Assembly (NCBI GenBank): GCA_017860615.1
Contig: JAGDMU010000001.1
Location: 186,001-250,000 of the forward strand
Source: Pseudomonadota bacterium
GTDB taxonomy: Bacteria; Campylobacterota; Campylobacteria; Campylobacterales; Sulfurospirillaceae
DNA length: 64,000 bases
Direction: 5' to 3'
Under the pieces are notes generated by a model, which worked only from the letters and a program-made list of their open reading frames with translations, was not told the DNA's origin and made no database searches. Below are positions 1 to 64,000 of this stretch, in pieces. The position numbers were made by a program, and so were the translations under genes. The stretch's first letter is position 1. Each line of letters opens with the position of its first letter.

Positions 1-171
1 GAAGTAGAAGATAGCACGTTGTGTGCGCATCAGTTTTTAAATGCCCTTGAAGAGCCGTTTATGTTTCCTCGTGTATTGGGGCTTGAAACAGATGTATCTG
101 AAATAGCACGGCAGAAAGCTTTGAAGCAAGTGGTCCAGATTTTCTATCGCGGATTGTGTGTTCCTCGATAA
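1..171 (+). CDS. TetR/AcrR-family transcriptional regulator, C-terminal fragment
   Basis: The window opens inside this gene: frame 1 is open from base 1 to a TAA at 169-171, giving the last 56 residues. The segment with AHQFLNALEEPFMFPRVLGL and a terminal FYRGLCVP resembles the C-terminal ligand/dimer domain of AefR-like TetR repressors. It lies just upstream of, and in the same direction as, an RND efflux operon whose promoter carries a perfect palindrome, the usual arrangement for a local TetR repressor of a pump. The DNA-binding half is outside the window, so the family call rests on the C-terminus and context. Confidence 0.6.
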   Translation, partial: EVEDSTLCAHQFLNALEEPFMFPRVLGLETDVSEIARQKALKQVVQIFYRGLCVPR

Positions 172-201
172 TTACTTTTTTTACGGTTAAGGAAAAATAG
201 C

Positions 202-230
202 TTGACTTATTTAGGTTTTGCGACTATAAT
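202..230 (+). promoter_or_regulatory. sigma70-type promoter of RND operon 1
   Basis: A -35 box TTGACT (202-207) and a perfect -10 TATAAT (225-230) are separated by 17 bp. Transcription should begin near 237, immediately before the palindromic operator, 284 being the first gene start. The fit to the consensus is unusually good, consistent with a strong promoter that needs a repressor. Confidence 0.75.
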
Positions 231-242
231 TCGACCACAAAA

Positions 243-263
243 TGTAATGTAATTTACATTACA
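243..263. promoter_or_regulatory. 21-bp palindromic operator, probable TetR site
   Basis: Perfect inverted repeat with half-site TGTAATGTAA, one central T, and TTACATTACA. It sits at about +7 to +27 relative to the predicted start, where a bound repressor would block the polymerase. TetR-family operators are typically palindromes of this size, and the TetR gene ends 72 bp upstream. Confidence 0.7.
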
Positions 264-283
264 CAAATTAATGGAGTTCAAAA

Positions 284-1441
284 ATGACTAAAAATAGAGT
301 ATTGATAACCTATGCAAGCTATGCATTGGCAGTAACATTGGGAGCATTTTTAGTAGCGGGATGTTCAAGCCAAGATAAAAAAGCAGCAGGGATGCCAGCC
401 ATGCCACCATTGTCTGTGTCAACCTATAAAGTAGTGGCTTCTGATGTGCCCGTTTCACTCGAATACCCTGCCAAAGTAAAAAGTATGCAGCAAGTCAATG
501 TTGTAGCAAGGGTAAGTGGTGTCTTAGAGAAGAAACATTTCACAGAGGGAAGCTTTGTTAAGGCTGGGGATATGCTCTACCAAATTGACTCAGATCGCTA
601 TGAGGCGTTGATGCAAGAAGCTATTGCAGATGTGGGTGTCAAAGAAGCGACCCTCAAACAAGCGACTCGTGATTGGGAGCGAACCAAAGTGTTGTTTGCC
701 CAAGATGCTGTGTCTCAAAAAGAGAGAGACGCTGCACTCTCAGCGTATGAATCAGCGAGTGCTTCCCTGAAAGCCTCTAATGCTGCGCTTAAAAAAGCAA
801 CCATCGACTTTAACTATACCAAAGTAAAAGCGACCATCTCAGGAATGACCAGCCTCAATGCACAAGATGTAGGCAGTTACGTAGGTTCAAGCAGTGATAC
901 CATGACCTTAACCACCATCACCCAAACAGACCCCGTCTATGTTGAATTCTCACTGCCCGATATTGAATTGCTTAAAAAACGATATGTGATGGGTTCAGGA
1001 AACTGGAGCAGTATCGCTCAAGCGAAACTTCCTGTTCAACTCTCTACTCCCGATGGTTCAAAGTATACCAAAGCAGGAACATTGGACTTCTTAGATAGCT
1101 ATGTTGATGGTGAGACCTCTACCATTAAAGCCAGAGCAACCTTTGCTAATCCAAATAATATTCTTATCCCAGGACTCTTTGTACGTGTGAATGTGGAAGG
1201 TTTGGTTTATAAAGATGCTATCAGCATCCCACAAAAGGCACTTTTGCAAGATGCAACAGGCTCGTATGTGTTTTTAGCTAAAGAAGGTAAAGCTCATAAG
1301 CTCCCTGTAAAAGCAGGCACGGCGCATAACGATGCCTACATCATAGAGAGTGGTTTAAGTGCAGGCGATGTGGTCATCACCAATAACCTGACCAAACTCC
1401 GCCCAGGCGCTGCCATAAACCTTGCAGAAGCGAAGGAATAA
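284..1441 (+). CDS. RND efflux periplasmic adaptor lipoprotein (MexA/AcrA type)
   Basis: 385-residue membrane-fusion protein that links an inner-membrane RND pump to an outer-membrane channel in the periplasm. The N-terminus is a lipoprotein signal with lipobox LVAGC, so Cys27 is the expected lipidated residue. The region around VVARVSGVLEKKHFTEGSFVKAGD is the lipoyl/biotinyl half-motif, followed by an alpha-helical hairpin (about residues 100-170), the second lipoyl half and a beta-barrel. It is the first gene of a three-gene operon, 3 bp before the pump gene, and is expected to be controlled by the palindrome just upstream. The substrate cannot be read from sequence. Confidence 0.93.
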   Translation: MTKNRVLITYASYALAVTLGAFLVAGCSSQDKKAAGMPAMPPLSVSTYKVVASDVPVSLEYPAKVKSMQQVNVVARVSGVLEKKHFTEGSFVKAGDMLYQIDSDRYEALMQEAIADVGVKEATLKQATRDWERTKVLFAQDAVSQKERDAALSAYESASASLKASNAALKKATIDFNYTKVKATISGMTSLNAQDVGSYVGSSSDTMTLTTITQTDPVYVEFSLPDIELLKKRYVMGSGNWSSIAQAKLPVQLSTPDGSKYTKAGTLDFLDSYVDGETSTIKARATFANPNNILIPGLFVRVNVEGLVYKDAISIPQKALLQDATGSYVFLAKEGKAHKLPVKAGTAHNDAYIIESGLSAGDVVITNNLTKLRPGAAINLAEAKE

Positions 1442-1444
1442 ACG

Positions 1445-4400
1445 ATGTTTTCAAAATTCTTTATCAACAGACCCATCTTTGCAACAGTTTTATCGATTGT
1501 TGTGATTATTGCAGGTTTGATGAGTATAAGGGCTCTTCCGATTGAGGAGTATCCTGAGGTTACGCCTCCGCAAGTGAGCGTAGAGGCTACCTATGCGGGT
1601 GCCAGTGCTGAGACGATCTCTAAAACAGTAGCCGCTCCATTGGAACAGCAGATCAACGGTGTAGAAGATATGATCTATATGTCTTCTACAGCCTCATCAA
1701 CAGGCTCTTTAACCATCAATATCTATTTTAAAATTGGAACCGATCCTGATCAAGCGACGATCAATGTCAACAACCGTGTGCAAGCAGCGCTTAACAAACT
1801 TCCAAGCGAAGTACAAGCACAAGGTGTGACCGTTACCAAACAGTCTTCAACGATTTTGCAGGTAGTTTCGCTTATCTCTCCTAATAACAGTTATGATGAA
1901 ATTTTCATGGCGAATTATGCGCTTATCAATGTCATCGATGAACTCAAAAGGGTTGAAGGTGTAGGTAATGCCTCATTATTTGGCAATCAAAACTACTCCA
2001 TGCGTGTCTGGATGAAGCCTGATCAGTTGGCAAAGTATAATTTAACCCCAACCGATGTGATCAATGCCATTTCAGAAGAAAATTCACAGTTTGCAACGGG
2101 CAGGTTTAACCAATCCCCATCCAAAACCTCTCAAGCCTATACCTATACGGTAACAACGCAAGGTCGTTTTGATAAGGTTAACGAGTTTGAAAATATCATC
2201 CTAAAATCCAACAAAGATGGCTCAACTTTGCGCCTAAAAGACGTAGCACGTTTGGAGCTAGGCGCTGAATCGTATGATGTCACTTCAACGCTTAACGGTC
2301 AAACGATGGTTCCTATTGGTATCTATCTACAATCGGGTGCAAACGCCTTAGATACGGCTAAAAAAGTCAAAGCGACCATGGAGCGTGTGCAAAAGTCATT
2401 TCCTGAAAATATGATCTATAAGATCCCTTACGATACCACAACGTTCATTGATATCTCTGTCAATGAGGTTATCAAGACGTTTATTGAAGCGCTCTTATTG
2501 GTTATTGCTATTGTCTATCTTTTCTTGCAAAACATGCGTGCGACGATTATCCCTGTGCTTGCCATTCCTGTTTCCATCATCGGAACCTTTGCGGGAATGT
2601 ATGCGCTTGGTTACTCCATCAACCTTTTAACCTTGTTTGGTCTGGTTCTTGCCATTGGTATCGTTGTGGATGACGCCATTATCGTTATTGAAAACGTTGA
2701 GCGTATCTTGCACTCTGAAAAAGATATTAGCGTTAAAGATGCCACCATTAAGGCAATGCAAGAGGTCACAGGTCCTGTTGTGGCGATTGTATTAGTGCTT
2801 TGTGCCGTTTTTATTCCTGTATCATTTATGGGTGGATTTACAGGTCAGATGTACCAACAGTTTGCCATTACTATCGTTATTTCGGTTGTTATTTCGGGTA
2901 TGGTGGCGTTGACACTTACCCCAGCACTGTGCGCCATTTTCCTCAGTAAAAAAGAACCAAAGCCATTTTGGTTTGTACGAAAGTTCAATGAATTTTTTGA
3001 TGCTTCGACCAATTGGTTTACCAGCGGTGTAAGCTTGGTTGTACGTCATGGTGTCATTAGCATCATTGTGTTTGCAGCCCTTATGGGCGTTACCTATGAG
3101 CTTTTCCAAAAAGTTCCAAGCGCGCTTGTTCCTATGGAAGATAAAGGCTACTTAATCTCTGTAACGGCTCTGCCTCCAGCGTCTGCACTCAACCGTACAG
3201 TAGCCGTGAGTTCTGATGTCAGCAACATTACAAAAAATATGCCAGGGATTGAATATAACATCGCCATCTCAGGGTTTGATCTTTTAAGCGGTGCGGCGAA
3301 AACCAACGCAGCGACAAACTTTTTAATCTTAAAAGATTGGAGTGAGCGTAAAACACCTGATCAGCACTCTGAAGCACTCAGTGGCGCCTTAAATGGGGCA
3401 TTCTTTGGTGTAGCCGATGCGACGATTTTTGCCCTCAACCCACCGCCTATTATGGGGCTTAGTATCTCTGGTGGATTTGAGATGTACTTGCAAGACAGAA
3501 CAGGTGGTAGCTTACAAGAGTTAGGCAATATCGCCAATCAAATCGTTGCAAAAGCAAGTCAACGACCAGAGCTTATGATGGTGCGAAACTCGCTTAACAT
3601 GAACATCCCTCAGTATAAAGTGACATTAGATCGTGAAAAAGCAAAAGCTTTAGGTGTGTCCATTAAAGATGCTTTCACAACGTTACAGTCCACATTTGGT
3701 GCATATTATGTCAATGACTTTAACCTTTTCGGTCGTACCTATCAGGTCAATGTTCAGTCCGAAGCAGACTATAGAGAAAAGCCAGAAGATCTCAAAAATG
3801 TTTTTGTGAAATCAAGCTCAGGAAAGCTGATACCACTGAGTTCGATTATTAGCTATGAGCGTAGTGTAGGTGCGGATATTTTAGAGCGTTTTAACGTCTT
3901 TACCGCAGCCAAAATCGAAGGTGAACCTGCTCCTGGGTACACTTCGGGTGATGCACTCAAAGCCATTGAAGAGGTGGTAAAAGAGGTCGCACCTGAGGGG
4001 TATGCTACAGGATGGGCAGGAACATCGTTCCAAGAAAAAGAGATGAGCGGAAGCGGAAGTCAAGCTTTCATCTTCGGTATCGTCTTTATCTTCTTGATTT
4101 TGGCAGCGCAGTATGAGCGATGGCTTATGCCACTTGCGGTTGTAACAGCGGTTCCATTTGCGGTCTTTGGAGCGATTATGGCAGTGTATCTAAGAGGGCT
4201 TAGCAATGACATCTACTTCCAAATCGGTCTGTTAGTGCTCATTGGTCTTTCGGCTAAAAATGCCATCTTGATCGTTGAGTTTGCGATGCAAGCCCAAGAG
4301 AGAGGTAAGTCTATCTTTGATGCAACCCTAGAAGCGGCACGTTTACGTTTCCGCCCGATTGTTATGACCTCTTTAGCCTTTACGATTGGTGTTTTACCAC

Positions 4401-4573
4401 TAGCCCTTAGTTCAGGTGCAGGAGCAGGAAGTAGACATGCGATTGGTACTGGTGTTATTGGTGGAATGATTGCCGCAACGACGATTGCGATTTTCTTTAT
4501 TCCACTCTTTTACAATTGGTTAGCACAACTTAATGCAAAATTTTCTAAAAAAGGAGAGCGTCATGATGCGTAA
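1445..4573 (+). CDS. RND multidrug efflux permease (AcrB/MexB, HAE1 type)
   Basis: 1042-residue inner-membrane proton-driven pump, the normal length for HAE1 transporters. The N-terminus FFINRPIFATVLSIVVIIAG is the classic first segment. TM4 carries the paired acidic residues in GIVVDDAIIVIENVERI (AcrB Asp407/Asp408 equivalents), and the late GLSAKNAILIVEF holds the proton-relay lysine. Large periplasmic porter loops lie between TM1-2 and TM7-8. It is flanked by its adaptor and outer-membrane factor, so the system is self-contained. Two minus-strand open frames inside it are shadows. Confidence 0.96.
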   Translation: MFSKFFINRPIFATVLSIVVIIAGLMSIRALPIEEYPEVTPPQVSVEATYAGASAETISKTVAAPLEQQINGVEDMIYMSSTASSTGSLTINIYFKIGTDPDQATINVNNRVQAALNKLPSEVQAQGVTVTKQSSTILQVVSLISPNNSYDEIFMANYALINVIDELKRVEGVGNASLFGNQNYSMRVWMKPDQLAKYNLTPTDVINAISEENSQFATGRFNQSPSKTSQAYTYTVTTQGRFDKVNEFENIILKSNKDGSTLRLKDVARLELGAESYDVTSTLNGQTMVPIGIYLQSGANALDTAKKVKATMERVQKSFPENMIYKIPYDTTTFIDISVNEVIKTFIEALLLVIAIVYLFLQNMRATIIPVLAIPVSIIGTFAGMYALGYSINLLTLFGLVLAIGIVVDDAIIVIENVERILHSEKDISVKDATIKAMQEVTGPVVAIVLVLCAVFIPVSFMGGFTGQMYQQFAITIVISVVISGMVALTLTPALCAIFLSKKEPKPFWFVRKFNEFFDASTNWFTSGVSLVVRHGVISIIVFAALMGVTYELFQKVPSALVPMEDKGYLISVTALPPASALNRTVAVSSDVSNITKNMPGIEYNIAISGFDLLSGAAKTNAATNFLILKDWSERKTPDQHSEALSGALNGAFFGVADATIFALNPPPIMGLSISGGFEMYLQDRTGGSLQELGNIANQIVAKASQRPELMMVRNSLNMNIPQYKVTLDREKAKALGVSIKDAFTTLQSTFGAYYVNDFNLFGRTYQVNVQSEADYREKPEDLKNVFVKSSSGKLIPLSSIISYERSVGADILERFNVFTAAKIEGEPAPGYTSGDALKAIEEVVKEVAPEGYATGWAGTSFQEKEMSGSGSQAFIFGIVFIFLILAAQYERWLMPLAVVTAVPFAVFGAIMAVYLRGLSNDIYFQIGLLVLIGLSAKNAILIVEFAMQAQERGKSIFDATLEAARLRFRPIVMTSLAFTIGVLPLALSSGAGAGSRHAIGTGVIGGMIAATTIAIFFIPLFYNWLAQLNAKFSKKGERHDA

Positions 4574-5987
4574 TGTCTATGCCCTCTCATTATCAGCATT
4601 TATTTTCGCTGGATGTTCACTCTCCCCAGAGTTGAACATCCCAACAACACAGTTTCCACAGGCATATCGCTCTGATGTCAAGAGCGAAACAAGCTATGTG
4701 GATGGCGCATGGTGGAATAGCTATGGCGATGCAAAACTCTCTTCCTTGATTGAAGAAGCACTAGCCAATAACTATGACCTCCAAACTTCTATGGCAAATA
4801 TCTCGCTTGCACGTGCGACGCTTTCTAGCAGCACGTCCAATCGTTACCCAAGCCTTGATGTGCAAGGCTCAGGACAGAGAATCAGAAGCAGTGCCGATAC
4901 GTTTACCTCTAAAGCGCATAACACGTACAATGACTTCTCACTCAGTGCCGTGCTTAGTTATGAGCTAGACCTCTGGGGTAAATACAAAGAAGCAGAAGCC
5001 TCTTCAAGGGCTTCACTCATTGCAAGCTATGCAGCCAAAGATACCGTGAAGATTTCACTTGCAGCCAGTGTGGTGGACAGTTATTTTACGCTGATTAGTT
5101 TGTATGAGCAACTCGACATTACCAATGAAACGATAAAAGCACGAGAGGAGGGGCTTAAACGTAATGAGTCTAAATACGCGCTTGGGGCTATCTCTAAAGG
5201 AACACTTTTATCTGAACGAGCAGAGCTGAACAGTGCTCAAATCACGAAAGATGCCTTAGAGCAGTCTATCGCTTTACAACAAAGTGCACTTGCCGTTTTG
5301 GTGGGTAAATCACCTGAAGCCATTGCAAGCTTTAGTAAAGATGGCTTACCAAGAGTATTGCCAAGTGATATTGTAGTTCCGTCTAATTTACCATCGGAAC
5401 TGTTAACTAAACGTCCCGATATCAAACAAGCCGAAGAAAATCTTAAAGCGGCGAATGCAAACATCGGCGTAGCAAGAGCAGCATACTTTCCAAGCATTAG
5501 TTTATCGGGTGCTTTAGGGTTTGAAAGTACACAACTTTCCAATCTGATGAAGTCACAATCCGCCATGAACAGCTTTGGTGGAAGCCTTGTCTCTCCACTG
5601 TTCAATATGGGAAAAACCAGCTCAAACGTAGAGAGTGCTAAAGCCAACAAAGAGCTAGCAGAAATTACTTATGCAAAGACGGTACAACAAGCCTTTCAAG
5701 AGGCATATGATGCTTTAAATAAACGTCATACATTGACTCAAAAGCTTGAACACCAACTTGCTTATGAGAAGAACATTGAGCAAGTGTATACATTGGCTAA
5801 AAAACAGTATGAGAGTGGGTATGGGGATTACCTCACGCTCTTAGATGCAAAGCGTAATCTTCTTTCTGCAAAGCTAGCGACATCTCAAACTAAACAGGCA
5901 CTGCTTAGTTCAGGCGTCTCTTTGTTTAAATCCCTCGGTGGCGGTTGGGACAAAGAGGTCTTTGAACGCCACGCAGAGACGCTTTAG
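4563..5987 (+). CDS. RND efflux outer-membrane factor lipoprotein (NodT/OprM family)
   Basis: Outer-membrane channel of the first tripartite pump. I choose the ATG at 4563 because AAGGAGAG lies 4-5 bp before it; the reading frame is open further upstream inside the pump gene. From 4563 the protein has a lipobox FAGC with Cys18. The pattern ending the mature N-terminus (GAWWNSYGDAKLSSLIEEAL) and two copies of the OEP repeat with long coiled helices match the NodT family (about 475 aa). The start overlaps the end of the pump gene by 11 bp, indicating translational coupling. Confidence 0.93.
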   Translation: MMRNVYALSLSAFIFAGCSLSPELNIPTTQFPQAYRSDVKSETSYVDGAWWNSYGDAKLSSLIEEALANNYDLQTSMANISLARATLSSSTSNRYPSLDVQGSGQRIRSSADTFTSKAHNTYNDFSLSAVLSYELDLWGKYKEAEASSRASLIASYAAKDTVKISLAASVVDSYFTLISLYEQLDITNETIKAREEGLKRNESKYALGAISKGTLLSERAELNSAQITKDALEQSIALQQSALAVLVGKSPEAIASFSKDGLPRVLPSDIVVPSNLPSELLTKRPDIKQAEENLKAANANIGVARAAYFPSISLSGALGFESTQLSNLMKSQSAMNSFGGSLVSPLFNMGKTSSNVESAKANKELAEITYAKTVQQAFQEAYDALNKRHTLTQKLEHQLAYEKNIEQVYTLAKKQYESGYGDYLTLLDAKRNLLSAKLATSQTKQALLSSGVSLFKSLGGGWDKEVFERHAETL

Positions 5988-5997
5988 TGCTTTACAT

Positions 5998-6022
5998 GTA
6001 AACGTCATAATGTGGCGTTTAC
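5998..6022 (+). terminator. stem-loop downstream of RND operon 1
   Basis: GTAAACGTCA pairs with TGGCGTTTAC (10 bp with one G-U), separated by a 5-base loop. A nearly identical element lies after the second RND operon at 13107-13133. There is no long T-run directly after it, so it could be an mRNA 3'-end stabiliser rather than a classical terminator. Confidence 0.55.
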
Positions 6023-6037
6023 GCTACTTTTATGTGA

Positions 6038-6067
6038 AAATAACTCTTTACATGTAAAGAGTTATTT
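6038..6067. terminator. 30-bp perfect palindrome, bidirectional terminator between convergent genes
   Basis: Each arm is 15 bases with no mismatch, centred on TTTACATGTAAA and edged by A/T runs on both sides. It lies between the convergent outer-membrane factor gene and hxlR and overlaps the hxlR stop codon (6066-6068). A symmetrical hairpin with A and T flanks would terminate transcripts from both directions. Confidence 0.7.
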
Positions 6068-6530
6068 ACTGTGCTGACTCCTCTTTGCTATCGCATGTTG
6101 TAAGCACATGGTACTCTTCCATATTCATCTCCAAGCCTGTTTTTTTATTAATGACAATAGGCTCAGCAATTTCACCTGTTTTGACATGGATGATACGGCT
6201 TGTAAGCCCTACTGGGGTAGCGTGCTTGTTTCCCCACTCAAACATCATCACCAATACAGGAGCCAAATCCTCACCTGCTTTGGTTAAAAGATATTCGTAA
6301 CGCTTGGTGCTCTCTCCATAATTTTGTTTCTGTAAAATGCCATATTCGACAAGATCGTTGAGTCGTTTTGTCAATATATTGGGCGCGATGCCTAAGCTTT
6401 TTTGAAATTCATCAAACCGTCTAAGTCCTTTGAAAATATCTCTAATAATCAGCATACTCCACCACTCTCCGACAATTTCTAAACATTGTGCAACAGGGCA
6501 AGGCATCTTGGTGTAACTTTTTCGTTTCAT
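6066..6530 (-). CDS. HxlR-family winged-helix transcriptional regulator
   Basis: 154 residues when started at the ATG at 6530, which has GGAGG 5 bp upstream; the frame is open to 6584 but that ATG lies inside the operator repeats. The sequence CPVAQCLEIVGEWWSMLIIR followed by the winged helix and NILTKRLNDLVEYGIL is diagnostic of HxlR. Cys11 sits at the position of the conserved N-terminal cysteine that in YodB, CatR and HypR senses quinones, hypochlorite or diamide. It is divergent from the SDR-RND operon, with two operator copies between, so it most likely controls that operon and itself. Confidence 0.9.
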   Translation of the reverse strand: MKRKSYTKMPCPVAQCLEIVGEWWSMLIIRDIFKGLRRFDEFQKSLGIAPNILTKRLNDLVEYGILQKQNYGESTKRYEYLLTKAGEDLAPVLVMMFEWGNKHATPVGLTSRIIHVKTGEIAEPIVINKKTGLEMNMEEYHVLTTCDSKEESAQ

Positions 6531-6544
6531 TTTTTCCTCCAATT

Positions 6545-6592
6545 TACTTGCATTATGATAGTAAATATAATATACTTGCATCATAATAGTAA
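6545..6592. promoter_or_regulatory. two direct-repeat operators for HxlR between divergent genes
   Basis: Two 20-bp copies of TACTTGCATnATnATAGTAA lie at 6545-6564 and 6573-6592, 28 bp apart start to start, differing at two positions. They fill the space between hxlR (start 6530) and the SDR gene (start 6627) and overlap any promoter elements of both. This is where an autoregulating divergent repressor would bind. Confidence 0.65.
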
Positions 6593-6626
6593 TTTACATT
6601 AAAAATTATAGCATAAGGAAAGCAAA

Positions 6627-7379
6627 ATGAATATGAACAACAATACAATTCTTATAACAGGTGGCACAAGCGGTATCGGCTTTGAATTAGCACGACAATT
6701 ATGCAAAAGCAATACCGTGATTATCACAGGGCGCGATCAAGAAAAACTTGACAAAGTCAAATCGGAATTAAAAGAGGTGCACGTCTTTCAATGCACGATT
6801 GACAAACATGATGAAATCGTTAACTTATATGAAAACGTCTCAAAGATGTTTCCAACTCTTAATATTCTCATCAACAATGCGGGTGTTATGAACAGAATCG
6901 ATTTACAAAAAGAGCGCGATATTCATAAGCTCACAGAAGAGATTATGGTCAATGTCATAGGTACTATTGGTATGACTACACAGTTTTTACCTCTTTTGCG
7001 TCAGCAAAAAACAGCTGCGATTGTGAACATTTCTTCCGCTTTAGCGTTTGTGCCGTTGGCAAGCACTCCTGTCTATTGTGCCAGTAAAGCAGCACTTCAT
7101 TCCTTTACGGATTCGTTACGCATACAGCTTAAAGATACGAACATTAAGGTCTTTGAATTAGCACCCTCTGTCACCAAAACACCTTTAATACAAGCATTGG
7201 ATAGCAATGAACAAAAAGGGATGAGCATTATGTCTGTGTCAGAACTTGTTAAGGTTGGCATCCGAAAAATCGAGTGCGATACGTTTGAAATCAGACCAGG
7301 TCAAAGCAATGCTCTTAAAATGCTGAGTCGCATTTCACCTCGTTTTGCTCTTCATATGATCAATAAGTCTGGACACTAA
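6627..7379 (+). CDS. short-chain dehydrogenase/reductase (DltE-like SDR)
   Basis: 250-residue classical SDR. The cofactor motif TGGTSGIG is at residues 11-18, the NNAG motif follows near residue 89, the catalytic serine lies in NISS and the YxxxK pair in YCASK. The C-terminus ends in the short GQSNALKMLSRISP tail typical of DltE-like oxidoreductases. It reduces or oxidises a small carbonyl compound with NAD(P); the substrate is unknown. It is the first gene after the HxlR operators and 54 bp before an RND efflux set, so it probably modifies the compound that the pump removes. Confidence 0.88.
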   Translation: MNMNNNTILITGGTSGIGFELARQLCKSNTVIITGRDQEKLDKVKSELKEVHVFQCTIDKHDEIVNLYENVSKMFPTLNILINNAGVMNRIDLQKERDIHKLTEEIMVNVIGTIGMTTQFLPLLRQQKTAAIVNISSALAFVPLASTPVYCASKAALHSFTDSLRIQLKDTNIKVFELAPSVTKTPLIQALDSNEQKGMSIMSVSELVKVGIRKIECDTFEIRPGQSNALKMLSRISPRFALHMINKSGH

Positions 7380-7433
7380 AATGCACCATTTAACCAGAGT
7401 ACTTAAAAGATTCGTACACCAAGAAGGGGCTTT

Positions 7434-8891
7434 ATGAAAATTCCTAAAATGACAGATGCAATTTTTCATCATTCGCTAGGATGTTTTGTATGCGCAATGA
7501 TGTTAATGGGGTGTGGCTCCACGCAGGTGCAAAGTCCAACCCCTGATGTTGCGCTTGCAACACAGTTTCGCAATGCAGACCTATCAGAGAGAGATGCTTT
7601 CAATGATAGGGAGTGGTGGAGTCGTTTTGACGATCCGATTTTGACAGAGCTTATTACTAAAAGTTTGAACACGAACTACGATGTGAAAATGGCGCTTTCA
7701 CGCATAAAAGGGGCGCGCGCTTTTAGAGATGCTCAATCGTCACGTTTGTCGCCTTCTTTGGACGTGCAAGGCTCCACCGCCTCTTCGCACAGTGGTTTAC
7801 CCCAAAGTGTTAAACAAGGAATTCCCGATACAAAGAGCAGTGCTTTAGGGCTAAATGTTGCTTGGGAGATTGATCTGAGTGGGGGAATTAGTGCTGCAAA
7901 AGATGCCGCTGAAGCAGACCTTTTGTCGGCTCAGTATGGCGTGGTTGGTATGAAATTGCTGATTGCCAGTGAAGTGGCGACCCAATACTTTCTTCTTCGC
8001 AGTACCGAACACGATTTAAAGCTCATGGAAGCGTTGTCGGTGAGTCAGCATGGAACACTCCATCTCACCACAAGACGCTTTAACGAAGGGCTTTCCAGTG
8101 AGTTGGACTTGCAGAGTGCTATCGCCGAGGCGAATGAGATCGATGCAAAAATTCCTCCACTACGTATGCTGATCGCTTCACTTCAAACGCAACTGGCTCT
8201 GTTACTAGGTGAAAATCCTTCAACGATGGTCATACCAAGCATTGCACATTACGATTTGCCCAAATCGCCTCTTATTGGAACCGCTCAACCACTTGACTTG
8301 CTGAAACGTCGACCTGATTTGATGGCGGCAGAATCACACTATGCGGCAGAATCATTACGCACGGAAGAGGCTCGTTCACAGTACTGGCCTAAACTGTTTT
8401 TGAATGCCCTTTTGGGACGTGAAGACTTGCGTCTCAATGGGCTTAATTTAGCGCCTGTCAATTTTTCAAATGTTGCTTTAACGTTTGCGATGCCAATTTT
8501 TAACGCAGGGAAAATTCAAGCGGGTGTAGAAGCACAATCATCCCGCGAAAATGAAGCGTTACTCGGTTGGCAAAAATCAGTCTTAACCGCGCTTAAAGAG
8601 GTTGAAGACTCTCTGGTCGTTTGCCATGAAGAGCAAAAGCGAGGAGAATTTTTAGCGCAATCACTTCAAAGCAAACGTCTTGTATTGCGTAAGGCGGAAT
8701 CCCTTTTTGCGCAAGGTGAGTCCGATAAATTAGTGGTATTGCAAGCACAACGTCTTGTTTTGCTCAGTGAAATGAGTGTCACCGACCAACGCGCCAAACG
8801 CTTACTCGCTGATGTTCAGCTCTATAAAGCATTAGGGGGTGGTTGGAATGTATCGAAGGAAGAATCAAAAGAAGGAACAACCAATGAATAG
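7434..8891 (+). CDS. RND efflux outer-membrane factor lipoprotein (NodT/OprM family), second set
   Basis: 485 residues with lipobox LMGC (Cys27), the DREWWSRFDDPILTELI entry motif and the RRPD motif (LLKRRPDLMAAE) of NodT-family channels. AAGGGG lies before the ATG. Here the outer-membrane factor precedes adaptor and pump, the reverse of the first operon, so the two sets are not a recent tandem duplication. Its end overlaps the adaptor start by 8 bp. Confidence 0.92.
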   Translation: MKIPKMTDAIFHHSLGCFVCAMMLMGCGSTQVQSPTPDVALATQFRNADLSERDAFNDREWWSRFDDPILTELITKSLNTNYDVKMALSRIKGARAFRDAQSSRLSPSLDVQGSTASSHSGLPQSVKQGIPDTKSSALGLNVAWEIDLSGGISAAKDAAEADLLSAQYGVVGMKLLIASEVATQYFLLRSTEHDLKLMEALSVSQHGTLHLTTRRFNEGLSSELDLQSAIAEANEIDAKIPPLRMLIASLQTQLALLLGENPSTMVIPSIAHYDLPKSPLIGTAQPLDLLKRRPDLMAAESHYAAESLRTEEARSQYWPKLFLNALLGREDLRLNGLNLAPVNFSNVALTFAMPIFNAGKIQAGVEAQSSRENEALLGWQKSVLTALKEVEDSLVVCHEEQKRGEFLAQSLQSKRLVLRKAESLFAQGESDKLVVLQAQRLVLLSEMSVTDQRAKRLLADVQLYKALGGGWNVSKEESKEGTTNE

Positions 8892-10023
8892 GAAATGGAT
8901 GCGTTATACAAAAAAAATGATGCTATGTGCTTCGATACTTGTGTTTGCAGGGTGTGGACAGGTCGAAAGTAAAAAAGAAGTGCCAACCTTAGTGTACGTA
9001 ACAGCGTTTCATCAATCACAAGGGTATGATGAAGTGTTGCTCACAGGCAGTATTCGCTCACGCAGTGAAACAGCAATGGGGTTTCGTGTGGGTGGAAAAG
9101 TGCTCAAACGTATGGTTAATGTCGGCGATCATGTCAAAAAAAATCAACCCCTCGCTACACTTGATTCGGTGGATTATCAATTAGCGGTTGGTGTTGCAGC
9201 CGAGCAGTTAGCAGCAGCTAAGGTCACTGCTGAACAAGCGATGGTGGATGCTGCTCGGTTTAAGCGTTTGGGGAGCGATGGGTCGATTGCCATTGCTGAA
9301 ATTGAAAGACAGCAAACACGTGCTGATGCGGCACGCGCTACGATGGAGCAAGCCAAACAGCAACTGGAGTTGGCAAAAAATAAAGTAGAGTATACCGCAC
9401 TGAAGGCACCGTTTGATGGCGTTATTACTGCGTTGAATTTTGAAGAGGGACACGTCGTCTCTGAGGGACAACCGCTCATTTTCGTTGCCAAAAAAGGTGA
9501 ATACGAAGTGGCGGTTGATCTACCAGAGCATCTGGTTTCTCATGTTAAAGAATATAAAACAACGGCAATATCATGGAATGATGCCAAGATCTCTTTCAAT
9601 CTTACGATGCGAGAACTCTCCTCTATGGCGACACCGCAAGGTCGTATGTATCCTGCGCGTTATGTACCAAGTCGTGACGCTTTAGAGACGATTGCGTCAT
9701 TGCCTTTGGGAAGTACCGTTAAATTTACGTTGTCCCGCCCGATGGAGAGTGGAACAACCTTACCGATCAGCGCGGTGATTAAAACCAAAGAGAGTGCCGG
9801 GGTTTGGGCGTTAAATAGTGCTGAAAATGGGGTTGAGTTTGTTCCTGTGAACATTCGCGATTATGGTACGCGTACGGTGCGTGTTACGGGGTTAAAAGAT
9901 GGCATCAAGGTCGTCAGTGTGGGTACGCAAAAACTTGACGCATCCATGAAAGTACAACCGATAGAGCGCCCCTACGAAACAGTCGTAGAAATACCTAGAA
10001 AGGGAGCTTATGAAGGGCTTTAA
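8884..10023 (+). CDS. RND efflux periplasmic adaptor lipoprotein, second set
   Basis: The ATG at 8884 is chosen over the more upstream in-frame GTG because GAAGGA lies about 8 bp before it and the product then starts with a proper lipoprotein signal (lipobox FAGC, Cys24). It is then 379 residues. Lipoyl half-motifs (GFRVGGKVLKRMVNVGDHV; APFDGVITALNFEEGHVV) flank a coiled hairpin rich in Ala, Glu and Gln. It links the outer-membrane factor upstream with the RND pump downstream, which it overlaps by 14 bp. Confidence 0.92.
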   Translation: MNRKWMRYTKKMMLCASILVFAGCGQVESKKEVPTLVYVTAFHQSQGYDEVLLTGSIRSRSETAMGFRVGGKVLKRMVNVGDHVKKNQPLATLDSVDYQLAVGVAAEQLAAAKVTAEQAMVDAARFKRLGSDGSIAIAEIERQQTRADAARATMEQAKQQLELAKNKVEYTALKAPFDGVITALNFEEGHVVSEGQPLIFVAKKGEYEVAVDLPEHLVSHVKEYKTTAISWNDAKISFNLTMRELSSMATPQGRMYPARYVPSRDALETIASLPLGSTVKFTLSRPMESGTTLPISAVIKTKESAGVWALNSAENGVEFVPVNIRDYGTRTVRVTGLKDGIKVVSVGTQKLDASMKVQPIERPYETVVEIPRKGAYEGL

Positions 10024-13000
10024 TCTCTCAGAGTGGGCGGTAACGCATCGCTCTATGACCCTCTTTTTAATCATAAGCACGCTTATTGTGGGTGTTTTTT
10101 CATTTAACAAACTGGGAAGACTGGAAGATCCAAATTTTAACGTACCCTCTATGACCATTGTTGTTGCATGGCCGGGTGCCACCGCTAAAGAGGTTCAAGA
10201 AGAGGTCATCAATAAAGTTGAGCGAAAAATACAAGAGCTTGATGCGTTGGATTATGTCAACTCCTATTCACGTCAAGGTTATGGCGCTATCAGGGTTTGG
10301 ATGAAAGGCGGAACGCCTAAGAAAGAGCTTGAAGATTCATGGTATCAGATACGAAAGAAAATATCGGATATTCGTCAAGAATTTCCGGCAGGTGTGCGTG
10401 GACCTTTTTACAACGATGAGTATAATGATGTTTACAGCGTTCTCTACGCCATCAGTGCGCCAGATTTATCCACGGCGGAACTTCATGACACAACGGAGCG
10501 CATCAAGCGACAATTACAAAGTGTAGTGGGGGTCAATAAAGTTGATGTGCTTGGTAAACAACAAGAGCAAGTGTTTGTGGAACTCTCTATGCGAAAACTA
10601 GCGGCACTTGGCATCCGTCCTAACACGGTCATCGACGCATTGGCGCATCAAAACAGTGTCTCTCCTTCAGGCTCGGTGGATGCCACAAGCGATCGCGTTT
10701 ATGTCCGTGTCACGGGTGCCATCGATCGTGTTAAAGAGCTTGGCAATGTTGCCATTGAGGCAGGGGGTAAAACACTTAGACTCTGTGATATTGCGACGAT
10801 CAGCATTGGTTATGAAGATCCTCAGAGTTTTACCATTCGTCGTAATGGTGAGCCTATTGTTGCTATCGGCGTCACGATGAAGCGCAATGGCAATATTTTG
10901 GATCTGGGTCATGCGCTTGATACCAAGATGGAAACCATCAAAACGACCTTGCCACTTGGCGTTGAAATCGAAAAATACGCCGATCAACCCCGAGTGGTAG
11001 AAGAGTCTGTGTGGGAGTTTGAACGTTCATTTTTAGAGGCATTGATTATCGTGCTTTTCGTCTCATTTATCTCGCTTGGCTGGCGAACAGGTATCGTTGT
11101 AGCCGCTTCCATACCTTTAGTGTTGGGCGTCGTTGCTGCTATTATGTATGCTTCGGGTTGGAATTTGGATCGTATCTCTTTGGGGGCTTTGATTATCGCA
11201 CTTGGGTTATTGGTGGATGATGCGATTATCGCCGTTGAGATGATGGTCGTGAAGATAGAAGAGGGCTGGGATCGCTTAGAAGCGGCGACGTATGCTTATA
11301 GTTCAACTGCTTTTCCGATGCTCACAGGAACACTCATTACCGTAGCAGGTTTTATGCCCGTTGGCTTTGCAAAATCCATTTCGGGAGAGTATGCTGGTGG
11401 TATTTTTTGGGTCGTGGGTGTTGCCCTTGTGGCATCATGGTTGGTTGCGGTTATCTTTACGCCTTATCTTGGTATGGCGTTATTGCCAAAAATGAAACCT
11501 ATAGAACACGCAGAAAGCATTTACGATAAACCTATTTACCATAAATTGCGCGCTATGGTGATGTGGAGTATTTCAAAGAGATGGCTTGTTTTGGGCTCAA
11601 CGCTGCTTCTCTTTGGACTGGCAGGGGCTGGAATGCTTTTGGTTCAACAGCAATTTTTCCCTACGGCGTCACGTCCTGAACTCTTGGTAGAACTTAGGTT
11701 ACGTGAAGGCTCCTCTTTTGAAGCGACACAAAAACAAGTTTACAAGATGGAGCAGATACTCAGAAATGATGCTGAAATCGAGAGCTTTACGGTCAATACG
11801 GGAGCAGGTGCTCCACGGTTCTACCTCTCGCTTCAACCCGAACTTCCAAATCCTGCCTATGCGCAGTTTGTGCTTGTGATGAAAAGCAATGAACAAAGAG
11901 AGCATGTGCGCAACAGACTTATGGAAATTTTCGATAAAAATGAAGCCTTCCCTGACATTCGTGCGCGTGTTTTACGACTTGAGTTTGGTCCTCCTGTTGG
12001 TTTTCCGGTTCAGTTTAGAGTTATCGGACCTGACCCTTTAAAAGTACGCGAAATTGCGTACAACGTGAGAGACATTGTTCGTACAAGTCCTTTGGTAAAA
12101 GACACCCAATTAGACTGGAATGAGCAAGTACGAACGATTGGGCTGAATGTGGATCAAGATAAAGCGAGTCTGCTAGGGCTGTCATCGGCCGATATTCAAA
12201 ATATGGTGCAATTATCGCTGAACGGTGTGAGCACAACGCAAATCAGGCGAGGCGAAGAGTTGGTGGATGTTGTGGTACGCTCCACGCCAGAAGAGCGTCT
12301 TTCCATCGAACACATAGGAAGCCTTCAGTTATTTTCACGTGCGAGCATGGTGCCTCTTTCACAAATTGCAAATGTTGAGCCAACCTTTGAAGAGCCTGTG
12401 CTTTGGCGTCGTAACAGAGACCTTGCTATTACCGTGCGCAGTGACGTGCATGATGGGATTCAAGGTCCTTATGCAACGTCACAGATTATGCCTTTATTGC
12501 AACCAGTGATTGATGCAATGCCTTTGGGATACCATATAGAAGTGGGCGGCGCAATCGAAGAGAGTGACAAATCAAATAAGGCTCTGTTTGAGGTATTTCC
12601 TCTCATGTTTGCGGTTATATTGTTACTTCTCATGGCACAGCTTCAACGATTTTCGCTGATGTTTATGGTTTTACTCACAGCACCATTGGGGCTTATTGGC
12701 GTTGTTCCAGCTCTTTTGATTTTCAATGCTCCTTTTGGTTTTGTGGCATTATTGGGGGTTATTGCTTTGGGTGGTATGATTATGCGGAACTCATTGATAT
12801 TGGTAGATCAGATTGAACAAGATATTGAGCGAGGGGCATCCCCTTGGGTGGCGATTATTGATGCAACGGTGCGTCGTTCACGCCCTGTTGTTCTCACCGC
12901 AGCCGCCGCCATTTTGTCGATGATACCATTGAGTCATAGTGTTTTTTGGGGACCAATGGCGATTGCCATTATGGGTGGACTGATTGTTGCGACAGCGTTA

Positions 13001-13078
13001 ACACTGGTTTTTGTCCCTGCTTTGTACGCAGCATGGTTTAAAGTAAAAATCGATACAAAAGATATGAAAAATGAGTAA
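10010..13078 (+). CDS. RND efflux permease, second set
   Basis: 1022-residue inner-membrane pump. TM4 has GLLVDDAIIAVEMMV with the two proton-path aspartates. The late motif reads GVIALGGMIMRNSLILVDQ, so the AcrB proton-relay lysine position is occupied by Arg, as in a subgroup of RND pumps distinct from AcrB. The beginning (LSEWAVTHRSMTLFLIISTLIVG) differs from the first pump. Belongs to the HxlR-linked SDR-OMF-adaptor-pump operon. Confidence 0.94.
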   Translation: MKGFNLSEWAVTHRSMTLFLIISTLIVGVFSFNKLGRLEDPNFNVPSMTIVVAWPGATAKEVQEEVINKVERKIQELDALDYVNSYSRQGYGAIRVWMKGGTPKKELEDSWYQIRKKISDIRQEFPAGVRGPFYNDEYNDVYSVLYAISAPDLSTAELHDTTERIKRQLQSVVGVNKVDVLGKQQEQVFVELSMRKLAALGIRPNTVIDALAHQNSVSPSGSVDATSDRVYVRVTGAIDRVKELGNVAIEAGGKTLRLCDIATISIGYEDPQSFTIRRNGEPIVAIGVTMKRNGNILDLGHALDTKMETIKTTLPLGVEIEKYADQPRVVEESVWEFERSFLEALIIVLFVSFISLGWRTGIVVAASIPLVLGVVAAIMYASGWNLDRISLGALIIALGLLVDDAIIAVEMMVVKIEEGWDRLEAATYAYSSTAFPMLTGTLITVAGFMPVGFAKSISGEYAGGIFWVVGVALVASWLVAVIFTPYLGMALLPKMKPIEHAESIYDKPIYHKLRAMVMWSISKRWLVLGSTLLLFGLAGAGMLLVQQQFFPTASRPELLVELRLREGSSFEATQKQVYKMEQILRNDAEIESFTVNTGAGAPRFYLSLQPELPNPAYAQFVLVMKSNEQREHVRNRLMEIFDKNEAFPDIRARVLRLEFGPPVGFPVQFRVIGPDPLKVREIAYNVRDIVRTSPLVKDTQLDWNEQVRTIGLNVDQDKASLLGLSSADIQNMVQLSLNGVSTTQIRRGEELVDVVVRSTPEERLSIEHIGSLQLFSRASMVPLSQIANVEPTFEEPVLWRRNRDLAITVRSDVHDGIQGPYATSQIMPLLQPVIDAMPLGYHIEVGGAIEESDKSNKALFEVFPLMFAVILLLLMAQLQRFSLMFMVLLTAPLGLIGVVPALLIFNAPFGFVALLGVIALGGMIMRNSLILVDQIEQDIERGASPWVAIIDATVRRSRPVVLTAAAAILSMIPLSHSVFWGPMAIAIMGGLIVATALTLVFVPALYAAWFKVKIDTKDMKNE

Positions 13079-13106
13079 AGCAGTGAACCACTTTTAGGCT
13101 TTACAT

Positions 13107-13133
13107 GTAAACGCTAAACGCTTTGGCGTTTAC
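13107..13133 (+). terminator. stem-loop downstream of RND operon 2
   Basis: A 12-bp stem (one G-U pair) with a 3-base CGC loop, starting GTAAACGC and ending GGCGTTTAC. It is preceded by CTTTACATGTAA, as is the hairpin at 5998-6022, so the two elements look like copies of one unit. Confidence 0.55.
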
Positions 13134-13230
13134 ACGCTCTGTTTGAAACTCGCTCATATACATTGTAAGCTGCACTATGTCAAACGCTCTTGGTAAAATA
13201 GGGCGTTTGGCAATCCTTTAATCTTCTCAT

Positions 13231-13295
13231 TTCGTAGAATTAGGCATGAAATTTGGAGAATTTGTTTAGAAAAAATTCAAATATTTTACTATAAT
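13231..13295 (+). promoter_or_regulatory. AraC-type activator site A and -10 box, upstream of araC 1
   Basis: GTAGAATTAGGCA (13234-13246) is followed by GTTTAGA (13264-13270) and TATAAT (13290-13295); no -35 consensus. The same layout recurs at five other promoters in this window with the -10 at the same distance. Its place 35 bp before the first araC gene suggests autoregulation. Confidence 0.6.
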
Positions 13296-13329
13296 GGAAA
13301 AACTACGCATAAAGCATTAAAGGATTTTA

Positions 13330-14244
13330 ATGAATGATTCTTTAGATAAGTATAGATTGGAACTTATAGACTTTATTCAAACGAAGTACTCTTTTAGTGA
13401 GAGTCTGCAAAGTGAGATTCCTTGTTTGATGTTCCATGTATCAGAGACTCCAACAGAATTTAAAAGTATCATGTATGAGCCGTGCTTGTGTATTATCTTA
13501 CAAGGGTCAAAAGCTGTTGGATTTGGCACTAAACTCTATCAATATGATCCTTACCAGTACCTCTTGTCTTCAACGCATGTTCCCTCCGATATCAGAATTT
13601 TAGAAGCATCTAAAGAGACTCCTTACATTTCTTTAACCATTCGCTTTACACTTGAAAATATCTATGAAGTTCTTAAAAATACCAATCCTGAAAAACTAAA
13701 ATTTCAAAAAAAAGCGGAGCAAGGTCTCTTTTTTGATGAGCTCAATACAAAGTTATATGAACCAATCTATCGCCTTGTAAAATTACTAGCGATGCCACAA
13801 GAGGACATAAAGTTTCTCTCACCCTTTATTATCAAAGAGATTTTGTATCTGCTCGTGAATGAAAAAAGTGGTTACTTTTTAAATAAATTTGCCATGGAAG
13901 GAACGGCTTCGAACAAGATCGTCAAAGCTATTACAGAGATTACCAATACGTTTAGTGAAAAGCTCAATATGAAAGAGCTAGCCCGTCGTATCGATATGGC
14001 AGAATCTTCGCTCTATCAAAACTTTAAAACCATTACTTCCATCTCTCCGTTACAGTTTCAAAAAAAGCTTCGGCTTGAAGAAGCTAAACGTATGCTAACG
14101 CATCGCAATATCGATGTTTCGGAAGTAGCATTTTTAGTGGGGTATGAAAGTCCATCACAGTTTAGCAGAGAATACTCCCGTATGTTTGGTGTCCCTCCCA
14201 AAGAGCATCAAAAAAGCGCTAAAGAGAAGAATTTAGCTTATTAA
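13330..14244 (+). CDS. AraC-family transcriptional regulator, AraC_N (YqhC-like) type, paralogue 1
   Basis: 304 residues. An N-terminal AraC_N-like domain (about residues 20-175; PSVCIVLQG-like motif EPCLCIILQGSK) is followed by two HTH units in about residues 195-295. The second HTH contains VAFLVGYESPSQFSREYSRM. E. coli YqhC, an activator of the aldehyde reductase gene yqhD, has this domain layout. A paralogue lies at 22846-23742 with the same second recognition helix. Likely activates the six promoters that share the GTAGAAwTAGGCA box; this is inference from motif and neighbours. Confidence 0.9.
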   Translation: MNDSLDKYRLELIDFIQTKYSFSESLQSEIPCLMFHVSETPTEFKSIMYEPCLCIILQGSKAVGFGTKLYQYDPYQYLLSSTHVPSDIRILEASKETPYISLTIRFTLENIYEVLKNTNPEKLKFQKKAEQGLFFDELNTKLYEPIYRLVKLLAMPQEDIKFLSPFIIKEILYLLVNEKSGYFLNKFAMEGTASNKIVKAITEITNTFSEKLNMKELARRIDMAESSLYQNFKTITSISPLQFQKKLRLEEAKRMLTHRNIDVSEVAFLVGYESPSQFSREYSRMFGVPPKEHQKSAKEKNLAY

Positions 14245-14264
14245 TAGCCGTTTATAAGCTAAAT
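14231..14264 (+). terminator. rho-independent terminator of araC 1
   Basis: ATTTAGCTTAT pairs perfectly with ATAAGCTAAAT (11 bp) around a 12-base loop, followed by a run of T from 14268. The left arm overlaps the last codons of the regulator gene. Confidence 0.75.
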
Positions 14265-14271
14265 TGATTTT

Positions 14272-14336
14272 TTCATAGAAATAGGCAACTCCTTGAAAGA
14301 ATCAGTCTACTGATAAAAATACATTTCTTCTATAAT
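14272..14336 (+). promoter_or_regulatory. AraC-type activator site B and -10 box, upstream of hydrolase-cupin operon
   Basis: CATAGAAATAGGCAA (14274-14288), then GTCTA (14305-14309), then TATAAT (14331-14336). Box-to-TATAAT distance equals that of site A and is one base shorter than at the other four sites. The gene start is 35 bp after the -10 box. Confidence 0.65.
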
Positions 14337-14370
14337 GTCTCATAGAAAATAATTTTTTTGGGGAGACAAA

Positions 14371-15474
14371 ATGAACAAAGAAAAAGAACAATCCAGACGC
14401 AATTTTATGAAACAAAGTGCTTTTGTAGGAGCAAGTTTAGTTCTTGCAAGTAGTACAAGTGCTTTTGCTTCAAATACACAAGAGTCAAATTCTAAAAAAC
14501 AAAGTGGAGTTTCAATGACAACAACATGGGATAAAACATTCCCTAAAAGCGATAAAGTTGATCATCAAAAAGTGACATTTAAAAATCGTTATGGCATTAC
14601 CTTAGCGGGTGATTTATACCTACCCAAAAATCGTGCCAATCAACCATTACCAGCTCTTGCCATCAGTGGTCCTTTTGGTGCGGTTAAAGAGCAGTCTTCA
14701 GGATTGTATGCGCAAATCATGGCTGAAAAAGGCTTTGTTGCTATAGCGTTTGACCCATCTTATACAGGTGAGAGTGGTGGAGAGCCACGCAATATCGCAT
14801 CGCCTGAGATCAACACGGAAGACTTTAGTGCGGCGGTGGATTATTTAGGGATTCAACCCTTTGTCGATAAAAATCGTATTGGTATCATAGGCATTTGCGG
14901 TTTTGGCGGTATGGGCTTAAATGCTGCGGCTGTGGATAAACGTGTGAAAGCCGTTGCGGTGGCAAGTATGTACGATATGTCACGCGTTATGGCAAAAGGG
15001 TACTATGACAAGATGACGCTTGAAGAGCGTACCCAAATGTTAGAGCAAATGAATGAGCAACGCTGGGTTGATGCAAAAAATGGAACACCTGCTCCAAGTT
15101 CACGCATTTTGCCTGAAAAACTGAAAGGCGATGAACCCCAATTTGTGGTGGATTATTTTAATTACTATCGAACTCCTCGTGGATTTCATGCGCGTTCACT
15201 CAACTCAAATGGAGCATGGACGGTTACGACGCTATTACCTTTTATGAACATGCCATTGCTTACTTACATTAACGAGATTTCACCACGCCCACTTCTCATT
15301 ATCGCAGGTGAGAATGCACATTCACGTTACTTTAGTGAAGATGCCTACAAAGCAGCCAATGAGCCTAAAGAGTTGATGATAATCCCCAATACGGTGCATG
15401 TGGATTTATACGACAAAGTAGAGAAAATCCCGTTTGACAAACTGGATGCGTTCTTTAAAAAGAGTTTGAAATAA
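14371..15474 (+). CDS. Tat-exported alpha/beta hydrolase with cysteine nucleophile (dienelactone-hydrolase-like)
   Basis: 367 residues. The N-terminus has the twin-arginine motif SRRNFMKQ and a hydrophobic stretch ending in SAFA, so the folded enzyme is exported. The mature part is an alpha/beta hydrolase; the nucleophile elbow reads GICGFGG, placing Cys where most relatives have Ser, as in dienelactone hydrolases. A late Asp (about residue 335) and the His in PNTVHVDLYD fit the rest of a triad. Substrate unknown. Followed after 20 bp by an exported cupin and preceded by AraC site B, so it is part of the proposed electrophile-response group. Confidence 0.85.
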   Translation: MNKEKEQSRRNFMKQSAFVGASLVLASSTSAFASNTQESNSKKQSGVSMTTTWDKTFPKSDKVDHQKVTFKNRYGITLAGDLYLPKNRANQPLPALAISGPFGAVKEQSSGLYAQIMAEKGFVAIAFDPSYTGESGGEPRNIASPEINTEDFSAAVDYLGIQPFVDKNRIGIIGICGFGGMGLNAAAVDKRVKAVAVASMYDMSRVMAKGYYDKMTLEERTQMLEQMNEQRWVDAKNGTPAPSSRILPEKLKGDEPQFVVDYFNYYRTPRGFHARSLNSNGAWTVTTLLPFMNMPLLTYINEISPRPLLIIAGENAHSRYFSEDAYKAANEPKELMIIPNTVHVDLYDKVEKIPFDKLDAFFKKSLK

Positions 15475-15494
15475 AAGCATGACAAGGAGTAACG

Positions 15495-15992
15495 ATGAAA
15501 CGATATGTTCTTTTAGGATTAATAGGTGTGTGTTTGAGCACACATACTTTTGCGCAAGAGGGAGAAAAAACAATGCAAACCATTTCTAAAGTAGAGTCAC
15601 GAGCGTCAATTGATGTGAAGCAATCAGAGTATAAAAACTATTTTACAGGCGATGTCAGAGTCGATATGCTTTATCCACAAAGCAATGCAAAAACGCATAG
15701 CGGTGCTTATGTGACATTTGAACCTTGTGCTAGAACCCATTGGCATGTCCATCCTGCAGGGCAGCATATTATCGTAACTTCTGGCGTGGGGTATTATCAA
15801 ACATGGGGTGAGCCAGTAGAGATCATCAAAGCGGGTGATGTTGTTTGGATTCCTTCAGGTGTTAAACACTGGCATGGTGCTTCCAAAGAGATTGCTATGA
15901 CGCATTTAGTGGTGACAGGAGCCGATGAACATGGAAAAAATGTTGAGTGGTTAGAGCCTGTCAGTGATGAGCAGTATCGTCTAAAAAACTAA
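15495..15992 (+). CDS. exported cupin-domain protein
   Basis: 165 residues with a Sec signal peptide ending STHTFA (cleavage near residue 20). The single cupin domain shows THWHVHPAGQH, then GDVVWIPSGVKHWHG, giving the usual metal-binding histidines. Related small cupins accompany carboxymuconolactone-decarboxylase-like and hydrolase genes and may act as isomerases or decarboxylases on oxidised small molecules; the exact reaction is unknown. AAGGAG precedes the ATG. Co-transcribed with the hydrolase upstream, ending at the hairpin 16003-16028. Confidence 0.85.
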   Translation: MKRYVLLGLIGVCLSTHTFAQEGEKTMQTISKVESRASIDVKQSEYKNYFTGDVRVDMLYPQSNAKTHSGAYVTFEPCARTHWHVHPAGQHIIVTSGVGYYQTWGEPVEIIKAGDVVWIPSGVKHWHGASKEIAMTHLVVTGADEHGKNVEWLEPVSDEQYRLKN

Positions 15993-16002
15993 ATCTATCG
16001 CT

Positions 16003-16028
16003 AGGCTAGGTCTGAAAATTCCTAGCCT
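16003..16028 (+). terminator. stem-loop after hydrolase-cupin operon
   Basis: AGGCTAGG pairs with CCTAGCCT over a 10-base loop, directly after the cupin stop. No T-run follows; a 16-bp palindrome abuts it. Confidence 0.5.
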
Positions 16029-16043
16029 TAGTGTATACACTAA
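16028..16043. promoter_or_regulatory. 16-bp palindrome upstream of MFS gene, possible operator
   Basis: TTAGTGTATACACTAA is a perfect palindrome 78 bp before the MFS start codon. Its core GTGTATA also appears, as one half, just before the second araC gene (complement of 23745-23751). It may bind a dimeric repressor; the regulator is unknown. This MFS gene lacks the GTAGAAwTAGGCA box of its neighbours. Confidence 0.4.
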
Positions 16044-16120
16044 ACAAAACTTCTTCTATTGTTTTTTCTTCACATAACATTTCAATACAAATGTGTAATT
16101 TTTAAATAAAAAGGCTATTT

Positions 16121-17341
16121 ATGAAACATACCCATACCCATGTACACAATCACGACACAACAGCTCTTTGGAGCGCTGTTTGGGCGATGTCGTTGTGTGC
16201 CATGGTCTTAGTCGCATCGGAATTCATGCCAGTAAGTCTTCTCACACCCATTGCCACAGAGCTGCATATGAGCGAAGGCTATACAGGTCAGTCCATTGCT
16301 ATTTCAGGGCTTTTTGCACTCATCACAAGTTTATGGCTTACTTCATGGATCGGGTATGCTAACCGTCGCTTGGTTTTACTCTTTTTTACGTTATTGATGG
16401 GTATATCGGGCATTGTGGTGACTTTTGCCCCGAATGCGACTGTTTTAATGGTTGGTAGGGCGTTACTGGGAGCATGTATTGGTGGGTTTTGGTCGATGTC
16501 CGCAGCGGTTATTATGCGACTTGTTCCAAAAAAAGCTCTTCCAAAAGCGTTAGCTGTGCTGAATGGTGGTAATGCGCTATCAACGACCATTGCTGCACCA
16601 CTGGGAAGTTTTTTAGGGGGATTGATCGGCTGGAGAGGGGCATTTTTTACCATTGTCCCTTTGGCACTGATTGCTTTTGTGTGGCAGTGGCGCGCTTTAC
16701 CCTCTTTGCCTGCAAAGAAAAGAGATGATGGCAAAAAAACATCTGTGAAACACGTTTTGAAATTATTAAAATGTAAAAATGTGAGCTTAGGGATGTTGAG
16801 TTCGATGTTCTTTTTTATGGGACAGTTTGCACTCTTTACGTATCTACGTCCTTTTTTAGAGGGTGTCACAGGGGTTTCTGTTGAGATGTTGTCGTTGATT
16901 TTATTGGCGATGGGGCTCTGCGGATTAGCAGGAACATTTGTGATGGGTAGTGCTTTAAAAACGCGTTTGTATAGCCTGCTCATAGGCACACCATTCTTGA
17001 TGATGGTCATAGCCCTTGCTCTTATCTATTTTGGATCTTCTCTTAGTGCCGTTGTTGTACTACTGAATATCTGGGGCTTTCTAGGAACATCTGTACCTGT
17101 GGCATGGTGGACATGGCTGAGTCAGACACTTCCCAATGAAGCAGAAGCAGGAGGTGGGCTTATGGTGGCGATTATTCAACTTGCTATTACGATGGGTGCT
17201 TCTATCGGTGGGCTTTTCTTTGACACATTGGGCTATGAAGCGACGTTTGTATTTGCAAGTACATGCCTAGCGTGTTCAATGGTTTTGGCAGTGATGGCAC
17301 ATCATCAAAGCTATCAAAAAACTTTCTCTATCAATTCGTAG
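16121..17341 (+). CDS. MFS transporter, DHA1 family (NepI/AraJ-like exporter)
   Basis: 406 residues with about 12 membrane segments. The first segment VLVASEFMPVSLLTPIATEL is typical of the DHA1 drug/sugar/nucleoside exporters such as NepI and SotB. The N-terminus is unusual: HTHTHVHNHD within the first 14 residues, a His-rich cytoplasmic tail that may bind metal. AAGG-poor start, chosen as the first Met in frame. Its last codons overlap AraC site C for the next gene. Substrate not predictable. Confidence 0.87.
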   Translation: MKHTHTHVHNHDTTALWSAVWAMSLCAMVLVASEFMPVSLLTPIATELHMSEGYTGQSIAISGLFALITSLWLTSWIGYANRRLVLLFFTLLMGISGIVVTFAPNATVLMVGRALLGACIGGFWSMSAAVIMRLVPKKALPKALAVLNGGNALSTTIAAPLGSFLGGLIGWRGAFFTIVPLALIAFVWQWRALPSLPAKKRDDGKKTSVKHVLKLLKCKNVSLGMLSSMFFFMGQFALFTYLRPFLEGVTGVSVEMLSLILLAMGLCGLAGTFVMGSALKTRLYSLLIGTPFLMMVIALALIYFGSSLSAVVVLLNIWGFLGTSVPVAWWTWLSQTLPNEAEAGGGLMVAIIQLAITMGASIGGLFFDTLGYEATFVFASTCLACSMVLAVMAHHQSYQKTFSINS

Positions 17342-17400
17342 AAATAGGCAACTTATGGGGAGAATTGTTCTAGTGAAAACATCTCCTTTCTTTTTATAAT
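17335..17400 (+). promoter_or_regulatory. AraC-type activator site C and -10 box
   Basis: CGTAGAAATAGGCAA (17337-17351), GTTCTAG (17367-17373) and TATAAT (17395-17400). The box lies across the stop codon of the MFS gene, so it must direct the next gene at 17529, leaving a leader of about 120 bases. Confidence 0.62.
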
Positions 17401-17528
17401 TTACACTGCATTCAAAGAGAAAAACTCATCAAAAACTCCTAAAAATAGCCATTGGGTTACACACCTGCTTTTTGAAATGTCTTTGGTAGTTTTTTTCTTT
17501 TTTGTATTTAGTGTAAAGGGATTGTTTT

Positions 17529-18119
17529 ATGGAGCGAATCGGTAGTTTTGTCAATAGTGCAAGTAATGACCTCTTTTTTAATGGCTGTTCGTCGTGTGAA
17601 GGGTTGTGTTGCAATGGGCTGAAAGGTTTTGCAGCATCTCCACTCATTTTAGAAGATTTTGAAGCAGTGTATCAACACTTTGCAATTGTATTTAGCTTTG
17701 ATGGAGAGGGCGAATTGGGTGTGTATGTTATGCTAAACGATGGAAAAGGGCATTGTAACTATTTTCTAAACAATCAATGTAGCATTTATGAACACCGTAC
17801 ACCTGCATGTAGGCTTTATCCGATAAGTCCTTATTTTGAGCATATTTTAGTCGATACAGCATGCCCTTCTGTTAATCCTGACATGGGTAAAATGATCTGT
17901 AAAGATGGCAAACTCAATGAAGCGTTTTATACCCAAAGGCTTGAAAATTTTGTAGCAAAACGTGAGGCAACAAAAGCGTTTTTAGAGAGCATTAAACACG
18001 AAGAGCATTTTACCTATTGTGGAGAGGTTTTGGGATTACCGTTGTTTCGATATGCTGGGCAAAGTGATAACCCTTATATCAAAATGCATCAAATGTCATT
18101 GTGCCATTTGAAGACATAA
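17529..18119 (+). CDS. YkgJ-family cysteine-cluster (Zn/Fe-chelating) protein
   Basis: 196 residues. A cysteine pattern FNGCSSCEGLCCNG at residues about 17-30, then NQCSIYEHRTPACRLYP and a fourth cluster residue in TACPSV, is the signature of the YkgJ/CxxCxxCC metal-binding family. The biochemical role of this family is not established. It is followed at 24 bp by a cyclophilin-like exported protein, and both stand behind AraC site C. Confidence 0.8.
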   Translation: MERIGSFVNSASNDLFFNGCSSCEGLCCNGLKGFAASPLILEDFEAVYQHFAIVFSFDGEGELGVYVMLNDGKGHCNYFLNNQCSIYEHRTPACRLYPISPYFEHILVDTACPSVNPDMGKMICKDGKLNEAFYTQRLENFVAKREATKAFLESIKHEEHFTYCGEVLGLPLFRYAGQSDNPYIKMHQMSLCHLKT

Positions 18120-18143
18120 GTTAAATAATAAGGAGAAAATCCT

Positions 18144-18587
18144 GTGATAAAAAAATATGTTTTGATACTTTTATGTATCTGTTTCAACATCTACGCCCAA
18201 GAAGTAAATGAGGCAACCATGCAAAAAGAAAAAACATTTAAAACACTTTTGATGAGCGTTGGTCAGCATACGTTTAAACTCAATTTGTATGAGAACGAAA
18301 CCACGAAGGCATTTATCAAAAAATTGCCTTTGACAATGGACATGAACGAACTGGGTGGAAACGAAAAATATTTTCACTTTTCAACCGCTCTGCCTACACA
18401 ATCATTCAATCCAAAGATGATTCATACTGGTGATGTGATGCTATGGGGAAACAATAGTTTGGTGCTGTTTTACAAAACCTTCTCAACGTCTTATGCTTAT
18501 ACAAAAATAGGATATATAGAAGATACAACACACCTCGAAGACGTGCTTGGGAAAGGGAATGTTGTAGTGAAGTTTGCATTGGAATAA
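18144..18587 (+). CDS. exported cyclophilin-like-fold protein
   Basis: 147 residues, starting with GTG behind AAGGAG. A signal peptide ends near NIYA (residue 18). The mature domain with LPLTMDMNELGGNEKYFHF, IHTGDVMLWGNNSLVLFYK and SYAYTKIGYI matches the bacterial cyclophilin-like domain family found beside flavodoxins and aldo-keto reductases. Prolyl isomerase activity has not been shown for these. Co-oriented with the cysteine-cluster gene and before the molybdenum hydroxylase operon. Confidence 0.8.
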   Translation: MIKKYVLILLCICFNIYAQEVNEATMQKEKTFKTLLMSVGQHTFKLNLYENETTKAFIKKLPLTMDMNELGGNEKYFHFSTALPTQSFNPKMIHTGDVMLWGNNSLVLFYKTFSTSYAYTKIGYIEDTTHLEDVLGKGNVVVKFALE

Positions 18588-18613
18588 TATGAATGTTCCA
18601 AGATATAAATATA

Positions 18614-18679
18614 CTTGGAGAAATAGGCAAGAATTATGGAGCTTTGTTCTATTACAAAAGTGTGACAAAATTCTATAAT
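18614..18679 (+). promoter_or_regulatory. AraC-type activator site D and -10 box, molybdenum hydroxylase operon
   Basis: GGAGAAATAGGCAA (18617-18630), GTTCTAT (18645-18651) and TATAAT (18674-18679). Same spacing as sites C, E and F. Confidence 0.65.
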
Positions 18680-18717
18680 ATCTTTTATAATACATGAATT
18701 TTACTCAAAGGATAACC

Positions 18718-19167
18718 ATGATTCAATTTACAGTAAATGATAAAGCTTATTCGGTAGACGTAGCCGAAGATACTCCCATTTTATGGATTTTACGAGAACA
18801 TCTGAATTTGACAGGAACGAAATTTGGCTGTGGTGCGGCGCAATGTGGCGCGTGTACAGTTTTATTGGGAAATGAGGCGATTCGCAGTTGTTCAACGCCT
18901 ATTAGCGAAGCCAATGGCAAGCATATTACGACGATTGAAACAACAAAAGATAAAGAGGTTAAAGCCCTTCAATACGCGTGGGTAGCAGAAGATGTTGCTC
19001 AGTGTGGCTATTGCCAACCAGGGCAGATTATGAATGCAGCCTCACTTTTGAAAAAAAATCCGCATCCCAATGAAGCCCAAATCATCGATGCCATGCGTGG
19101 GAATATCTGTCGTTGTGGTACGTACAACCGTATTAAATCTGCTATTGCCATTGTTGCGAAAGGATAA
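18718..19167 (+). CDS. 2Fe-2S subunit of xanthine-oxidase-family oxidoreductase (isoquinoline 1-oxidoreductase alpha-like)
   Basis: 149 residues from the ATG at 18718, which has AAAGGA 5 bp before it; an ATG at 18694 lies too close to the predicted transcription start. The N-terminal plant-type ferredoxin cluster shows CGAAQCGACTVL, and the second cluster shows CGYCQPGQI and NICRCGTY. It transfers electrons from the molybdenum subunit encoded 3 bp downstream. No FAD subunit gene is present, as in isoquinoline oxidoreductase and aldehyde-oxidising relatives. Confidence 0.92.
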   Translation: MIQFTVNDKAYSVDVAEDTPILWILREHLNLTGTKFGCGAAQCGACTVLLGNEAIRSCSTPISEANGKHITTIETTKDKEVKALQYAWVAEDVAQCGYCQPGQIMNAASLLKKNPHPNEAQIIDAMRGNICRCGTYNRIKSAIAIVAKG

Positions 19168-19170
19168 CCC

Positions 19171-21303
19171 ATGGAACTTACTCGAAGAGATTTTTTAAAA
19201 CACAGTTCATTTGTAGCTTCGGCATTTTTGGTTAGTTTTATCGTTCCTCAAAAGGCACGAGCGCAGATGGTAGACAACAGTGTGCCTGAACCCAATGCAT
19301 TCATACAAATTACGAAAAAAAATGAAATCACTTTCTTTTTACCACAAGCAGAAATGGGACAAGGAGCATACACGGTTCTTGCCATGTGTATCGCCGATGA
19401 GTTGGATGCCAAATGGGAAGATGTTTTTTTTGAACCAGCACCTGTCAAAGAGCTTTTTAACATTCCTGGAATGCCCATGATGCTAACAGGTGGGTCAAAT
19501 TCTGTTAAAACACGACACCTTCAAATGCGCCAAATTGGTGCATCTATTCGGGCAATGCTTAAGATTGCCGCTGCTAAGTATTGGAAGATTTCTGCTGATT
19601 TGATTCAGACAAAAAATGCCATCTTGACCAATACTAAAACAAAAGAATCTTTGCCGTATGGTTTCTTTACGGATGTCATAAAACTGATGAAGGCACCTGA
19701 AAAAGTAACGCTCAAAGAAAATTCGGAACTTACTTTAATTGGCAAGCCAACCAAGCGTCATCCTAAAGAGGCATGGGCAAAAGTGATGGGTCATACACAA
19801 TTTGGTATTGATGTGCGACTACCACATATGAAATACGCTGCTTTAATTCAGCCACGTGTTTTTGGTGCAACATTGAAAAGTTTTGATGCCACAGTAGCCC
19901 TTAAAAAGCCTGGTATTTTAAAAGTCAAACAACTCGCCAATCATAAGATCGCGATTATTGCTGAAAAGTGGTGGCAAGCAAAAGAAGCGATCAATGATGT
20001 TGTTGTAGAGTGGAATGAAAGGGATTTTGCCAAAATAAGCTCGAAAGATTTAGCCAAAGAGTATGAAAGTTATTTGGATAAAGAGTGCCTACCTATGCGT
20101 AAAGATGGCAATGTTGAAGAAGCTTTTGCCAATGCTCATAAAGTGGTCAAAGCCACGTTTAAATTCCCCTTTCTTGCACATGCCGCGATGGAGCCTTTAA
20201 ATTGTACTGTGCATCATCAAAAAGATAGCGCTTTTATGAGCATGGGTGGACAATTTCAAACGTTGTATCGCAACAAGTGTGCGGAAATCTACCAATTGCC
20301 ACCTGAGAAGGTTCAATACTATAACAACTATTTAGGAAGTAGTTTTGGCAGACGTGGTACGCCATCGGCCGATTTTGTGATTGATTCGATTTATGCGGCT
20401 CAAAATGAAGCGTGGCCTGTGATGACACTTTGGAGCAGGGAAGATGACATTAAAATGGGTTCTTACCGTCCAATGTATCGCAATAGTGCTGAAATGGCGA
20501 TTGATAAAGAGGGTAATATCTTAGGCTTTAAAGCCAAGGTTATTGGTCAATCCATGACAAAAGGGACTATTTTTGAATCTTTTATGTTCAAAGAGGGCAT
20601 TGATGCAACCCACAAAGAGGGTTTAACGGATCATCAGTATAAAGTAGGAAGTCATGACATACAAGGGTTTTGTCCTGATTCCCCAATACCTCTTTTATGG
20701 TTACGCTCTGTAGGACATACACAAACGGGACCTTTGGTTGAGGGCATTATCGACCAAGCAGCGGTTGCGGCAAATATGGACCCAATTGATTTTCGTATTA
20801 AAAACTTACAAAATCCTCGGTTTGTAGAGCTTTTAAAAAGTGTTGCTAAGCAGTCAAACTGGTACAAACGCGAAAAAAATAGTGGATATGGCGTGGCTGT
20901 TGTTGAGTCTTTTGGCAGTATTGTTGCGTATGTGGCTAAAGTGAAAGTGGAAAATAGTGACTATAAAGTTGAAAAGATTTGGGCTGCGGTGGATTGTGGA
21001 CTGGCTATTAACCCTTTAAATGTCGAAAATCAAATTATCAGTGCGGTAAATTTTAGTATTGGCATTACCAAATACAGTGAAATTACGATCAAAAACGGTG
21101 AGGCAGAGCAGAGTAATTTCTACGATTACACCGTATCGACGATAGCCGATACACCAGAAATTCATGTTGAGATTATCAACTCTGGTGAGAAAATTGGCGG
21201 CATGGGCGAACCAGGTGTTCCACCACTTTTCCCAGCTGTTGCCAATGCTCTTTTTGACGCAACGGGCAAACGCTATACTTCGTATCCGATTCGCTTAAGT
21301 TAG
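19171..21303 (+). CDS. molybdopterin-binding subunit of xanthine-oxidase-family oxidoreductase (IorB-like), Tat-exported
   Basis: 710 residues. The N-terminus TRRDFLK plus a hydrophobic stretch is a Tat signal, so the assembled enzyme with its small partner is probably exported. The GGQFQTLYRNKCAEIY region and the final GGMGEPGVPP match the molybdenum-cofactor pocket; the Glu in GEPG is the expected catalytic base. The family hydroxylates N-heterocycles or aldehydes next to carbonyl or imine carbon. The terminal acceptor is not encoded here (no cytochrome gene follows). Maturation genes xdhC-like and mocA-like follow directly. Confidence 0.92.
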   Translation: MELTRRDFLKHSSFVASAFLVSFIVPQKARAQMVDNSVPEPNAFIQITKKNEITFFLPQAEMGQGAYTVLAMCIADELDAKWEDVFFEPAPVKELFNIPGMPMMLTGGSNSVKTRHLQMRQIGASIRAMLKIAAAKYWKISADLIQTKNAILTNTKTKESLPYGFFTDVIKLMKAPEKVTLKENSELTLIGKPTKRHPKEAWAKVMGHTQFGIDVRLPHMKYAALIQPRVFGATLKSFDATVALKKPGILKVKQLANHKIAIIAEKWWQAKEAINDVVVEWNERDFAKISSKDLAKEYESYLDKECLPMRKDGNVEEAFANAHKVVKATFKFPFLAHAAMEPLNCTVHHQKDSAFMSMGGQFQTLYRNKCAEIYQLPPEKVQYYNNYLGSSFGRRGTPSADFVIDSIYAAQNEAWPVMTLWSREDDIKMGSYRPMYRNSAEMAIDKEGNILGFKAKVIGQSMTKGTIFESFMFKEGIDATHKEGLTDHQYKVGSHDIQGFCPDSPIPLLWLRSVGHTQTGPLVEGIIDQAAVAANMDPIDFRIKNLQNPRFVELLKSVAKQSNWYKREKNSGYGVAVVESFGSIVAYVAKVKVENSDYKVEKIWAAVDCGLAINPLNVENQIISAVNFSIGITKYSEITIKNGEAEQSNFYDYTVSTIADTPEIHVEIINSGEKIGGMGEPGVPPLFPAVANALFDATGKRYTSYPIRLS

Positions 21304-21311
21304 GAGAGAGG

Positions 21312-22268
21312 ATGTTTGAGCATAAAACGTTTATACGTTTTGTTGATGAAAGCTTTGAAAAAGGGTTAGACATCGTCTGTTTGAGCATCGTTCAAACGGA
21401 GGGTTCGACCTATCAAAAACCAGGTTCCACCATGCTTGTCAATTCTGCCAAGGAGATAGTAGGGGTTTTAAGTGGAGGATGCATTGAAGAGGCACTCCTT
21501 CACTGCTGTGATGAAGTACTTCAAAAGGGTGTTGGCAAGCTTGTCACGCATGAGCTTAGACTCCCTGATGATTCACTGCAGAGTTGGGAAGAGGGTATAG
21601 GATGTAATGGTTTAATTCAAGTATGGTTAGAGCCGTTTTACTATTCGAAAAACTATAGTGTTTTAGGGGAAGCAGTGTCGTATGCGAAAGAGGGCAAACG
21701 GGTTATATTTCATCGTTCTTTAGAAGGGAAAGCGCCATTTATAGAAACAGAAACAGTACATCAACCGATGCTGTATGATGAAGTCCATCATACACTCATT
21801 CAGCCAATAGAACCATGTTTCAAAGTCTTAATACTCGGTGTTGGCAGTGCGGTACAAGCGGTGATTGATATGGCAAATATCTTAGGTTGGCAAACCTATG
21901 TGTGCGATACACGAGCAGATGCTTTAGATGTGATAGTCAATGCCGATGAAAAGAGACTTTTTGCAAGTGCTACCGAGTGTGAAATACTGCTTGGAGAGGA
22001 GCGTTTTGATGCATGTGTGATTATGAGCCATCTGTTTAAAGCAGATAGCGCCTATCTTAAAAGTGCTCTTCATTCTAAAGCTTCGTATATCGGCCTTTTA
22101 GGCTCAAAAACACGTAGTCATAAAATCGTAGAGTTTTTGGGTGAGAGCATTACGTTAGATGAGCGTTTTCATGCACCTATTGGTTTAGGCATTGGAGCAA
22201 AAACTCCTCAAGCAATTGCCCTTGCCATCTGTGCACAAATAGAATCTGAAAAAAACAAAAGAGTATAA
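21312..22268 (+). CDS. XdhC/CoxI-family molybdenum cofactor insertion protein
   Basis: 318 residues. The N-terminal XdhC/CoxI segment has TEGSTYQKPGSTMLV and GGCIEEALL; a Rossmann-like C-terminal half holds LILGVGSAVQA and LLGSKTRSHK, ending APIGLGIGAKTPQAIALAI. XdhC proteins bind the sulfurated molybdenum cofactor and insert it into their hydroxylase. Located 8 bp after the catalytic subunit and 2 bp before the cytidylyltransferase-like gene, it serves this enzyme. Confidence 0.9.
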   Translation: MFEHKTFIRFVDESFEKGLDIVCLSIVQTEGSTYQKPGSTMLVNSAKEIVGVLSGGCIEEALLHCCDEVLQKGVGKLVTHELRLPDDSLQSWEEGIGCNGLIQVWLEPFYYSKNYSVLGEAVSYAKEGKRVIFHRSLEGKAPFIETETVHQPMLYDEVHHTLIQPIEPCFKVLILGVGSAVQAVIDMANILGWQTYVCDTRADALDVIVNADEKRLFASATECEILLGEERFDACVIMSHLFKADSAYLKSALHSKASYIGLLGSKTRSHKIVEFLGESITLDERFHAPIGLGIGAKTPQAIALAICAQIESEKNKRV

Positions 22269-22270
22269 CC

Positions 22271-22843
22271 ATGCATAATGATTTAGCGATTCTCATTCTA
22301 TCCGCTGGAAGTTCTTCAAGACTAGGACACCCTAAACAGTTGGTAATGTACCACGATGAGACATTGCTAAGACGAAGTGTGCAGCAGGCATTAGAGCTTA
22401 CTTCACACGTTTTTGTTGTGCTAGGGCATGCGTATGAGGCATGTGCGTCATGCCTTGAAGATTTAGCCGTAACATTGCTCTATCATCAAGAGTATGCCAA
22501 AGGGATCGGCTCTTCCATCGCTTTTGGTATCACACATACACTATCGTTTGACTACACACTCATTATGCTATGCGATCAGCCGTTAATTCCATTGGAGCAC
22601 TATCGCTCTCTTATTCGTTATATAGGGCAAGAGTGCCTTGTGGCTTCATCGTACTTGCCTAAAGAGAGAGTGGCAGTTCCCGCGATTTTTCCTAAGCGTT
22701 ATTATGAGCATCTTATGGCATTGTCAGGAGATAAAGGAGCACAAATGCTTCTTGCAGATGCCTCTTGCATACATGTGGCACTTAAGCAAGAGTTTACGGT
22801 TGACATCGATACCCAAGAGGATATAGAAAAATACCTTCAGTAA
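22271..22843 (+). CDS. MobA-like NTP transferase (MocA-type molybdopterin cytidylyltransferase)
   Basis: 190 residues. LILSAGSSSRLGHPKQLV is the nucleotide-binding loop of the MobA/MocA group and CDQP is the metal-binding motif. Linked to XdhC-family genes, these enzymes usually form the cytosine-dinucleotide cofactor used by the hydroxylase family, so MocA function is favoured over MobA. It ends 2 bp before the convergent araC paralogue; a small inverted repeat CAGTAAGTTTACTG spans both stop codons. Confidence 0.85.
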   Translation: MHNDLAILILSAGSSSRLGHPKQLVMYHDETLLRRSVQQALELTSHVFVVLGHAYEACASCLEDLAVTLLYHQEYAKGIGSSIAFGITHTLSFDYTLIMLCDQPLIPLEHYRSLIRYIGQECLVASSYLPKERVAVPAIFPKRYYEHLMALSGDKGAQMLLADASCIHVALKQEFTVDIDTQEDIEKYLQ

Positions 22844-22845
22844 GT

Positions 22846-23742
22846 TTACTGCACTAATTTCATGTGCGCTTTGGGAGAGAGTCCAAACATACGTGAATAT
22901 TCTCTGCTAAATTGGGAAGGACTTTCATAGCCAACCGAGAAAGCAACTTCTCCCACGTCTATATCTTGTGTTAAAATGATATGCCGTGCCTCTTGGAGCC
23001 TAAGTGTTTTTTGAAACTGCAAGGGGCTGAGTAGGGTGACTTTTTTGAAGTTGTGGTACAGTGAAGATTCACTCATCCCAAAGGATTTGGCAAGCTCTTT
23101 CATATTGATATTTTCAGAAAAATTACGTTTAATTTTAGAGATGATTTTGACAATTTGATGGGTGATACTGCCATCTTTGAGGTACTTTCGTAAGAAGTCG
23201 CCTCCCTCATCGGTCATGATAAGATACAAAATCTCTTTGATAATCATAGATGAGATAAATTTGAGATTGGAAGGCTCATCAAGTACGCGCACCAAACGTG
23301 TCAATGGGTCGATAAGCCTGTGTAAATCGCCATAACACAGCCCCGCTTCGGTGGATGGATTGAGGATAGGGGTAGGTGTTTTTATCTCTTTCATTACCTC
23401 GTAGATGTCTTCCATGGTAAAGGTGAGTTTGATAGCAATATAGGGCTTTTCTTTGGATGCCTCTTTAATGCGAACACGGGTTGTCACATGCACAGAGACT
23501 AAAAGGTATTTGCTTGGGTCATTGAGCGCATAAATGGTTTCACCCAGTATAACTTCTTTTCCACCTTGTAGGACAATGCACACAGATGGTTCATACGCAA
23601 CAGCGGCAAATTCTGCAGGTGTGTCTATCACATGAAAATGAAGCGATGGCAGGGGTGTTTCTATCACACGGTTATCAATATGTTTTGATTGAATGAGGCT
23701 GATAAGTTCAGCCTTATACGTTTCAAATAAAGTCTCTGTCAT
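22846..23742 (-). CDS. AraC-family transcriptional regulator, AraC_N (YqhC-like) type, paralogue 2
   Basis: 298 residues, alignable along its length with the regulator at 13330-14244: AraC_N domain with YEPSVCIVLQGGKEV, then two HTH units. The second HTH, VAFSVGYESPSQFSREYSRMFG, has the same recognition helix as the paralogue, so both should read the same half-site. It is the last gene of a four-gene minus-strand run starting behind AraC site E, which would make it autoregulated. Confidence 0.9.
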   Translation of the reverse strand: MTETLFETYKAELISLIQSKHIDNRVIETPLPSLHFHVIDTPAEFAAVAYEPSVCIVLQGGKEVILGETIYALNDPSKYLLVSVHVTTRVRIKEASKEKPYIAIKLTFTMEDIYEVMKEIKTPTPILNPSTEAGLCYGDLHRLIDPLTRLVRVLDEPSNLKFISSMIIKEILYLIMTDEGGDFLRKYLKDGSITHQIVKIISKIKRNFSENINMKELAKSFGMSESSLYHNFKKVTLLSPLQFQKTLRLQEARHIILTQDIDVGEVAFSVGYESPSQFSREYSRMFGLSPKAHMKLVQ

Positions 23743-23781
23743 GGTTATACACTACCTTTTTATTTAATGGTACAACAATGC

Positions 23782-24054
23782 TTAAGGATGTCGTACCAAA
23801 GATGCTGTCAGTCTTCGAACAATTGGCAATAAAATAAGCAGCGTTGGAAATGCTATAATCCATGATACACTCCATGAACTTATCCAGACATTTAAAAACT
23901 GAGATGTTATTCCTGCAATTTTAACGGTGCTGATAAATGAAACAAGCATGGTCATCAAAATAGAAAGTAAAAAAGGCATAATGATGCCGCCATATTTGGC
24001 TGGGAACTTTGGTATGCCAAAAATAATGGTTGATGAGGTTTTGGATGAATTCAC
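23782..24054 (-). CDS. DUF2798 family small membrane protein
   Basis: 90 residues from a GTG start behind AAGGA. KFPAKYGGIIMPFLLSILMT and WIIAFPTLLILLPIVRRL are the two membrane segments and flanks of DUF2798, a family with no assigned function often found with regulators and oxidoreductases. Sits between the Dabb gene and the araC paralogue, same strand. Confidence 0.8.
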   Translation of the reverse strand: MNSSKTSSTIIFGIPKFPAKYGGIIMPFLLSILMTMLVSFISTVKIAGITSQFLNVWISSWSVSWIIAFPTLLILLPIVRRLTASLVRHP

Positions 24055-24070
24055 GAAATATCCTTAAATT

Positions 24071-24358
24071 TTAGTGTTGATAGACAACGGTTTTTAACTC
24101 TGCCACTGCAGGTTTGATACGTTCAACCACTTCCACATGAATAGGGTCATACTCAAACACGTGCACATCTTCCATCGTGTCAAAGTCAAAAAGAGCGGCT
24201 AGATCAAACGCACGCTCTCCTAAAAGTAGATTGCCTCCCACTTCCATGTGTTTGATAACAGGCATTTTCCCCTCTAAACTCATAATATGTTGTTTGATGA
24301 GCGTCACGTTTTGTTCTGAATTATCAACTAGTTTAAATACAACGATAAAACGTATCAT
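24071..24358 (-). CDS. Dabb (stress-responsive alpha/beta-barrel) domain protein
   Basis: 95 residues. The start ATG at 24358 overlaps the previous stop as ATGA; an in-frame ATG four codons upstream is possible. MIRFIVVFKL at the N-terminus, the HMEVGGNLLLGERAFDLAALFDF middle and the YDPIHVEVVERIKP end match the Dabb family of small ferredoxin-like dimers. Some members are cyclases or protect against stress; the role here is unknown. Confidence 0.85.
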   Translation of the reverse strand: MIRFIVVFKLVDNSEQNVTLIKQHIMSLEGKMPVIKHMEVGGNLLLGERAFDLAALFDFDTMEDVHVFEYDPIHVEVVERIKPAVAELKTVVYQH

Positions 24359-24897
24359 GCATGGTTCCATTGTGCAGTTGTGATGATGCTCTGATACTCT
24401 TTAGCTTTTTGTGCAAGTTCGGTGTCAGTGATAGAGAGCGCACCATAAACAGTAAAAATCGGTGTGAAAACCATTTGTGTCATGAGCGCCATAGTTTGGA
24501 GTGGTTTTAAAAGCTCATTGATCGTTGCTTGCATCATGCCACTTGGTTGGTACGCTTCTTCTGCCGCTCCAATCGTCACACCCACTTTAAACTCTTTTCC
24601 TTTGAGTTTATCGCCCGTGCTACCAAATGCAAAGCCGTATTCTAGGACTTTATCTTGCCACTCTTTCAAAAGGCTTGGTGTGCTGTACCAATACAAAGGA
24701 AACTGAAAGATAATGCGGTCATGGGCAAGAAGAAGTGCTTGTTCTTTGGCGACATCAATCGCATCAGCATTTTTATAGGTGGCATAAATATCATGAACGG
24801 TGACATTTGGCTCGTCTTTGACTGTTTCGATAAGGGCTTTATTGAGTCTGGATTGTGCCATGTTAGGATGGGCTAAGATAATAAGTGTTTTTTGCAT
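24355..24897 (-). CDS. NAD(P)H oxidoreductase, flavodoxin-like fold (KefF/MdaB type)
   Basis: 180 residues. The ATG at 24897 is chosen because GGAG lies 7 bp upstream and because the open frame further upstream includes the -10 box of site E. TLIILAHPNMAQSRLNKALIE begins the flavodoxin-like fold; FQFPLYWYSTPSLLKEWQDKVL is the hallmark of the quinone-reductase-like FMN enzymes. These reduce quinones or other electrophiles by two electrons. First gene of the operon with Dabb, DUF2798 and AraC paralogue 2. Confidence 0.9.
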   Translation of the reverse strand: MQKTLIILAHPNMAQSRLNKALIETVKDEPNVTVHDIYATYKNADAIDVAKEQALLLAHDRIIFQFPLYWYSTPSLLKEWQDKVLEYGFAFGSTGDKLKGKEFKVGVTIGAAEEAYQPSGMMQATINELLKPLQTMALMTQMVFTPIFTVYGALSITDTELAQKAKEYQSIITTAQWNHA

Positions 24898-24933
24898 TGT
24901 ATAACTCCGTAACGTGTGAAATAAGATAGCAAA

Positions 24934-24999
24934 ATTATAAGATGTCTCTTTCAAAACCTACTAGAATGATTATCCTCATTTTTTGCCTATTTCTGCAAA
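24934..24999 (-). promoter_or_regulatory. AraC-type activator site E and -10 box (minus strand)
   Basis: Read on the minus strand: GCAGAAATAGGCAA near 24996-24983, ATTCTAG near 24967-24961, TATAAT at 24939-24934. It precedes the flavodoxin-fold reductase operon. Confidence 0.65.
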
Positions 25000-25160
25000 T
25001 ATTGCATAAGAATATATATGACCTTTACAATTAGTATTTGCCAATAACGAACTTTTATACATCATAAAAAATCAAAAAAGTCTCTTTGTATGTCAAAAAG
25101 ACTCTTTGAAAAACCTTTGCTTTATTATAATTTTCGTGATAATTCAAATAAGGATAAGAA

Positions 25161-25322
25161 ATGAAATTTAAACTTTTTTCTGTTTGTTTTCTATTTGTTT
25201 GGTGTTTAGGTGTTAATTTTATCTTTAACGGAAAAACATCTAGATATGTTAATATCGTTGAGCTTCACGCTCAAGAGATACTTACTGCACATGCACAAGG
25301 CATGCTTGTTGTGAGTGCATAG
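25161..25322 (+). CDS. small exported or membrane protein, 53 residues, unknown
   Basis: An ATG behind AAGGATAAG begins a 53-codon frame ending at TAG 25320-25322. The product opens MKFKLFSVCFLFVWCLGVNF, a signal peptide or single membrane helix, followed by a short polar tail with two similar stretches (ELHAQEILTA, HAQGMLVVSA). A TATAAT is present at 25126-25131 without a good -35, and the stem-loop at 25339-25364 follows. It occupies the only gene-sized gap between the minus-strand operons. No family recognised. Confidence 0.55.
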   Translation: MKFKLFSVCFLFVWCLGVNFIFNGKTSRYVNIVELHAQEILTAHAQGMLVVSA

Positions 25323-25338
25323 AATCTTTTAATAATGT

Positions 25339-25364
25339 TGGGTGGCTTTTAGTACTGCCACCCA
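25339..25364. terminator. bidirectional stem-loop between small ORF and yqhD-like gene
   Basis: TGGGTGGC pairs perfectly with GCCACCCA across a 10-base loop. It lies 9 bp beyond the stop codon of the minus-strand dehydrogenase and just after the small plus-strand gene. Confidence 0.6.
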
Positions 25365-25372
25365 CATGAAAA

Positions 25373-26521
25373 TTACAAGGCTTGTTTGAGAATTTCAGTG
25401 ATAGTCTCTTTCGTATAGACTTCACCCATTCCAAAATAGATGGCATTATTAGTGGCATTGTCTATAATTGCAGGTAATGTTTTTTCTTCGATATTGAAGT
25501 GTGAAAACTTTGTTGGTGTTCCAATTTTATCAAACCACGTTGTAAGCGCTTCGATACCTTCTACTGCACTATCAAGTCCAAAAATAGCTTTAGCAAAGCG
25601 TTTAAATTGCGCTTCGTTGTTTTTGTAGTACCACTTCATCCACGCAGGCATAACAATAGAGAGTCCAGCTCCATGAGGAACGTTGCAAATGGCTGAAAGT
25701 GCGTGTTCTATCATATGATTTGGATAACTCACTCCCGCTGTTCCTACATAGGTAAAACCATTCAGCGCGCACGTTGCCGCCCATGCAAACTCAGCTCTTG
25801 CAGTGTAGTCGTTTGGATTTGCGATAAGTTTTTCAGTCGTTTCCATAACCGTAGTGATGATAGCTTCAATCTGTTTACTCATCAGTGTTGGATGTGTTGT
25901 TGCCGTAAAATAGCCCTCAATACAGTGAGCAATGACATCTGAAGCCGAATAGACCAAATACTCTTTGGTGACAGAGCTTTGAAGCTTTGGATTGATGATG
26001 GAAACTTTAGGGTACAACGCTTGCGCTTGAATAAAATACTTTTGATGGGTTTTATCGTTTGTGATGACAGCGCCAGTGTTCATCTCACTGCCTGTTGCTG
26101 CCAAAGTAATGATGTCAAAGATAGGCAATGCTTTTGTGATAAAGCTTTTTCCCAAAAAGAAGTCCCATACATCACCATCGTATAAAGCACCCGCTGCTAT
26201 AGCTTTAGAGCTGTCCAAAACAGAGCCTCCGCCAACCGATAAAATGGCATCAACTTTGTGAGCTTTTGCAGCATCCACTCCTTCATAGACTTTTGAAAGT
26301 AGAGGGTTGCTTACAATGCCTCCTAGTTCAACATACTCAATAGTGTGTGCTTTTAAACTATCAACAACGGTATCAAATAAACCATCTTTTTTAATGCGTT
26401 CACTTCCATAAGTGAGCAGTACTTTTTTAATGCCGTTATGGTGTAAATGTTGTCCTATCTCTTTTTCTTTACCGTCACCAAATTCGATTTGAGTTGGATT
26501 GCAAAATGAAAAATTTTTCAT
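25373..26521 (-). CDS. yqhD: iron-containing alcohol dehydrogenase, YqhD-like aldehyde reductase
   Basis: 382 residues, the usual size of group III alcohol dehydrogenases. The N-terminus NFSFCNPTQIEFGDGKEKEI and the GGGSVLDSSKAIAAG cofactor loop resemble YqhD; metal-binding His appears in HMIEHALSAICNVPHGAGL. YqhD uses NADPH to reduce short-chain and peroxidation-derived aldehydes and in E. coli is activated by the AraC-type YqhC. Here the gene stands behind AraC site F with AAGGAG before its ATG, and AraC regulators with the same domain layout as YqhC are encoded in this window. Confidence 0.88.
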   Translation of the reverse strand: MKNFSFCNPTQIEFGDGKEKEIGQHLHHNGIKKVLLTYGSERIKKDGLFDTVVDSLKAHTIEYVELGGIVSNPLLSKVYEGVDAAKAHKVDAILSVGGGSVLDSSKAIAAGALYDGDVWDFFLGKSFITKALPIFDIITLAATGSEMNTGAVITNDKTHQKYFIQAQALYPKVSIINPKLQSSVTKEYLVYSASDVIAHCIEGYFTATTHPTLMSKQIEAIITTVMETTEKLIANPNDYTARAEFAWAATCALNGFTYVGTAGVSYPNHMIEHALSAICNVPHGAGLSIVMPAWMKWYYKNNEAQFKRFAKAIFGLDSAVEGIEALTTWFDKIGTPTKFSHFNIEEKTLPAIIDNATNNAIYFGMGEVYTKETITEILKQAL

Positions 26522-26549
26522 TGTTTCTCCTTAATATAATGTTGGAAGA

Positions 26550-26615
26550 ATTATAGAATGAAGTCAATCAAAACAGTTAGATAAATTATCTATAAAAATT
26601 GCCTAATTCTACAAA
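26550..26615 (-). promoter_or_regulatory. AraC-type activator site F and -10 box (minus strand)
   Basis: Read on the minus strand: GTAGAATTAGGCAA near 26612-26599, ATCTAA near 26582-26577, TATAAT at 26555-26550. The start codon of the YqhD-like gene is 29 bp further on. Confidence 0.65.
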
Positions 26616-26624
26616 AACAAAAAG

Positions 26625-27353
26625 TTACTCAAACTCACTCATGTAGGTTCTATAGAGTAAGGGAACCCAGCTTTTTTGAAGCTTTGGATTGTATCTACTC
26701 TCTACCGCGGCTGATTTAAAAAAGGTTTTCCATAACGCTTTAAACTTCTCCTCTTCGTCTGAATAGATTGGTGCATCAAAAGAGGCGATAGAGCGAATTT
26801 CACGCATCTCGTCGTTTTTGATAAAGGCTAATGAGCGCTTAATATCGTGAATGATAAACGGGATGTTTCCCAAGCGTTTAGCAAAATGATCCCCTAAAAA
26901 AGGCATGATGTTAAATTTTGTTTCGATTTTGGCATACAGCGTGCCATCATCTAGCTCTTCAAAGCGTGTAAAACCGTACATCTTATGCACCAAACTTAAA
27001 AGCTCTTTTTCGAGATTTTGGATGTAAAAAAGGTTAGCGTTGGTGATGTTGCGAAGTTCTTTAGGGTTTTTAAACCCGATGCGAATGTACTCCAAAAGCG
27101 CCATCTCATGCTCTCTTGTGTCGCATAAAAAGATGTTGCAGAGGGTACGTTGTTGCTCTTTGGTGAAGTGTTTAGTGATGGCTTCAAGCACTTTGCGTGC
27201 GTTTGCCTCATCGGTAAAAACTTCGTGAAAGCGCTCAAAAAGAAGCGTTTGAGGCATCTCTTTGACAATGGCATCTACGCTTAGTTTTTCATAGTACACT
27301 TCATACACCAAGCTCAAAAACCCTTCAAAACTGCCATCGTAGAGCAAGATCAT
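26625..27353 (-). CDS. TIGR03915/DUF4130-type putative DNA metabolism protein
   Basis: 242 residues. ILLYDGSFEGFLSLVYEVYYEK at the N-terminus and the FKALWKTFFKSAAVESRYNPKLQKSWVPLLYRTYMSEF ending are characteristic of the TIGR03915 family; the quoted stretch spans about the last 40 residues. The family is predicted to act with its radical-SAM neighbour in DNA modification or repair. Its ATG overlaps the stop of that gene by one base (TAATG), so the two are translated together. Confidence 0.85.
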   Translation of the reverse strand: MILLYDGSFEGFLSLVYEVYYEKLSVDAIVKEMPQTLLFERFHEVFTDEANARKVLEAITKHFTKEQQRTLCNIFLCDTREHEMALLEYIRIGFKNPKELRNITNANLFYIQNLEKELLSLVHKMYGFTRFEELDDGTLYAKIETKFNIMPFLGDHFAKRLGNIPFIIHDIKRSLAFIKNDEMREIRSIASFDAPIYSDEEEKFKALWKTFFKSAAVESRYNPKLQKSWVPLLYRTYMSEFE

Positions 27354-28585
27354 TACAGTTCTCCCGTGTAGATGGAAGTGTCGAACAGTGTGGGTTGAAT
27401 GACGTTTGAGCCTTGATGAATGAGCGCTAGTTTTATCTTCTCTTCATACAGGCTCATGCTTCTATGAAAATCTTTACCCGCGATGATGAAATAACGGGCT
27501 TTTTTGAGGGAAATTTTAAGTTTTACAAGGTCTTCAAAGCAGAGTTGTTTAAAGCGCCTTGCTTGCAAAATTTTCAAAGCTCCTCTGATGCCAATACCTG
27601 GGATGCGCACAAGTATCTCTTGTGGCGCCTTGTTGACATCAATAGGAAAGTGATGAAGGTTTGAAAGTGCCCAAAAGGTTTTTGGGTCAAACTGGATGTC
27701 AAGGTTTTGGTTTTCACTTAGTATCTCATCGTACGAAAAGCCATAAAAGCGCAGCAACCAATCAGCCTGATACAGCCTGTGCTCACGAAGGAGCGGTGGC
27801 TTCGAAAGCTCAGGTACGGGTAGATGCTTGTGATTGTTTACCGCGATATATGCGGAGTAATAGACTCGCTTTAGGAGCGCTTTTTGATAGAGTGATGAAG
27901 AGAGCTTCAATATCTCAAAGTCACTCTCACCCGTTGCGCCGATGATCATCTGTGTACTCATAGAGATGGGCTTAGCACTTCGTTGCATCGTGATGTCACG
28001 CGCATGTTTGAGCGGAGAGAGAAGTTTCTCTTTGGTTTTATCGGGAGCAAGAAGGGCAAGGCTTTTTGAGCTTGGAAGCTCTATGTTAGAGCTCACACGG
28101 TGCGCCAAAAGGGTGGCTTCTTCGATAAGCTCTTTAGACGCACCAGGTATGAGCTTGACATGAATGTAGCCGTTAAAGCGGTACTCATGGCGTAAAATAC
28201 GCAAGGTTTGAAGGAGCAGGCTCATCGTATGGTCTTCATTTTTGATGATGCCAGAACTTAGAAAAAGCCCTTCGATGTAATTTCGCTTGTAAAAGTTGAT
28301 GGTTAAATCTGCTAATTCACGAGGGCTAAACGCCGCGCGTGGGATGTCGTTGCTCACACGGTTGATGCAGTAGGCGCAGTCGTAGATGCAGACATTGGTA
28401 AGTAAGACTTTGAGAAGCGATACACAGCGCCCATCGCTGGTAAAACTATGACAAATGCCACTGTTATGGGCGCATCCTAGTTCACCCGTTTTGTAGTTGT
28501 TCTCACTGCCGCTCGAGGAGCATGAGACATCGTACTTGGCACTGCCTGCTAAGATGGAAAGTTTGTCTTGCATGGTTGTTTTCAT
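27353..28585 (-). CDS. TIGR03916-type radical SAM protein, putative DNA modification/repair
   Basis: 410 residues. The cluster motif CIYDCAYC (CxxxCxxC) is in the first quarter, and a helix-hairpin-helix-like stretch VRIPGIGIRGALKILQARR near residue 325 suits DNA contact. The family is normally encoded next to a TIGR03915 protein, often fused to a uracil-DNA-glycosylase domain; no glycosylase is seen here. The start is uncertain between two ATGs four codons apart, and no clear ribosome-binding site is visible. Confidence 0.88.
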   Translation of the reverse strand: MKTTMQDKLSILAGSAKYDVSCSSSGSENNYKTGELGCAHNSGICHSFTSDGRCVSLLKVLLTNVCIYDCAYCINRVSNDIPRAAFSPRELADLTINFYKRNYIEGLFLSSGIIKNEDHTMSLLLQTLRILRHEYRFNGYIHVKLIPGASKELIEEATLLAHRVSSNIELPSSKSLALLAPDKTKEKLLSPLKHARDITMQRSAKPISMSTQMIIGATGESDFEILKLSSSLYQKALLKRVYYSAYIAVNNHKHLPVPELSKPPLLREHRLYQADWLLRFYGFSYDEILSENQNLDIQFDPKTFWALSNLHHFPIDVNKAPQEILVRIPGIGIRGALKILQARRFKQLCFEDLVKLKISLKKARYFIIAGKDFHRSMSLYEEKIKLALIHQGSNVIQPTLFDTSIYTGEL

Positions 28586-28660
28586 ACAGCAATGGTACGA
28601 TTTTTTTAAACGGAGGAATCAAAATATTTCAAAATGAAATATGAAAAAGAAAAAGAGGAG

Positions 28661-28681
28661 AGAGCCTAAATATTAGGCTCT
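28661..28681 (-). terminator. rho-independent terminator of the nitroreductase gene
   Basis: AGAGCCTAA and TTAGGCTCT form a perfect 9-bp stem with a 3-base loop. On the minus strand it follows the nitroreductase stop codon by 9 bp and is succeeded by a pyrimidine run rich in T. Confidence 0.75.
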
Positions 28682-28690
28682 GGACGTGTC

Positions 28691-29320
28691 TTACTTGATA
28701 AACTCAACGACTTCGTTAAATGGCACTCTAAGCTGAGTAGATTGTGGGTTGATGCGGTAACCAAAAGGAAGTACCATCGCTAGTTGGTATTTGCTCGTAT
28801 CGAGTCCTAAAATGGCTTCGACTTTTTCTTTCTCAAAGCCTTCAATCGGGCATGAGTCGATGCCGATATACGCTGCTGCGGTCATCATGTTACCCGCTGC
28901 GATGTAGGTTTGTTTGGCAGTCCAAGCAAGAATGTTTTGATCTGAGCTAAGAGTCTCTTTGAGGTGACCTGCGTAAAGTCCCAAATAAAAATCTTTTTTC
29001 TCTTGAGGCATTTCACGTCTTCCAAAACGAAGTGCAGGTATGCCGCTCTCTACTTTCACCGCGTCAATCGCTGCTAAAACGATAACAAGGTGTGAACATG
29101 TGGTGATTTGTGGCTGATCCCAGCAGACAGGGCGAAGTTTTGCTTTAAGTTCTTCATTGGTAATGACTAAAAATTTCCATGGCTCCATACCAAATGAAGA
29201 GGGTGACTTGTGACCTGCTTCTAGGATAAAGTTGATTTGTTCATCGCTGATCTTTTTTGTCTCGTCAAACAGTTTACACGCGTGTCTAAAGTCCATTGCT
29301 TTTGAAAAGTCATTTTGCAT
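28691..29320 (-). CDS. NAD(P)H-dependent nitroreductase family protein (NfsB-like)
   Basis: 209 residues. FRHACKLFD and EAGHKSPSSFGMEPWKFLVI are the FMN-binding segments near the N-terminus; WTAKQTYIAAGNMMTAAAYIGIDSCPIEGF and the LPFGYRI end complete the nitroreductase fold. Reduces nitroaromatics, quinones or flavins using NAD(P)H. Own terminator at 28661-28681, so probably a single-gene unit. Confidence 0.9.
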   Translation of the reverse strand: MQNDFSKAMDFRHACKLFDETKKISDEQINFILEAGHKSPSSFGMEPWKFLVITNEELKAKLRPVCWDQPQITTCSHLVIVLAAIDAVKVESGIPALRFGRREMPQEKKDFYLGLYAGHLKETLSSDQNILAWTAKQTYIAAGNMMTAAAYIGIDSCPIEGFEKEKVEAILGLDTSKYQLAMVLPFGYRINPQSTQLRVPFNEVVEFIK

Positions 29321-29401
29321 TGTATATGCTCCTTTAATTTTTTAAAATAGTAACGTTTAAAAACTTTATTTTCCCTTACGATACTTTAGGTAAGTAATGG
29401 A

Positions 29402-30754
29402 TTAAGAAAAGCTACTTAAAAAACGTTTTCGTGCGCTCTCATGCCCTAAAATTGGCTTTGGATAGCCTTTGATGTCCTGAGTCATCAAGTACGCTTCTTT
29501 ATGCAGTAAAGGTGAAGGCACATCTTGAAGCTGTGGTAAAAAGCGTTTGATGTAGCGTGCTTCTTTATCAAATTTCAACGATTGGGAGTAGGGATTGAAA
29601 ATCCTAAAGTAAGGCTGTGGGTCTATACCCGTACCTGCACACCATTGCCATGAAAGTATGTTCGCACTTGCATCATAATCCAAAAGATATTTTGCAAAAA
29701 ATACCTCACCTTGTTGCCACGGCAACATCAAGTGCTTGGTAAAAAATGAGCCTACGACCATACGCGCTCTATTGTGCATCACACCCGTTGTGAGAAGCTC
29801 CATCACAGCGGCATCTACAAGCGGGTAGCCTGTTTGTGCATTGATGAAGCGCTCATAGGCTTCTGTGTCGTTTGACGTTGGCGGGTTGTATTTGTAATTC
29901 TCCCACGCAAGTTTAGGGAAGTGGTAGAGCAAATAGGCATAAAACTCTCTAAATATAAGCTGTCTAAAAAAGGGCTCTGTGTCGTGTCCTTGTGCTTTTA
30001 GATGGACTAAAAAACGTACCACTTCGCGAATAGAGATAGTGCCAAAACGCAAGTGAACACTCAGATGTGACGTGGCATCCATGTCTAAAAAATCTCTGTG
30101 CTCGGAATACTTATCTATCTTTGGTGCAAAGCGTTCAAGTGTTTTTTCAGCGCTTAAAAGTTCAACATGTGTACGCTTGAAACCAAGTGTTTCTATCGTA
30201 ATAAGTGGTAAGGTGGTTTTTACACCCTCATGTATGCTGTAAAGTACGCTATAGTCGAAGTTCGATAGACTTTGCTCAGCTCTTTTGTATTCCAATACAT
30301 AAAATTTTGTGTAAAGCTCTTTACAAGCCCTATAATAGGGTGTAAACACAAGATAAGGTGAGCCGTCTTTTTTGAGTACTTCGTTAGGCTCGAAAAGGTA
30401 GCAGTCATTGAGTGGATGAAAACTGAGTAACTCCGCTATCTCTTCATCACGCTTTCTTGCATAGCTATCATAGTCAACGCTCGCATATACCTCACCAAAG
30501 CCCAAGGTTTTAAAGTAGGTAAAGACTTCAAGAGGAGTGCCATAAAAGAGGGCAAGATCAAGCCCTAGCGCTTGCAGAGCAGCTTTAAGCTTAAGTACCT
30601 GCTCAAAGATAAGCGAGACTCTTTTATCCTCTTTTTCAAGCGCGTTCAAAATGTTCGTATCGAAAATAAAAATGGGCAGAACTTCGCCCTCTGTGGCTAA
30701 AAGCATAGAGTCGTGAACACGCAAATCGCGTCTAAACCACAACACTTTTTTCAT
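29402..30754 (-). CDS. phrB: deoxyribodipyrimidine photolyase (cryptochrome/photolyase family)
   Basis: 450 residues. LWFRRDLRVHDS begins the antenna-binding domain; the FAD-binding C-terminal half has YPLVDAAVMELLTTGVMHNRARM, ILSWQWCAGTGIDPQPYFRIFNP and the trailing FDKEARYIKRF. All are standard for class I CPD photolyases, which repair UV dimers by light. It follows the DUF523/DUF1722 gene after 2 bp, as photolyase and YbgA-type genes often do. Confidence 0.94.
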   Translation of the reverse strand: MKKVLWFRRDLRVHDSMLLATEGEVLPIFIFDTNILNALEKEDKRVSLIFEQVLKLKAALQALGLDLALFYGTPLEVFTYFKTLGFGEVYASVDYDSYARKRDEEIAELLSFHPLNDCYLFEPNEVLKKDGSPYLVFTPYYRACKELYTKFYVLEYKRAEQSLSNFDYSVLYSIHEGVKTTLPLITIETLGFKRTHVELLSAEKTLERFAPKIDKYSEHRDFLDMDATSHLSVHLRFGTISIREVVRFLVHLKAQGHDTEPFFRQLIFREFYAYLLYHFPKLAWENYKYNPPTSNDTEAYERFINAQTGYPLVDAAVMELLTTGVMHNRARMVVGSFFTKHLMLPWQQGEVFFAKYLLDYDASANILSWQWCAGTGIDPQPYFRIFNPYSQSLKFDKEARYIKRFLPQLQDVPSPLLHKEAYLMTQDIKGYPKPILGHESARKRFLSSFS

Positions 30755-30756
30755 GC

Positions 30757-31704
30757 TTATTTGCCTTCTTGGATGGTTGAACGAAGCGCTAAGTCTTTAG
30801 GGTAAGGGTTTAAAAACTTCTGTCCTAAAAGGTAATGTATATCATACTTTTTAGCTAAAAATTCGATGGTATTCATAACAGCTATAAGTGGAACTATCTC
30901 ATCTCTAAACTCTTCGATTTGCATATGCAATGCCTGTTTTTCAACACTTGTGAGCTCTTTTTTAAAGAATCCTACCATATGTTGAAGGACATTGACCGTT
31001 TTTGCGATGGTGCTTTTATGCGCGATAGTCTTTTTAAAAAGTGTGAGGTACTCTTGCGTGAGTTCGCTAAGGTTTTTTTTCTCATGGTTTGCGACGATCT
31101 TCCCTAAAAGACGGTAATTGCCTTCGTGCTTGCTTTGCAGTAAAAATTTATAGGCGGTATGAAAGCTCACGAGTTCATTCATGGTTCTAATGTGCTTTTG
31201 AAGATTCAAGGCATCATGGTAAGCAAAGAGTTGCATGACAAAGTTTTCCCGAAGCCACGGGTCTAAAAGCCGCGCCTCTTCTTCGATGGGAAAGTCCGCA
31301 AAATGCTCTTTGCAAAGTGTCGCAAAAAGCCCATCTTTTTTACCTTCGCTCATCTCTTTAAGGTAATACTTCGTACTGCCAAGCCCACAACTGGGTGACT
31401 TTGACTTTAAGATGATGCCACAGAGCTCTTCTTTTTTTATTTTTTCTAGCTCATGTTCCATCGCTCTGTTCATCGCTTCAGTAACATCTGCTTTAGAAAA
31501 AACGGTGATGACCTTTTTGTGCTTATTTTCTAGCACAATGCGTATCGTCTCACGAGGTGTACCAAATGCCAAATGCTCAGGACAAAAAGGAATAAATGAG
31601 GCATACTTGCCAAGCTTATCGGTGATAAATCGATCTCTTTGACCTGTTTTATCATAACGGATTTGTTCACCAAGTAAGCAGGCTGAAACGGCTATTTTGA
31701 GCAT
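30757..31704 (-). CDS. DUF523 and DUF1722 (YbgA) fusion protein
   Basis: 315 residues. The first half has VSACLLGEQIRYD and SPSCGLGSTKYY (DUF523, conserved cysteines); the second half is YbgA-like DUF1722 with AYKFLLQSKHEGNYRLLGKIVA. The family is commonly next to photolyase in bacteria, as here, but has no proven biochemical activity. GGAG precedes the ATG. Confidence 0.9.
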   Translation of the reverse strand: MLKIAVSACLLGEQIRYDKTGQRDRFITDKLGKYASFIPFCPEHLAFGTPRETIRIVLENKHKKVITVFSKADVTEAMNRAMEHELEKIKKEELCGIILKSKSPSCGLGSTKYYLKEMSEGKKDGLFATLCKEHFADFPIEEEARLLDPWLRENFVMQLFAYHDALNLQKHIRTMNELVSFHTAYKFLLQSKHEGNYRLLGKIVANHEKKNLSELTQEYLTLFKKTIAHKSTIAKTVNVLQHMVGFFKKELTSVEKQALHMQIEEFRDEIVPLIAVMNTIEFLAKKYDIHYLLGQKFLNPYPKDLALRSTIQEGK

Positions 31705-31789
31705 GGAACTCCTTTGAAAAAAGCTATGACTATTATAGCCACTCCTTTTGATAAAAGGCTTAGTGGGAATGTGTTAGACTAATGAAAAT

Positions 31790-32569
31790 ATGTTTGAGAT
31801 ATGCTTGAGAAAATTTTCGAAAGAAATGGAAAAAATTAGAATGACAAATATAAAACTCATAATAATAGGACATGCTGACAGAGTTGTAAATTTTGATTTA
31901 ATCAAAAAATTCAAATCGAAGTTTTTTAAATTTTCAGATATTGAGCGTATTAATAATTTGCCAAATCCACAAAAAGACGATGGATATTTAGATATTGTAT
32001 ATACGAAAGAAGAGATTCAATCAATAATGAAAGAGATAGAATTTGAAGGTATATGCTTAGCAATAATGAATTATGGGTTTGATGATAACTTTTATATGCA
32101 CAGAGTAGGAGCTAATAAAGTTTGTATTTCAATTTTTGGATTAGAAAATATTTTAAGTGAAAAAACAATATCAATTGAAAATTTTATAATCAAAAACACG
32201 TATGAAGTTTTTATTTTTTACACAATATTGAAGAACTTAACAAAGCATAATGAAGTTTATACATTCGTTCATAATGATACACGAGGTTGTCTATTTGATA
32301 TGAATGGAGATAAACGAGATATAGTTTATAATACAGAAAAACCTATTATTTGTGATGAATGCAAAGGAAAAATAAGCAAGAAAGCAATACCTAAAAATTT
32401 TTTAGAGGATATTCAAAAAGAACTTTCAAAAATAGATAAACCTTTTATTAAAAAAATTGAAAATTTCATTGCTAAATATCCTTTATTTTCTGTTCTAACA
32501 ACTTTTATTTTTTCTACGATAATTAATCTATTTTCAAATTGGATTTGGGACTTTATAATTAAAAAATAA
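31790..32569 (+). CDS. AT-rich orphan gene, putative membrane-anchored protein of unknown function
   Basis: Open for 259 codons; the likely start is one of three in-frame ATGs (31790, 31826, 31841), none with a good ribosome-binding site. Composition is far more A/T-rich than all neighbours. Residues about 20-110 look like an alpha/beta domain (IKLIIIGHADRVVNFD; GICLAIMNYGF). A motif HNDTRGCLFDMNGDKRDI followed by ICDECKGK gives one CxxC pair, and a hydrophobic helix (about 235-255) near the C-terminus suggests membrane anchoring. Flanked by unrelated genes on the other strand. I cannot assign a function; acquisition by transfer is likely. Confidence 0.75.
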   Translation: MFEICLRKFSKEMEKIRMTNIKLIIIGHADRVVNFDLIKKFKSKFFKFSDIERINNLPNPQKDDGYLDIVYTKEEIQSIMKEIEFEGICLAIMNYGFDDNFYMHRVGANKVCISIFGLENILSEKTISIENFIIKNTYEVFIFYTILKNLTKHNEVYTFVHNDTRGCLFDMNGDKRDIVYNTEKPIICDECKGKISKKAIPKNFLEDIQKELSKIDKPFIKKIENFIAKYPLFSVLTTFIFSTIINLFSNWIWDFIIKK

Positions 32570-32597
32570 GATTACAAAGGAAATCAGAGAGTATTAA

Positions 32598-32631
32598 AAA
32601 GCATGTAAGGCTTTTACACCTAACATGCTTT
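32598..32631. terminator. bidirectional terminator between orphan gene and paaK operon
   Basis: A 13-bp stem with one A/A mismatch (AAAGCATGTAAGG with CCTAACATGCTTT) and an 8-base loop between convergent genes; A and T runs flank it on either side. Confidence 0.7.
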
Positions 32632-32634
32632 AAT

Positions 32635-33933
32635 TTACTTCGGTCGTTTATCGACCACTCTCACTGCTTTTCCCTCACTTCTTTGAAGCGATTTTGGAGC
32701 AACAAGTTTGACTTCGACGTTGATGTAGAGGTTATTTAAAAGAGCGTGTTCAAGGTTTTTCTTCAAACTTCCAAGGTAGCTCACATCATCGCTGATGAGA
32801 TGCTCATCGAGTTCGATGTCAATTTCCAGTTTATCGAGGTAGCCTTTTTTATCGGCGATGATTTGGTAGTTGAGGGTGATGCCTTCTTGTTTGGAAAGCA
32901 CGTGTTCTATTTGCGATGGAAAGACGTTGACACCATTGATAAGGAGCATATCGTCGCTTCTTCCTACGATGCTTTCGATTCTACCGATGGTTCTGCCACA
33001 ACGGCATGGAATGCGTGTCAGAGAGGTGATGTCACCCGTTCGGTAGCGAATGATCGGCAAGCCTTGTTTGGTAAGGGTTGTGATGACCAGCTCGCCACGT
33101 GTGCCCTCAGGTAGGACTTCGCCCGTTTCAGGGTTGATGATTTCAGGGTAAAAATGGTCTTCGTGTATGTGTAGGAGATTTGAGTGTTTGCAGTTACACG
33201 CCACACCTGGTCCTATGATCTCAGAGAGTCCATAAATCTCGTGGTAGTCTATGCCCCAGATATGGGCTATCTCGTTTTTAAGTCCCTCGCTGGTTGGCTC
33301 CGCTCCAAAAAATCCCACACGTAGTTTAAAATCTTTTGCGATGTCATAGCCCTCAGCCTTTGCCACTTCTGCCATGTGAAGCGCAAACGAAGGTGTTGCG
33401 GTAAGCACCGTTGCACCAAAGTCTTTTAACAGCAAGAGTTGACGAGAGGTAAAGCCTGTGGAGCTTGGAATGACAGCGATTTTCATGCGTTCTGCTGCAT
33501 TATGAAAGCCAAGACCGCCTGTGAAAAGCCCATAACCATGAGAGTTTTGCATGATGTCTTGACAGGTCACACCACCCATGGTAAAGGCACGTCCCATCAC
33601 TTCTGCCCAGATGTCCATGTCGTGCTCGGTGTAGCCTACAACGGTTGGTTTTCCTGTTGTTCCACTAGAACTGTGGATGCGCACGATTTGGTCCATATCG
33701 ACCGAGAACATCCCAAAAGGGTAGTTGTCGCGTAGGTCTTTTTTCTTGGTAAAGGGAAGTTTGGCAAGGTCTTCTAAACTTTTGACATCTTGCGGTAAAA
33801 CACCGTGCTCATCAAACTTTTTTTTGTAAAAAGGGACGAGATGATAGACCCTAAGAAGCGTCTCTTTGAGATGTTTGAGTTGCCACGCTTGAAGCTCATC
33901 ACGGCACAAGCTTTCATTTTTGCTAAAAGTCAT
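32635..33933 (-). CDS. paaK: phenylacetate-CoA ligase, copy 2
   Basis: 432 residues. The nucleotide loop [16 protein letters not shown], then [14 protein letters not shown] and YRTGDITSLTRIPCRCGRTIGRI, are PaaK motifs for ATP-dependent thioesterification of arylacetates to CoA. The C-terminal AMP-binding lid contains [19 protein letters not shown]. Last gene of a run with indolepyruvate oxidoreductase, so its substrate is probably phenylacetate, indoleacetate or a relative. The first copy lies two genes upstream. Confidence 0.93.
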   Translation of the reverse strand: MTFSKNESLCRDELQAWQLKHLKETLLRVYHLVPFYKKKFDEHGVLPQDVKSLEDLAKLPFTKKKDLRDNYPFGMFSVDMDQIVRIHSSSGTTGKPTVVGYTEHDMDIWAEVMGRAFTMGGVTCQDIMQNSHGYGLFTGGLGFHNAAERMKIAVIPSSTGFTSRQLLLLKDFGATVLTATPSFALHMAEVAKAEGYDIAKDFKLRVGFFGAEPTSEGLKNEIAHIWGIDYHEIYGLSEIIGPGVACNCKHSNLLHIHEDHFYPEIINPETGEVLPEGTRGELVITTLTKQGLPIIRYRTGDITSLTRIPCRCGRTIGRIESIVGRSDDMLLINGVNVFPSQIEHVLSKQEGITLNYQIIADKKGYLDKLEIDIELDEHLISDDVSYLGSLKKNLEHALLNNLYINVEVKLVAPKSLQRSEGKAVRVVDKRPK

Positions 33934-33936
33934 CTT

Positions 33937-34371
33937 TTACTCGTAAAAATGTTTGGCTTGAACGATCTCAATGTTCTTGGCTTGCAATGCAGCAATAGCA
34001 TCGTTGAAGCGATCTTTGTCAACACTGAAGATAAAAATACCTGTACTTGCCTCGTAGAAACTGTATGTGTAAAGAATGTTAATACCAGCCTCAGAGAGCG
34101 CACTCACAGCCTTGTCGAAGCTTCCTACAACGTCTTCGATCTTCACACCAAAAACATCGGTAAAGCGCACGCTAAAGCCTTCATCTTCAAGCACGGTTTT
34201 GGCTTTTTCAGGATTGTCCACGATGGTGCGAACCAAACCAAAGTCGGTTGAATCCGCGAGTAAAATCGACTTGATAGAGATGCCATTTTTGGAGAGAATG
34301 TGCGTCAGCACGGAAAGCTCACCTGCCTTATTTTCTAAAAAAATCGTTAGTTGTTTGATGTTGCATTTCAT
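33937..34371 (-). CDS. tandem ACT-domain protein
   Basis: 144 residues with two ACT repeats: QLTIFLENKAGELSVLTHIL and, near residue 72, IEDVVGSFDKAVSALSEAGINILYTYSF. ACT pairs bind amino acids and regulate enzymes. It is placed between two PaaK genes (overlap of one base with the upstream stop, 3 bp to the next), suggesting it senses an aromatic amino acid for this operon. Confidence 0.88.
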   Translation of the reverse strand: MKCNIKQLTIFLENKAGELSVLTHILSKNGISIKSILLADSTDFGLVRTIVDNPEKAKTVLEDEGFSVRFTDVFGVKIEDVVGSFDKAVSALSEAGINILYTYSFYEASTGIFIFSVDKDRFNDAIAALQAKNIEIVQAKHFYE

Positions 34372-35669
34372 TAAAGACTCCTTTTGTCGATGACGCGGAC
34401 GGCTTTGCCGACACTGCGCTCTATGGTTCGTGGCTCAACGAGTTTTATATCTGCGTTAATGTAGAGGTTGTTGAGCAGTTCGTGTTGGATTTTTTTCTTC
34501 AAGGCTTCGAGTTGCCCGATGCTATCTAATGGCATATCTTCGGTCACTTCTACCATGATCTCGAGTTTATCGAGGTAGCCTTTTTTATCGGCGATGATTT
34601 GGTAGTTAAGCGTGATGCCTTGGATGTTGGAGAGCACGTGTTCTACTTGTGATGGGAAGACATTGACGCCATTAACGATGAGCATGTCATCGACACGTCC
34701 CATAACGCTTTTCATACGTACGTGTGTGCGTCCGCAACGGCAGGGTGTTCTATCTAAAGCGGTGATGTCACCTGTTCGGTAGCGGATGATAGGAAACGCC
34801 TGCTTGGTAAGGCTGGTGATAACGAGCTCACCTTTTTCGCCATATGGCAGAACTTCAAGCGTTTTTGGGTCGATGATCTCAGGGTAAAAGTGGTCTTCAA
34901 AGATATGGAGGTCTTTGCTCTCAAAACAATTGCTCGACACACCAGGGCCTATGATCTCAGAAAGCCCGTAAATCTCACAGTAGTGAATGCCCCAAACACG
35001 GGCTACTTCTTCTTTAAGTCCTAGACTGGTTGGCTCAGCGCCAAAGATACCGCATTTGAGTTTGAAATCGTTTTGGATGTCATAGCCCTCAGAGATAGCC
35101 GCTTCTGCCATATGGAGTGCAAAAGAGGGTGTCGAAGTAAGGACGGTTGCTTCAAAGTCTTTCATCAGCATGAGTTGGCGTGACGTAAAACCACCAGAAC
35201 TAGGTACAACGGTAGCGCCCACAGTTTCCGCACCATAGTGAAGTCCTAGACCGCCTGTAAAAAGACCGTAGCCATAAGCGTTATGCGCGGTATCTTCACT
35301 GGTGACACCTGCCATCGTAAAGACACGCGCCATGACTTCATTCCATGTATCAAGGTCTGCTTTAGTGTAGCCAACAACGGTTGGTTTTCCCGTAGTTCCG
35401 CTACTGCTATGCACACGCACAACCGCATCTTTTTTGACGGCAAACAACCCAAAGGGGTAGTTGTCACGTAAGTCTTGTTTTTTGGTAAATGGCAATTTTG
35501 CAATGTCATCGATGGATGTAATATCCGCAGGTGTGATGCCAAGTTCTGCAAATTTCTTTTGGTAAAATGGTACATTGGCATAGACGCGTGCAACGGTGTC
35601 TTGAAGCCTTTGTGTTTGAAGTTCGCTGAGTTTATGACGAGGGAGTGTCTCTTCTTTTGACCAGATCAT
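34371..35669 (-). CDS. paaK: phenylacetate-CoA ligase, copy 1
   Basis: 432 residues, the same length as copy 2 and highly similar throughout, for example [16 protein letters not shown] and [19 protein letters not shown]. Differences cluster in the substrate region, so the paralogues may prefer different aryl acids. Overlaps the oxidoreductase beta gene by 4 bp and the ACT gene by one base, so it is firmly part of the operon. Confidence 0.93.
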
Positions 35670-36202
35670 TTCACACCCTTTGCATCGTTAATGCCTTGAT
35701 GAAGTACGGCAATGTTTTGCTCGGCTACTTTAGCATTCATCAGGGTAATCGCCTCTTCAATCTCTTTTTCAGAAAATGGAAAATGAGGATCAAGCGCGAG
35801 AGTAGCTCCTAGCATATAGACGTTTAGCGCATCTATAGGAAACTCTTTGGCTTTCGCTTTTTTGAAAGCATCGATGGTATGTGTTTCAAAGTCAACTTTT
35901 GGGAATTTTTTAGTTGCGTTAACAACAATCGTTCCTCTCTCTTTGTTCAGGTATTGAATGTTACGAAGCGCTTCATTGCCCTCTAATGCGATGAGAAGAT
36001 CTGCTTGTCCCTCATCGATGGCAGGAGCGTAAAAATCGCCAATTTTGACATAACAAGAAACGGAGCCACCACGTTGACTCATACCATGATTTTCTGTGCC
36101 TAAACATTTTTGGTTTTTAATAGCAGAAGCGATACTTAAAACTTTAACCAAGAAAACAGCACCTTGACCACCGATACCTGCGATAACAATTTGATATTTC
36201 AT
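35666..36202 (-). CDS. iorB: indolepyruvate:ferredoxin oxidoreductase, beta subunit
   Basis: 178 residues. [20 protein letters not shown] and the [21 protein letters not shown] stretch are typical of the gamma-type subunit of 2-oxoacid:ferredoxin oxidoreductases. Together with the large subunit 2 bp upstream it decarboxylates aryl pyruvates, from Phe, Tyr and Trp, to aryl-acetyl-CoA. Confidence 0.93.
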
Positions 36203-36204
36203 GG

Positions 36205-38016
36205 TTATTTCTCCTCTATTTTTACAAATGCATCGGTTGGACAGACAACATCAAGACACGCGCTACAGCCTGCACATAAGAAGAGGTCGATTTCCATTTT
36301 GCCTGCTTCGTTGTAGTGCATTGGTGGGCATTTGTAGTTGGTGATACACGAATCACACGCGACACATTTTTCTTCGTCAACTTCCACGCTCACTTTGCCT
36401 AGACGTCCTTTTGCGTTTTCTTTATCGAGCACACAAAATTCTCTCACGACCGCAACAACTGGCGTTGTAGCCGTTTTATAGGCTTCTTGAAGCGATTTCA
36501 TAAAGTCAACGATTTTGTTTAGGTCTGGCTCGTAGATGTACTCATGACACGTTAGTCCACATCCTTCAACGATGCGCTTGATGTCGATTTGATGAGGATT
36601 TGTACGCTCAGGCGTGGTTTGACGTCCTGTCATCGCCGTGGTGGAGTTATCTAAAATAACCAAGATAAATTTGTGATTTTGGTAGGCTGCATTGATGAGT
36701 GGTGCAACACCAGAGTGCATAAATGTACTATCACCAATGGTTGCTACAACGGTTTTATCTGGGTCTGAAATACTAAAGCCACTTGCCATTGAAACACTCG
36801 CACCCATACATAAAATGGTATCTATCGCCGCTTGATTGAGGCCAAGCGTGTAACAGCCGATGTCAGAAGTGTAGATAGACTTTTTCTTTTTAAACACTTT
36901 GGTAATGGCATAGTGAACGTCACGGTGTGGACAGCCTGGGCACATGTTTGGTGGACGTTTTGGAAGTTCTTCGGTGTATTTTTCACTTTTATAAGCATGA
37001 CTTGGTGCAATGACTCCTGCATTAGCCAAAGCAGAGAGGACTTTGTCTTTAGAAAATTCATCAATTTGATGTACATGTTTGGTGAGTTTTCCATACAGTT
37101 TTGGAGAGCTTAACTGCTCTTCTATACAAGGATAACTCTCTTCAAAAACGATGACTTTATCGTATTTGACAAATAACGCTTCAAGTTCTTCTTTTGGAAG
37201 AGGGTATGGCATATCGAGTTTTAAAATATCAGCTTTAATGCCTAGTTCTTCTACAGCTTCTCGTACATACCCATCACCCGTTCCACTGGTGAGACAGAGC
37301 ATATTTTCACCTTTAAATGCGTGGGTTTTCGGCTTGATGAGATGATCCCAGTTCCACATTTTAATCGCTTCTAAACGCTCGATTTGCTCTAAGCCTTGTC
37401 TAAATCTACCCGCAGGTGGCACAGCGCCCCAACGAGGGATGTTGCGTTCAAAATCACCTTTATTGGCGGTTACTTTTATCTCATCATCCACATCGCAAAT
37501 CTCTCTTGCATGACTGACACGCATCACAGGACGCAGCATCACGATAGATTCAAATTCGTGTGAGAGCTCAACACCCAATTTCACCATATCGTAGGCTTCT
37601 TGAGGTGTGCTAGGGTCTAACACAGGAATACGTGCAAATTTTGCGAAACTTCGGCTATCTTGTTCGGTTTGTGAAGAGTAAAAACCAGGGTCATCACAGG
37701 AGATAAGGAGCATTGCGCCTTTAAGACCAATGTATGAGGCACTCATTAAAGCATCGCTCGCGACATTAAGCCCCACTTGTTTCATCGTAGCACAGGTACG
37801 TTTGCCCGAAATGGCTCCAGCATAGGCTACTTCAAAACCGACTTTTTCATTGGTAGCCCATTGTGCATAGGCTTCAAGTTTGTTTTTATCTCGAAATTTT
37901 TGGAAATTTCCCAAAATTTCACTTGAAGGCGTTCCTGGGTAGCCTGAAACCATATCAACCCCTGCGTGAATCAAACCAAGGGCGATGGCATCATTTCCCA
38001 TCAAAATCTGTTTCAT
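36205..38016 (-). CDS. iorA: indolepyruvate:ferredoxin oxidoreductase, alpha subunit
   Basis: 603 residues. GNDAIALGLIHAGVDMVSGYPGTPSSEIL starts the pyrimidine-binding domain; GDSTFMHSGVAPLINAAY is the thiamine diphosphate region; the C-terminal tail has CVACDSCITNYKCPP and CAGCSACLDVVCP for two [4Fe-4S] clusters. This is the standard IorA architecture and length. First gene of the operon with iorB, two paaK genes and an ACT protein, which links deamination products of aromatic amino acids to free or CoA-bound aryl acids and reduced ferredoxin. Confidence 0.95.
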   Translation of the reverse strand: MKQILMGNDAIALGLIHAGVDMVSGYPGTPSSEILGNFQKFRDKNKLEAYAQWATNEKVGFEVAYAGAISGKRTCATMKQVGLNVASDALMSASYIGLKGAMLLISCDDPGFYSSQTEQDSRSFAKFARIPVLDPSTPQEAYDMVKLGVELSHEFESIVMLRPVMRVSHAREICDVDDEIKVTANKGDFERNIPRWGAVPPAGRFRQGLEQIERLEAIKMWNWDHLIKPKTHAFKGENMLCLTSGTGDGYVREAVEELGIKADILKLDMPYPLPKEELEALFVKYDKVIVFEESYPCIEEQLSSPKLYGKLTKHVHQIDEFSKDKVLSALANAGVIAPSHAYKSEKYTEELPKRPPNMCPGCPHRDVHYAITKVFKKKKSIYTSDIGCYTLGLNQAAIDTILCMGASVSMASGFSISDPDKTVVATIGDSTFMHSGVAPLINAAYQNHKFILVILDNSTTAMTGRQTTPERTNPHQIDIKRIVEGCGLTCHEYIYEPDLNKIVDFMKSLQEAYKTATTPVVAVVREFCVLDKENAKGRLGKVSVEVDEEKCVACDSCITNYKCPPMHYNEAGKMEIDLFLCAGCSACLDVVCPTDAFVKIEEK

Positions 38017-38232
38017 ATCGTTGTGCTCCGTTGCTGATAGATAGTAATGGTTTAAAGGGTATTGAAACTTACTTTATAAAATACTTATCTAAGCATTAGT
38101 GTCAAAAGTGTTACGCTTAAAGTGAGCATTTTTGAAACTTATAGTTTTTTTACAAACGTTTTAAGATAAAACTAAAGTTTCGTTAAAGCTTTTTATATTA
38201 CTTTTAAGGAACTTTTAAAAGGAAGGGATTGT

Positions 38233-38400
38233 ATGGGAACATTTGATTTGGGCGTAGGAACAGCATTTTGGTTGATGAATGCAAGTGCTCTATTGTGTGT
38301 TATTTACGGTGTTGTCAACTGGAATAAAGACAAAGAAGAGAAGGTATTAAGTACGAAATCTTGGGATAGAGATGAAGCTAGAATCAATAAGGATCTATGA
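38233..38400 (+). CDS. small accessory protein of a sodium:solute symporter
   Basis: 55 residues with one membrane helix (about FWLMNASALLCVIYGVVNW) followed by a charged tail. The start ATG has AAGG upstream and the stop overlaps the start of the symporter gene (ATGA), so the two are coupled. Short one-helix partners of this kind precede SSS-family symporter genes in several proteobacteria. Too short for many gene finders. Confidence 0.75.
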   Translation: MGTFDLGVGTAFWLMNASALLCVIYGVVNWNKDKEEKVLSTKSWDRDEARINKDL

Positions 38401-40040
38401 TGAATATACTTGAAAATATCATCATCATTATTTACTTAGCTGTATTGGGTTATCTCGGGTTTGTGGGATACAAACAGACAAAGAGCTCAGCGGATTATCT
38501 TATAGCAGGAGGCGATACGCATCCTTTTGTCATGGCACTGAGTTATGGTGCTACGTTTATCTCCACTGCTGCGATTGTTGGTTTTGGTGGTGTCGCGGCA
38601 TGGCTTGGAAATTCACTGCTTTGGCTTACCTTTTGTAACATCTTCATCGGTGTCTTTGTCGCTTTTGTCTTTTTGGGTAATCCTACCCGTAAAATGGGCA
38701 TTCGTCTCAATGCACACACCTTTCCTGAACTTTTGGGACGACGTTTTAACTCTAAGTTTATTCAGATGTTTGGCGGTGTTTTGATTACCATCTTTATGCC
38801 TTTGTATACTTCGGCTGTTTTAATTGGTGGAACAGAGTTCTTGGTGGCTTACTTTAAAGTGGACTATCATCTAGCTCTTTTAGTCATGTCCGTTATCGTG
38901 ACAGGGTATGTCTTAGCAGGCGGTCTTAAAGGTGTTATGCTGACCGATGCACTGCAAGGTGTCATTATGTTTGTGGCGATGATGATTCTTTTAGTGATGG
39001 TATTTGACGCTGTGGGTGGTGTTGATGTAGGTTTTACAAAATTAGAACATGTTTGGAATGAAACGGTAGCATCGCTTGGTAGTGTTAATATGAAAGATCT
39101 CAAAGCGGGAAGTCCTGATTTTATGATGAAACTCTCTATGAATTGGGGTTTTCAAGGGTGGAATAAGATGCCAGTTTTCCTCTCTGAGGGATGGCTTTTT
39201 GTGATCACAACGATTACTATGGGCGTTGGCATCGGTGTTTTGGCGCAACCTCAGTTGGTCGTTCGTTTTATGACCGTAAAAAGTAAAAATGAGCTCAATC
39301 GTGCCGTTTTAATTGGGGGTGTTTTTATCATTGCGATGACGGGCATCATCTTTATTGTAGGAGCACTGACTAACGTTTGGTATTATGAGTTTAATGAAGG
39401 TAAAAATGCACTTCAAAGTGCCGGTGGTGTGGGTAAAGTCATTCCCCATTTCATTAATGCGGCAATGCCCAAATGGTTTGCATTCATCTTCTTATTTGCT
39501 TTAATTTCGGCCGCTATGAGTACACTCTCAAGCCAATTTCATGCGATGGGAACGGCCATAGGTCGCGATGTTTTTGAGCAGATTGCAGGAAAACACAACC
39601 CCAATTCACTGTTAATTACCCGCGTTGGTATTATTGTGATGATTGTTATATCAGTATCGTTGGCTTATGTTTTTGATAAACAACCCGCGATTATTGCACG
39701 AAGTACAGCGATCTTTTTTGCACTCTGTGCCAGCATCTTTTTACCAACCTATTTTGGTGGACTTTTTTGGAAGCGTATGACTAAAAAAGGTGCGATTGCC
39801 TCAATGGCAGTTGGTACTGTGGTAACAACATTTTGGTTGTTATTTGTCCACTTTCAAGAAGCAAAAGAGCTTGGAATTTGTAAAATGCTTTTTGGTGTTA
39901 ATACTCTTTTAAGTGGCAAAATTACATTTGTTGATGCGATGATAGTTGCTTTACCACTCTCTGCTTTAACCGCAGTGGTTGTGTCTTTCATGACAAAACC
40001 AGAGAGTCCCGCTTTGATTAAAAAGTGTTTTGAGGATTAG
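38397..40040 (+). CDS. sodium:solute symporter (SSS family)
   Basis: 547 residues with about 13 membrane segments; DYLIAGGDTHPFVMALSYGATFIS is the family's first core segment, and GYVLAGGLKGVMLTDALQGVIMF the fifth. Sodium-coupled uptake of an organic substrate is expected. It is divergent from the aromatic 2-oxoacid/PaaK operon and may supply an aryl acid or amino acid to it; that is inference from position only. Confidence 0.92.
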   Translation: MMNILENIIIIIYLAVLGYLGFVGYKQTKSSADYLIAGGDTHPFVMALSYGATFISTAAIVGFGGVAAWLGNSLLWLTFCNIFIGVFVAFVFLGNPTRKMGIRLNAHTFPELLGRRFNSKFIQMFGGVLITIFMPLYTSAVLIGGTEFLVAYFKVDYHLALLVMSVIVTGYVLAGGLKGVMLTDALQGVIMFVAMMILLVMVFDAVGGVDVGFTKLEHVWNETVASLGSVNMKDLKAGSPDFMMKLSMNWGFQGWNKMPVFLSEGWLFVITTITMGVGIGVLAQPQLVVRFMTVKSKNELNRAVLIGGVFIIAMTGIIFIVGALTNVWYYEFNEGKNALQSAGGVGKVIPHFINAAMPKWFAFIFLFALISAAMSTLSSQFHAMGTAIGRDVFEQIAGKHNPNSLLITRVGIIVMIVISVSLAYVFDKQPAIIARSTAIFFALCASIFLPTYFGGLFWKRMTKKGAIASMAVGTVVTTFWLLFVHFQEAKELGICKMLFGVNTLLSGKITFVDAMIVALPLSALTAVVVSFMTKPESPALIKKCFED

Positions 40041-40052
40041 AAGGCCAGTAGA

Positions 40053-40077
40053 AGAGGGTAATGAATAATTACCCTCT
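40053..40077. terminator. bidirectional terminator between symporter and flagellar genes
   Basis: AGAGGGTAAT and ATTACCCTCT form a perfect 10-bp stem with a 5-base loop, then CTTTTTT a few bases on. The right arm covers the last codons of the flagellar chaperone-like gene. Confidence 0.75.
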
Positions 40078-40326
40078 ATACTCTTTTTTATGCGTTGTAA
40101 CAATGTTTGCAGAAGTTATAAATGCTCTTGTTTTTTTAAGTTTTTCCATAGCATCTTGTGTTTTATGTTTCTCTTTTTCCATAACATTCAAAGCTTCTTT
40201 TATCAATGCTCTTGCACATTTTGCTTCATTAATATCTTTAAATTCAGGCATTTCATAGATTAGTTTACCAATTTTAGCGTGATGCTCTTCTACGATAGCA
40301 ATCGTAAAATTCTCAATCCACGACAT
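40069..40326 (-). CDS. FliT-like small protein, probable flagellar chaperone
   Basis: 85 residues from the ATG at 40326 (overlapping the fliS stop); a second in-frame ATG is four codons upstream. The product is short, helical and charged, with about 45% Lys/Glu/Ala. Position directly after fliD-fliS in the same operon is where fliT sits in many flagellated bacteria. Sequence alone does not prove FliT. Confidence 0.6.
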   Translation of the reverse strand: MSWIENFTIAIVEEHHAKIGKLIYEMPEFKDINEAKCARALIKEALNVMEKEKHKTQDAMEKLKKTRAFITSANIVTTHKKEYRG

Positions 40327-40690
40327 AGTCTGTCTCATCTTTCCATGCTTGCAAAAGCTCTCTAGCTACACTGATGACTTCATCAAGTTTTGCGGTGTCA
40401 TTGTTTTTATTCGCTTCTGTAAGCAATCGCAATTGGTGTGTGTATAAACCACGTAAATAATAGGCAATTTGCCCGCCATCATAATTAAGCGAATGAATAA
40501 GTTCCGCAAAAATCGCAGAAGTGCGATTGATCCAATAGGTTCTTTTTTCAATATTCTTATCTTCAATGGCTTTCTTCGCTTGTGATGCGAAACGTAAAAC
40601 ACCTTCGTATAGCATCTTAATCAACTTTTCAGAAGATTCTATAGAGACATTGTTTTGTGAGTAAGTTGAATATGCTAAATTAGTATACAT
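40313..40690 (-). CDS. fliS: flagellin export chaperone FliS
   Basis: 125 residues. AYSTYSQNNVSIESSEKLIKMLYEGVLRFASQAKKAIED is the FliS signature, with the YxxN and the LIxxLYxG motifs spanning the first 35 residues. It binds flagellin C-termini in the cytoplasm until export. Behind AAGGAA, 19 bp from fliD. Confidence 0.94.
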   Translation of the reverse strand: MYTNLAYSTYSQNNVSIESSEKLIKMLYEGVLRFASQAKKAIEDKNIEKRTYWINRTSAIFAELIHSLNYDGGQIAYYLRGLYTHQLRLLTEANKNNDTAKLDEVISVARELLQAWKDETDYVVD

Positions 40691-40709
40691 CGTGGGTTCC
40701 TTTTATAAA

Positions 40710-42398
40710 TTAACTATCGCTACTTGATTCTGCGGCAATTAAATATGATAATGACTGAAATTGCGTGGTAAGCGTGCTAATGATACTGTCATAAGCTGCA
40801 AAACGTTTCGCCATAATTTCATACTTACTATCCAGCTTTGTTACAGTATTTTCTCTTTGTGTTGTTAACGAATCTTTTTCCTCAGAGAGATAATCTGAAT
40901 AGAGTGATAAAAGACCTGTATCTTCAGTGACATACTCTTTTAAAAGAGCATTAAACTCTGTAAAGATACCTTTGTTTTCAATGCTATGACCATACGTCGT
41001 AGAAGCTTTTAGTCCTAGAGAGGTAAGAACGCTGCTACTGCCTTCTATGATAATATCTTCACCCGTTGCACTTTTTAGAATAATATTGTTGTTGTCTCCA
41101 ACACTGGCGGTTACACCAGATATTCCAGCTGCATTAATGGCATTTTGAAGTGAAAGTGCATTGTCCGCTGCGGTTGCTCCAGCTGTCGTGGTAAATCTCA
41201 CACCTGTATCGTTGATGGTTAGACCACCATAAGTAACATTGAGTGCCCCAGCTGAGAGTGTAGTACCTGTATAAGTTGTTGTATTGTAATCTGTTGAACC
41301 TACAAAGAAGTCTTGTATATCAGCAGGATCATCTTTGATTTTGGTATTAAAGGCATCTTCATCAAATTCTAAGGATCCTGAATCATTCAATGAAATACCG
41401 TAATCTACTAAGCTTCTATTGTCTTCATCAATGGATAAAAGTTGTTTACGAATGGATGCACTAAGATTGGTGAGTTGGCTTACACCTTGAAAGATTCCAG
41501 CAGTGCCAGCTTCACTGTCATACGTTGTTGCTTTTTGAAGATTTGTCATCAAATCGTTATAAGCCGTGACAAGCGTTGTTATTTGTTCTTTAACGTCCGT
41601 CCAATCTTGTTTGATCGAGACGGTTGTGCTTTCCGTACTTTCTTGTACATCATTGAGCGTAATTGTTACACCAACGATCAGATCATCAACGGTATTGGAT
41701 GAGCGGGTAACACTTACACCATTGTATGTAAATGTTGCATCGGTTGCTGTTTGGAGATGATTGTTTGCAACATCGTATCCTAAACTTGTCAATGTCGAAG
41801 CATTATCAGAAGTAATGGTAATGGCATTGTCTGCCCCCGTGTCATCTGATTTGATGATAAGTCGATAAGGATTTGTACCACCTGTATTTAAAATAGAAGC
41901 AGTGACTTTACCATCAAGTTTATCATTGATCATATCGGCAAGCTCGGTAATGGTGGTAGATGAAGTGACTGCAAAGTCATAATCTTTTCCATCTATACTA
42001 AGCGTTAGCGTATCACTTGCACTGGTGAATGTGCTGGTTGCTGATGCAAAGCTTGTACTTTGATAAATATCTTGTTTGGCCAAAGTATCAACACGTAAGG
42101 TAAAATCTTGTACATTTGTACCGCCATCTGCCGTTACCGTTACAGCATCATTAGACACTGTTGTTGTACGTTGAAGATAATAAGTATCATCCGACAAAGC
42201 ACTCGTTGCTGATTTGAGTGTTGAAGCAAGCGAAGTGATGGTTGAAAGATCCGTTTGCTTTGTTGAATTGGTTGTTAATTTTGTATCAATAGGATCAAGT
42301 TGTGCTGCTTCATCGACTTCGCGTAGCTTGTCGATAGTGTCATAGCTAAGCGCACCATCACTACCGAGTCCGAGTGAACTTAGACTGGAAGTTGCCAT
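40710..42398 (-). CDS. fliD: flagellar filament-capping protein FliD (HAP2)
   Basis: 562 residues, rich in Ser, Thr and Asp with no cysteine, as expected for an exported axial protein. The N-terminus SSLGLGSDGALSYDTIDKLREVDE and the C-terminal coiled region (SLTTQRENTVTKLDSKYEIMAKRFAAYDSIIS, roughly residues 510-545) are typical FliD ends. It caps the filament and promotes flagellin folding. Operon order flaG-fliD-fliS-(fliT) on the minus strand. Confidence 0.93.
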   Translation of the reverse strand: MATSSLSSLGLGSDGALSYDTIDKLREVDEAAQLDPIDTKLTTNSTKQTDLSTITSLASTLKSATSALSDDTYYLQRTTTVSNDAVTVTADGGTNVQDFTLRVDTLAKQDIYQSTSFASATSTFTSASDTLTLSIDGKDYDFAVTSSTTITELADMINDKLDGKVTASILNTGGTNPYRLIIKSDDTGADNAITITSDNASTLTSLGYDVANNHLQTATDATFTYNGVSVTRSSNTVDDLIVGVTITLNDVQESTESTTVSIKQDWTDVKEQITTLVTAYNDLMTNLQKATTYDSEAGTAGIFQGVSQLTNLSASIRKQLLSIDEDNRSLVDYGISLNDSGSLEFDEDAFNTKIKDDPADIQDFFVGSTDYNTTTYTGTTLSAGALNVTYGGLTINDTGVRFTTTAGATAADNALSLQNAINAAGISGVTASVGDNNNIILKSATGEDIIIEGSSSVLTSLGLKASTTYGHSIENKGIFTEFNALLKEYVTEDTGLLSLYSDYLSEEKDSLTTQRENTVTKLDSKYEIMAKRFAAYDSIISTLTTQFQSLSYLIAAESSSDS

Positions 42399-42401
42399 TT
42401 T

Positions 42402-42758
42402 CTATCCTTTTTTATCAAATATCATTCCTACGATCTCTTTCATTTTAGCAGAAAGGTCCATTGCTTCTTCTGTAGGAATTTTGCGAATACTTCTACCTGA
42501 GCTTTTTTCCATAACATTGACATACATGAGACTGATCTCATCGTTAAAACCAAAAGAGACATTGGTATCTAAAATATCCATCTGTTCATTGAGTTCTTTC
42601 ACTGTTTGTGTTAAAGCCTTGGCAGTTTCGCTTTGGTTTTGTTGGTTTACTTTTGCTGATTCATTAGATTCATTTACTTGTCTGGTTTGAGCCGTAGTTG
42701 CGACCTTGGGAGTGGTTGCAGTTTCGACTTGCTTGCTCGTTGCGCTAAATACGTCCAT
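42402..42758 (-). CDS. flaG: FlaG family flagellar protein
   Basis: 118 residues from the ATG at 42758, which follows AAGGAGG; open frame upstream is shorter than a useful leader. The C-terminal FGFNDEISLMYVNVMEKSSGRSIRKIPTEEAMDLSAKM segment (about the last 45 residues) is the FlaG signature. FlaG influences filament length in Campylobacter. 3 bp before fliD. Confidence 0.9.
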   Translation of the reverse strand: MDVFSATSKQVETATTPKVATTAQTRQVNESNESAKVNQQNQSETAKALTQTVKELNEQMDILDTNVSFGFNDEISLMYVNVMEKSSGRSIRKIPTEEAMDLSAKMKEIVGMIFDKKG

Positions 42759-42799
42759 AATTGCCCTCCTTGACATTCTCTAATTTTTTTCTATAAACC

Positions 42800-42826
42800 A
42801 GATCGACACATCTTTATTTTTGTTTA
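42800..42826 (-). promoter_or_regulatory. possible sigma28 (FliA) promoter of flaG-fliD-fliS
   Basis: On the minus strand, TAAA (42826-42823), a 17-base spacer, then CGATCT (42805-42800), compared with the FliA pattern TAAA-N15-CGAT. The match is partial and spacing is slightly long. Confidence 0.3.
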
Positions 42827-42915
42827 ATTCTTTAACGGTATTAATCATAGTGCATAGCAAAGAGGATTAAGATTTAGTGTGTTACTATTTCAATTACTAC
42901 ACACAGAGGACTAAG

Positions 42916-43278
42916 ATGAAAATAGCGTTAGTTTGCCAATCATTACTGCTAAGCCGTGCACTTAAAAGTTTTTTAGGAGAGATGATTGTCCCTTACAAAC
43001 AGTGCGATTTTGTTATTAGCGATAAAAAAATTGAGCTTGATAAACCTATTTTTTATATCTCCTCGAACGAAGGCAATTTGGTGATCCCCTTTTCCAAGTC
43101 CTCTCTTCTTATTGAATTAGATAAATTCTTTCAACATCTCTTACTCAGACAAGGTAATGTAGATGACATGATGCCTCAATCTAAAAATGCCCATGCGCTT
43201 GAAGAAAAAATTATGGCATTAACTGAAAAATTTAGAGCCGAGTTGATTCAAACGATTCGAGGCTATTATGGCAATTAA
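42916..43278 (+). CDS. conserved hypothetical protein upstream of rsmD-flgI
   Basis: 120 residues from the ATG at 42916 (GAGGAC just upstream); an ATG at 42877 is in frame but lacks a ribosome site. KIALVCQSLLLSRALKSFLGEMI suggests a receiver-like or nucleotide-binding beta-alpha start; a glutamine/histidine-rich helix is near the end. No family recognised. Overlaps rsmD by 11 bp, so it is co-translated with it and the flagellar genes. Confidence 0.7.
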   Translation: MKIALVCQSLLLSRALKSFLGEMIVPYKQCDFVISDKKIELDKPIFYISSNEGNLVIPFSKSSLLIELDKFFQHLLLRQGNVDDMMPQSKNAHALEEKIMALTEKFRAELIQTIRGYYGN

Positions 43279-43843
43279 GCCCTTGATGGCAACAATTAGT
43301 GCAGGTAAATATAAGGGTAAGAAATTAGCACTTCCTTCACTTGAAAGTACACGCAGTACCAAAGCAATTCTCAAAGGTTCTCTCTTTGATAGCCTTCAGT
43401 ATGACATTATGGATGAAGTGTTTGTTGAAGTGTTTGGTGGTAGTGGCTCAATGGGGCTTGAAGCGCTCAGCCGTGGTGCGAAACATGCTTATTTTATTGA
43501 AAAAGACAAAGCAGCCTTTAGTACACTCAAAAGTAACTGTAAAGTAATTGATGACGAACATACAACACCCTTTCATGGGGATAGTTTTGTGATTTTCCCA
43601 ACATTGCTTTCCACCCTTAAAGATAAAGCGTATTTCTATTTTGATCCTCCTTTTTCCATTCGTGAAGGTATGGAAGATATTTACCAAAAAGTGATTGACC
43701 TTATCGCTTCAATACCTCATGAAAAGGCTCATCTCATTGTGATTGAGCATATGAGCACATTAGTTCTTCCCGCACAAATCGGTATTTATACCCTTCAAAA
43801 GACGAAGAAATTTGGAAAAAGTTCACTCTCTTATTACATCTAA
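43268..43843 (+). CDS. rsmD: RsmD-like 16S rRNA guanine-N2 methyltransferase
   Basis: 191 residues. ATISAGKYKGKKLALPS at the start, the SAM-binding VFVEVFGGSGSMGLEALSRGA, and YFYFDPPFSIR with the catalytic DPPF are RsmD hallmarks. It methylates G966 of 16S rRNA. In Campylobacter jejuni the homologous methyltransferase gene also precedes flgI. Confidence 0.9.
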   Translation: MAIKPLMATISAGKYKGKKLALPSLESTRSTKAILKGSLFDSLQYDIMDEVFVEVFGGSGSMGLEALSRGAKHAYFIEKDKAAFSTLKSNCKVIDDEHTTPFHGDSFVIFPTLLSTLKDKAYFYFDPPFSIREGMEDIYQKVIDLIASIPHEKAHLIVIEHMSTLVLPAQIGIYTLQKTKKFGKSSLSYYI

Positions 43844-43847
43844 TAAC

Positions 43848-43866
43848 TTGGAACATTAATTGCTTT
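43848..43866 (+). promoter_or_regulatory. sigma54 promoter of the flgI operon
   Basis: TTGGAAC-N5-TTGCTTT, with GG and GC exactly ten bases apart, a near-perfect -24/-12 element. RpoN drives rod, ring and hook genes in Campylobacterota. It begins 5 bp after the rsmD stop and 35 bp before flgI. Confidence 0.75.
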
Positions 43867-43900
43867 AAATTGGCAAGAACGCTAAATTTAAAGGGAATTG

Positions 43901-44953
43901 ATGAAGATTGTTAAACTATCTTTCGTATTGATTTCAGCACTGAGTACACTGTATGGACAACGACTGGGTGATATTACCAACGTTATTGGCGTTAGGGAAA
44001 ACCAACTGATCGGTTACGGTCTTGTTGTAGGACTTAATGGTACGGGTGATGGCTCATCGTCTGAATTTACACTACGATCACTCTCGAACCTTTTACAAAC
44101 CGTCAACGTTAAGATTGATCCAGCGGATATCAAATCTAAAAATATTGCAGCGGTTGTGGTAACAGCTAAACTTCCAGCTTTTGCACGACAAGGTGATAAA
44201 GTTGATGTCTCTGTTTCATCCATTGGCGATGCAAAGTCATTGCAAGGTGGAAATTTACTTCTGACACCGCTTAAAGGTGTGGATGGTAAGATCTACTCGC
44301 TAGCACAAGGTTCTCTTACGATTGGTGGTATGAATGGTAAAGAGAAAGGTCAAATTAACCATCCCGCTTCTGCAAACATCTTTGGTGGTGCTTTGGTAGA
44401 ACGAGAGATTGAGTATGACTTACATGAACAAGAATTTGTCAATCTCTCCCTGAAAGAGGCAAATTTTAACACAGCTGTTTCAGTACAAAACGAACTCAAT
44501 AAAAAATTTGGCAAAAAAATTGCGGTCGCTACAGATTCAAGGACCATTCGTTTGATGCGTCCAGAAGGGCACTCTACGGTTGAGTTCTTAGCCAAAACAC
44601 TGGATGTGGATGTTCAGTACGAAAAAGAGGAAAAAATCGTTATTGATGAGCGTACAGGAACAATTGTTTCAGGCGTGAATGTCAAAGTAGACCCCGTTGT
44701 TGTAACACACGGTGATATTACGATTAAAATTGAAGCGAGTGATGTTGCAGCAGATGATCGAAATGTGGATATCGGTGGTGATGTAAAGATCGCAGGTGCT
44801 GAAAATCGCATTAAAATTAAAGAAGAGAGTATGACGGTTGCAAATATCGCACGTGCACTCAATAAACTGGGTGCAAAACCAAAAGATATTATCTCTATTA
44901 TCGAAAACATCAAACGCTCTGGCGCCATTACGGCTAAATTGGAGATCATCTAA
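43901..44953 (+). CDS. flgI: flagellar P-ring protein FlgI
   Basis: 350 residues from ATG 43901 (AAAGGG 6 bp upstream; a TTG three bases earlier is in frame). A Sec signal ends near STLYGQ (residue 20). [28 protein letters not shown] is the family signature, as is the final [20 protein letters not shown]. Forms the ring around the rod in the peptidoglycan layer. First gene after the sigma54 promoter. Confidence 0.96.
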
Positions 44954-45249
44954 TGCAAACGGATAACAGCGTAGCACTTTTAAATGCTAATTACAGTAAT
45001 CCTATTAAAACCGATGCCAATAGTCAAAGTGATGCTCTTTTGAAAGAACAAACCGATAAATTTGAGGCTTTTTTTCTCAAACAAGTTTTGGATATTGCAT
45101 TAAATAGTGATGAAGAAAATTCCTTGTTTGAAAAAGATGCTGGCGATAAAATCTATAAATCTATGTATAACGACACAATGAGTAGTGCTCTTAGTGGCAA
45201 TTTGGGATTAAGTGAAATGTTATTTAACTTTTTGAAAGAGGGGCGTTAA
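44953..45249 (+). CDS. flgJ: FlgJ-like rod-binding protein (no muramidase domain)
   Basis: 98 residues, only the N-terminal rod-binding domain of Flg[17 protein letters not shown] and the [27 protein letters not shown] region. Epsilonproteobacterial FlgJ usually lacks the C-terminal glucosaminidase, so this is normal size here. Its ATG overlaps the flgI stop (TAATG). Confidence 0.9.
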
Positions 45250-45272
45250 AGTTTTATCATTTTGGACGATAT
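45247..45272 (+). promoter_or_regulatory. sigma28 (FliA) promoter of flgM
   Basis: TAAAG (45247-45251) and CGATAT (45267-45272) with about 16 bases between TAAA and CGATAT match the FliA pattern of Campylobacterota. It lies 38 bp before flgM, whose product controls FliA, giving a feedback loop. Confidence 0.55.
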
Positions 45273-45310
45273 GGTTGTAAGCAATTCCAATCAAAATTAA
45301 AGGGTTTAAA

Positions 45311-45511
45311 ATGATTTCAAAAGTACAAACGTCCAATGTGGCGTATTTACAACAGAGTGCTCCTAAGGATGATTCGTCTAAAGGTGTCACAAAAACAGAA
45401 AAAAGCGAAGGGGTAGACAAAGTCTCCGCGCTCAAAGCTGGAATCGAAAATGGAACGTATAAATTCGATCTAGCAAAAACTGCCAATGCAGTCGCGGAAG
45501 AGTTGCTCTAA
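45311..45511 (+). CDS. flgM: anti-sigma28 factor FlgM
   Basis: 66 residues, mostly polar and presumably unstructured, with the C-terminal sigma28-binding helices DKVSALKAGIENGTYKFDLA and KTANAVAEELL. The short Campylobacter-type FlgM, in the same place between flgJ and flgN. It is exported or titrated when the hook is complete. Confidence 0.88.
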   Translation: MISKVQTSNVAYLQQSAPKDDSSKGVTKTEKSEGVDKVSALKAGIENGTYKFDLAKTANAVAEELL

Positions 45512-45537
45512 GTCCTTACACGTAAAAGGATACAAAG

Positions 45538-45966
45538 ATGTTAACGCACTATTTACACAATGCTATTAAAGATATAGAAAACCTTATTGAGCAAACACAT
45601 AAAGATATAGCGGATATTAAAGTCGCAAAACACAGTGAGGTTTTTGAGAGAGCAAAAATAAAAAATGATTTAATCCAATCATTTGAAAACAAAAAGTCTC
45701 TTTTGGATCATGAGCTTATGAAGATGCTTAAAGAGAGCGGTCAAAAATCGCTTGAAGAGCTATTGAACGCTGAACAAAAAGAGCTGTTGGCACAAATGAA
45801 GGTAAAACTCTCTGAGCTTAAAGTATGCAACAAACAGTATGCAAAATATGTCGTTACCATCAGTCAATTTTACAATGTATTGCTTGACAGCATTTTCCCA
45901 CGGGATATGGAAGGGTATAAAATGTCCAACCATAAACCTGCTTCTTTACTTAAAATAAGGGTTTAG
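45538..45966 (+). CDS. flgN: FlgN-like flagellar export chaperone
   Basis: 142 residues, almost entirely helical (IKDIENLIEQTHKDIADIK; LLAQMKVKLSELKVCNKQYAKYV) as in FlgN. Recognised mainly from order: it sits between flgM and flgK, the substrate whose export it assists, and 2 bp before flgK. Confidence 0.8.
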   Translation: MLTHYLHNAIKDIENLIEQTHKDIADIKVAKHSEVFERAKIKNDLIQSFENKKSLLDHELMKMLKESGQKSLEELLNAEQKELLAQMKVKLSELKVCNKQYAKYVVTISQFYNVLLDSIFPRDMEGYKMSNHKPASLLKIRV

Positions 45967-45968
45967 TC

Positions 45969-47813
45969 ATGAGTCTCTTTAGCACTCTCAATACGGGTAC
46001 TTCAGGACTTAATGCCGCACAAGTAGCTGTAGCAACAACCAGCCAGAATATCGCCAATGTTGATAACGCTTTTTACACCCGACAAAGAGTCACACAGTCC
46101 GCTAGTCTTGCGCTTAATACTCAAGGTGTAAGCGTTGGTACTGGTGTTACAATCACTTCTATTGTACGCATTCATGATGAATTTGTTTTTACAAAGCTTC
46201 GAAATGCAACAACTGATGTAGCGTATGATACGTATTCTACACAAGTTTTAGAAGAGGTTTCTCAATATTTTCCAGACTTAGATGAATCAGGTATTTCACA
46301 GGATTTACAAGACTATTTTGCATCGTGGAATGACCTTGCTTCAAATGCTTCAGAAGGCTCTCAAAAAATCGCTTTGGTTCAATCCGCTGCGAATTTGACA
46401 ACAGATATTAAATCGACTCGAAATGATTTACGTTCCCTTCAAGACTCTGTGAATACACAGCTGAAAACCTCCATTGATGAAATCAATAGCATCGGTCAAC
46501 AGTTGGCTGATCTGAACAAACAAATTAGTAATGTTGAATCTGAAGAAGGTAATTATGCGAATGACCTTCGTGACCAACGAGATGAACTAGAACTTACACT
46601 ATCAAAGCTTGTAAATTTTGCTGTATCCAAGGGTGATATAAGCGGTAATACAAAAGTTGATGTTAACATGACAGACTCAGGTACAGAATATTACTTAAAT
46701 ATTTCAGGAGCCTCTTTTGTGGATGGCTCAACCTTTCATCCTCTTGTTATAGACAATAGTTCTAATGAAAGCAGTTATTATTCGATTTATTCAGAGTCTC
46801 AAGATGGTACACGCTACAATCTTACGGAACAATTAACAGGCGGTAAAGTTGGGGCAATGCTTGATCTTAGAGGTCGTGTGATTGATTCGTCTGTAAATGG
46901 TGGTTATCCTCAGGATGGAACGATTCAAAAGTATATTGATAAATTAGACAGTTTAGCGCAAACCATTATCACTGAGACCAATAATATCTATGCTCAAAGT
47001 GCTCAAGAAAAGATGCAAAGTCCAACACTTGACCTTAAAAGTGATACGGCTTTACAAAATGCATTTAACAATATTGAAGACGGTACATTTGACATTATTA
47101 TCTATAATAATGCAGGTGAGGAAGTCGCACGAAAAAGCATTAACGTTGGTAATGCGACCAGTATGAATGATGATACCTTCACGCCAAGTATTGTAACGCA
47201 AATTAACACCAGTACAGACGATAACGCGGATAATAATGCCTTGAATGACGTTGATGATTACTTTACCGCGACCTTTATGGACAATGGTACATTTACACTC
47301 TCTCCAACCGTAACCAATAGCGGATATACTATCGCTATTAAAGATAATGGAACAAACTTTCCTGGTGCTATTGGTGTGAGCCAATTCTTTACAGGTACAG
47401 ATGCTTCAAATATTGATGTCGCAACTGAATATAAAAAAGATCCTTCTTCCATGCAAGGCTATAGTGCCCCTGTAACAGGTAATAATACTGTAGCAAATGC
47501 AATGGTTCAATTACAGTATGATACGCTTAGTTTCTATTCTGAAAATGGTGCAACGGTGAAAGATAGCCTTGAAGGGTTTTACAGTTCACTTACAACCAGT
47601 GTTGCAACCGCTGCTTCGGCCTCTTCTGGAAGTCTTGATACCAATAGTGCACTTTATACCACCATTTATAATGAATTTCAATCTGTCAGTGGTGTTAATA
47701 AAGATGAAGAGCTTGCCAATTTAATTCAGTATCAAAGCTCTTACAGTGCAGCCGCTAAAATCATTACCACCATCGATGAGATGTTGGATGTCCTCTTAGG
47801 CATTAAATCCTAG
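45969..47813 (+). CDS. flgK: flagellar hook-associated protein FlgK (HAP1)
   Basis: 614 residues, longer than the enterobacterial 547 because of a variable D-domain in the middle. The N-terminus SLFSTLNTGTSGLNAAQVAVATTSQNIANV and C-terminus NLIQYQSSYSAAAKIITTIDEMLDVLL are the axial-protein coiled ends. Low cysteine content, rich in Ser/Thr/Asn. Forms the junction between hook and filament. Confidence 0.95.
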   Translation: MSLFSTLNTGTSGLNAAQVAVATTSQNIANVDNAFYTRQRVTQSASLALNTQGVSVGTGVTITSIVRIHDEFVFTKLRNATTDVAYDTYSTQVLEEVSQYFPDLDESGISQDLQDYFASWNDLASNASEGSQKIALVQSAANLTTDIKSTRNDLRSLQDSVNTQLKTSIDEINSIGQQLADLNKQISNVESEEGNYANDLRDQRDELELTLSKLVNFAVSKGDISGNTKVDVNMTDSGTEYYLNISGASFVDGSTFHPLVIDNSSNESSYYSIYSESQDGTRYNLTEQLTGGKVGAMLDLRGRVIDSSVNGGYPQDGTIQKYIDKLDSLAQTIITETNNIYAQSAQEKMQSPTLDLKSDTALQNAFNNIEDGTFDIIIYNNAGEEVARKSINVGNATSMNDDTFTPSIVTQINTSTDDNADNNALNDVDDYFTATFMDNGTFTLSPTVTNSGYTIAIKDNGTNFPGAIGVSQFFTGTDASNIDVATEYKKDPSSMQGYSAPVTGNNTVANAMVQLQYDTLSFYSENGATVKDSLEGFYSSLTTSVATAASASSGSLDTNSALYTTIYNEFQSVSGVNKDEELANLIQYQSSYSAAAKIITTIDEMLDVLLGIKS

Positions 47814-48625
47814 TGAAACGATTTCCTTTATTGAGCACCATTCTTTTGGTGCTCATTTTCTGCTTTTGTTTTATAGTACCTCATTTTTATCATGGCTCAG
47901 CGTACGATCTAAATCCAACAGCTATTTTGTTGCCTCCTAGTTTGGAACATTTTTTAGGAACAGATAGATTAGGGCGTGATCTTTTCGCACGTCTCATGGT
48001 GGGTGGACAAGTTTCTTTAATGATTGGTATCTTAAGTGCTTTAATTTCGAGTATTGTAGGGCTTATGATCGGGATAAGTGCGGGATTTTTTCAAAAAGGC
48101 ATGGATAAATTGATTATTGTCCTCATCGATCTTTTTCTAACGTTTCCTACTTTTTTCCTTTTATTGGCACTGATTAGCTATATGAGCGCTTCGGTATGGG
48201 TGCTTATTTTCATTATTTCCATTACAGGTTGGATGGGGATGGCTCGGATGATACGAAGTGAAAGCTTCGCGATTTCCAATGCTCCCTTTATTAAAATTCT
48301 TAAGCTCTCCAATGTCAATACCTTTAAAATCATCTTTAAATACTTTGCTCCTTTACTCGCTCCTATCTTTTTTATCAGCTTTACCTTTGGTGTGAGTGGT
48401 GCTATTTTAGCGGAGAGTGGATTGAGCTTTTTAGGTATTGGCATTACACCTCCCCAAATGAGTTGGGGTGTGATTATCAGCGAAGGCAAAGAAGTGATTG
48501 ATATTGCATGGTGGCTTAGTTTCTTTCCAGGTTTTCTCATCTTTCTTGTCACACTTTCTTTGATCAATCTCTCTGATTATCTGCAAAGTAAGAGTAATGA
48601 AAAAGATGTCTTAAATGACGTTTGA
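47813..48625 (+). CDS. ABC transporter permease, OppC/DppC family
   Basis: 270 residues with a GTG start overlapping the flgK stop. Six membrane segments; EHFLGTDRLGRDLFARLMVGGQVSLMIG is the N-terminal hallmark of the C-type dipeptide/nickel permeases, and SGLSFLGIGITPPQMSWGVIISEGK the EAA-like loop. The partner permease, ATPases and binding protein are not in this window, so the transporter subunits are encoded apart. Confidence 0.9.
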   Translation: MKRFPLLSTILLVLIFCFCFIVPHFYHGSAYDLNPTAILLPPSLEHFLGTDRLGRDLFARLMVGGQVSLMIGILSALISSIVGLMIGISAGFFQKGMDKLIIVLIDLFLTFPTFFLLLALISYMSASVWVLIFIISITGWMGMARMIRSESFAISNAPFIKILKLSNVNTFKIIFKYFAPLLAPIFFISFTFGVSGAILAESGLSFLGIGITPPQMSWGVIISEGKEVIDIAWWLSFFPGFLIFLVTLSLINLSDYLQSKSNEKDVLNDV

Positions 48626-49370
48626 AGCTATTGCAAAACTTTTAAACGAAGAAGCTCATAAACGCAATCATCGTGATGAGATCAGCATAAATCGTCCTGA
48701 TCCTTTATTGATTGCTTCACGCTATAACGATGAATTTAGTGCTCTTATCTGCGCATTGTTTGCTTATGGTAATGTTTCTGCAATGATTCAATTTTTAGAA
48801 AGCTTAGATTTTTCACTACTGGATGCGGATGAAAATAGTATTGCGCAAACATTAGAAAATCACTATTATCGCTTTCAAAATGCTCAAGACATTCAAGCCC
48901 TTTTTATAACACTCTCTCGTCTTAAAAAAGACAGGGGTTCTCTTGAGTCTATTTTTTTTCCAGCCTATCAAAAACAATCAAATGTAATGGATGGTTTACG
49001 CGCATTGATTGCACTGTTGTATGATATTAATCCGTATCGTTCACGTGGCTATCAGTTTTTATTAGGTACAATACCTTCAACAAACCCACACTCTCCTTAT
49101 AAACGATGGCATATGTATCTTAGATGGATGGTTCGCAGAGATCATCTTGACCTTGGCCTTTGGCATGGTGTTGATACCAAAGATCTGCTCGTACCACTTG
49201 ATACCCACACTTTCGCATTGGGGAAAAAATTGGGCTTGATTCAGCGAAAATCTTATGATTTTAAAGCGGTGTTAGAGTTGAGTCACGCACTCCAAAAGAT
49301 TGATCCGAGTGATCCTGTCAAATATGATTTTGCACTCTATCGCTTAGGACAAGAGAAAATTCTTCTTTAA
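48615..49370 (+). CDS. TIGR02757 family protein
   Basis: 251 residues. DPLLIASRYNDEFSALICALFAYGNV, the LYDINPYRSRGYQFLLGT stretch and NPHSPYKRWHMYLRWMVRRDHLDLGLW, ending HTFALGKKLGLIQRK, mark the TIGR02757 family, with the DLG-W and histidine positions preserved. Function is not known. Overlaps the permease gene by 11 bp. Confidence 0.88.
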   Translation: MTFEAIAKLLNEEAHKRNHRDEISINRPDPLLIASRYNDEFSALICALFAYGNVSAMIQFLESLDFSLLDADENSIAQTLENHYYRFQNAQDIQALFITLSRLKKDRGSLESIFFPAYQKQSNVMDGLRALIALLYDINPYRSRGYQFLLGTIPSTNPHSPYKRWHMYLRWMVRRDHLDLGLWHGVDTKDLLVPLDTHTFALGKKLGLIQRKSYDFKAVLELSHALQKIDPSDPVKYDFALYRLGQEKILL

Positions 49371-49378
49371 GGTTCACA

Positions 49379-51073
49379 ATGAATGTGAAGTATTGGCTCC
49401 CAAGGAGCTTTACGGTTTTGAGAGAAGGGTATGACTTTGCAAAGTTATCATCCGATATTGTAGCAGGCTCTACAGTTGCGATTATCGCTTTACCTTTAGC
49501 GATGGCCTTTGCCATAGCCAGTGGTGTTAGTCCTGAAAAAGGGCTCTTTACAGCGGTTGTCGCTGGGCTCATTATCTCTCTCTTTGGAGGGAGTAGGTAC
49601 CAGATTGGAGGTCCTACGGGGGCTTTTGTTGTGGTACTCTATGCGGTTATTTTAAAACATGGATACGATGGCTTAGTGATTGCCACGTTTTTAGCAGGTA
49701 TTATGCTCTTTTTTATGGGTGTATTTAAGCTTGGAAATATCATCAAATACATTCCTTATCCCGTTACAGTAGGCTTTACTACAGGTATTGCTCTTATTAT
49801 TTTCTCATCACAGATTAAAGATTTTTTTGGGCTTCCAATTGCCAAAATGCCCGCAGAGTTTGTTGATCAATGGAAACTTTACTCAACAGAGATTTTACAT
49901 GTAAACTATTATTCCATGGCTATTGGTGTGGTTAGCATAGCTCTTTTGCTTAAATTACGTCACCGTTTCCCGCATATTCCTGCACCTATTATTGTCATTA
50001 TTCTTTCAGCCCTCGCGGTTTACCTTTTTAAATTGCCTGTTGAGACGATTGGTTCTAAATTTGGAGCACTGCCTTCTACTTTGCCATACCCATCAATTCC
50101 TGCATTTTCATTGGAAAAAGTACGGGCTGTCTTCCCTGATGCGATTACCATAGCACTTTTGGGAGCCATCGAATCGCTACTTTCGTGCGTTGTAGCCGAT
50201 GGTATGACAGGAGATCGTCATCATTCCAATAAAGAACTGATGGCACAAGGTGTTGCCAATATTGCTTCAGTATTTTTTGGTGGCATTGCCGCAACAGGTG
50301 CCATCGCAAGAACGGCTACGAACATTAAAGCAGGTGCTTATAGCCCCATTGCAGGTGTGATTCATGCTTTAATGCTTTTGGTTTTTATGTTTTTATTTTC
50401 CAAGTTGATTGTGCTGATTCCTTTAGCAACATTAGCTGCTATCTTAATCGTTGTGGCTTGGAATATGAGTGAATTTCACCACTTTAAAGCGATTGCTCTT
50501 AAATCTGAGCGTAACGATACAGTTGTGCTTTTAATGACGTTTTTCTTAACCGTCTTAATCGACCTTAATACGGGTGTTCAAACAGGTATTATGCTTGCAG
50601 GTCTTTTGTTTATTAAACGTATGATTGATGTTACGGGGATTGTGGATACCAAAAATACGATTGGTATGCCTTTGGATGAAGATGACGAACCTCTTGAAGT
50701 GGATGATGTCAATGCCATTTCTAAGAAAATTGTCCCTAAAGATGTGGAAGTGTATGAGATCGATGGACCTTTCTTTTTTGGTGTTGCCGATCGGCTTAAA
50801 AATGTCCTTGGGGAAGTGAGCAACCCACCCAAAGTCTTTATTCTTCGTATGCGTCATGTGCCTATGGTGGATGCAACAGGTCTTCATGCCTTAGAGGAAT
50901 TTTTTGATCTTTGCCAAAGCAATGGAACGATTCTTGTACTTTCAGGGGTCAATGAGCATATTAAGCTTAAAATGCGTCGTCTTGGTTTTGAGAAAAAAAT
51001 AGGGTTAGAAAACATTACTGACAATATCGATATGGCACTCTCACGTGCACATAGACTATTAATCAAGGAGTAA
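49379..51073 (+). CDS. SulP-family anion permease with C-terminal STAS domain
   Basis: 564 residues. SDIVAGSTVAIIALPLAMAFAIASGVSPEKGLF is the SulP signature in segments 1-2, and GGIAATGAIARTATNIKAGAYSPIAGVIH a second one. The STAS domain (about residues 440-560) has VFILRMRHVPMVDATGLHALEEF. Members move sulfate, bicarbonate or related anions; substrate not predictable here. Confidence 0.94.
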   Translation: MNVKYWLPRSFTVLREGYDFAKLSSDIVAGSTVAIIALPLAMAFAIASGVSPEKGLFTAVVAGLIISLFGGSRYQIGGPTGAFVVVLYAVILKHGYDGLVIATFLAGIMLFFMGVFKLGNIIKYIPYPVTVGFTTGIALIIFSSQIKDFFGLPIAKMPAEFVDQWKLYSTEILHVNYYSMAIGVVSIALLLKLRHRFPHIPAPIIVIILSALAVYLFKLPVETIGSKFGALPSTLPYPSIPAFSLEKVRAVFPDAITIALLGAIESLLSCVVADGMTGDRHHSNKELMAQGVANIASVFFGGIAATGAIARTATNIKAGAYSPIAGVIHALMLLVFMFLFSKLIVLIPLATLAAILIVVAWNMSEFHHFKAIALKSERNDTVVLLMTFFLTVLIDLNTGVQTGIMLAGLLFIKRMIDVTGIVDTKNTIGMPLDEDDEPLEVDDVNAISKKIVPKDVEVYEIDGPFFFGVADRLKNVLGEVSNPPKVFILRMRHVPMVDATGLHALEEFFDLCQSNGTILVLSGVNEHIKLKMRRLGFEKKIGLENITDNIDMALSRAHRLLIKE

Positions 51074-51075
51074 AG

Positions 51076-51282
51076 ATGCCTTATGTTAACATCAAAATCA
51101 CCAAAGAGGGTGCAACAAAAGAGCAAAAAGCAGAGCTTATTGAGGGCGTTACAAACCTTTTGGTAAGTGTTCTTGGTAAAAATCCAGCGACAACGGTTGT
51201 CACCATTGACGAAGTGGATATGGATAATTGGGGTATAGGTGGGCAACAGGTGAGCGAACTTCGCAAAAAACCGAAGCCTTAA
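51076..51282 (+). CDS. 4-oxalocrotonate tautomerase family (DmpI-like)
   Basis: 68 residues. Pro1 follows the initiator Met (MPYVNIKITKEG), the catalytic proline of the family, and the NWGIGG motif matches the DmpI group. Small hexameric enzyme acting on conjugated keto acids. 2 bp after the SulP gene; might belong with aromatic metabolism. Confidence 0.9.
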   Translation: MPYVNIKITKEGATKEQKAELIEGVTNLLVSVLGKNPATTVVTIDEVDMDNWGIGGQQVSELRKKPKP

Positions 51283-51342
51283 ACTACTATTAAATGATTT
51301 AACGATACAATCACGCAAAATTATTAACGAAGGAAATGTGTA

Positions 51343-51970
51343 ATGGGCGAAATGTTTACATTTTTTAGTCGGTGTTATCAGTTTTGTTTTGGCAAAACTT
51401 GCAACGTCTAAAATGCAACTGGTACCAAGTGGTGTTCAAAATGTCATGGAAGCGTATCTTGAGAGTGTCATCTCTATGGGTAAAGATGTCATTGGAGAAG
51501 AATTGGCGCGTAAATATCTACCACTTGTAGCAACACTTGGTTTGATGGTATTTATTGCAAACGTTATTGGTATTATCCCTGGTTTTGAAGCTCCTTCAAG
51601 CAACCTAAACATGACATTGGCATTAGCGCTTATGGTCTTTGTTTACTATAACTTTGAAGGTATCCGTGTAAACGGTGTTGTTCATTATTTTGCACACTTT
51701 ATGGGACCATTGAAAGTTTTAGCACCTCTTATGTTTCCAATCGAGATCGTTTCACATCTTTCTCGTATCGTCTCTTTGTCTTTCCGACTTTTCGGTAACA
51801 TCAAAGGTGATGATCTTTTCTTAGCAGTTGTTTTGATGCTTGCTCCTTGGGTAGCACCACTTCCTGCGTATGCGCTTTTAACATTCTCTGCATTCTTGCA
51901 GACGTTTATTTTTATGATCTTAACATACGTTTATCTTGCGGGTGCTGTTTTAATTAGTGAAGAGCACTAA
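51343..51970 (+). pseudogene. atpB: F0F1 ATP synthase subunit a, 5' end frame-broken by about 50-bp deletion
   Basis: The start ATG (51343), behind GAAGGAA, codes MGEMFTFF, then the frame is lost at the T-run 51361-51366. In the neighbouring frame the protein resumes [20 protein letters not shown] and continues intact to 51970 with [16 protein letters not shown] and [14 protein letters not shown], the proton-channel arginine included. Compared with Campylobacter AtpB about 16-17 residues between start and first helix core are missing, plus a frame shift. As an essential single gene it is more likely a sequence or assembly defect than a true pseudogene. Confidence 0.75.
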
Positions 51971-51981
51971 AAAGTACTTTC

Positions 51982-52266
51982 TTGTTGCAACACCAGCAAA
52001 CACGTTTTGAAAAACTCCTCAGCTTTTTGCAAGGAGCCTCTTGGGCTCTTGCAATAGCTGGTGGAGGATATACCTTCTTACTTTTTCTTCCTTTTGGTAC
52101 TATCATCGCTTCCATCATTGCTCTTTTCTTCTTTCTTACAGGGTGCTTTTTTGTCATTATCTTTTCAATGGCACAACTGCAATTGGATAAATTTGAAGAG
52201 CTTAAAAAGCAGACGCATCTCTTAGAAAAACTTAACCGCGATGATCAAACAGTATCTCATCACTGA
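51982..52266 (+). CDS. small membrane protein of unknown function
   Basis: 94 residues if begun at the TTG at 51982 (no ATG and no good ribosome-binding site in front). Two hydrophobic helices (WALAIAGGGYTFLLFL; IIASIIALFFFLTGCFFVIIF) then a charged tail with KFEELKKQTHLLEKL. It fills the gap between atpB and thiE and overlaps thiE by 26 bp. Family not recognised; the start is uncertain. Confidence 0.6.
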   Translation: MLQHQQTRFEKLLSFLQGASWALAIAGGGYTFLLFLPFGTIIASIIALFFFLTGCFFVIIFSMAQLQLDKFEELKKQTHLLEKLNRDDQTVSHH

Positions 52267-52798
52267 TCCTTCATTTTATACTTCCAACGCAAACGAAGTC
52301 GTTCAAAGACTTTTACAGGTAAAGGCAAAATATCAGCCTGATTACATCTGTTTGCGCGATAAACAGGCCTCAGATTACACCTCGCTTGCCAAGATGGTCG
52401 CACATGCTTCTCTTCAAGATGAACGAACCAAACTCTATCTGCATACTAATTATAAATTGGCACACGACCTTGGCTGCGATGGTGTGCATCTACCTTCCAA
52501 TGCTTTACATGTAACCCAAAATGCCAAAGCTTTAGGTTTAGAAGTGATTGTAAGTACGCATACTTTAGAAGAAGCCTTAGAAGCTGAAAAAAGAGGAGCA
52601 GATGCGATCACATTTAGTCCCATTTTTGCAACGCCCAATAAGGGCAAACCGCTTGGTTTAGAGAAGTTAAAAGAAATAAATGATAGAATCCGCGTTAAAT
52701 GTTTCGCGCTTGGTGGCATCATCAACGCTGATCAGGTGAAAGCTTGTGAAGGTGTTGGCGTGTACGGTTTTGCCTCAATTCGCTTTTTTATAGATTAA
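52241..52798 (+). CDS. thiE: thiamine phosphate synthase / ThiE-TenI family protein
   Basis: 185 residues, slightly short for ThiE (usually 200-210). YICLRDKQASDYTSLA, GCDGVHLPSN, and ADAITFSPIFATPNKGKPLGLEKLKE are core motifs of the ThiE/TenI barrel. ThiE joins thiazole and pyrimidine phosphates; TenI is a tautomerase-like relative. The gene starts inside the previous gene. Either role is possible; ThiE/TenI family certain, exact role less so. Confidence 0.85.
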   Translation: MIKQYLITDPSFYTSNANEVVQRLLQVKAKYQPDYICLRDKQASDYTSLAKMVAHASLQDERTKLYLHTNYKLAHDLGCDGVHLPSNALHVTQNAKALGLEVIVSTHTLEEALEAEKRGADAITFSPIFATPNKGKPLGLEKLKEINDRIRVKCFALGGIINADQVKACEGVGVYGFASIRFFID

Positions 52799-52813
52799 TC
52801 CCAAAGGGTATTT

Positions 52814-54182
52814 ATGCAATTTGAAGTTGTTATTGGACTTGAAGTTCATGCTCAGTTAAATACAAAAACCAAGATTTTTTGCAGTTGTCCAACCAGTTTT
52901 GGAGAATAAAGAAGTTGTCAAAAAAGCGATTTCTCTTGGTACTGCTATCAATGCAACCGTTAATCAAAAATCTATTTTTAACCGCAAAAACTACTTCTAT
53001 CCTGACCTTCCAAAAGGCTATCAAATCAGTCAATTTGAAATACCTATCGTAGAAGCTGGAGAAATTTACATTGACTTTGAAGACGGTACAAAAAAGCGTA
53101 TTGGCGTCACAAGGGCGCATCTTGAAGAAGATGCAGGTAAAAACATTCATCATGGCAATGTCTCACATGTGGACTTAAACCGTGCAGGAACACCACTCCT
53201 TGAAATTGTGAGTGAACCTGATATGCGAAGCTCTGAAGAGGCTGTTTTGTATCTTAAAAAACTCCATGCTATTTTGCGTTACCTTGATATCAGTGATGCG
53301 AATATGCAAGAGGGAAGTTTCCGTTGTGATGCCAATGTCTCGATTCGACCTAAAGGCGATACGAAGCTTTATACCAGAGCAGAAATTAAAAACCTAAACT
53401 CCTTTAAATTCATCCAAAAAGCGATTGATTACGAAGTGCAACGCCAAAGCGAAGCGTGGGAGGATGGCGTATATGAAAGAGAAGTGGTTCAAGAAACCAG
53501 ACTTTATGATACTGAAAAAAATGAAACAAGAAGCATGAGGGGCAAAGAAGATAGCGCTGAGTACCGTTATTTCCCAGATCCAGATCTATTGCCAGTGCTG
53601 ATTCCCGATGATATGCTCTCCGAGTGTATTCAAATCCCCGAGCTTCCAGATCAAAAACGAGATCGTTTCTTAAAAGAATATGGCATTAAAGAGTACGATG
53701 CCAATGTCATTACCTCTAGTGTTGAGATGGCACATTTTTATGAGACGATGATCAACGAAGGTGCTGGCGCTAAAAATGCCGTGACATGGCTGAGCGTTGA
53801 GCTTCTTGCACGTCTGAATAATGGTATGACACTTCTAACGTCTCCTGTGGATGCAGTTACACTAGCAATGATCGTGAAACGCATTGAAGATGGTACGATT
53901 AGTGGAAAGGCTGCAAAAGAAGTACTTGATTATTTGATGCAAAACAGTGTTAGCGTAGATGATGCCATTGAAAAACTTGGTCTTAAACAAGTGAGCGACG
54001 ATGGTGCAATTTTAGCCATTATTGACGCTATCATAGGATCTAATGCCGATAAAGTTGCAGAGTATCGAGGTGGTAAAGATAAACTTTTTGGTTTCTTCGT
54101 TGGACAAACGATGAAAGAGAGCAAAGGTGCTGCAAATCCTGCTAAAGTGAATGAACTTTTAAAATCTAGACTTGATGCATAA
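52814..54182 (+). pseudogene. gatB: aspartyl/glutamyl-tRNA amidotransferase subunit B, frame-broken by about 65-bp deletion
   Basis: ATG 52814 (AAAGGG upstream) begins [20 protein letters not shown], ending SCPTSFGE then TAA at 52907-52909. The other frame resumes at [20 protein letters not shown] and runs to 54182 with normal GatB domains ([37 protein letters not shown]-terminal YqeY-like domain). The missing part is about 20 residues containing the conserved CPxCLxLPGALP motif. Both sides of the junction would carry GTTTTGGAGAA, so a collapse between direct repeats is likely. Confidence 0.8.
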
Positions 54183-55080
54183 GCAGGTTAGTGTGAGTAT
54201 AGCAGTGATTGGCGCAGGGAAATGGGGACAAGCACTTCAGTTTGCTATTGCTCGTAATTTTACATGCAAGATTACTTCTCGCCAACCAAAACCTATTGAA
54301 AATTTTGTCAGCCTTGAAGAGGCTTTGAAGTGTGAATACCTTATTTTTGCACTTCCTGCTCAAGTCGTTCGCGGTTGGTTGGAAGATCATTTTACGTTTA
54401 ATGGGCAAAAAATTCTAGTTGCTGCTAAAGGTATAGAGCAGGGCAGTGGGGCATTTTTGAATGAAATTTTTGCCAAGTATGTTCCTGAGGATCATTTAAG
54501 TTTCTTATCGGGTCCATCATTCGCAAGTGAGGTTATGCAAGGTCTTCCCACAGCCGTTGTCATTAATTCAACCAATGAAACGCTCTCCAAAGAGTTTGCC
54601 GCTTTTTTTCCTTCCTTTATCAAAACGTACACTTCTAAAGATGTCATTGGTGCAGAGGTATGTGGGGCTTATAAGAACGTCCTGGCGATCGCCAGTGGTA
54701 TTTGTGATGGATTAAAACTTGGCAATAATGCACGTGCAAGTCTGATAGCGCGTGGTCTTGTGGAGATGCGCCGTTTTGGAAAATTTTTTGGTGCACATGA
54801 TGAGACCTTTTTAGGGTTAAGTGGCGCAGGAGATCTTTTTTTAACGGCTTCAAGTACCCTTTCGAGAAATTATCGTGTTGGACTTTTTTTGGCTGAGGGG
54901 AAAAAACTTGAAGATATTTTAAACGAGCTAGGTGAAGTTGCTGAAGGAGTGTTTACCTCTGAAGCGATTTTTGAACTCTCCGCAAAGCATAGCATTTATA
55001 CACCTATCGCACATGAAATAGCACTTATCTTAAAGGGCAAAGAGCCAAGAATGAGTGTGAAAGACTTACTGGCTGATTGA
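54175..55080 (+). CDS. gpsA: NAD(P)+-dependent glycerol-3-phosphate dehydrogenase
   Basis: 301 residues from ATG 54175; a GTG at 54193 with AGCAGG before it would give the more usual start [26 protein letters not shown] is the NAD-binding loop; [41 protein letters not shown] and [10 protein letters not shown] are family motifs. It makes glycerol-3-phosphate for phospholipid synthesis. Overlaps the gatB end by 8 bp if ATG is used. Confidence 0.93.
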
Positions 55081-56177
55081 TGATGCTGAAGGTTCTTTTC
55101 TCCTGCTTACTGTTTTCCACGCTTTTACATGCTAAAACACCTCCATTAGAAGATATGATTGCCCAGATGATTATTATCGGCTTTGATGGTGTTAAAGAGG
55201 GTGATAAATGGGTTGATCAGATTGCAAAAGACATTAAACGTGAGAAGATTGGTGGTGTCTTTTTAACCGATAAAAACATTCAAAATGCTGCACAACTTAA
55301 AAAACTCAATGAATATCTTAAAGCCCAAGCACCTAAAGAGCTTCCTCTTATCGTTGCTGTTGAACATGAAGGTGGCGATAAGACTGTTTTTGAGGCAAAA
55401 AAAGGTTTCAGTGAGATTCCTTCTGCCTATGAACTGTTTAAAAACAAAGATATTTCTGAGACTGAACACCTCTACCAAAAGCTAAGTTCTGACCTTGCTA
55501 AAAGTGGTATTAACGTTAATTTCGCTCCTGTGTTGGATTTGCAGCCTAAAAAAGATGTCTATGAGAGTACAAAACTGCAACGCAGTTACTCCAGTTATGA
55601 AGAAATTGTAACCACTTATGCAATGCTGTTTATCAATACGCTTCATGCAGAAGGCGTAATGCCTGTTGTGAAATATTTTCCAACCTCTGGGGCTAATCTT
55701 TGGAATAACTTTTCCAGTGAAGAAGATGTGACCAATACATGGCGTTTTGAACAATTAAAGCCCTATTATGACCTTATTGCTTTTGGTAAAATGGACGCGG
55801 TTTTAATGTCTCATGTGATGCATAAAGAGATTGATCCTAAAAATCCAACGCTGTTTTCAAAATTGGTCATTCAAGGCTTACTGCGCGATAAAATGCATTT
55901 TGAAGGGGTTGTCTTTGCCGATAATTTACGCACCAACTCTATTGCAAGCAGTGTTGATTTTAAACAACGTGTTATTCGTAGTATTGATGCAGGAGCTGAT
56001 ATATTGGTCTTTACAAACTATTTTGCCGATAGTGCGAGTATGCCTTTTACGGTTCACAAAATTATTACGGATGCGATTAAGAGCGGAGAATTAAGTCAGG
56101 AGCGTATTGCGCTCTCCTATGAGCGTATTGCCCGTTTCAAACAAAAATTATCAAAGAGAGGAAGCCATGTTAATTAA
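55080..56177 (+). CDS. glycoside-hydrolase family 3-like protein (NagZ-related), degenerate active loop, exported
   Basis: About 365 residues, ATG overlapping the gpsA stop. A signal peptide ends near LLHAKT (residue 19). The fold has NagZ features: MIAQMIIIGFDGVK, VAVEHEGGDKTVFEAKKGFSEIPSA, and the nucleophile region VVFADNLRT. The catalytic loop KHFPGHGxxxxDSH is replaced by KYFPTSGANLWNNFSSEED, lacking its two histidines. It may act without the normal acid/base or bind muropeptides only. Overlaps the next gene by 11 bp. Confidence 0.82.
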   Translation: MMLKVLFSCLLFSTLLHAKTPPLEDMIAQMIIIGFDGVKEGDKWVDQIAKDIKREKIGGVFLTDKNIQNAAQLKKLNEYLKAQAPKELPLIVAVEHEGGDKTVFEAKKGFSEIPSAYELFKNKDISETEHLYQKLSSDLAKSGINVNFAPVLDLQPKKDVYESTKLQRSYSSYEEIVTTYAMLFINTLHAEGVMPVVKYFPTSGANLWNNFSSEEDVTNTWRFEQLKPYYDLIAFGKMDAVLMSHVMHKEIDPKNPTLFSKLVIQGLLRDKMHFEGVVFADNLRTNSIASSVDFKQRVIRSIDAGADILVFTNYFADSASMPFTVHKIITDAIKSGELSQERIALSYERIARFKQKLSKRGSHVN

Positions 56178-57396
56178 AAATGCTTTAGTGCCAACGTCTA
56201 GAGGTACAGTGAGTCAAGATGTGCTGATAGAAGAGGGTAAAATTGTTGCCATTGCAGAGCACCTTGATGCTTCCAGTCATGAAGTTATTGATGCGCAGGG
56301 CCTTTATCTTCTTCCTGGGTTTATTGATCTTAATGTGCGTTTCTCCAACAGTTGCCTCAATCAAGAACATATTGATAAATTATCAACGAGCTGTCTTAAA
56401 GGGGGTGTGACCACTGCTGTGGTGATGTCAGACTTTAGCCCAAGACTTGATAGTGCAACATTATTAGAGCTTGTAAAATTTAAGATCGATCAAGCCAAAA
56501 TCAACCTGCATATCAGCGCTCCTCTTGCAGATGAAAAAGAAGATCAACTCCATAATATCGCAACACTTTTAAACAATGGGGCTGCTGCAATCTTGGCTGA
56601 TTCGCATCGCAATGCGAACCTCCTAAGACGTGGTATGCAGTATGCAACCATGAAAAAAAGACCTTTCTTTGTACAGTGTTATGAGCCCAATTTAGACGAT
56701 AATGGATTGATGAATGATGGTGTTATTGCGTCAAAGTTAGGACTTTCAGGTATCTCTAAAATTTCTGAAACGGCTGAAGTGGCAAAACTTTCTGAATTGG
56801 CACGTTTTTATGGTGCAACTGTGGTTTTAAAATCGCTTTCAACAAAACGCTCTTTAGAGATTGCAAAAGCTCATAAAGCGTTTAAATCAGACCTTTACAC
56901 GGAAGTTTCTATCCATCATCTCTCTAAAAATGATAGCAGTTGTGATGGCTTCAATACCTATGCAAAATTGATGCCACCTCTTCGTGAAGAAGAAGAGCGT
57001 AAAGCTTTAGTAGGCGCGCTTAAAGAAGGTACCATTGATATCCTCACGTCAGCACACTCTCCCAAATCAATTTTATACAAAGATGTAGCATTTGAAGATG
57101 CTGCTTTTGGCATTGGCTCTATTGAAGAGTTCTTAACACTGGCCTATACATTTTTGGTGAAAAATGAGGTGATTGATTTTGGTGAACTGATTCGTATCTG
57201 TTGTGTGAATCCTGCACAGGTTCTTGGCCTTTCATCCAAAGGTGCTATCAAAGTAGGTTTTGATGCGGATTTAGTTTTATTTGATCCAAAAGAGAGTTAT
57301 GAAGTTACCAACAAGCATTCACTCTACTGTGGCAATACGTTGCATGGTAAAGTCAAAAAAGTGGTTGTCGGTGGAAAGCTATTGTTGAATCAATAA
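56167..57396 (+). CDS. pyrC: dihydroorotase-like protein, probably non-catalytic (PyrC/PyrX type)
   Basis: 409 residues from ATG 56167 (AGAGAGGA upstream); the frame upstream is inside the GH3 gene. The fold is amidohydrolase: LLPGFIDLN, GGVTTAVVM, HHLSKNDSS, LMPPLREEEER, SAHSP, CVNPAQVLGL. The metal ligands HxH after GFIDL are replaced by NVR (DLNVRF), as in PyrX of Pseudomonas, which assembles with aspartate carbamoyltransferase but lacks dihydroorotase activity. So likely a structural partner of PyrB rather than an enzyme. Confidence 0.85.
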   Translation: MLIKNALVPTSRGTVSQDVLIEEGKIVAIAEHLDASSHEVIDAQGLYLLPGFIDLNVRFSNSCLNQEHIDKLSTSCLKGGVTTAVVMSDFSPRLDSATLLELVKFKIDQAKINLHISAPLADEKEDQLHNIATLLNNGAAAILADSHRNANLLRRGMQYATMKKRPFFVQCYEPNLDDNGLMNDGVIASKLGLSGISKISETAEVAKLSELARFYGATVVLKSLSTKRSLEIAKAHKAFKSDLYTEVSIHHLSKNDSSCDGFNTYAKLMPPLREEEERKALVGALKEGTIDILTSAHSPKSILYKDVAFEDAAFGIGSIEEFLTLAYTFLVKNEVIDFGELIRICCVNPAQVLGLSSKGAIKVGFDADLVLFDPKESYEVTNKHSLYCGNTLHGKVKKVVVGGKLLLNQ

Positions 57397-57409
57397 AAAT
57401 TTATATCCA

Positions 57410-57446
57410 AAGAGCATCAAAAGAGTTTAATTCTTTTGATGCTCTT
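57410..57446. terminator. bidirectional terminator between dihydroorotase-like gene and truA
   Basis: Perfect 15-bp stem (AAGAGCATCAAAAGA with its complement) and a 7-base loop between convergent genes, with A-rich and T-rich flanks on either side. Confidence 0.8.
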
Positions 57447-57447
57447 C

Positions 57448-58182
57448 TTAATAAAATACGCGTGAAAGATAGAGTCCACAGGCTGGAATCAGTGTTGTAG
57501 ATACCTTCATCTGACGATCACGTTGCGCTATAAGATCTTCGTAACTGAGTATTCCATCACAAGCTTTCAGTAAACTTCCACACATCATACGTACTTGTGA
57601 ACGTAAAAAAGCATCTCCTAAAAAGTAGATAACAATAAGATTTTTATGACGATATGCTCCTGCTTTAAAGATGGTACGTTCATCTTTCGTTGCACCACCA
57701 CCAAGCTTTTTAAAATACTCAAAGTTATGAAATCCAACAAAAACTTGGGCATAATCGTTTAATTTTATAATATCTAAGGGCTTGGTATGCAAGGCATAAT
57801 TGGCTAAAAACGGCTGATATGCTCCATCATAAAGCACATAGCGGTAGAGTCTTTTTTTGGCATCAAAACGAGCATGAAATGAAGATGAGACAGGGGTAAT
57901 ACTTTGAATAAAAATATGTGGGTATAAAAAACCATTCAGATGCGATTGTAGCTTTTTAAGATCATTCCAAAAGGGAGGAAGATCAATATGCAAGACTTGA
58001 TGGGTCGCATGAACCCCTGTATCGGTACGTCCACTGCCTGTTACCGTAGCATCAATGTTGACACGTTTAAGTGCCCTTGTAATGGCTCCAGCAACACTTT
58101 GCAATGTTTTTGTTTCATTTTTCTGGATTTGGAAGCCGATAAAAGAGCTTCCATCATAACTTAAGGTAATTTTAACACGCAT
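57448..58182 (-). CDS. truA: tRNA pseudouridine(38-40) synthase TruA
   Basis: 244 residues. KITLSYDGSSFIGFQIQKNETKTLQSV opens the fold; the catalytic aspartate is in GSGRTDTGVHA. FLRSQVRMMCGSLL is the late motif. Standard length. Last gene of the minus-strand run from glmU, 6 bp after the LptF/G gene. Confidence 0.95.
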   Translation of the reverse strand: MRVKITLSYDGSSFIGFQIQKNETKTLQSVAGAITRALKRVNIDATVTGSGRTDTGVHATHQVLHIDLPPFWNDLKKLQSHLNGFLYPHIFIQSITPVSSSFHARFDAKKRLYRYVLYDGAYQPFLANYALHTKPLDIIKLNDYAQVFVGFHNFEYFKKLGGGATKDERTIFKAGAYRHKNLIVIYFLGDAFLRSQVRMMCGSLLKACDGILSYEDLIAQRDRQMKVSTTLIPACGLYLSRVFY

Positions 58183-58188
58183 AGGAAT

Positions 58189-59214
58189 TTAGAACATAGC
58201 ACGAATGCGCTTTTGATAGATTTTATATGCAACCAGAAATGTTACGATCGAGACAACAACAGGCGCACTTTGCGGATGCCATGTTGACATAAGCGTTGTA
58301 AAGACAAGATAAAGAGCAATTGTCGAAAACATAGCGACATAAATGCCTCCTTTATTATAACGATAGGTCACAATACCAATGCTAAGAGCAATCAATGTTG
58401 AAGCAATAGGGAAAAGTGCAATAAGTAAGAAAAAGGAGAGATCGTACGCACGTTTTTGATCAACAAAAACACCATTCCAGTACTCTTCTATACTCTGAAT
58501 AGCCCCTACAGGTGTTTTAGGTCTGGAATTGATATGCATACGTTCAAAATCAATCTGTTGTATGTCTTCTTTCGTAAATTCAAAAATCTTGCCTTGATCA
58601 AGATTGAGTCTCAGTGTGCCTTTTTCGTTATCAATAACAGCATTGGTAGCAACAATGAGTTTTTCATCTTCCTTTTTTGTTGGAGCTTGATAAAGTGTAA
58701 CACCGCTGTAAATTTTATTGTTGTCGCTGTGTTCGATGTAGACTAGCCAATCAGAGAATTTTTGACCAAACTCATTAGCTTTGATGTTAAATTTTGCTTC
58801 TGCTTTTTTGTATTCTAAAAAATTGGTATTGAGCTGCTTAGAAATGGGTATAAGCACAAAAATGTCAAGAATTAAAAGGAATGAAAGCGCACTTGATAAT
58901 CCTAAAAAGAGCTGTGCGATTTTCTTTGGATTATAGCCAAGAGTAAAAAGGACAATAGTTTCATTCTCTTTTGAGAGATTAAAAAGTGTGATACAGAGGG
59001 CTATAAAAAAGGTTAAAGGGAGCGTATAAATCAGAGTTCGTGGTAACAAATAGATATAAAGCGTTCCAAGTTCCAAAAAATTCATTTTGATGATGGCGGT
59101 CATAGCGGTTAATTTGATAAAAAATACCACCGATGTGATAAAAAAGAGAATAAAAAATAAAGAGCTAAAGAGCTCGCTGAAATGTTTTAAAAGATAACGA
59201 CTCACTCTATTCAT
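58189..59214 (-). CDS. LptF/LptG-family lipopolysaccharide export permease
   Basis: 341 residues. RYLLKHFSELFSSLFFILF and TLIYTLPLTFFIALCITLF are the first membrane pair; the periplasmic beta-jellyroll runs about residues 125-240; FLLIALFPIASTLIALSIGIVTYRYNKGG and the last helices close it. The family (YjgP/YjgQ) forms LptB2FG, which extracts LPS from the inner membrane. LptF and LptG cannot be told apart from sequence. Overlaps the prepilin peptidase by 8 bp. Confidence 0.9.
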   Translation of the reverse strand: MNRVSRYLLKHFSELFSSLFFILFFITSVVFFIKLTAMTAIIKMNFLELGTLYIYLLPRTLIYTLPLTFFIALCITLFNLSKENETIVLFTLGYNPKKIAQLFLGLSSALSFLLILDIFVLIPISKQLNTNFLEYKKAEAKFNIKANEFGQKFSDWLVYIEHSDNNKIYSGVTLYQAPTKKEDEKLIVATNAVIDNEKGTLRLNLDQGKIFEFTKEDIQQIDFERMHINSRPKTPVGAIQSIEEYWNGVFVDQKRAYDLSFFLLIALFPIASTLIALSIGIVTYRYNKGGIYVAMFSTIALYLVFTTLMSTWHPQSAPVVVSIVTFLVAYKIYQKRIRAMF

Positions 59215-59935
59215 AGATTAATTCCATTATATGTAAAATTGGTGTGTCAAAAAGCCACGTGAACAAGAGCCCAAGGGCAAGGAATGGGATAAACGGAAGT
59301 TCATACCCTTTTTTTCGAACGATCATAAAAGCGACAAGCGCAATGATAGCACTGATGTAAATTGCAATCAGCCCAAGCTTTATACCAAGAAGTGCTCCCA
59401 TAATGCCAGCGATAATGATGTCTGCTTCTCCCATAACCTCTTTTTTAGCGAGTGCTGAGACAAGAAAGCGCAGGAGTGTAAATGCTCCCATTAGCATAAG
59501 CCCATTTTGCAATGAAACAAGAGGCTCTCCTACACAAAAGGCAAGAATGAGTGCGGGTAAACTCAAAGCATCTGGTACGGCTTTATAGCGAAGATCAATG
59601 ATGCTCAGTGCCAATAAAAGGACAAAAACAGATGCAACTAAAAGTGCTTGGGTAATATTTTCTAACCGTAGATAGCAAAGCGTATAGATCAGTGCAGAAC
59701 TCAATTCCACAAAGGGATATTGCAAAGAGATGGCACCGCTACAAAAAGCACATTTTCCTCTTAAAAAAAGCCATGAAAAGAGGGGAATATTGTGGTACCA
59801 CTTTAAAGGATGGAGGCAAATAGGACAATGAGATGCTGGAAGATTGATGCTTTCATTTTTAGGTAAACGAATAATGGCTACATTGAGAAACGATCCTATA
59901 CATAAGCCAAAAATCGTCATTAAAACACTTTCCAT
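59207..59935 (-). CDS. prepilin peptidase / N-methyltransferase (type IV leader peptidase A24)
   Basis: 242 residues. Four N-terminal cysteines in CPICLHPLKWYHNIPLFSWLFLRGKCAFCSG bind zinc; the aspartates of the aspartic protease are in SIIDLRYKAVPD and GEADI. About seven membrane segments. Processes prepilin-like proteins for type II secretion or type IV pili. No pilin or secretion gene is in this window, as often. Confidence 0.92.
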   Translation of the reverse strand: MESVLMTIFGLCIGSFLNVAIIRLPKNESINLPASHCPICLHPLKWYHNIPLFSWLFLRGKCAFCSGAISLQYPFVELSSALIYTLCYLRLENITQALLVASVFVLLLALSIIDLRYKAVPDALSLPALILAFCVGEPLVSLQNGLMLMGAFTLLRFLVSALAKKEVMGEADIIIAGIMGALLGIKLGLIAIYISAIIALVAFMIVRKKGYELPFIPFLALGLLFTWLFDTPILHIMELIYE

Positions 59936-59941
59936 AACTCT

Positions 59942-60664
59942 TTAACCCTTCACATCTAATACCATATCACTCAAATCAAAAAGAGGTTTGAGCTCTTTTT
60001 GGAGAGTAAGGTGTGTAATCATACCCAATTTAGGGCTCTCTTTTTGTAAATAGTACAAACTTTTCTCATACATGACAGCGATTTGAAGCTCTGTTTGGCT
60101 TATCATGCCCCAAAGTGGTCCCAAATGTTCAGATGCAATGTAAAAAAGAAGTGAAGCATCTGCACTTTTTTGAAATTGCACCATGACTTTTTTACCTTGA
60201 TGGACGATAGGTAAGTGAATGGTTGCTTTCGAAAGGGCTAAAAGCATATAGGCATAGGTTTTAAAGAGCTCTTTTGTAAGCTGTTCGTTGCTAAGTTGTT
60301 TGAGTAGAAAAGTCCTAAAATCACTATAGCTAAAGTTGTTTGAGTCAAAGAGTAGCTCTAGTGCAATCGGTAAAAAGTAGGCTTCATCTTCAAAAAGTTG
60401 GGGTTGTCTGTAAAGATTTGAAATGGTTAAAATACCACCTTTCCCTTCTGCAAAATTGGCCCAATATTTTTGACCCTCAGAGAGAGTTTTACTGCTTTTA
60501 GTGGTTAGCTCTTTTCGTCCAACTTTTAAGCGATAGCGTGTTCCATCAATGTGTTTGAGTACTTCAATACTGACAGGCAAATTGGCATTAAAATTGATGC
60601 TTGAACTGCTCGTTCGACCAATGTCTGAGCTAATGCCTGTTAGTTTTTGAAGTGTGGAGATCAT
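59942..60664 (-). CDS. conserved hypothetical protein in the glmU-coaBC run
   Basis: 240 residues from the ATG at 60664, which overlaps the coaBC stop (ATGA); an in-frame ATG four codons upstream is possible. The N-terminal third is polar (RTSSSSINFNANLPVSIEV) and includes a beta-rich segment GTRYRLKVGRKELTTKS; the middle is helical with VHQGKKVMVQFQKSAD. No membrane helix or cysteine pattern. Similar N-terminal beta/helix layout appears in flagellar hook-length-like proteins, but nothing decisive. No function assigned. Confidence 0.75.
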   Translation of the reverse strand: MISTLQKLTGISSDIGRTSSSSINFNANLPVSIEVLKHIDGTRYRLKVGRKELTTKSSKTLSEGQKYWANFAEGKGGILTISNLYRQPQLFEDEAYFLPIALELLFDSNNFSYSDFRTFLLKQLSNEQLTKELFKTYAYMLLALSKATIHLPIVHQGKKVMVQFQKSADASLLFYIASEHLGPLWGMISQTELQIAVMYEKSLYYLQKESPKLGMITHLTLQKELKPLFDLSDMVLDVKG

Positions 60665-61872
60665 AGGTGTGAACACTGCTCCACAATCTGTTCGGCTATC
60701 TCAAATTTACCTGCCAGTGCAAATTTTTGCACCGAAGCATTGGTGATAAAATGAATTTCATTTTTAGTGCTTCCAAAGCTGTTTTGCTCTTTAAGCACAT
60801 TAAGACATACCGCGTCAAGACTTTTAGTGATAAGCATTTTGCCTGCATTTTCTAAGGCTTTTTTTTCATCCATCTCCGCTTTAAAACCAACCATTTTAAA
60901 GCCTTTTCGTGGCAAAGAGGAGAGTACATCCACATTGCGCTTGAGCTCTAAACTGTACTGTTCACCAAGCTCCTCTTTTTTGAGTTTACCTTCATGCGTT
61001 TTAATGGGTATATAATCACTTACCGCAGCAGCCATAAGCAGATAAGGAGTCTTGTCATTTTTGGTGACATATTGCATTTGTGAAAGTAGGGCGGCTTGAA
61101 GTTCTGCAGTACTTTTGATATGCAGGGTATTCATGGCTTGTATATTAGGTGTTTCACCACTGCTTATGAGGGTAACATTTGCCCCTTTGAGGTAAAATGC
61201 TAAGGCTAGAGCAGAAGCTTGTTTCCCACTGGAAAAGTTGGTGAGGCATCTGACATCATCAATTTTTTCCATTGTACCACCACCTGTAATGATGACTTCT
61301 CGGTCACTCCAAAAAGCCTCTTTTAGCAACAGGCGAGCGCAGGTATAAAAAATCTGTTCAATATCGGCAAGGGCGCCTACACCTTCATCATTACACGCAA
61401 GTAGTTTAGATTGTGGAGCAACGATCTCATAGCCTAAAGAGGAGAGTTTGCTAAGACTCTCTTGTGTGATGGCGTTTAACATCATATTGGTGTTGGCAGA
61501 GGGGGCTAAAACAATGGTTTTGGTGAATGCAATCGCTGTTTGTGTCATTAAATTGTCTGCAATACCATGCGCAAGCTTATTGATGGTATTGACCGATGCG
61601 GGTGCTATGACAAACAGATCTGCCCATTTACCTGTATGAATATGGCTGAGCCCTTCACTCCAGCTTTCTGTGTCTATATGTAAAACTTTGTTTTGGCTAA
61701 TGGTTTCAAACGTCAGTGGAGCGATAAAACGCTTGGCATCTTCACTCATCAGCACTTTGACTTCAGCACCTGCTTTGATGAAAAGACGAATCAGCTCTAG
61801 CGCTTTGTAAATGGCGATACTTCCTGTGACACCAAGGAGAATTTTTTTCCCTGCAAGTTGATTATTTCGCAT
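60661..61872 (-). CDS. coaBC: bifunctional phosphopantothenoylcysteine decarboxylase / synthetase
   Basis: 403 residues from ATG 61872, where MRNNQLAGKKILLGVTGSIA begins the CoaC domain; the open frame upstream is inside glmU. NTNMMLN and GACND-like CNDEGVGALADI show the decarboxylase, and TGGGTMEKIDDVRCLTNFSSGKQ the CoaB CTP-binding part. Two consecutive steps of coenzyme A synthesis. Overlaps the end of glmU by 11 bp. Confidence 0.95.
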   Translation of the reverse strand: MRNNQLAGKKILLGVTGSIAIYKALELIRLFIKAGAEVKVLMSEDAKRFIAPLTFETISQNKVLHIDTESWSEGLSHIHTGKWADLFVIAPASVNTINKLAHGIADNLMTQTAIAFTKTIVLAPSANTNMMLNAITQESLSKLSSLGYEIVAPQSKLLACNDEGVGALADIEQIFYTCARLLLKEAFWSDREVIITGGGTMEKIDDVRCLTNFSSGKQASALALAFYLKGANVTLISSGETPNIQAMNTLHIKSTAELQAALLSQMQYVTKNDKTPYLLMAAAVSDYIPIKTHEGKLKKEELGEQYSLELKRNVDVLSSLPRKGFKMVGFKAEMDEKKALENAGKMLITKSLDAVCLNVLKEQNSFGSTKNEIHFITNASVQKFALAGKFEIAEQIVEQCSHL

Positions 61873-63166
61873 CTTTTTTCCCGAAGAATTTGTAAAAGAA
61901 ACCCTCAATGATTTTAAGGGGTTCTCTATTGATAGCAAGTGCACCTTTTGGGATATCTTTCGTGACCGTTGTTCCTGAGGCGATAATGACATCATCCGCA
62001 ATGGTAACAGGGGCAACAAGCTGTGTATCGCTTCCGACAAAGACATTTTTACCGATGATGGTTTTGTATTTGCCTTTGCCATCGTAGTTACATGTAATGG
62101 TTCCGCACCCGATGTTTGTTCCTTCATCAATGGTTGCATCACCTAAGTAACTTAGGTGTCCTGCTTTAACGCCTTTAAGTGTTGATTTTTTAATTTCAAC
62201 AAAGTTCCCGATATGGGTATCGTCGATATGTGAATCTGGGCGAACACGCGCCATAGGACCAATATCAGAGTTTTTGATGATACTCTTTTCAATAACTGAA
62301 TGAGCCTTAATATGGGCATTCTCTAACACAGTACCTTTGAGCAGTGTCACACCATTTTCAAGTTTTGACTCACCCTTAATCTCGACATCTGCTTCGATGT
62401 AAATGGTGTGTGGTAAACGCATACTCACACCTTGTTCCATAAAACGGCGTTTAATGCGATCTTGCATCAGTTCTTCCGCTTGCGAGAGATGGTATTTGGA
62501 ATTAACGCCCATAAACGTTGCTTCATCAACAAAAAGCGCTTTGACCGTTTTATCTTTAGCATTCGCTAAAGCAATGAGGTCAGTAATGTAGTACTCTTTT
62601 TGACTGTTATTATTAGAGAGTTTAGGAAGATTCTCTTTTAAAAAGTCGGTTTTGAAAAGGTAAACACCTGCATTTACCGCAGTTACCTTTTTTTCTTCAA
62701 CGCTGGCATCTTTCTCTTCGACGATTTTTTCAACGTTATAGTGAGTATCCATAATGACACGACCATAACCAAAGGGTTCTTTGCAGGTAAAGGCGCTCAT
62801 GACAACATCGGCATCTATTTGTGTAAAATTTTGCATATTTTCGGCTTCAAGAAGTGGCATATCGCCATTAAGCACTAATAATCGATCGTATTTAGGATTC
62901 ACACCACGGATGGCTCCGCCCGTACCTGGGAAGTTTTGATGGTCTTGAATAATGTAGTGGATATTTGAAAAATAACGGTTCATTCTCTCTTGAACGAGGT
63001 CTGCTTGATGGTATAAAATGACATGGATGTCATCGCTTATTTTTTGCGCTTCTTTGATGATGTGGTATAACATTTCAAAGCCACTGATTTCGTGAAGGAC
63101 CTTGGGGAAAGTCGATTTCATACGAGTACCAAGTCCCGCAGCCATAATCGCAATAGAAGTATTCAT
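61862..63166 (-). CDS. glmU: bifunctional GlmU: N-acetylglucosamine-1-phosphate uridyltransferase / glucosamine-1-phosphate acetyltransferase
   Basis: 434 residues from ATG 63166, where SIAIMAAGLGTRMKS is the uridyltransferase loop; AGGAA is upstream. The frame is open to 63355, but those codons lie beyond the ATG with no starter. Left-handed helix hexapeptides fill the C-terminal 200 residues, ending GCGTITCNYDGKGKYKTIIG. It forms UDP-GlcNAc for peptidoglycan and LPS. First gene of the minus-strand run, divergent from fliP. Confidence 0.95.
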   Translation of the reverse strand: MNTSIAIMAAGLGTRMKSTFPKVLHEISGFEMLYHIIKEAQKISDDIHVILYHQADLVQERMNRYFSNIHYIIQDHQNFPGTGGAIRGVNPKYDRLLVLNGDMPLLEAENMQNFTQIDADVVMSAFTCKEPFGYGRVIMDTHYNVEKIVEEKDASVEEKKVTAVNAGVYLFKTDFLKENLPKLSNNNSQKEYYITDLIALANAKDKTVKALFVDEATFMGVNSKYHLSQAEELMQDRIKRRFMEQGVSMRLPHTIYIEADVEIKGESKLENGVTLLKGTVLENAHIKAHSVIEKSIIKNSDIGPMARVRPDSHIDDTHIGNFVEIKKSTLKGVKAGHLSYLGDATIDEGTNIGCGTITCNYDGKGKYKTIIGKNVFVGSDTQLVAPVTIADDVIIASGTTVTKDIPKGALAINREPLKIIEGFFYKFFGKKDAK

Positions 63167-63282
63167 GAATTGTGTTCCTAACAGTCTGATAAAGTCTATT
63201 TTAACGAAAAGTTGTTTAAAGATTAAAATGCTTTTAACGTAAAACCAACTAAAATCATGCAATCTATTATTGAGGATAGCAT

Positions 63283-64000
63283 TTGAAAAACCTAAAGAGA
63301 ATTTTACTGTTACTATTGATTTGTATGACACCGATGGCTTTTGGTGCCGATACAATTCCTACCGTTAATCTCTCTTTAAGCGCACCAAACTCACCTCAGC
63401 AACTTGTCACCAGCATGAACTTAGTGTTGGTTTTAACCATTCTTGTTTTAGCGCCTTCGCTTATTTTTATGATGACCAGTTTTTTACGCCTTTTGATTGT
63501 CTTCTCTTTCCTTCGTCAAGCTTTGGGTACACAGCAAATGCCTCCATCTCAGGTGATGGTCTCTTTGGCAATGATTTTGACGTTTTTCATTATGGAACCT
63601 GTGATGAAAGAGTCGTATGAAGTCGCTATAAAACCTTATTTAGCAGAAAAAATGAGTTACCAAGAAGCCTTTGACAAAGGCGCAGCCCCTTTTAAAGCCT
63701 TTATGATTCGCAATACCCGAGAGAAAGACTTAGCCCTTTTCTTTCGTATTCGCAACCTTGAAAACCCTAAAAACATTGAAGATGTGCCCTTAACTGTTGC
63801 GATGCCTGCTTTTATGATCAGTGAGTTAAAGACGGCTTTTGAGATAGGCTTTTTACTCTACTTGCCGTTTTTGGTTATTGACATGGTGGTGAGCTCCGTT
63901 TTGATGGCTATGGGTATGATGATGCTCCCTCCCGTTATGATCTCTTTACCGTTTAAACTGTTGATCTTCGTATTGGTCGATGGTTGGAATTTGCTGGTAC
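63283..64000 (+). CDS. fliP: flagellar biosynthesis protein FliP, 3' end beyond the window
   Basis: The frame from TTG 63283 (GAGGAT upstream) is open to the last base, 239 codons; FliP is about 245, so only the tail is missing. After a signal peptide (PMAFGA, near residue 22) come LVLAPSLIFMMTSFLRLLIVFSFLRQALGTQQ, PPSQVMVSLAMILTFFIM, FMIRNTREKDLALF, and MPAFMISELKTAFEIGF, standard for the type III export gate. The start is a TTG rather than ATG. Confidence 0.93.
   Translation, partial: MKNLKRILLLLLICMTPMAFGADTIPTVNLSLSAPNSPQQLVTSMNLVLVLTILVLAPSLIFMMTSFLRLLIVFSFLRQALGTQQMPPSQVMVSLAMILTFFIMEPVMKESYEVAIKPYLAEKMSYQEAFDKGAAPFKAFMIRNTREKDLALFFRIRNLENPKNIEDVPLTVAMPAFMISELKTAFEIGFLLYLPFLVIDMVVSSVLMAMGMMMLPPVMISLPFKLLIFVLVDGWNLLV

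Follow-up and report, generated by a model that had tools for sequence, protein, structure and literature searches.

The small AT-rich gene at 31790..32569 on the plus strand of the window (that is, the whole stretch of 64,000 nucleotides that was analysed) encodes what appears to be a dead archaemetzincin carrying a membrane tail: its larger part is predicted to have the metzincin fold, with the archaemetzincins as the best match, an assignment well supported by structural models, and the loss of catalysis, which would make it a pseudo-protease, is well supported by the sequences of the family. Also well supported, to judge from gene distribution and insertion site, is a recent horizontal transfer of the gene. 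We propose that it acts as a mobile single-gene defence protein in which a dead-archaemetzincin sensor is joined to a membrane-helix effector, a proposal to which we give about an even chance and in which the defence role is one that we infer from fusions and context. New here are the assignment of the domain and the observation that several effector types make use of it.

As first reported, the open reading frame codes for 259 amino acids (31790..32569, plus strand). Homologues begin at the motif MxxIKLxxxGH, so that the true start is probably at 31841, giving a likely coding sequence of 242 amino acids (31841..32569, plus strand; the start codon is taken from the homologue alignment). A chance ORF is ruled out by 13 homologues, 25-82% identical, which align across the length of the protein; the source genome carries a single copy. 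With a GC content of 0.236 and a GC3 of 0.173, the gene is at the bottom of the 56 non-overlapping window ORFs that reach 100 aa or more (mean GC 0.402, sd 0.038; second-lowest 0.338), and it is solitary between two neighbours, at 30757-31704 and 32635-33933, both on the minus strand; on both points the earlier note, which had described a very AT-rich gene standing alone between minus-strand genes, is borne out. The sharp difference in composition to which it had also pointed holds for the window copy and is now refined, because the GC of the gene is below that of its surroundings in 15/15 relatives checked and AT-richness is therefore a trait of the family, the extremes being a relative with 25.6% within a 55.5% region (L049) and a marginal case with 32.9% within 33.9% (L058). 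The former, seen in the whole of L069 and at 1498-2232 of L049, is a gene that lies together with a Fic gene inside that region, among genes that we take to be cobalamin-synthesis-like, and looks like a very clear recent insertion. Downstream of the window gene, an inverted repeat at 32598..32631 (13-nt arms, 8-nt loop) is a possible terminator, left uncalled by a terminator scan of the locus that came back empty; a promoter scan at the locus scored no better than shuffled sequences. Beyond it, on the minus strand at 32635-35669, two 432-aa paralogues, presumably PaaK-like, stand on either side of a 144-aa protein, presumably ACT-like.

The recent transfer that the earlier note had suspected was upheld by the comparison with sister strains that it had advised. 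In a genus sample of 24 genomes, five of them below 90% complete, the family profile matches only the source genome itself, whose left-hand neighbour, by contrast, has its protein or a related one in 23; an ordinary conserved gene is thereby ruled out, and neither vertical conservation in the genus nor normal composition was found. In the closest genome (locus L018), whose left-hand neighbour is 95% identical, the site is empty: by blastn, homology of the flanks ends at 31762 and restarts at 32595, with 128 bp there against about 830 bp in the window, so that the acquired segment extends approximately over 31763..32594. A second genome (L030) also has an empty site. Identity across families is high, the window protein being 82% identical to its homologue in L048 and 69% to that in L049, both from other families of the order, and 79% to that of an epsilonproteobacterial MAG (L011); the source genome shares its order with G345 and G295. 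Profile searches by phylum, whose counts include some longer relatives and the rows of L060, L124 and L126 that were later dropped, were positive in 3/397 genomes of the source phylum (its own included), in 12/395 of the phylum of a Bacteroidales MAG and in 6/288 of that of a Victivallales MAG (the centre included in each).

Further copies are found in Bacteroidales and Victivallales MAGs, on two mobilizable plasmids, on an inovirus contig that encodes Zot and secretin and on a tailed-phage-like contig, which we take to be of tailed-phage type; twelve of the 16 short members were found on contigs of genomes or MAGs and the rest in virus or plasmid records. An annotated phage collection held no relatives of the family, viral scans with the window protein alone and with the group of longer proteins L063-L066 returned none, and plasmid searches with the domains of L065 and L127 were likewise negative. 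Among 150 relatives, eight proteins from other genera matched weakly (E 4e-5 to 1e-3) and were put down to chance, as the phylum profile search listed none of them; their loci are presumably of trmD/rplS type, an L19-like protein being visible at two (L006 and L009).

The insertion site itself is variable among genus relatives, being occupied by a PDC-S42-type gene, a transglycosylase pair or other ORFs (L025, L028), or empty. In one sister genome the gene at the site (L023, 2580-3512) matches the PADLOC defence candidate PDC-S42 with E 3e-90, and in another (L024, 2581-3501) the protein is 83% identical to it; the NCBIfam label for the PDC-S42-type protein is a putative phage structural family, at 60.7 bits against a cut-off of 60. 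By eye, the 128-bp gap of L018 resembles the start of the PDC-S42-type gene and is perhaps a remnant. At the same left-hand gene, L026 (2573-3797) and L029 (2577-3800) have a two-gene unit, with a transglycosylase-domain protein first (Transgly match 1e-37 in L026) and, after it, a gene without a Pfam match in which a nucleotidyltransferase-like motif can be made out by eye; the two overlap by 14 bp in L026, and the unit is possibly another defence cassette. Of 21 other loci, L018, L024, L025, L028 and L030 are the only ones in which the right-hand flank was seen on the same piece, so that for L023, L026 and L029 the left-hand border alone is established.

The domain, which the earlier note could not assign, can now be identified as a degenerate archaemetzincin, on the strength of its fold and of an intermediate sequence. 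Fold prediction, suggested in that note along with a remote homology search, gave archaemetzincins as the best match in the models of two family members. The AlphaFold2 model of the window protein (six-sequence alignment; pLDDT 78, pTM 0.72) retrieves archaemetzincins at ranks 1-4 in a Foldseek search of the PDB (2x7m, 3zvs and 4axq among them; E 2.2e-4 to 3.4e-3), followed by other metzincins. VIA-align places it on 2x7m with Z 9.6 and an rmsd of 3.9 over 155 residues, the Z values being 8.9 for 4axq, 8.7 for 3zvs, 8.2 for 3lmc and about 8 for venom metzincins; with a margin of only about 1 Z between archaemetzincins and other metzincins, the fold class is more secure than the archaemetzincin label. 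The inovirus homologue, which shares 28% identity with the window protein, was modelled as well (pLDDT 81) and has archaemetzincins at ranks 1-3 against the PDB (E 2.2e-3 to 4.1e-3), with VIA Z values of 9.9, 9.8, 9.3 and 8.6, the last, for 3lmc, level with a venom metzincin. The alignments behind the two models have most rows in common, so that the models are not fully independent, and both are of moderate confidence, lowest around the signature motif described below. A structure search of viral proteins returned nothing at E ≤0.001, a phage matrixin being the best row at E 0.019. On these models, the metzincin-fold, archaemetzincin-like domain would span approximately residues 1-187 (31841..32401, plus strand; VIA Z 9.6 as above).

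This domain has no HExxH motif, which is missing from all 24 family proteins examined, namely 16 short and 8 longer ones after the exclusion of L060 (internal stops), L124 (contig edge) and L126 (a 38-aa frame). The helix of residues 112-130 (32174..32230, plus strand), probably at the position of the active-site helix in the secondary structure of the model, carries no conserved His in the family alignment; an archaemetzincin HMM puts the corresponding stretch of L014 on its active-site helix, at a non-significant score. What is conserved is the signature H144-x5-C150-x20-C171-x2-C174 (HNDTRGCLFDMNGDKRDIVYNTEKPIICDEC; 32270..32362, plus strand), whose four residues are invariant across the 14 aligned short members and present in 16/16; the HNDTRGCLFD motif and the ICDEC pair singled out in the earlier note are indeed present and lie within the most conserved part of the family. 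Among the longer proteins the pattern is largely kept, except that in L062 the first of the two Cys of C-x2-C is an Asp and that L067 has a spacing of 21. The archaemetzincin consensus is given as HEXXHXXGXXHCX4CXMX17CXXC (PMC3427221), and the signature is likely to be the remnant of its third zinc-ligand His and zinc finger. The Cys4 zinc finger C-x4-C-x-M-x17-C-x-x-C is incomplete, three of the four Cys being kept, the first replaced by N145 in the window protein, and the Met at +4 rather than +2.

Direct comparison of profiles fails to connect the short family with the archaemetzincins, whose homology therefore stands on the fold and on L067 as a bridge. Between the short family and true archaemetzincins hhalign gives a probability of 0.2%, an HMM of 25 true archaemetzincins (chosen by their HEXXHXXGXXH motif) meets the window protein at E 0.33, and the family HMM finds no archaemetzincin among PDB sequences, its best row, a glutamate racemase (E 0.0055), being taken as chance. 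The L067 domain is linked to the short family by an hhalign probability of 93.7 and, on the other side, L067 matches the NCBIfam archaemetzincin model NF033823 (E 4.1e-6; 26.9 bits, below the cut-off of 145), Pfam M54, PF07998 (E 6.7e-4; 20.1 bits, below the cut-off of 24.4) and the HMM of the 25 true archaemetzincins (E 1.7e-4, with 24 sequences searched). With the same domain as query, phmmer placed the archaemetzincin 3lmc no higher than rank 14 of 15, at E 1.4, and with the window protein it returned nothing of use. No model of Pfam, NCBIfam, PADLOC or PHROGs convincingly recognises the window protein, DUF3150 (E 0.065) and phrog_15067 (E 0.076) having been rejected. Since HExxH is absent and the signature kept, the protein is filed as an archaemetzincin-derived pseudoenzyme and not as an archaemetzincin peptidase. 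As for true archaemetzincins, 47 of 116 genomes among the relatives of G595 have one above the Pfam cut-off, where a 2012 paper had them in very few eubacteria.

The C-terminal membrane helix reported from the first reading is confirmed: a hydrophobic segment is present in 16/16 short members (19-residue hydropathy 1.62-2.58), and in the window protein, whose own Kyte-Doolittle mean of 1.62 at residue 214 is borderline taken alone, the model has a helix at residues 214-241 (32480..32563, plus strand) that is probably transmembrane. A single gene thus combines a predicted sensor-type domain with a hydrophobic helix. In relatives the domain is joined to other modules. In L062 it is fused to a TIR domain (TIR_2, 4e-28), the homology of the shared part being given by hhalign (98.4) and tblastn (1e-6). 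The C-terminus of L127 matches a PADLOC effector that is annotated as TIR (7e-11) and, below the cut-off, a Pfam deoxyribosyltransferase; that of L125 matches the PADLOC defence candidate PDC-S60 (2e-13) and nothing in Pfam; and L067 has Mrr_cat at its N-terminus and a SoFic-like wHTH at its C-terminus. The longer proteins L063-L066 are related to the short family by hhalign (96.7), and genes for SLATT and for a ThsB-like TIR protein adjoin L063, downstream of which come those for PLD and a helicase; genes that we take to be vWA-like adjoin L064 and L065, and the region of L066 is presumably one with recombinases. The dead-metzincin protein of L077 belongs to an island at 2681-16282 that also encodes a ThsB-like TIR, SLATT, a membrane protein, a PLD protein and a helicase whose DISARM/Zac-like matches are weak, and the island may be an undescribed multigene defence system; in L079, by eye, a helicase-like gene adjoins vWA-like and dead-metzincin genes. 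The suggestion of the earlier note that the protein recalls a membrane-anchored effector of defence or conflict systems is thus partly supported, by the TIR, TIR-like and nuclease fusions and by the PDC-S42-type gene that two sister genomes carry at this site. Neighbours of defence type at several loci of relatives (hsdR, KilA-N, Fic, HipA, a ThsB-like TIR and SLATT), and the copies on plasmids and on phage-like and inovirus contigs, would agree with such a role, although other loci show no such neighbours.

That a dead protease fold is linked to swappable effector-type modules suggests a division of labour, with recognition in the shared part and action in the variable one. Having lost HExxH, the domain of residues 1 to about 187 should no longer cut; its Cys/His core, which resembles the zinc finger of archaemetzincins, is kept, and the substrate groove presumably as well, and the domain might recognise a peptide, a protein or another cue of infection by a phage or other mobile element. 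Binding would lead the tail-anchored, cytosol-facing protein to change shape or to oligomerise, and the C-terminal transmembrane helix would then breach the inner-membrane barrier and stop the infected cell; the helix is the sole candidate actor in the window protein, and for this reason a membrane-disrupting effector is proposed, although it may be a mere anchor. In relatives the same domain would drive other likely killing modules (TIR, deoxyribosyltransferase/TIR-like, Mrr nuclease). More broadly, and somewhat more tentatively than for the window protein itself, dead archaemetzincins could be an unrecognised, exchangeable invader-sensing module, combined with a membrane-pore helix, TIR, deoxyribosyltransferase/TIR-like or Mrr domains or linked to vWA and SLATT proteins, in which the groove of the former protease reads peptides or proteins of the invader.

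The neighbourhoods of the relatives bear on another role, in which the protein would counter, as an antitoxin, or modulate a linked toxin, Fic above all, and would have been left an orphan in the source genome. A Fic gene, or Fic-like fragments, is next to the gene in the three closest relatives: in L048/L068 the order is hsdR, KilA-N, the gene and Fic fragments, with a 4-base overlap with each neighbour if the first start codon is used, and the fragments resemble the Fic of L011, where a complete Fic gene with a SoFic-like C-terminus comes next; a SoFic-like C-terminal wHTH is also borne by the Mrr-fused L067. However, the Fic that follows the gene in L049 is of a different type (Fic domain only, with no Fic_N or SoFic_C), neither a defence gene nor a Fic ORF was recognised beside the window copy, and no constant adjacent partner, of the kind that marks a toxin-antitoxin pair, was found at other loci, where the neighbours vary: HipA precedes the gene in L013 and also lies near that of L067 (L081), and no defence gene was recognised near those of L012, L014, L058, L059 and L061. 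We consider an antitoxin very unlikely.

The copies on the inovirus contig, the tailed-phage-like contig and the mobilizable plasmids, together with the small tail-anchored architecture, would also suit a fitness or superinfection-exclusion cargo of such elements, seated in the membrane and blocking the entry or maturation of competitors without killing; the predominance of genome and MAG contigs among the short members and the TIR and Mrr fusions, which fit cell suicide or nucleic-acid attack better, make this rather unlikely. A regulatory role outside defence, in which the dead archaemetzincin serves as a membrane-seated protein-protein adaptor or metal sensor, has a precedent in the transcriptional regulator CarG, which includes an inactive archaemetzincin (PMC3427221), and would agree with the zinc-finger-type Cys/His residues kept in the family, yet the patchy distribution, the AT-rich mobile copies and the TIR/nuclease fusions are unlike a host regulator, and we hold it to be quite unlikely. 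That the protein is still a membrane-anchored metalloprotease, with H144 and others as unusual ligands, is hardly credible: H144, D153 and the cysteines show little or no variation, but HExxH is absent throughout the family and the helix at the active-site position offers no conserved His. If, on the sensor-effector reading that we prefer, the domain does sense infection, a new class of sensor would have arisen from a dead protease and be common to several effector types, the trigger of orphan single-gene defences would become directly testable with one small protein, and the known use of dead archaemetzincins would widen from transcription, as in CarG, to immunity.

Compared with known systems, the family has in common with the archaemetzincins (MEROPS M54; PF07998, NF033823; 2x7m, 4axq, 3zvs, 3lmc) the fold and the spacing of the His and the last three Cys (H-x5-C-x20-C-x2-C against H-C-x4-C-x-M-x17-C-x-x-C), while the window protein lacks HExxH and the first Cys of the zinc finger, has CLFDM in place of CxM, bears extra C-terminal helices and the hydrophobic tail, and falls short of their sequence profiles when compared directly. 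Cam1 is a small CARF-plus-helix protein. It is a CRISPR effector mediating membrane depolarisation (PMC10808066) and depends on CRISPR and cyclic-oligoadenylate signalling, whereas the window protein has a putative pseudo-metzincin sensor and no signal-making partner gene recognised. In the open-licence literature, archaemetzincins were not found together with TIR, or with TIR domains and conflict systems, PDC-S42 and PDC-S60 were not named, and among papers on inactive zincins only PMC8195603, by title, concerns immune conflict systems. Rare metallopeptidase domains are mentioned among the effectors of vWA systems (PMC7159879), and the iSTAND2 MoxR-vWA conflict systems include inactive zincin-like domains, listed among effectors with PUA and STAND domains (PMC8195603); compared by description, these and the window domain are both dead zincins in predicted conflict proteins, and the passages on them in that account make no mention of archaemetzincin ancestry or of TIR or TM fusions. 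A further precedent is CarG of Myxococcus xanthus, a bacterial archaemetzincin homologue with a regulatory use, which the literature presents as lacking proteolytic activity and as forming a subdomain of a transcriptional regulator (PMC3427221): in CarG the Glu of HEXXH is changed to Gln, whereas in the window family HExxH is wholly absent and a membrane tail has been added.
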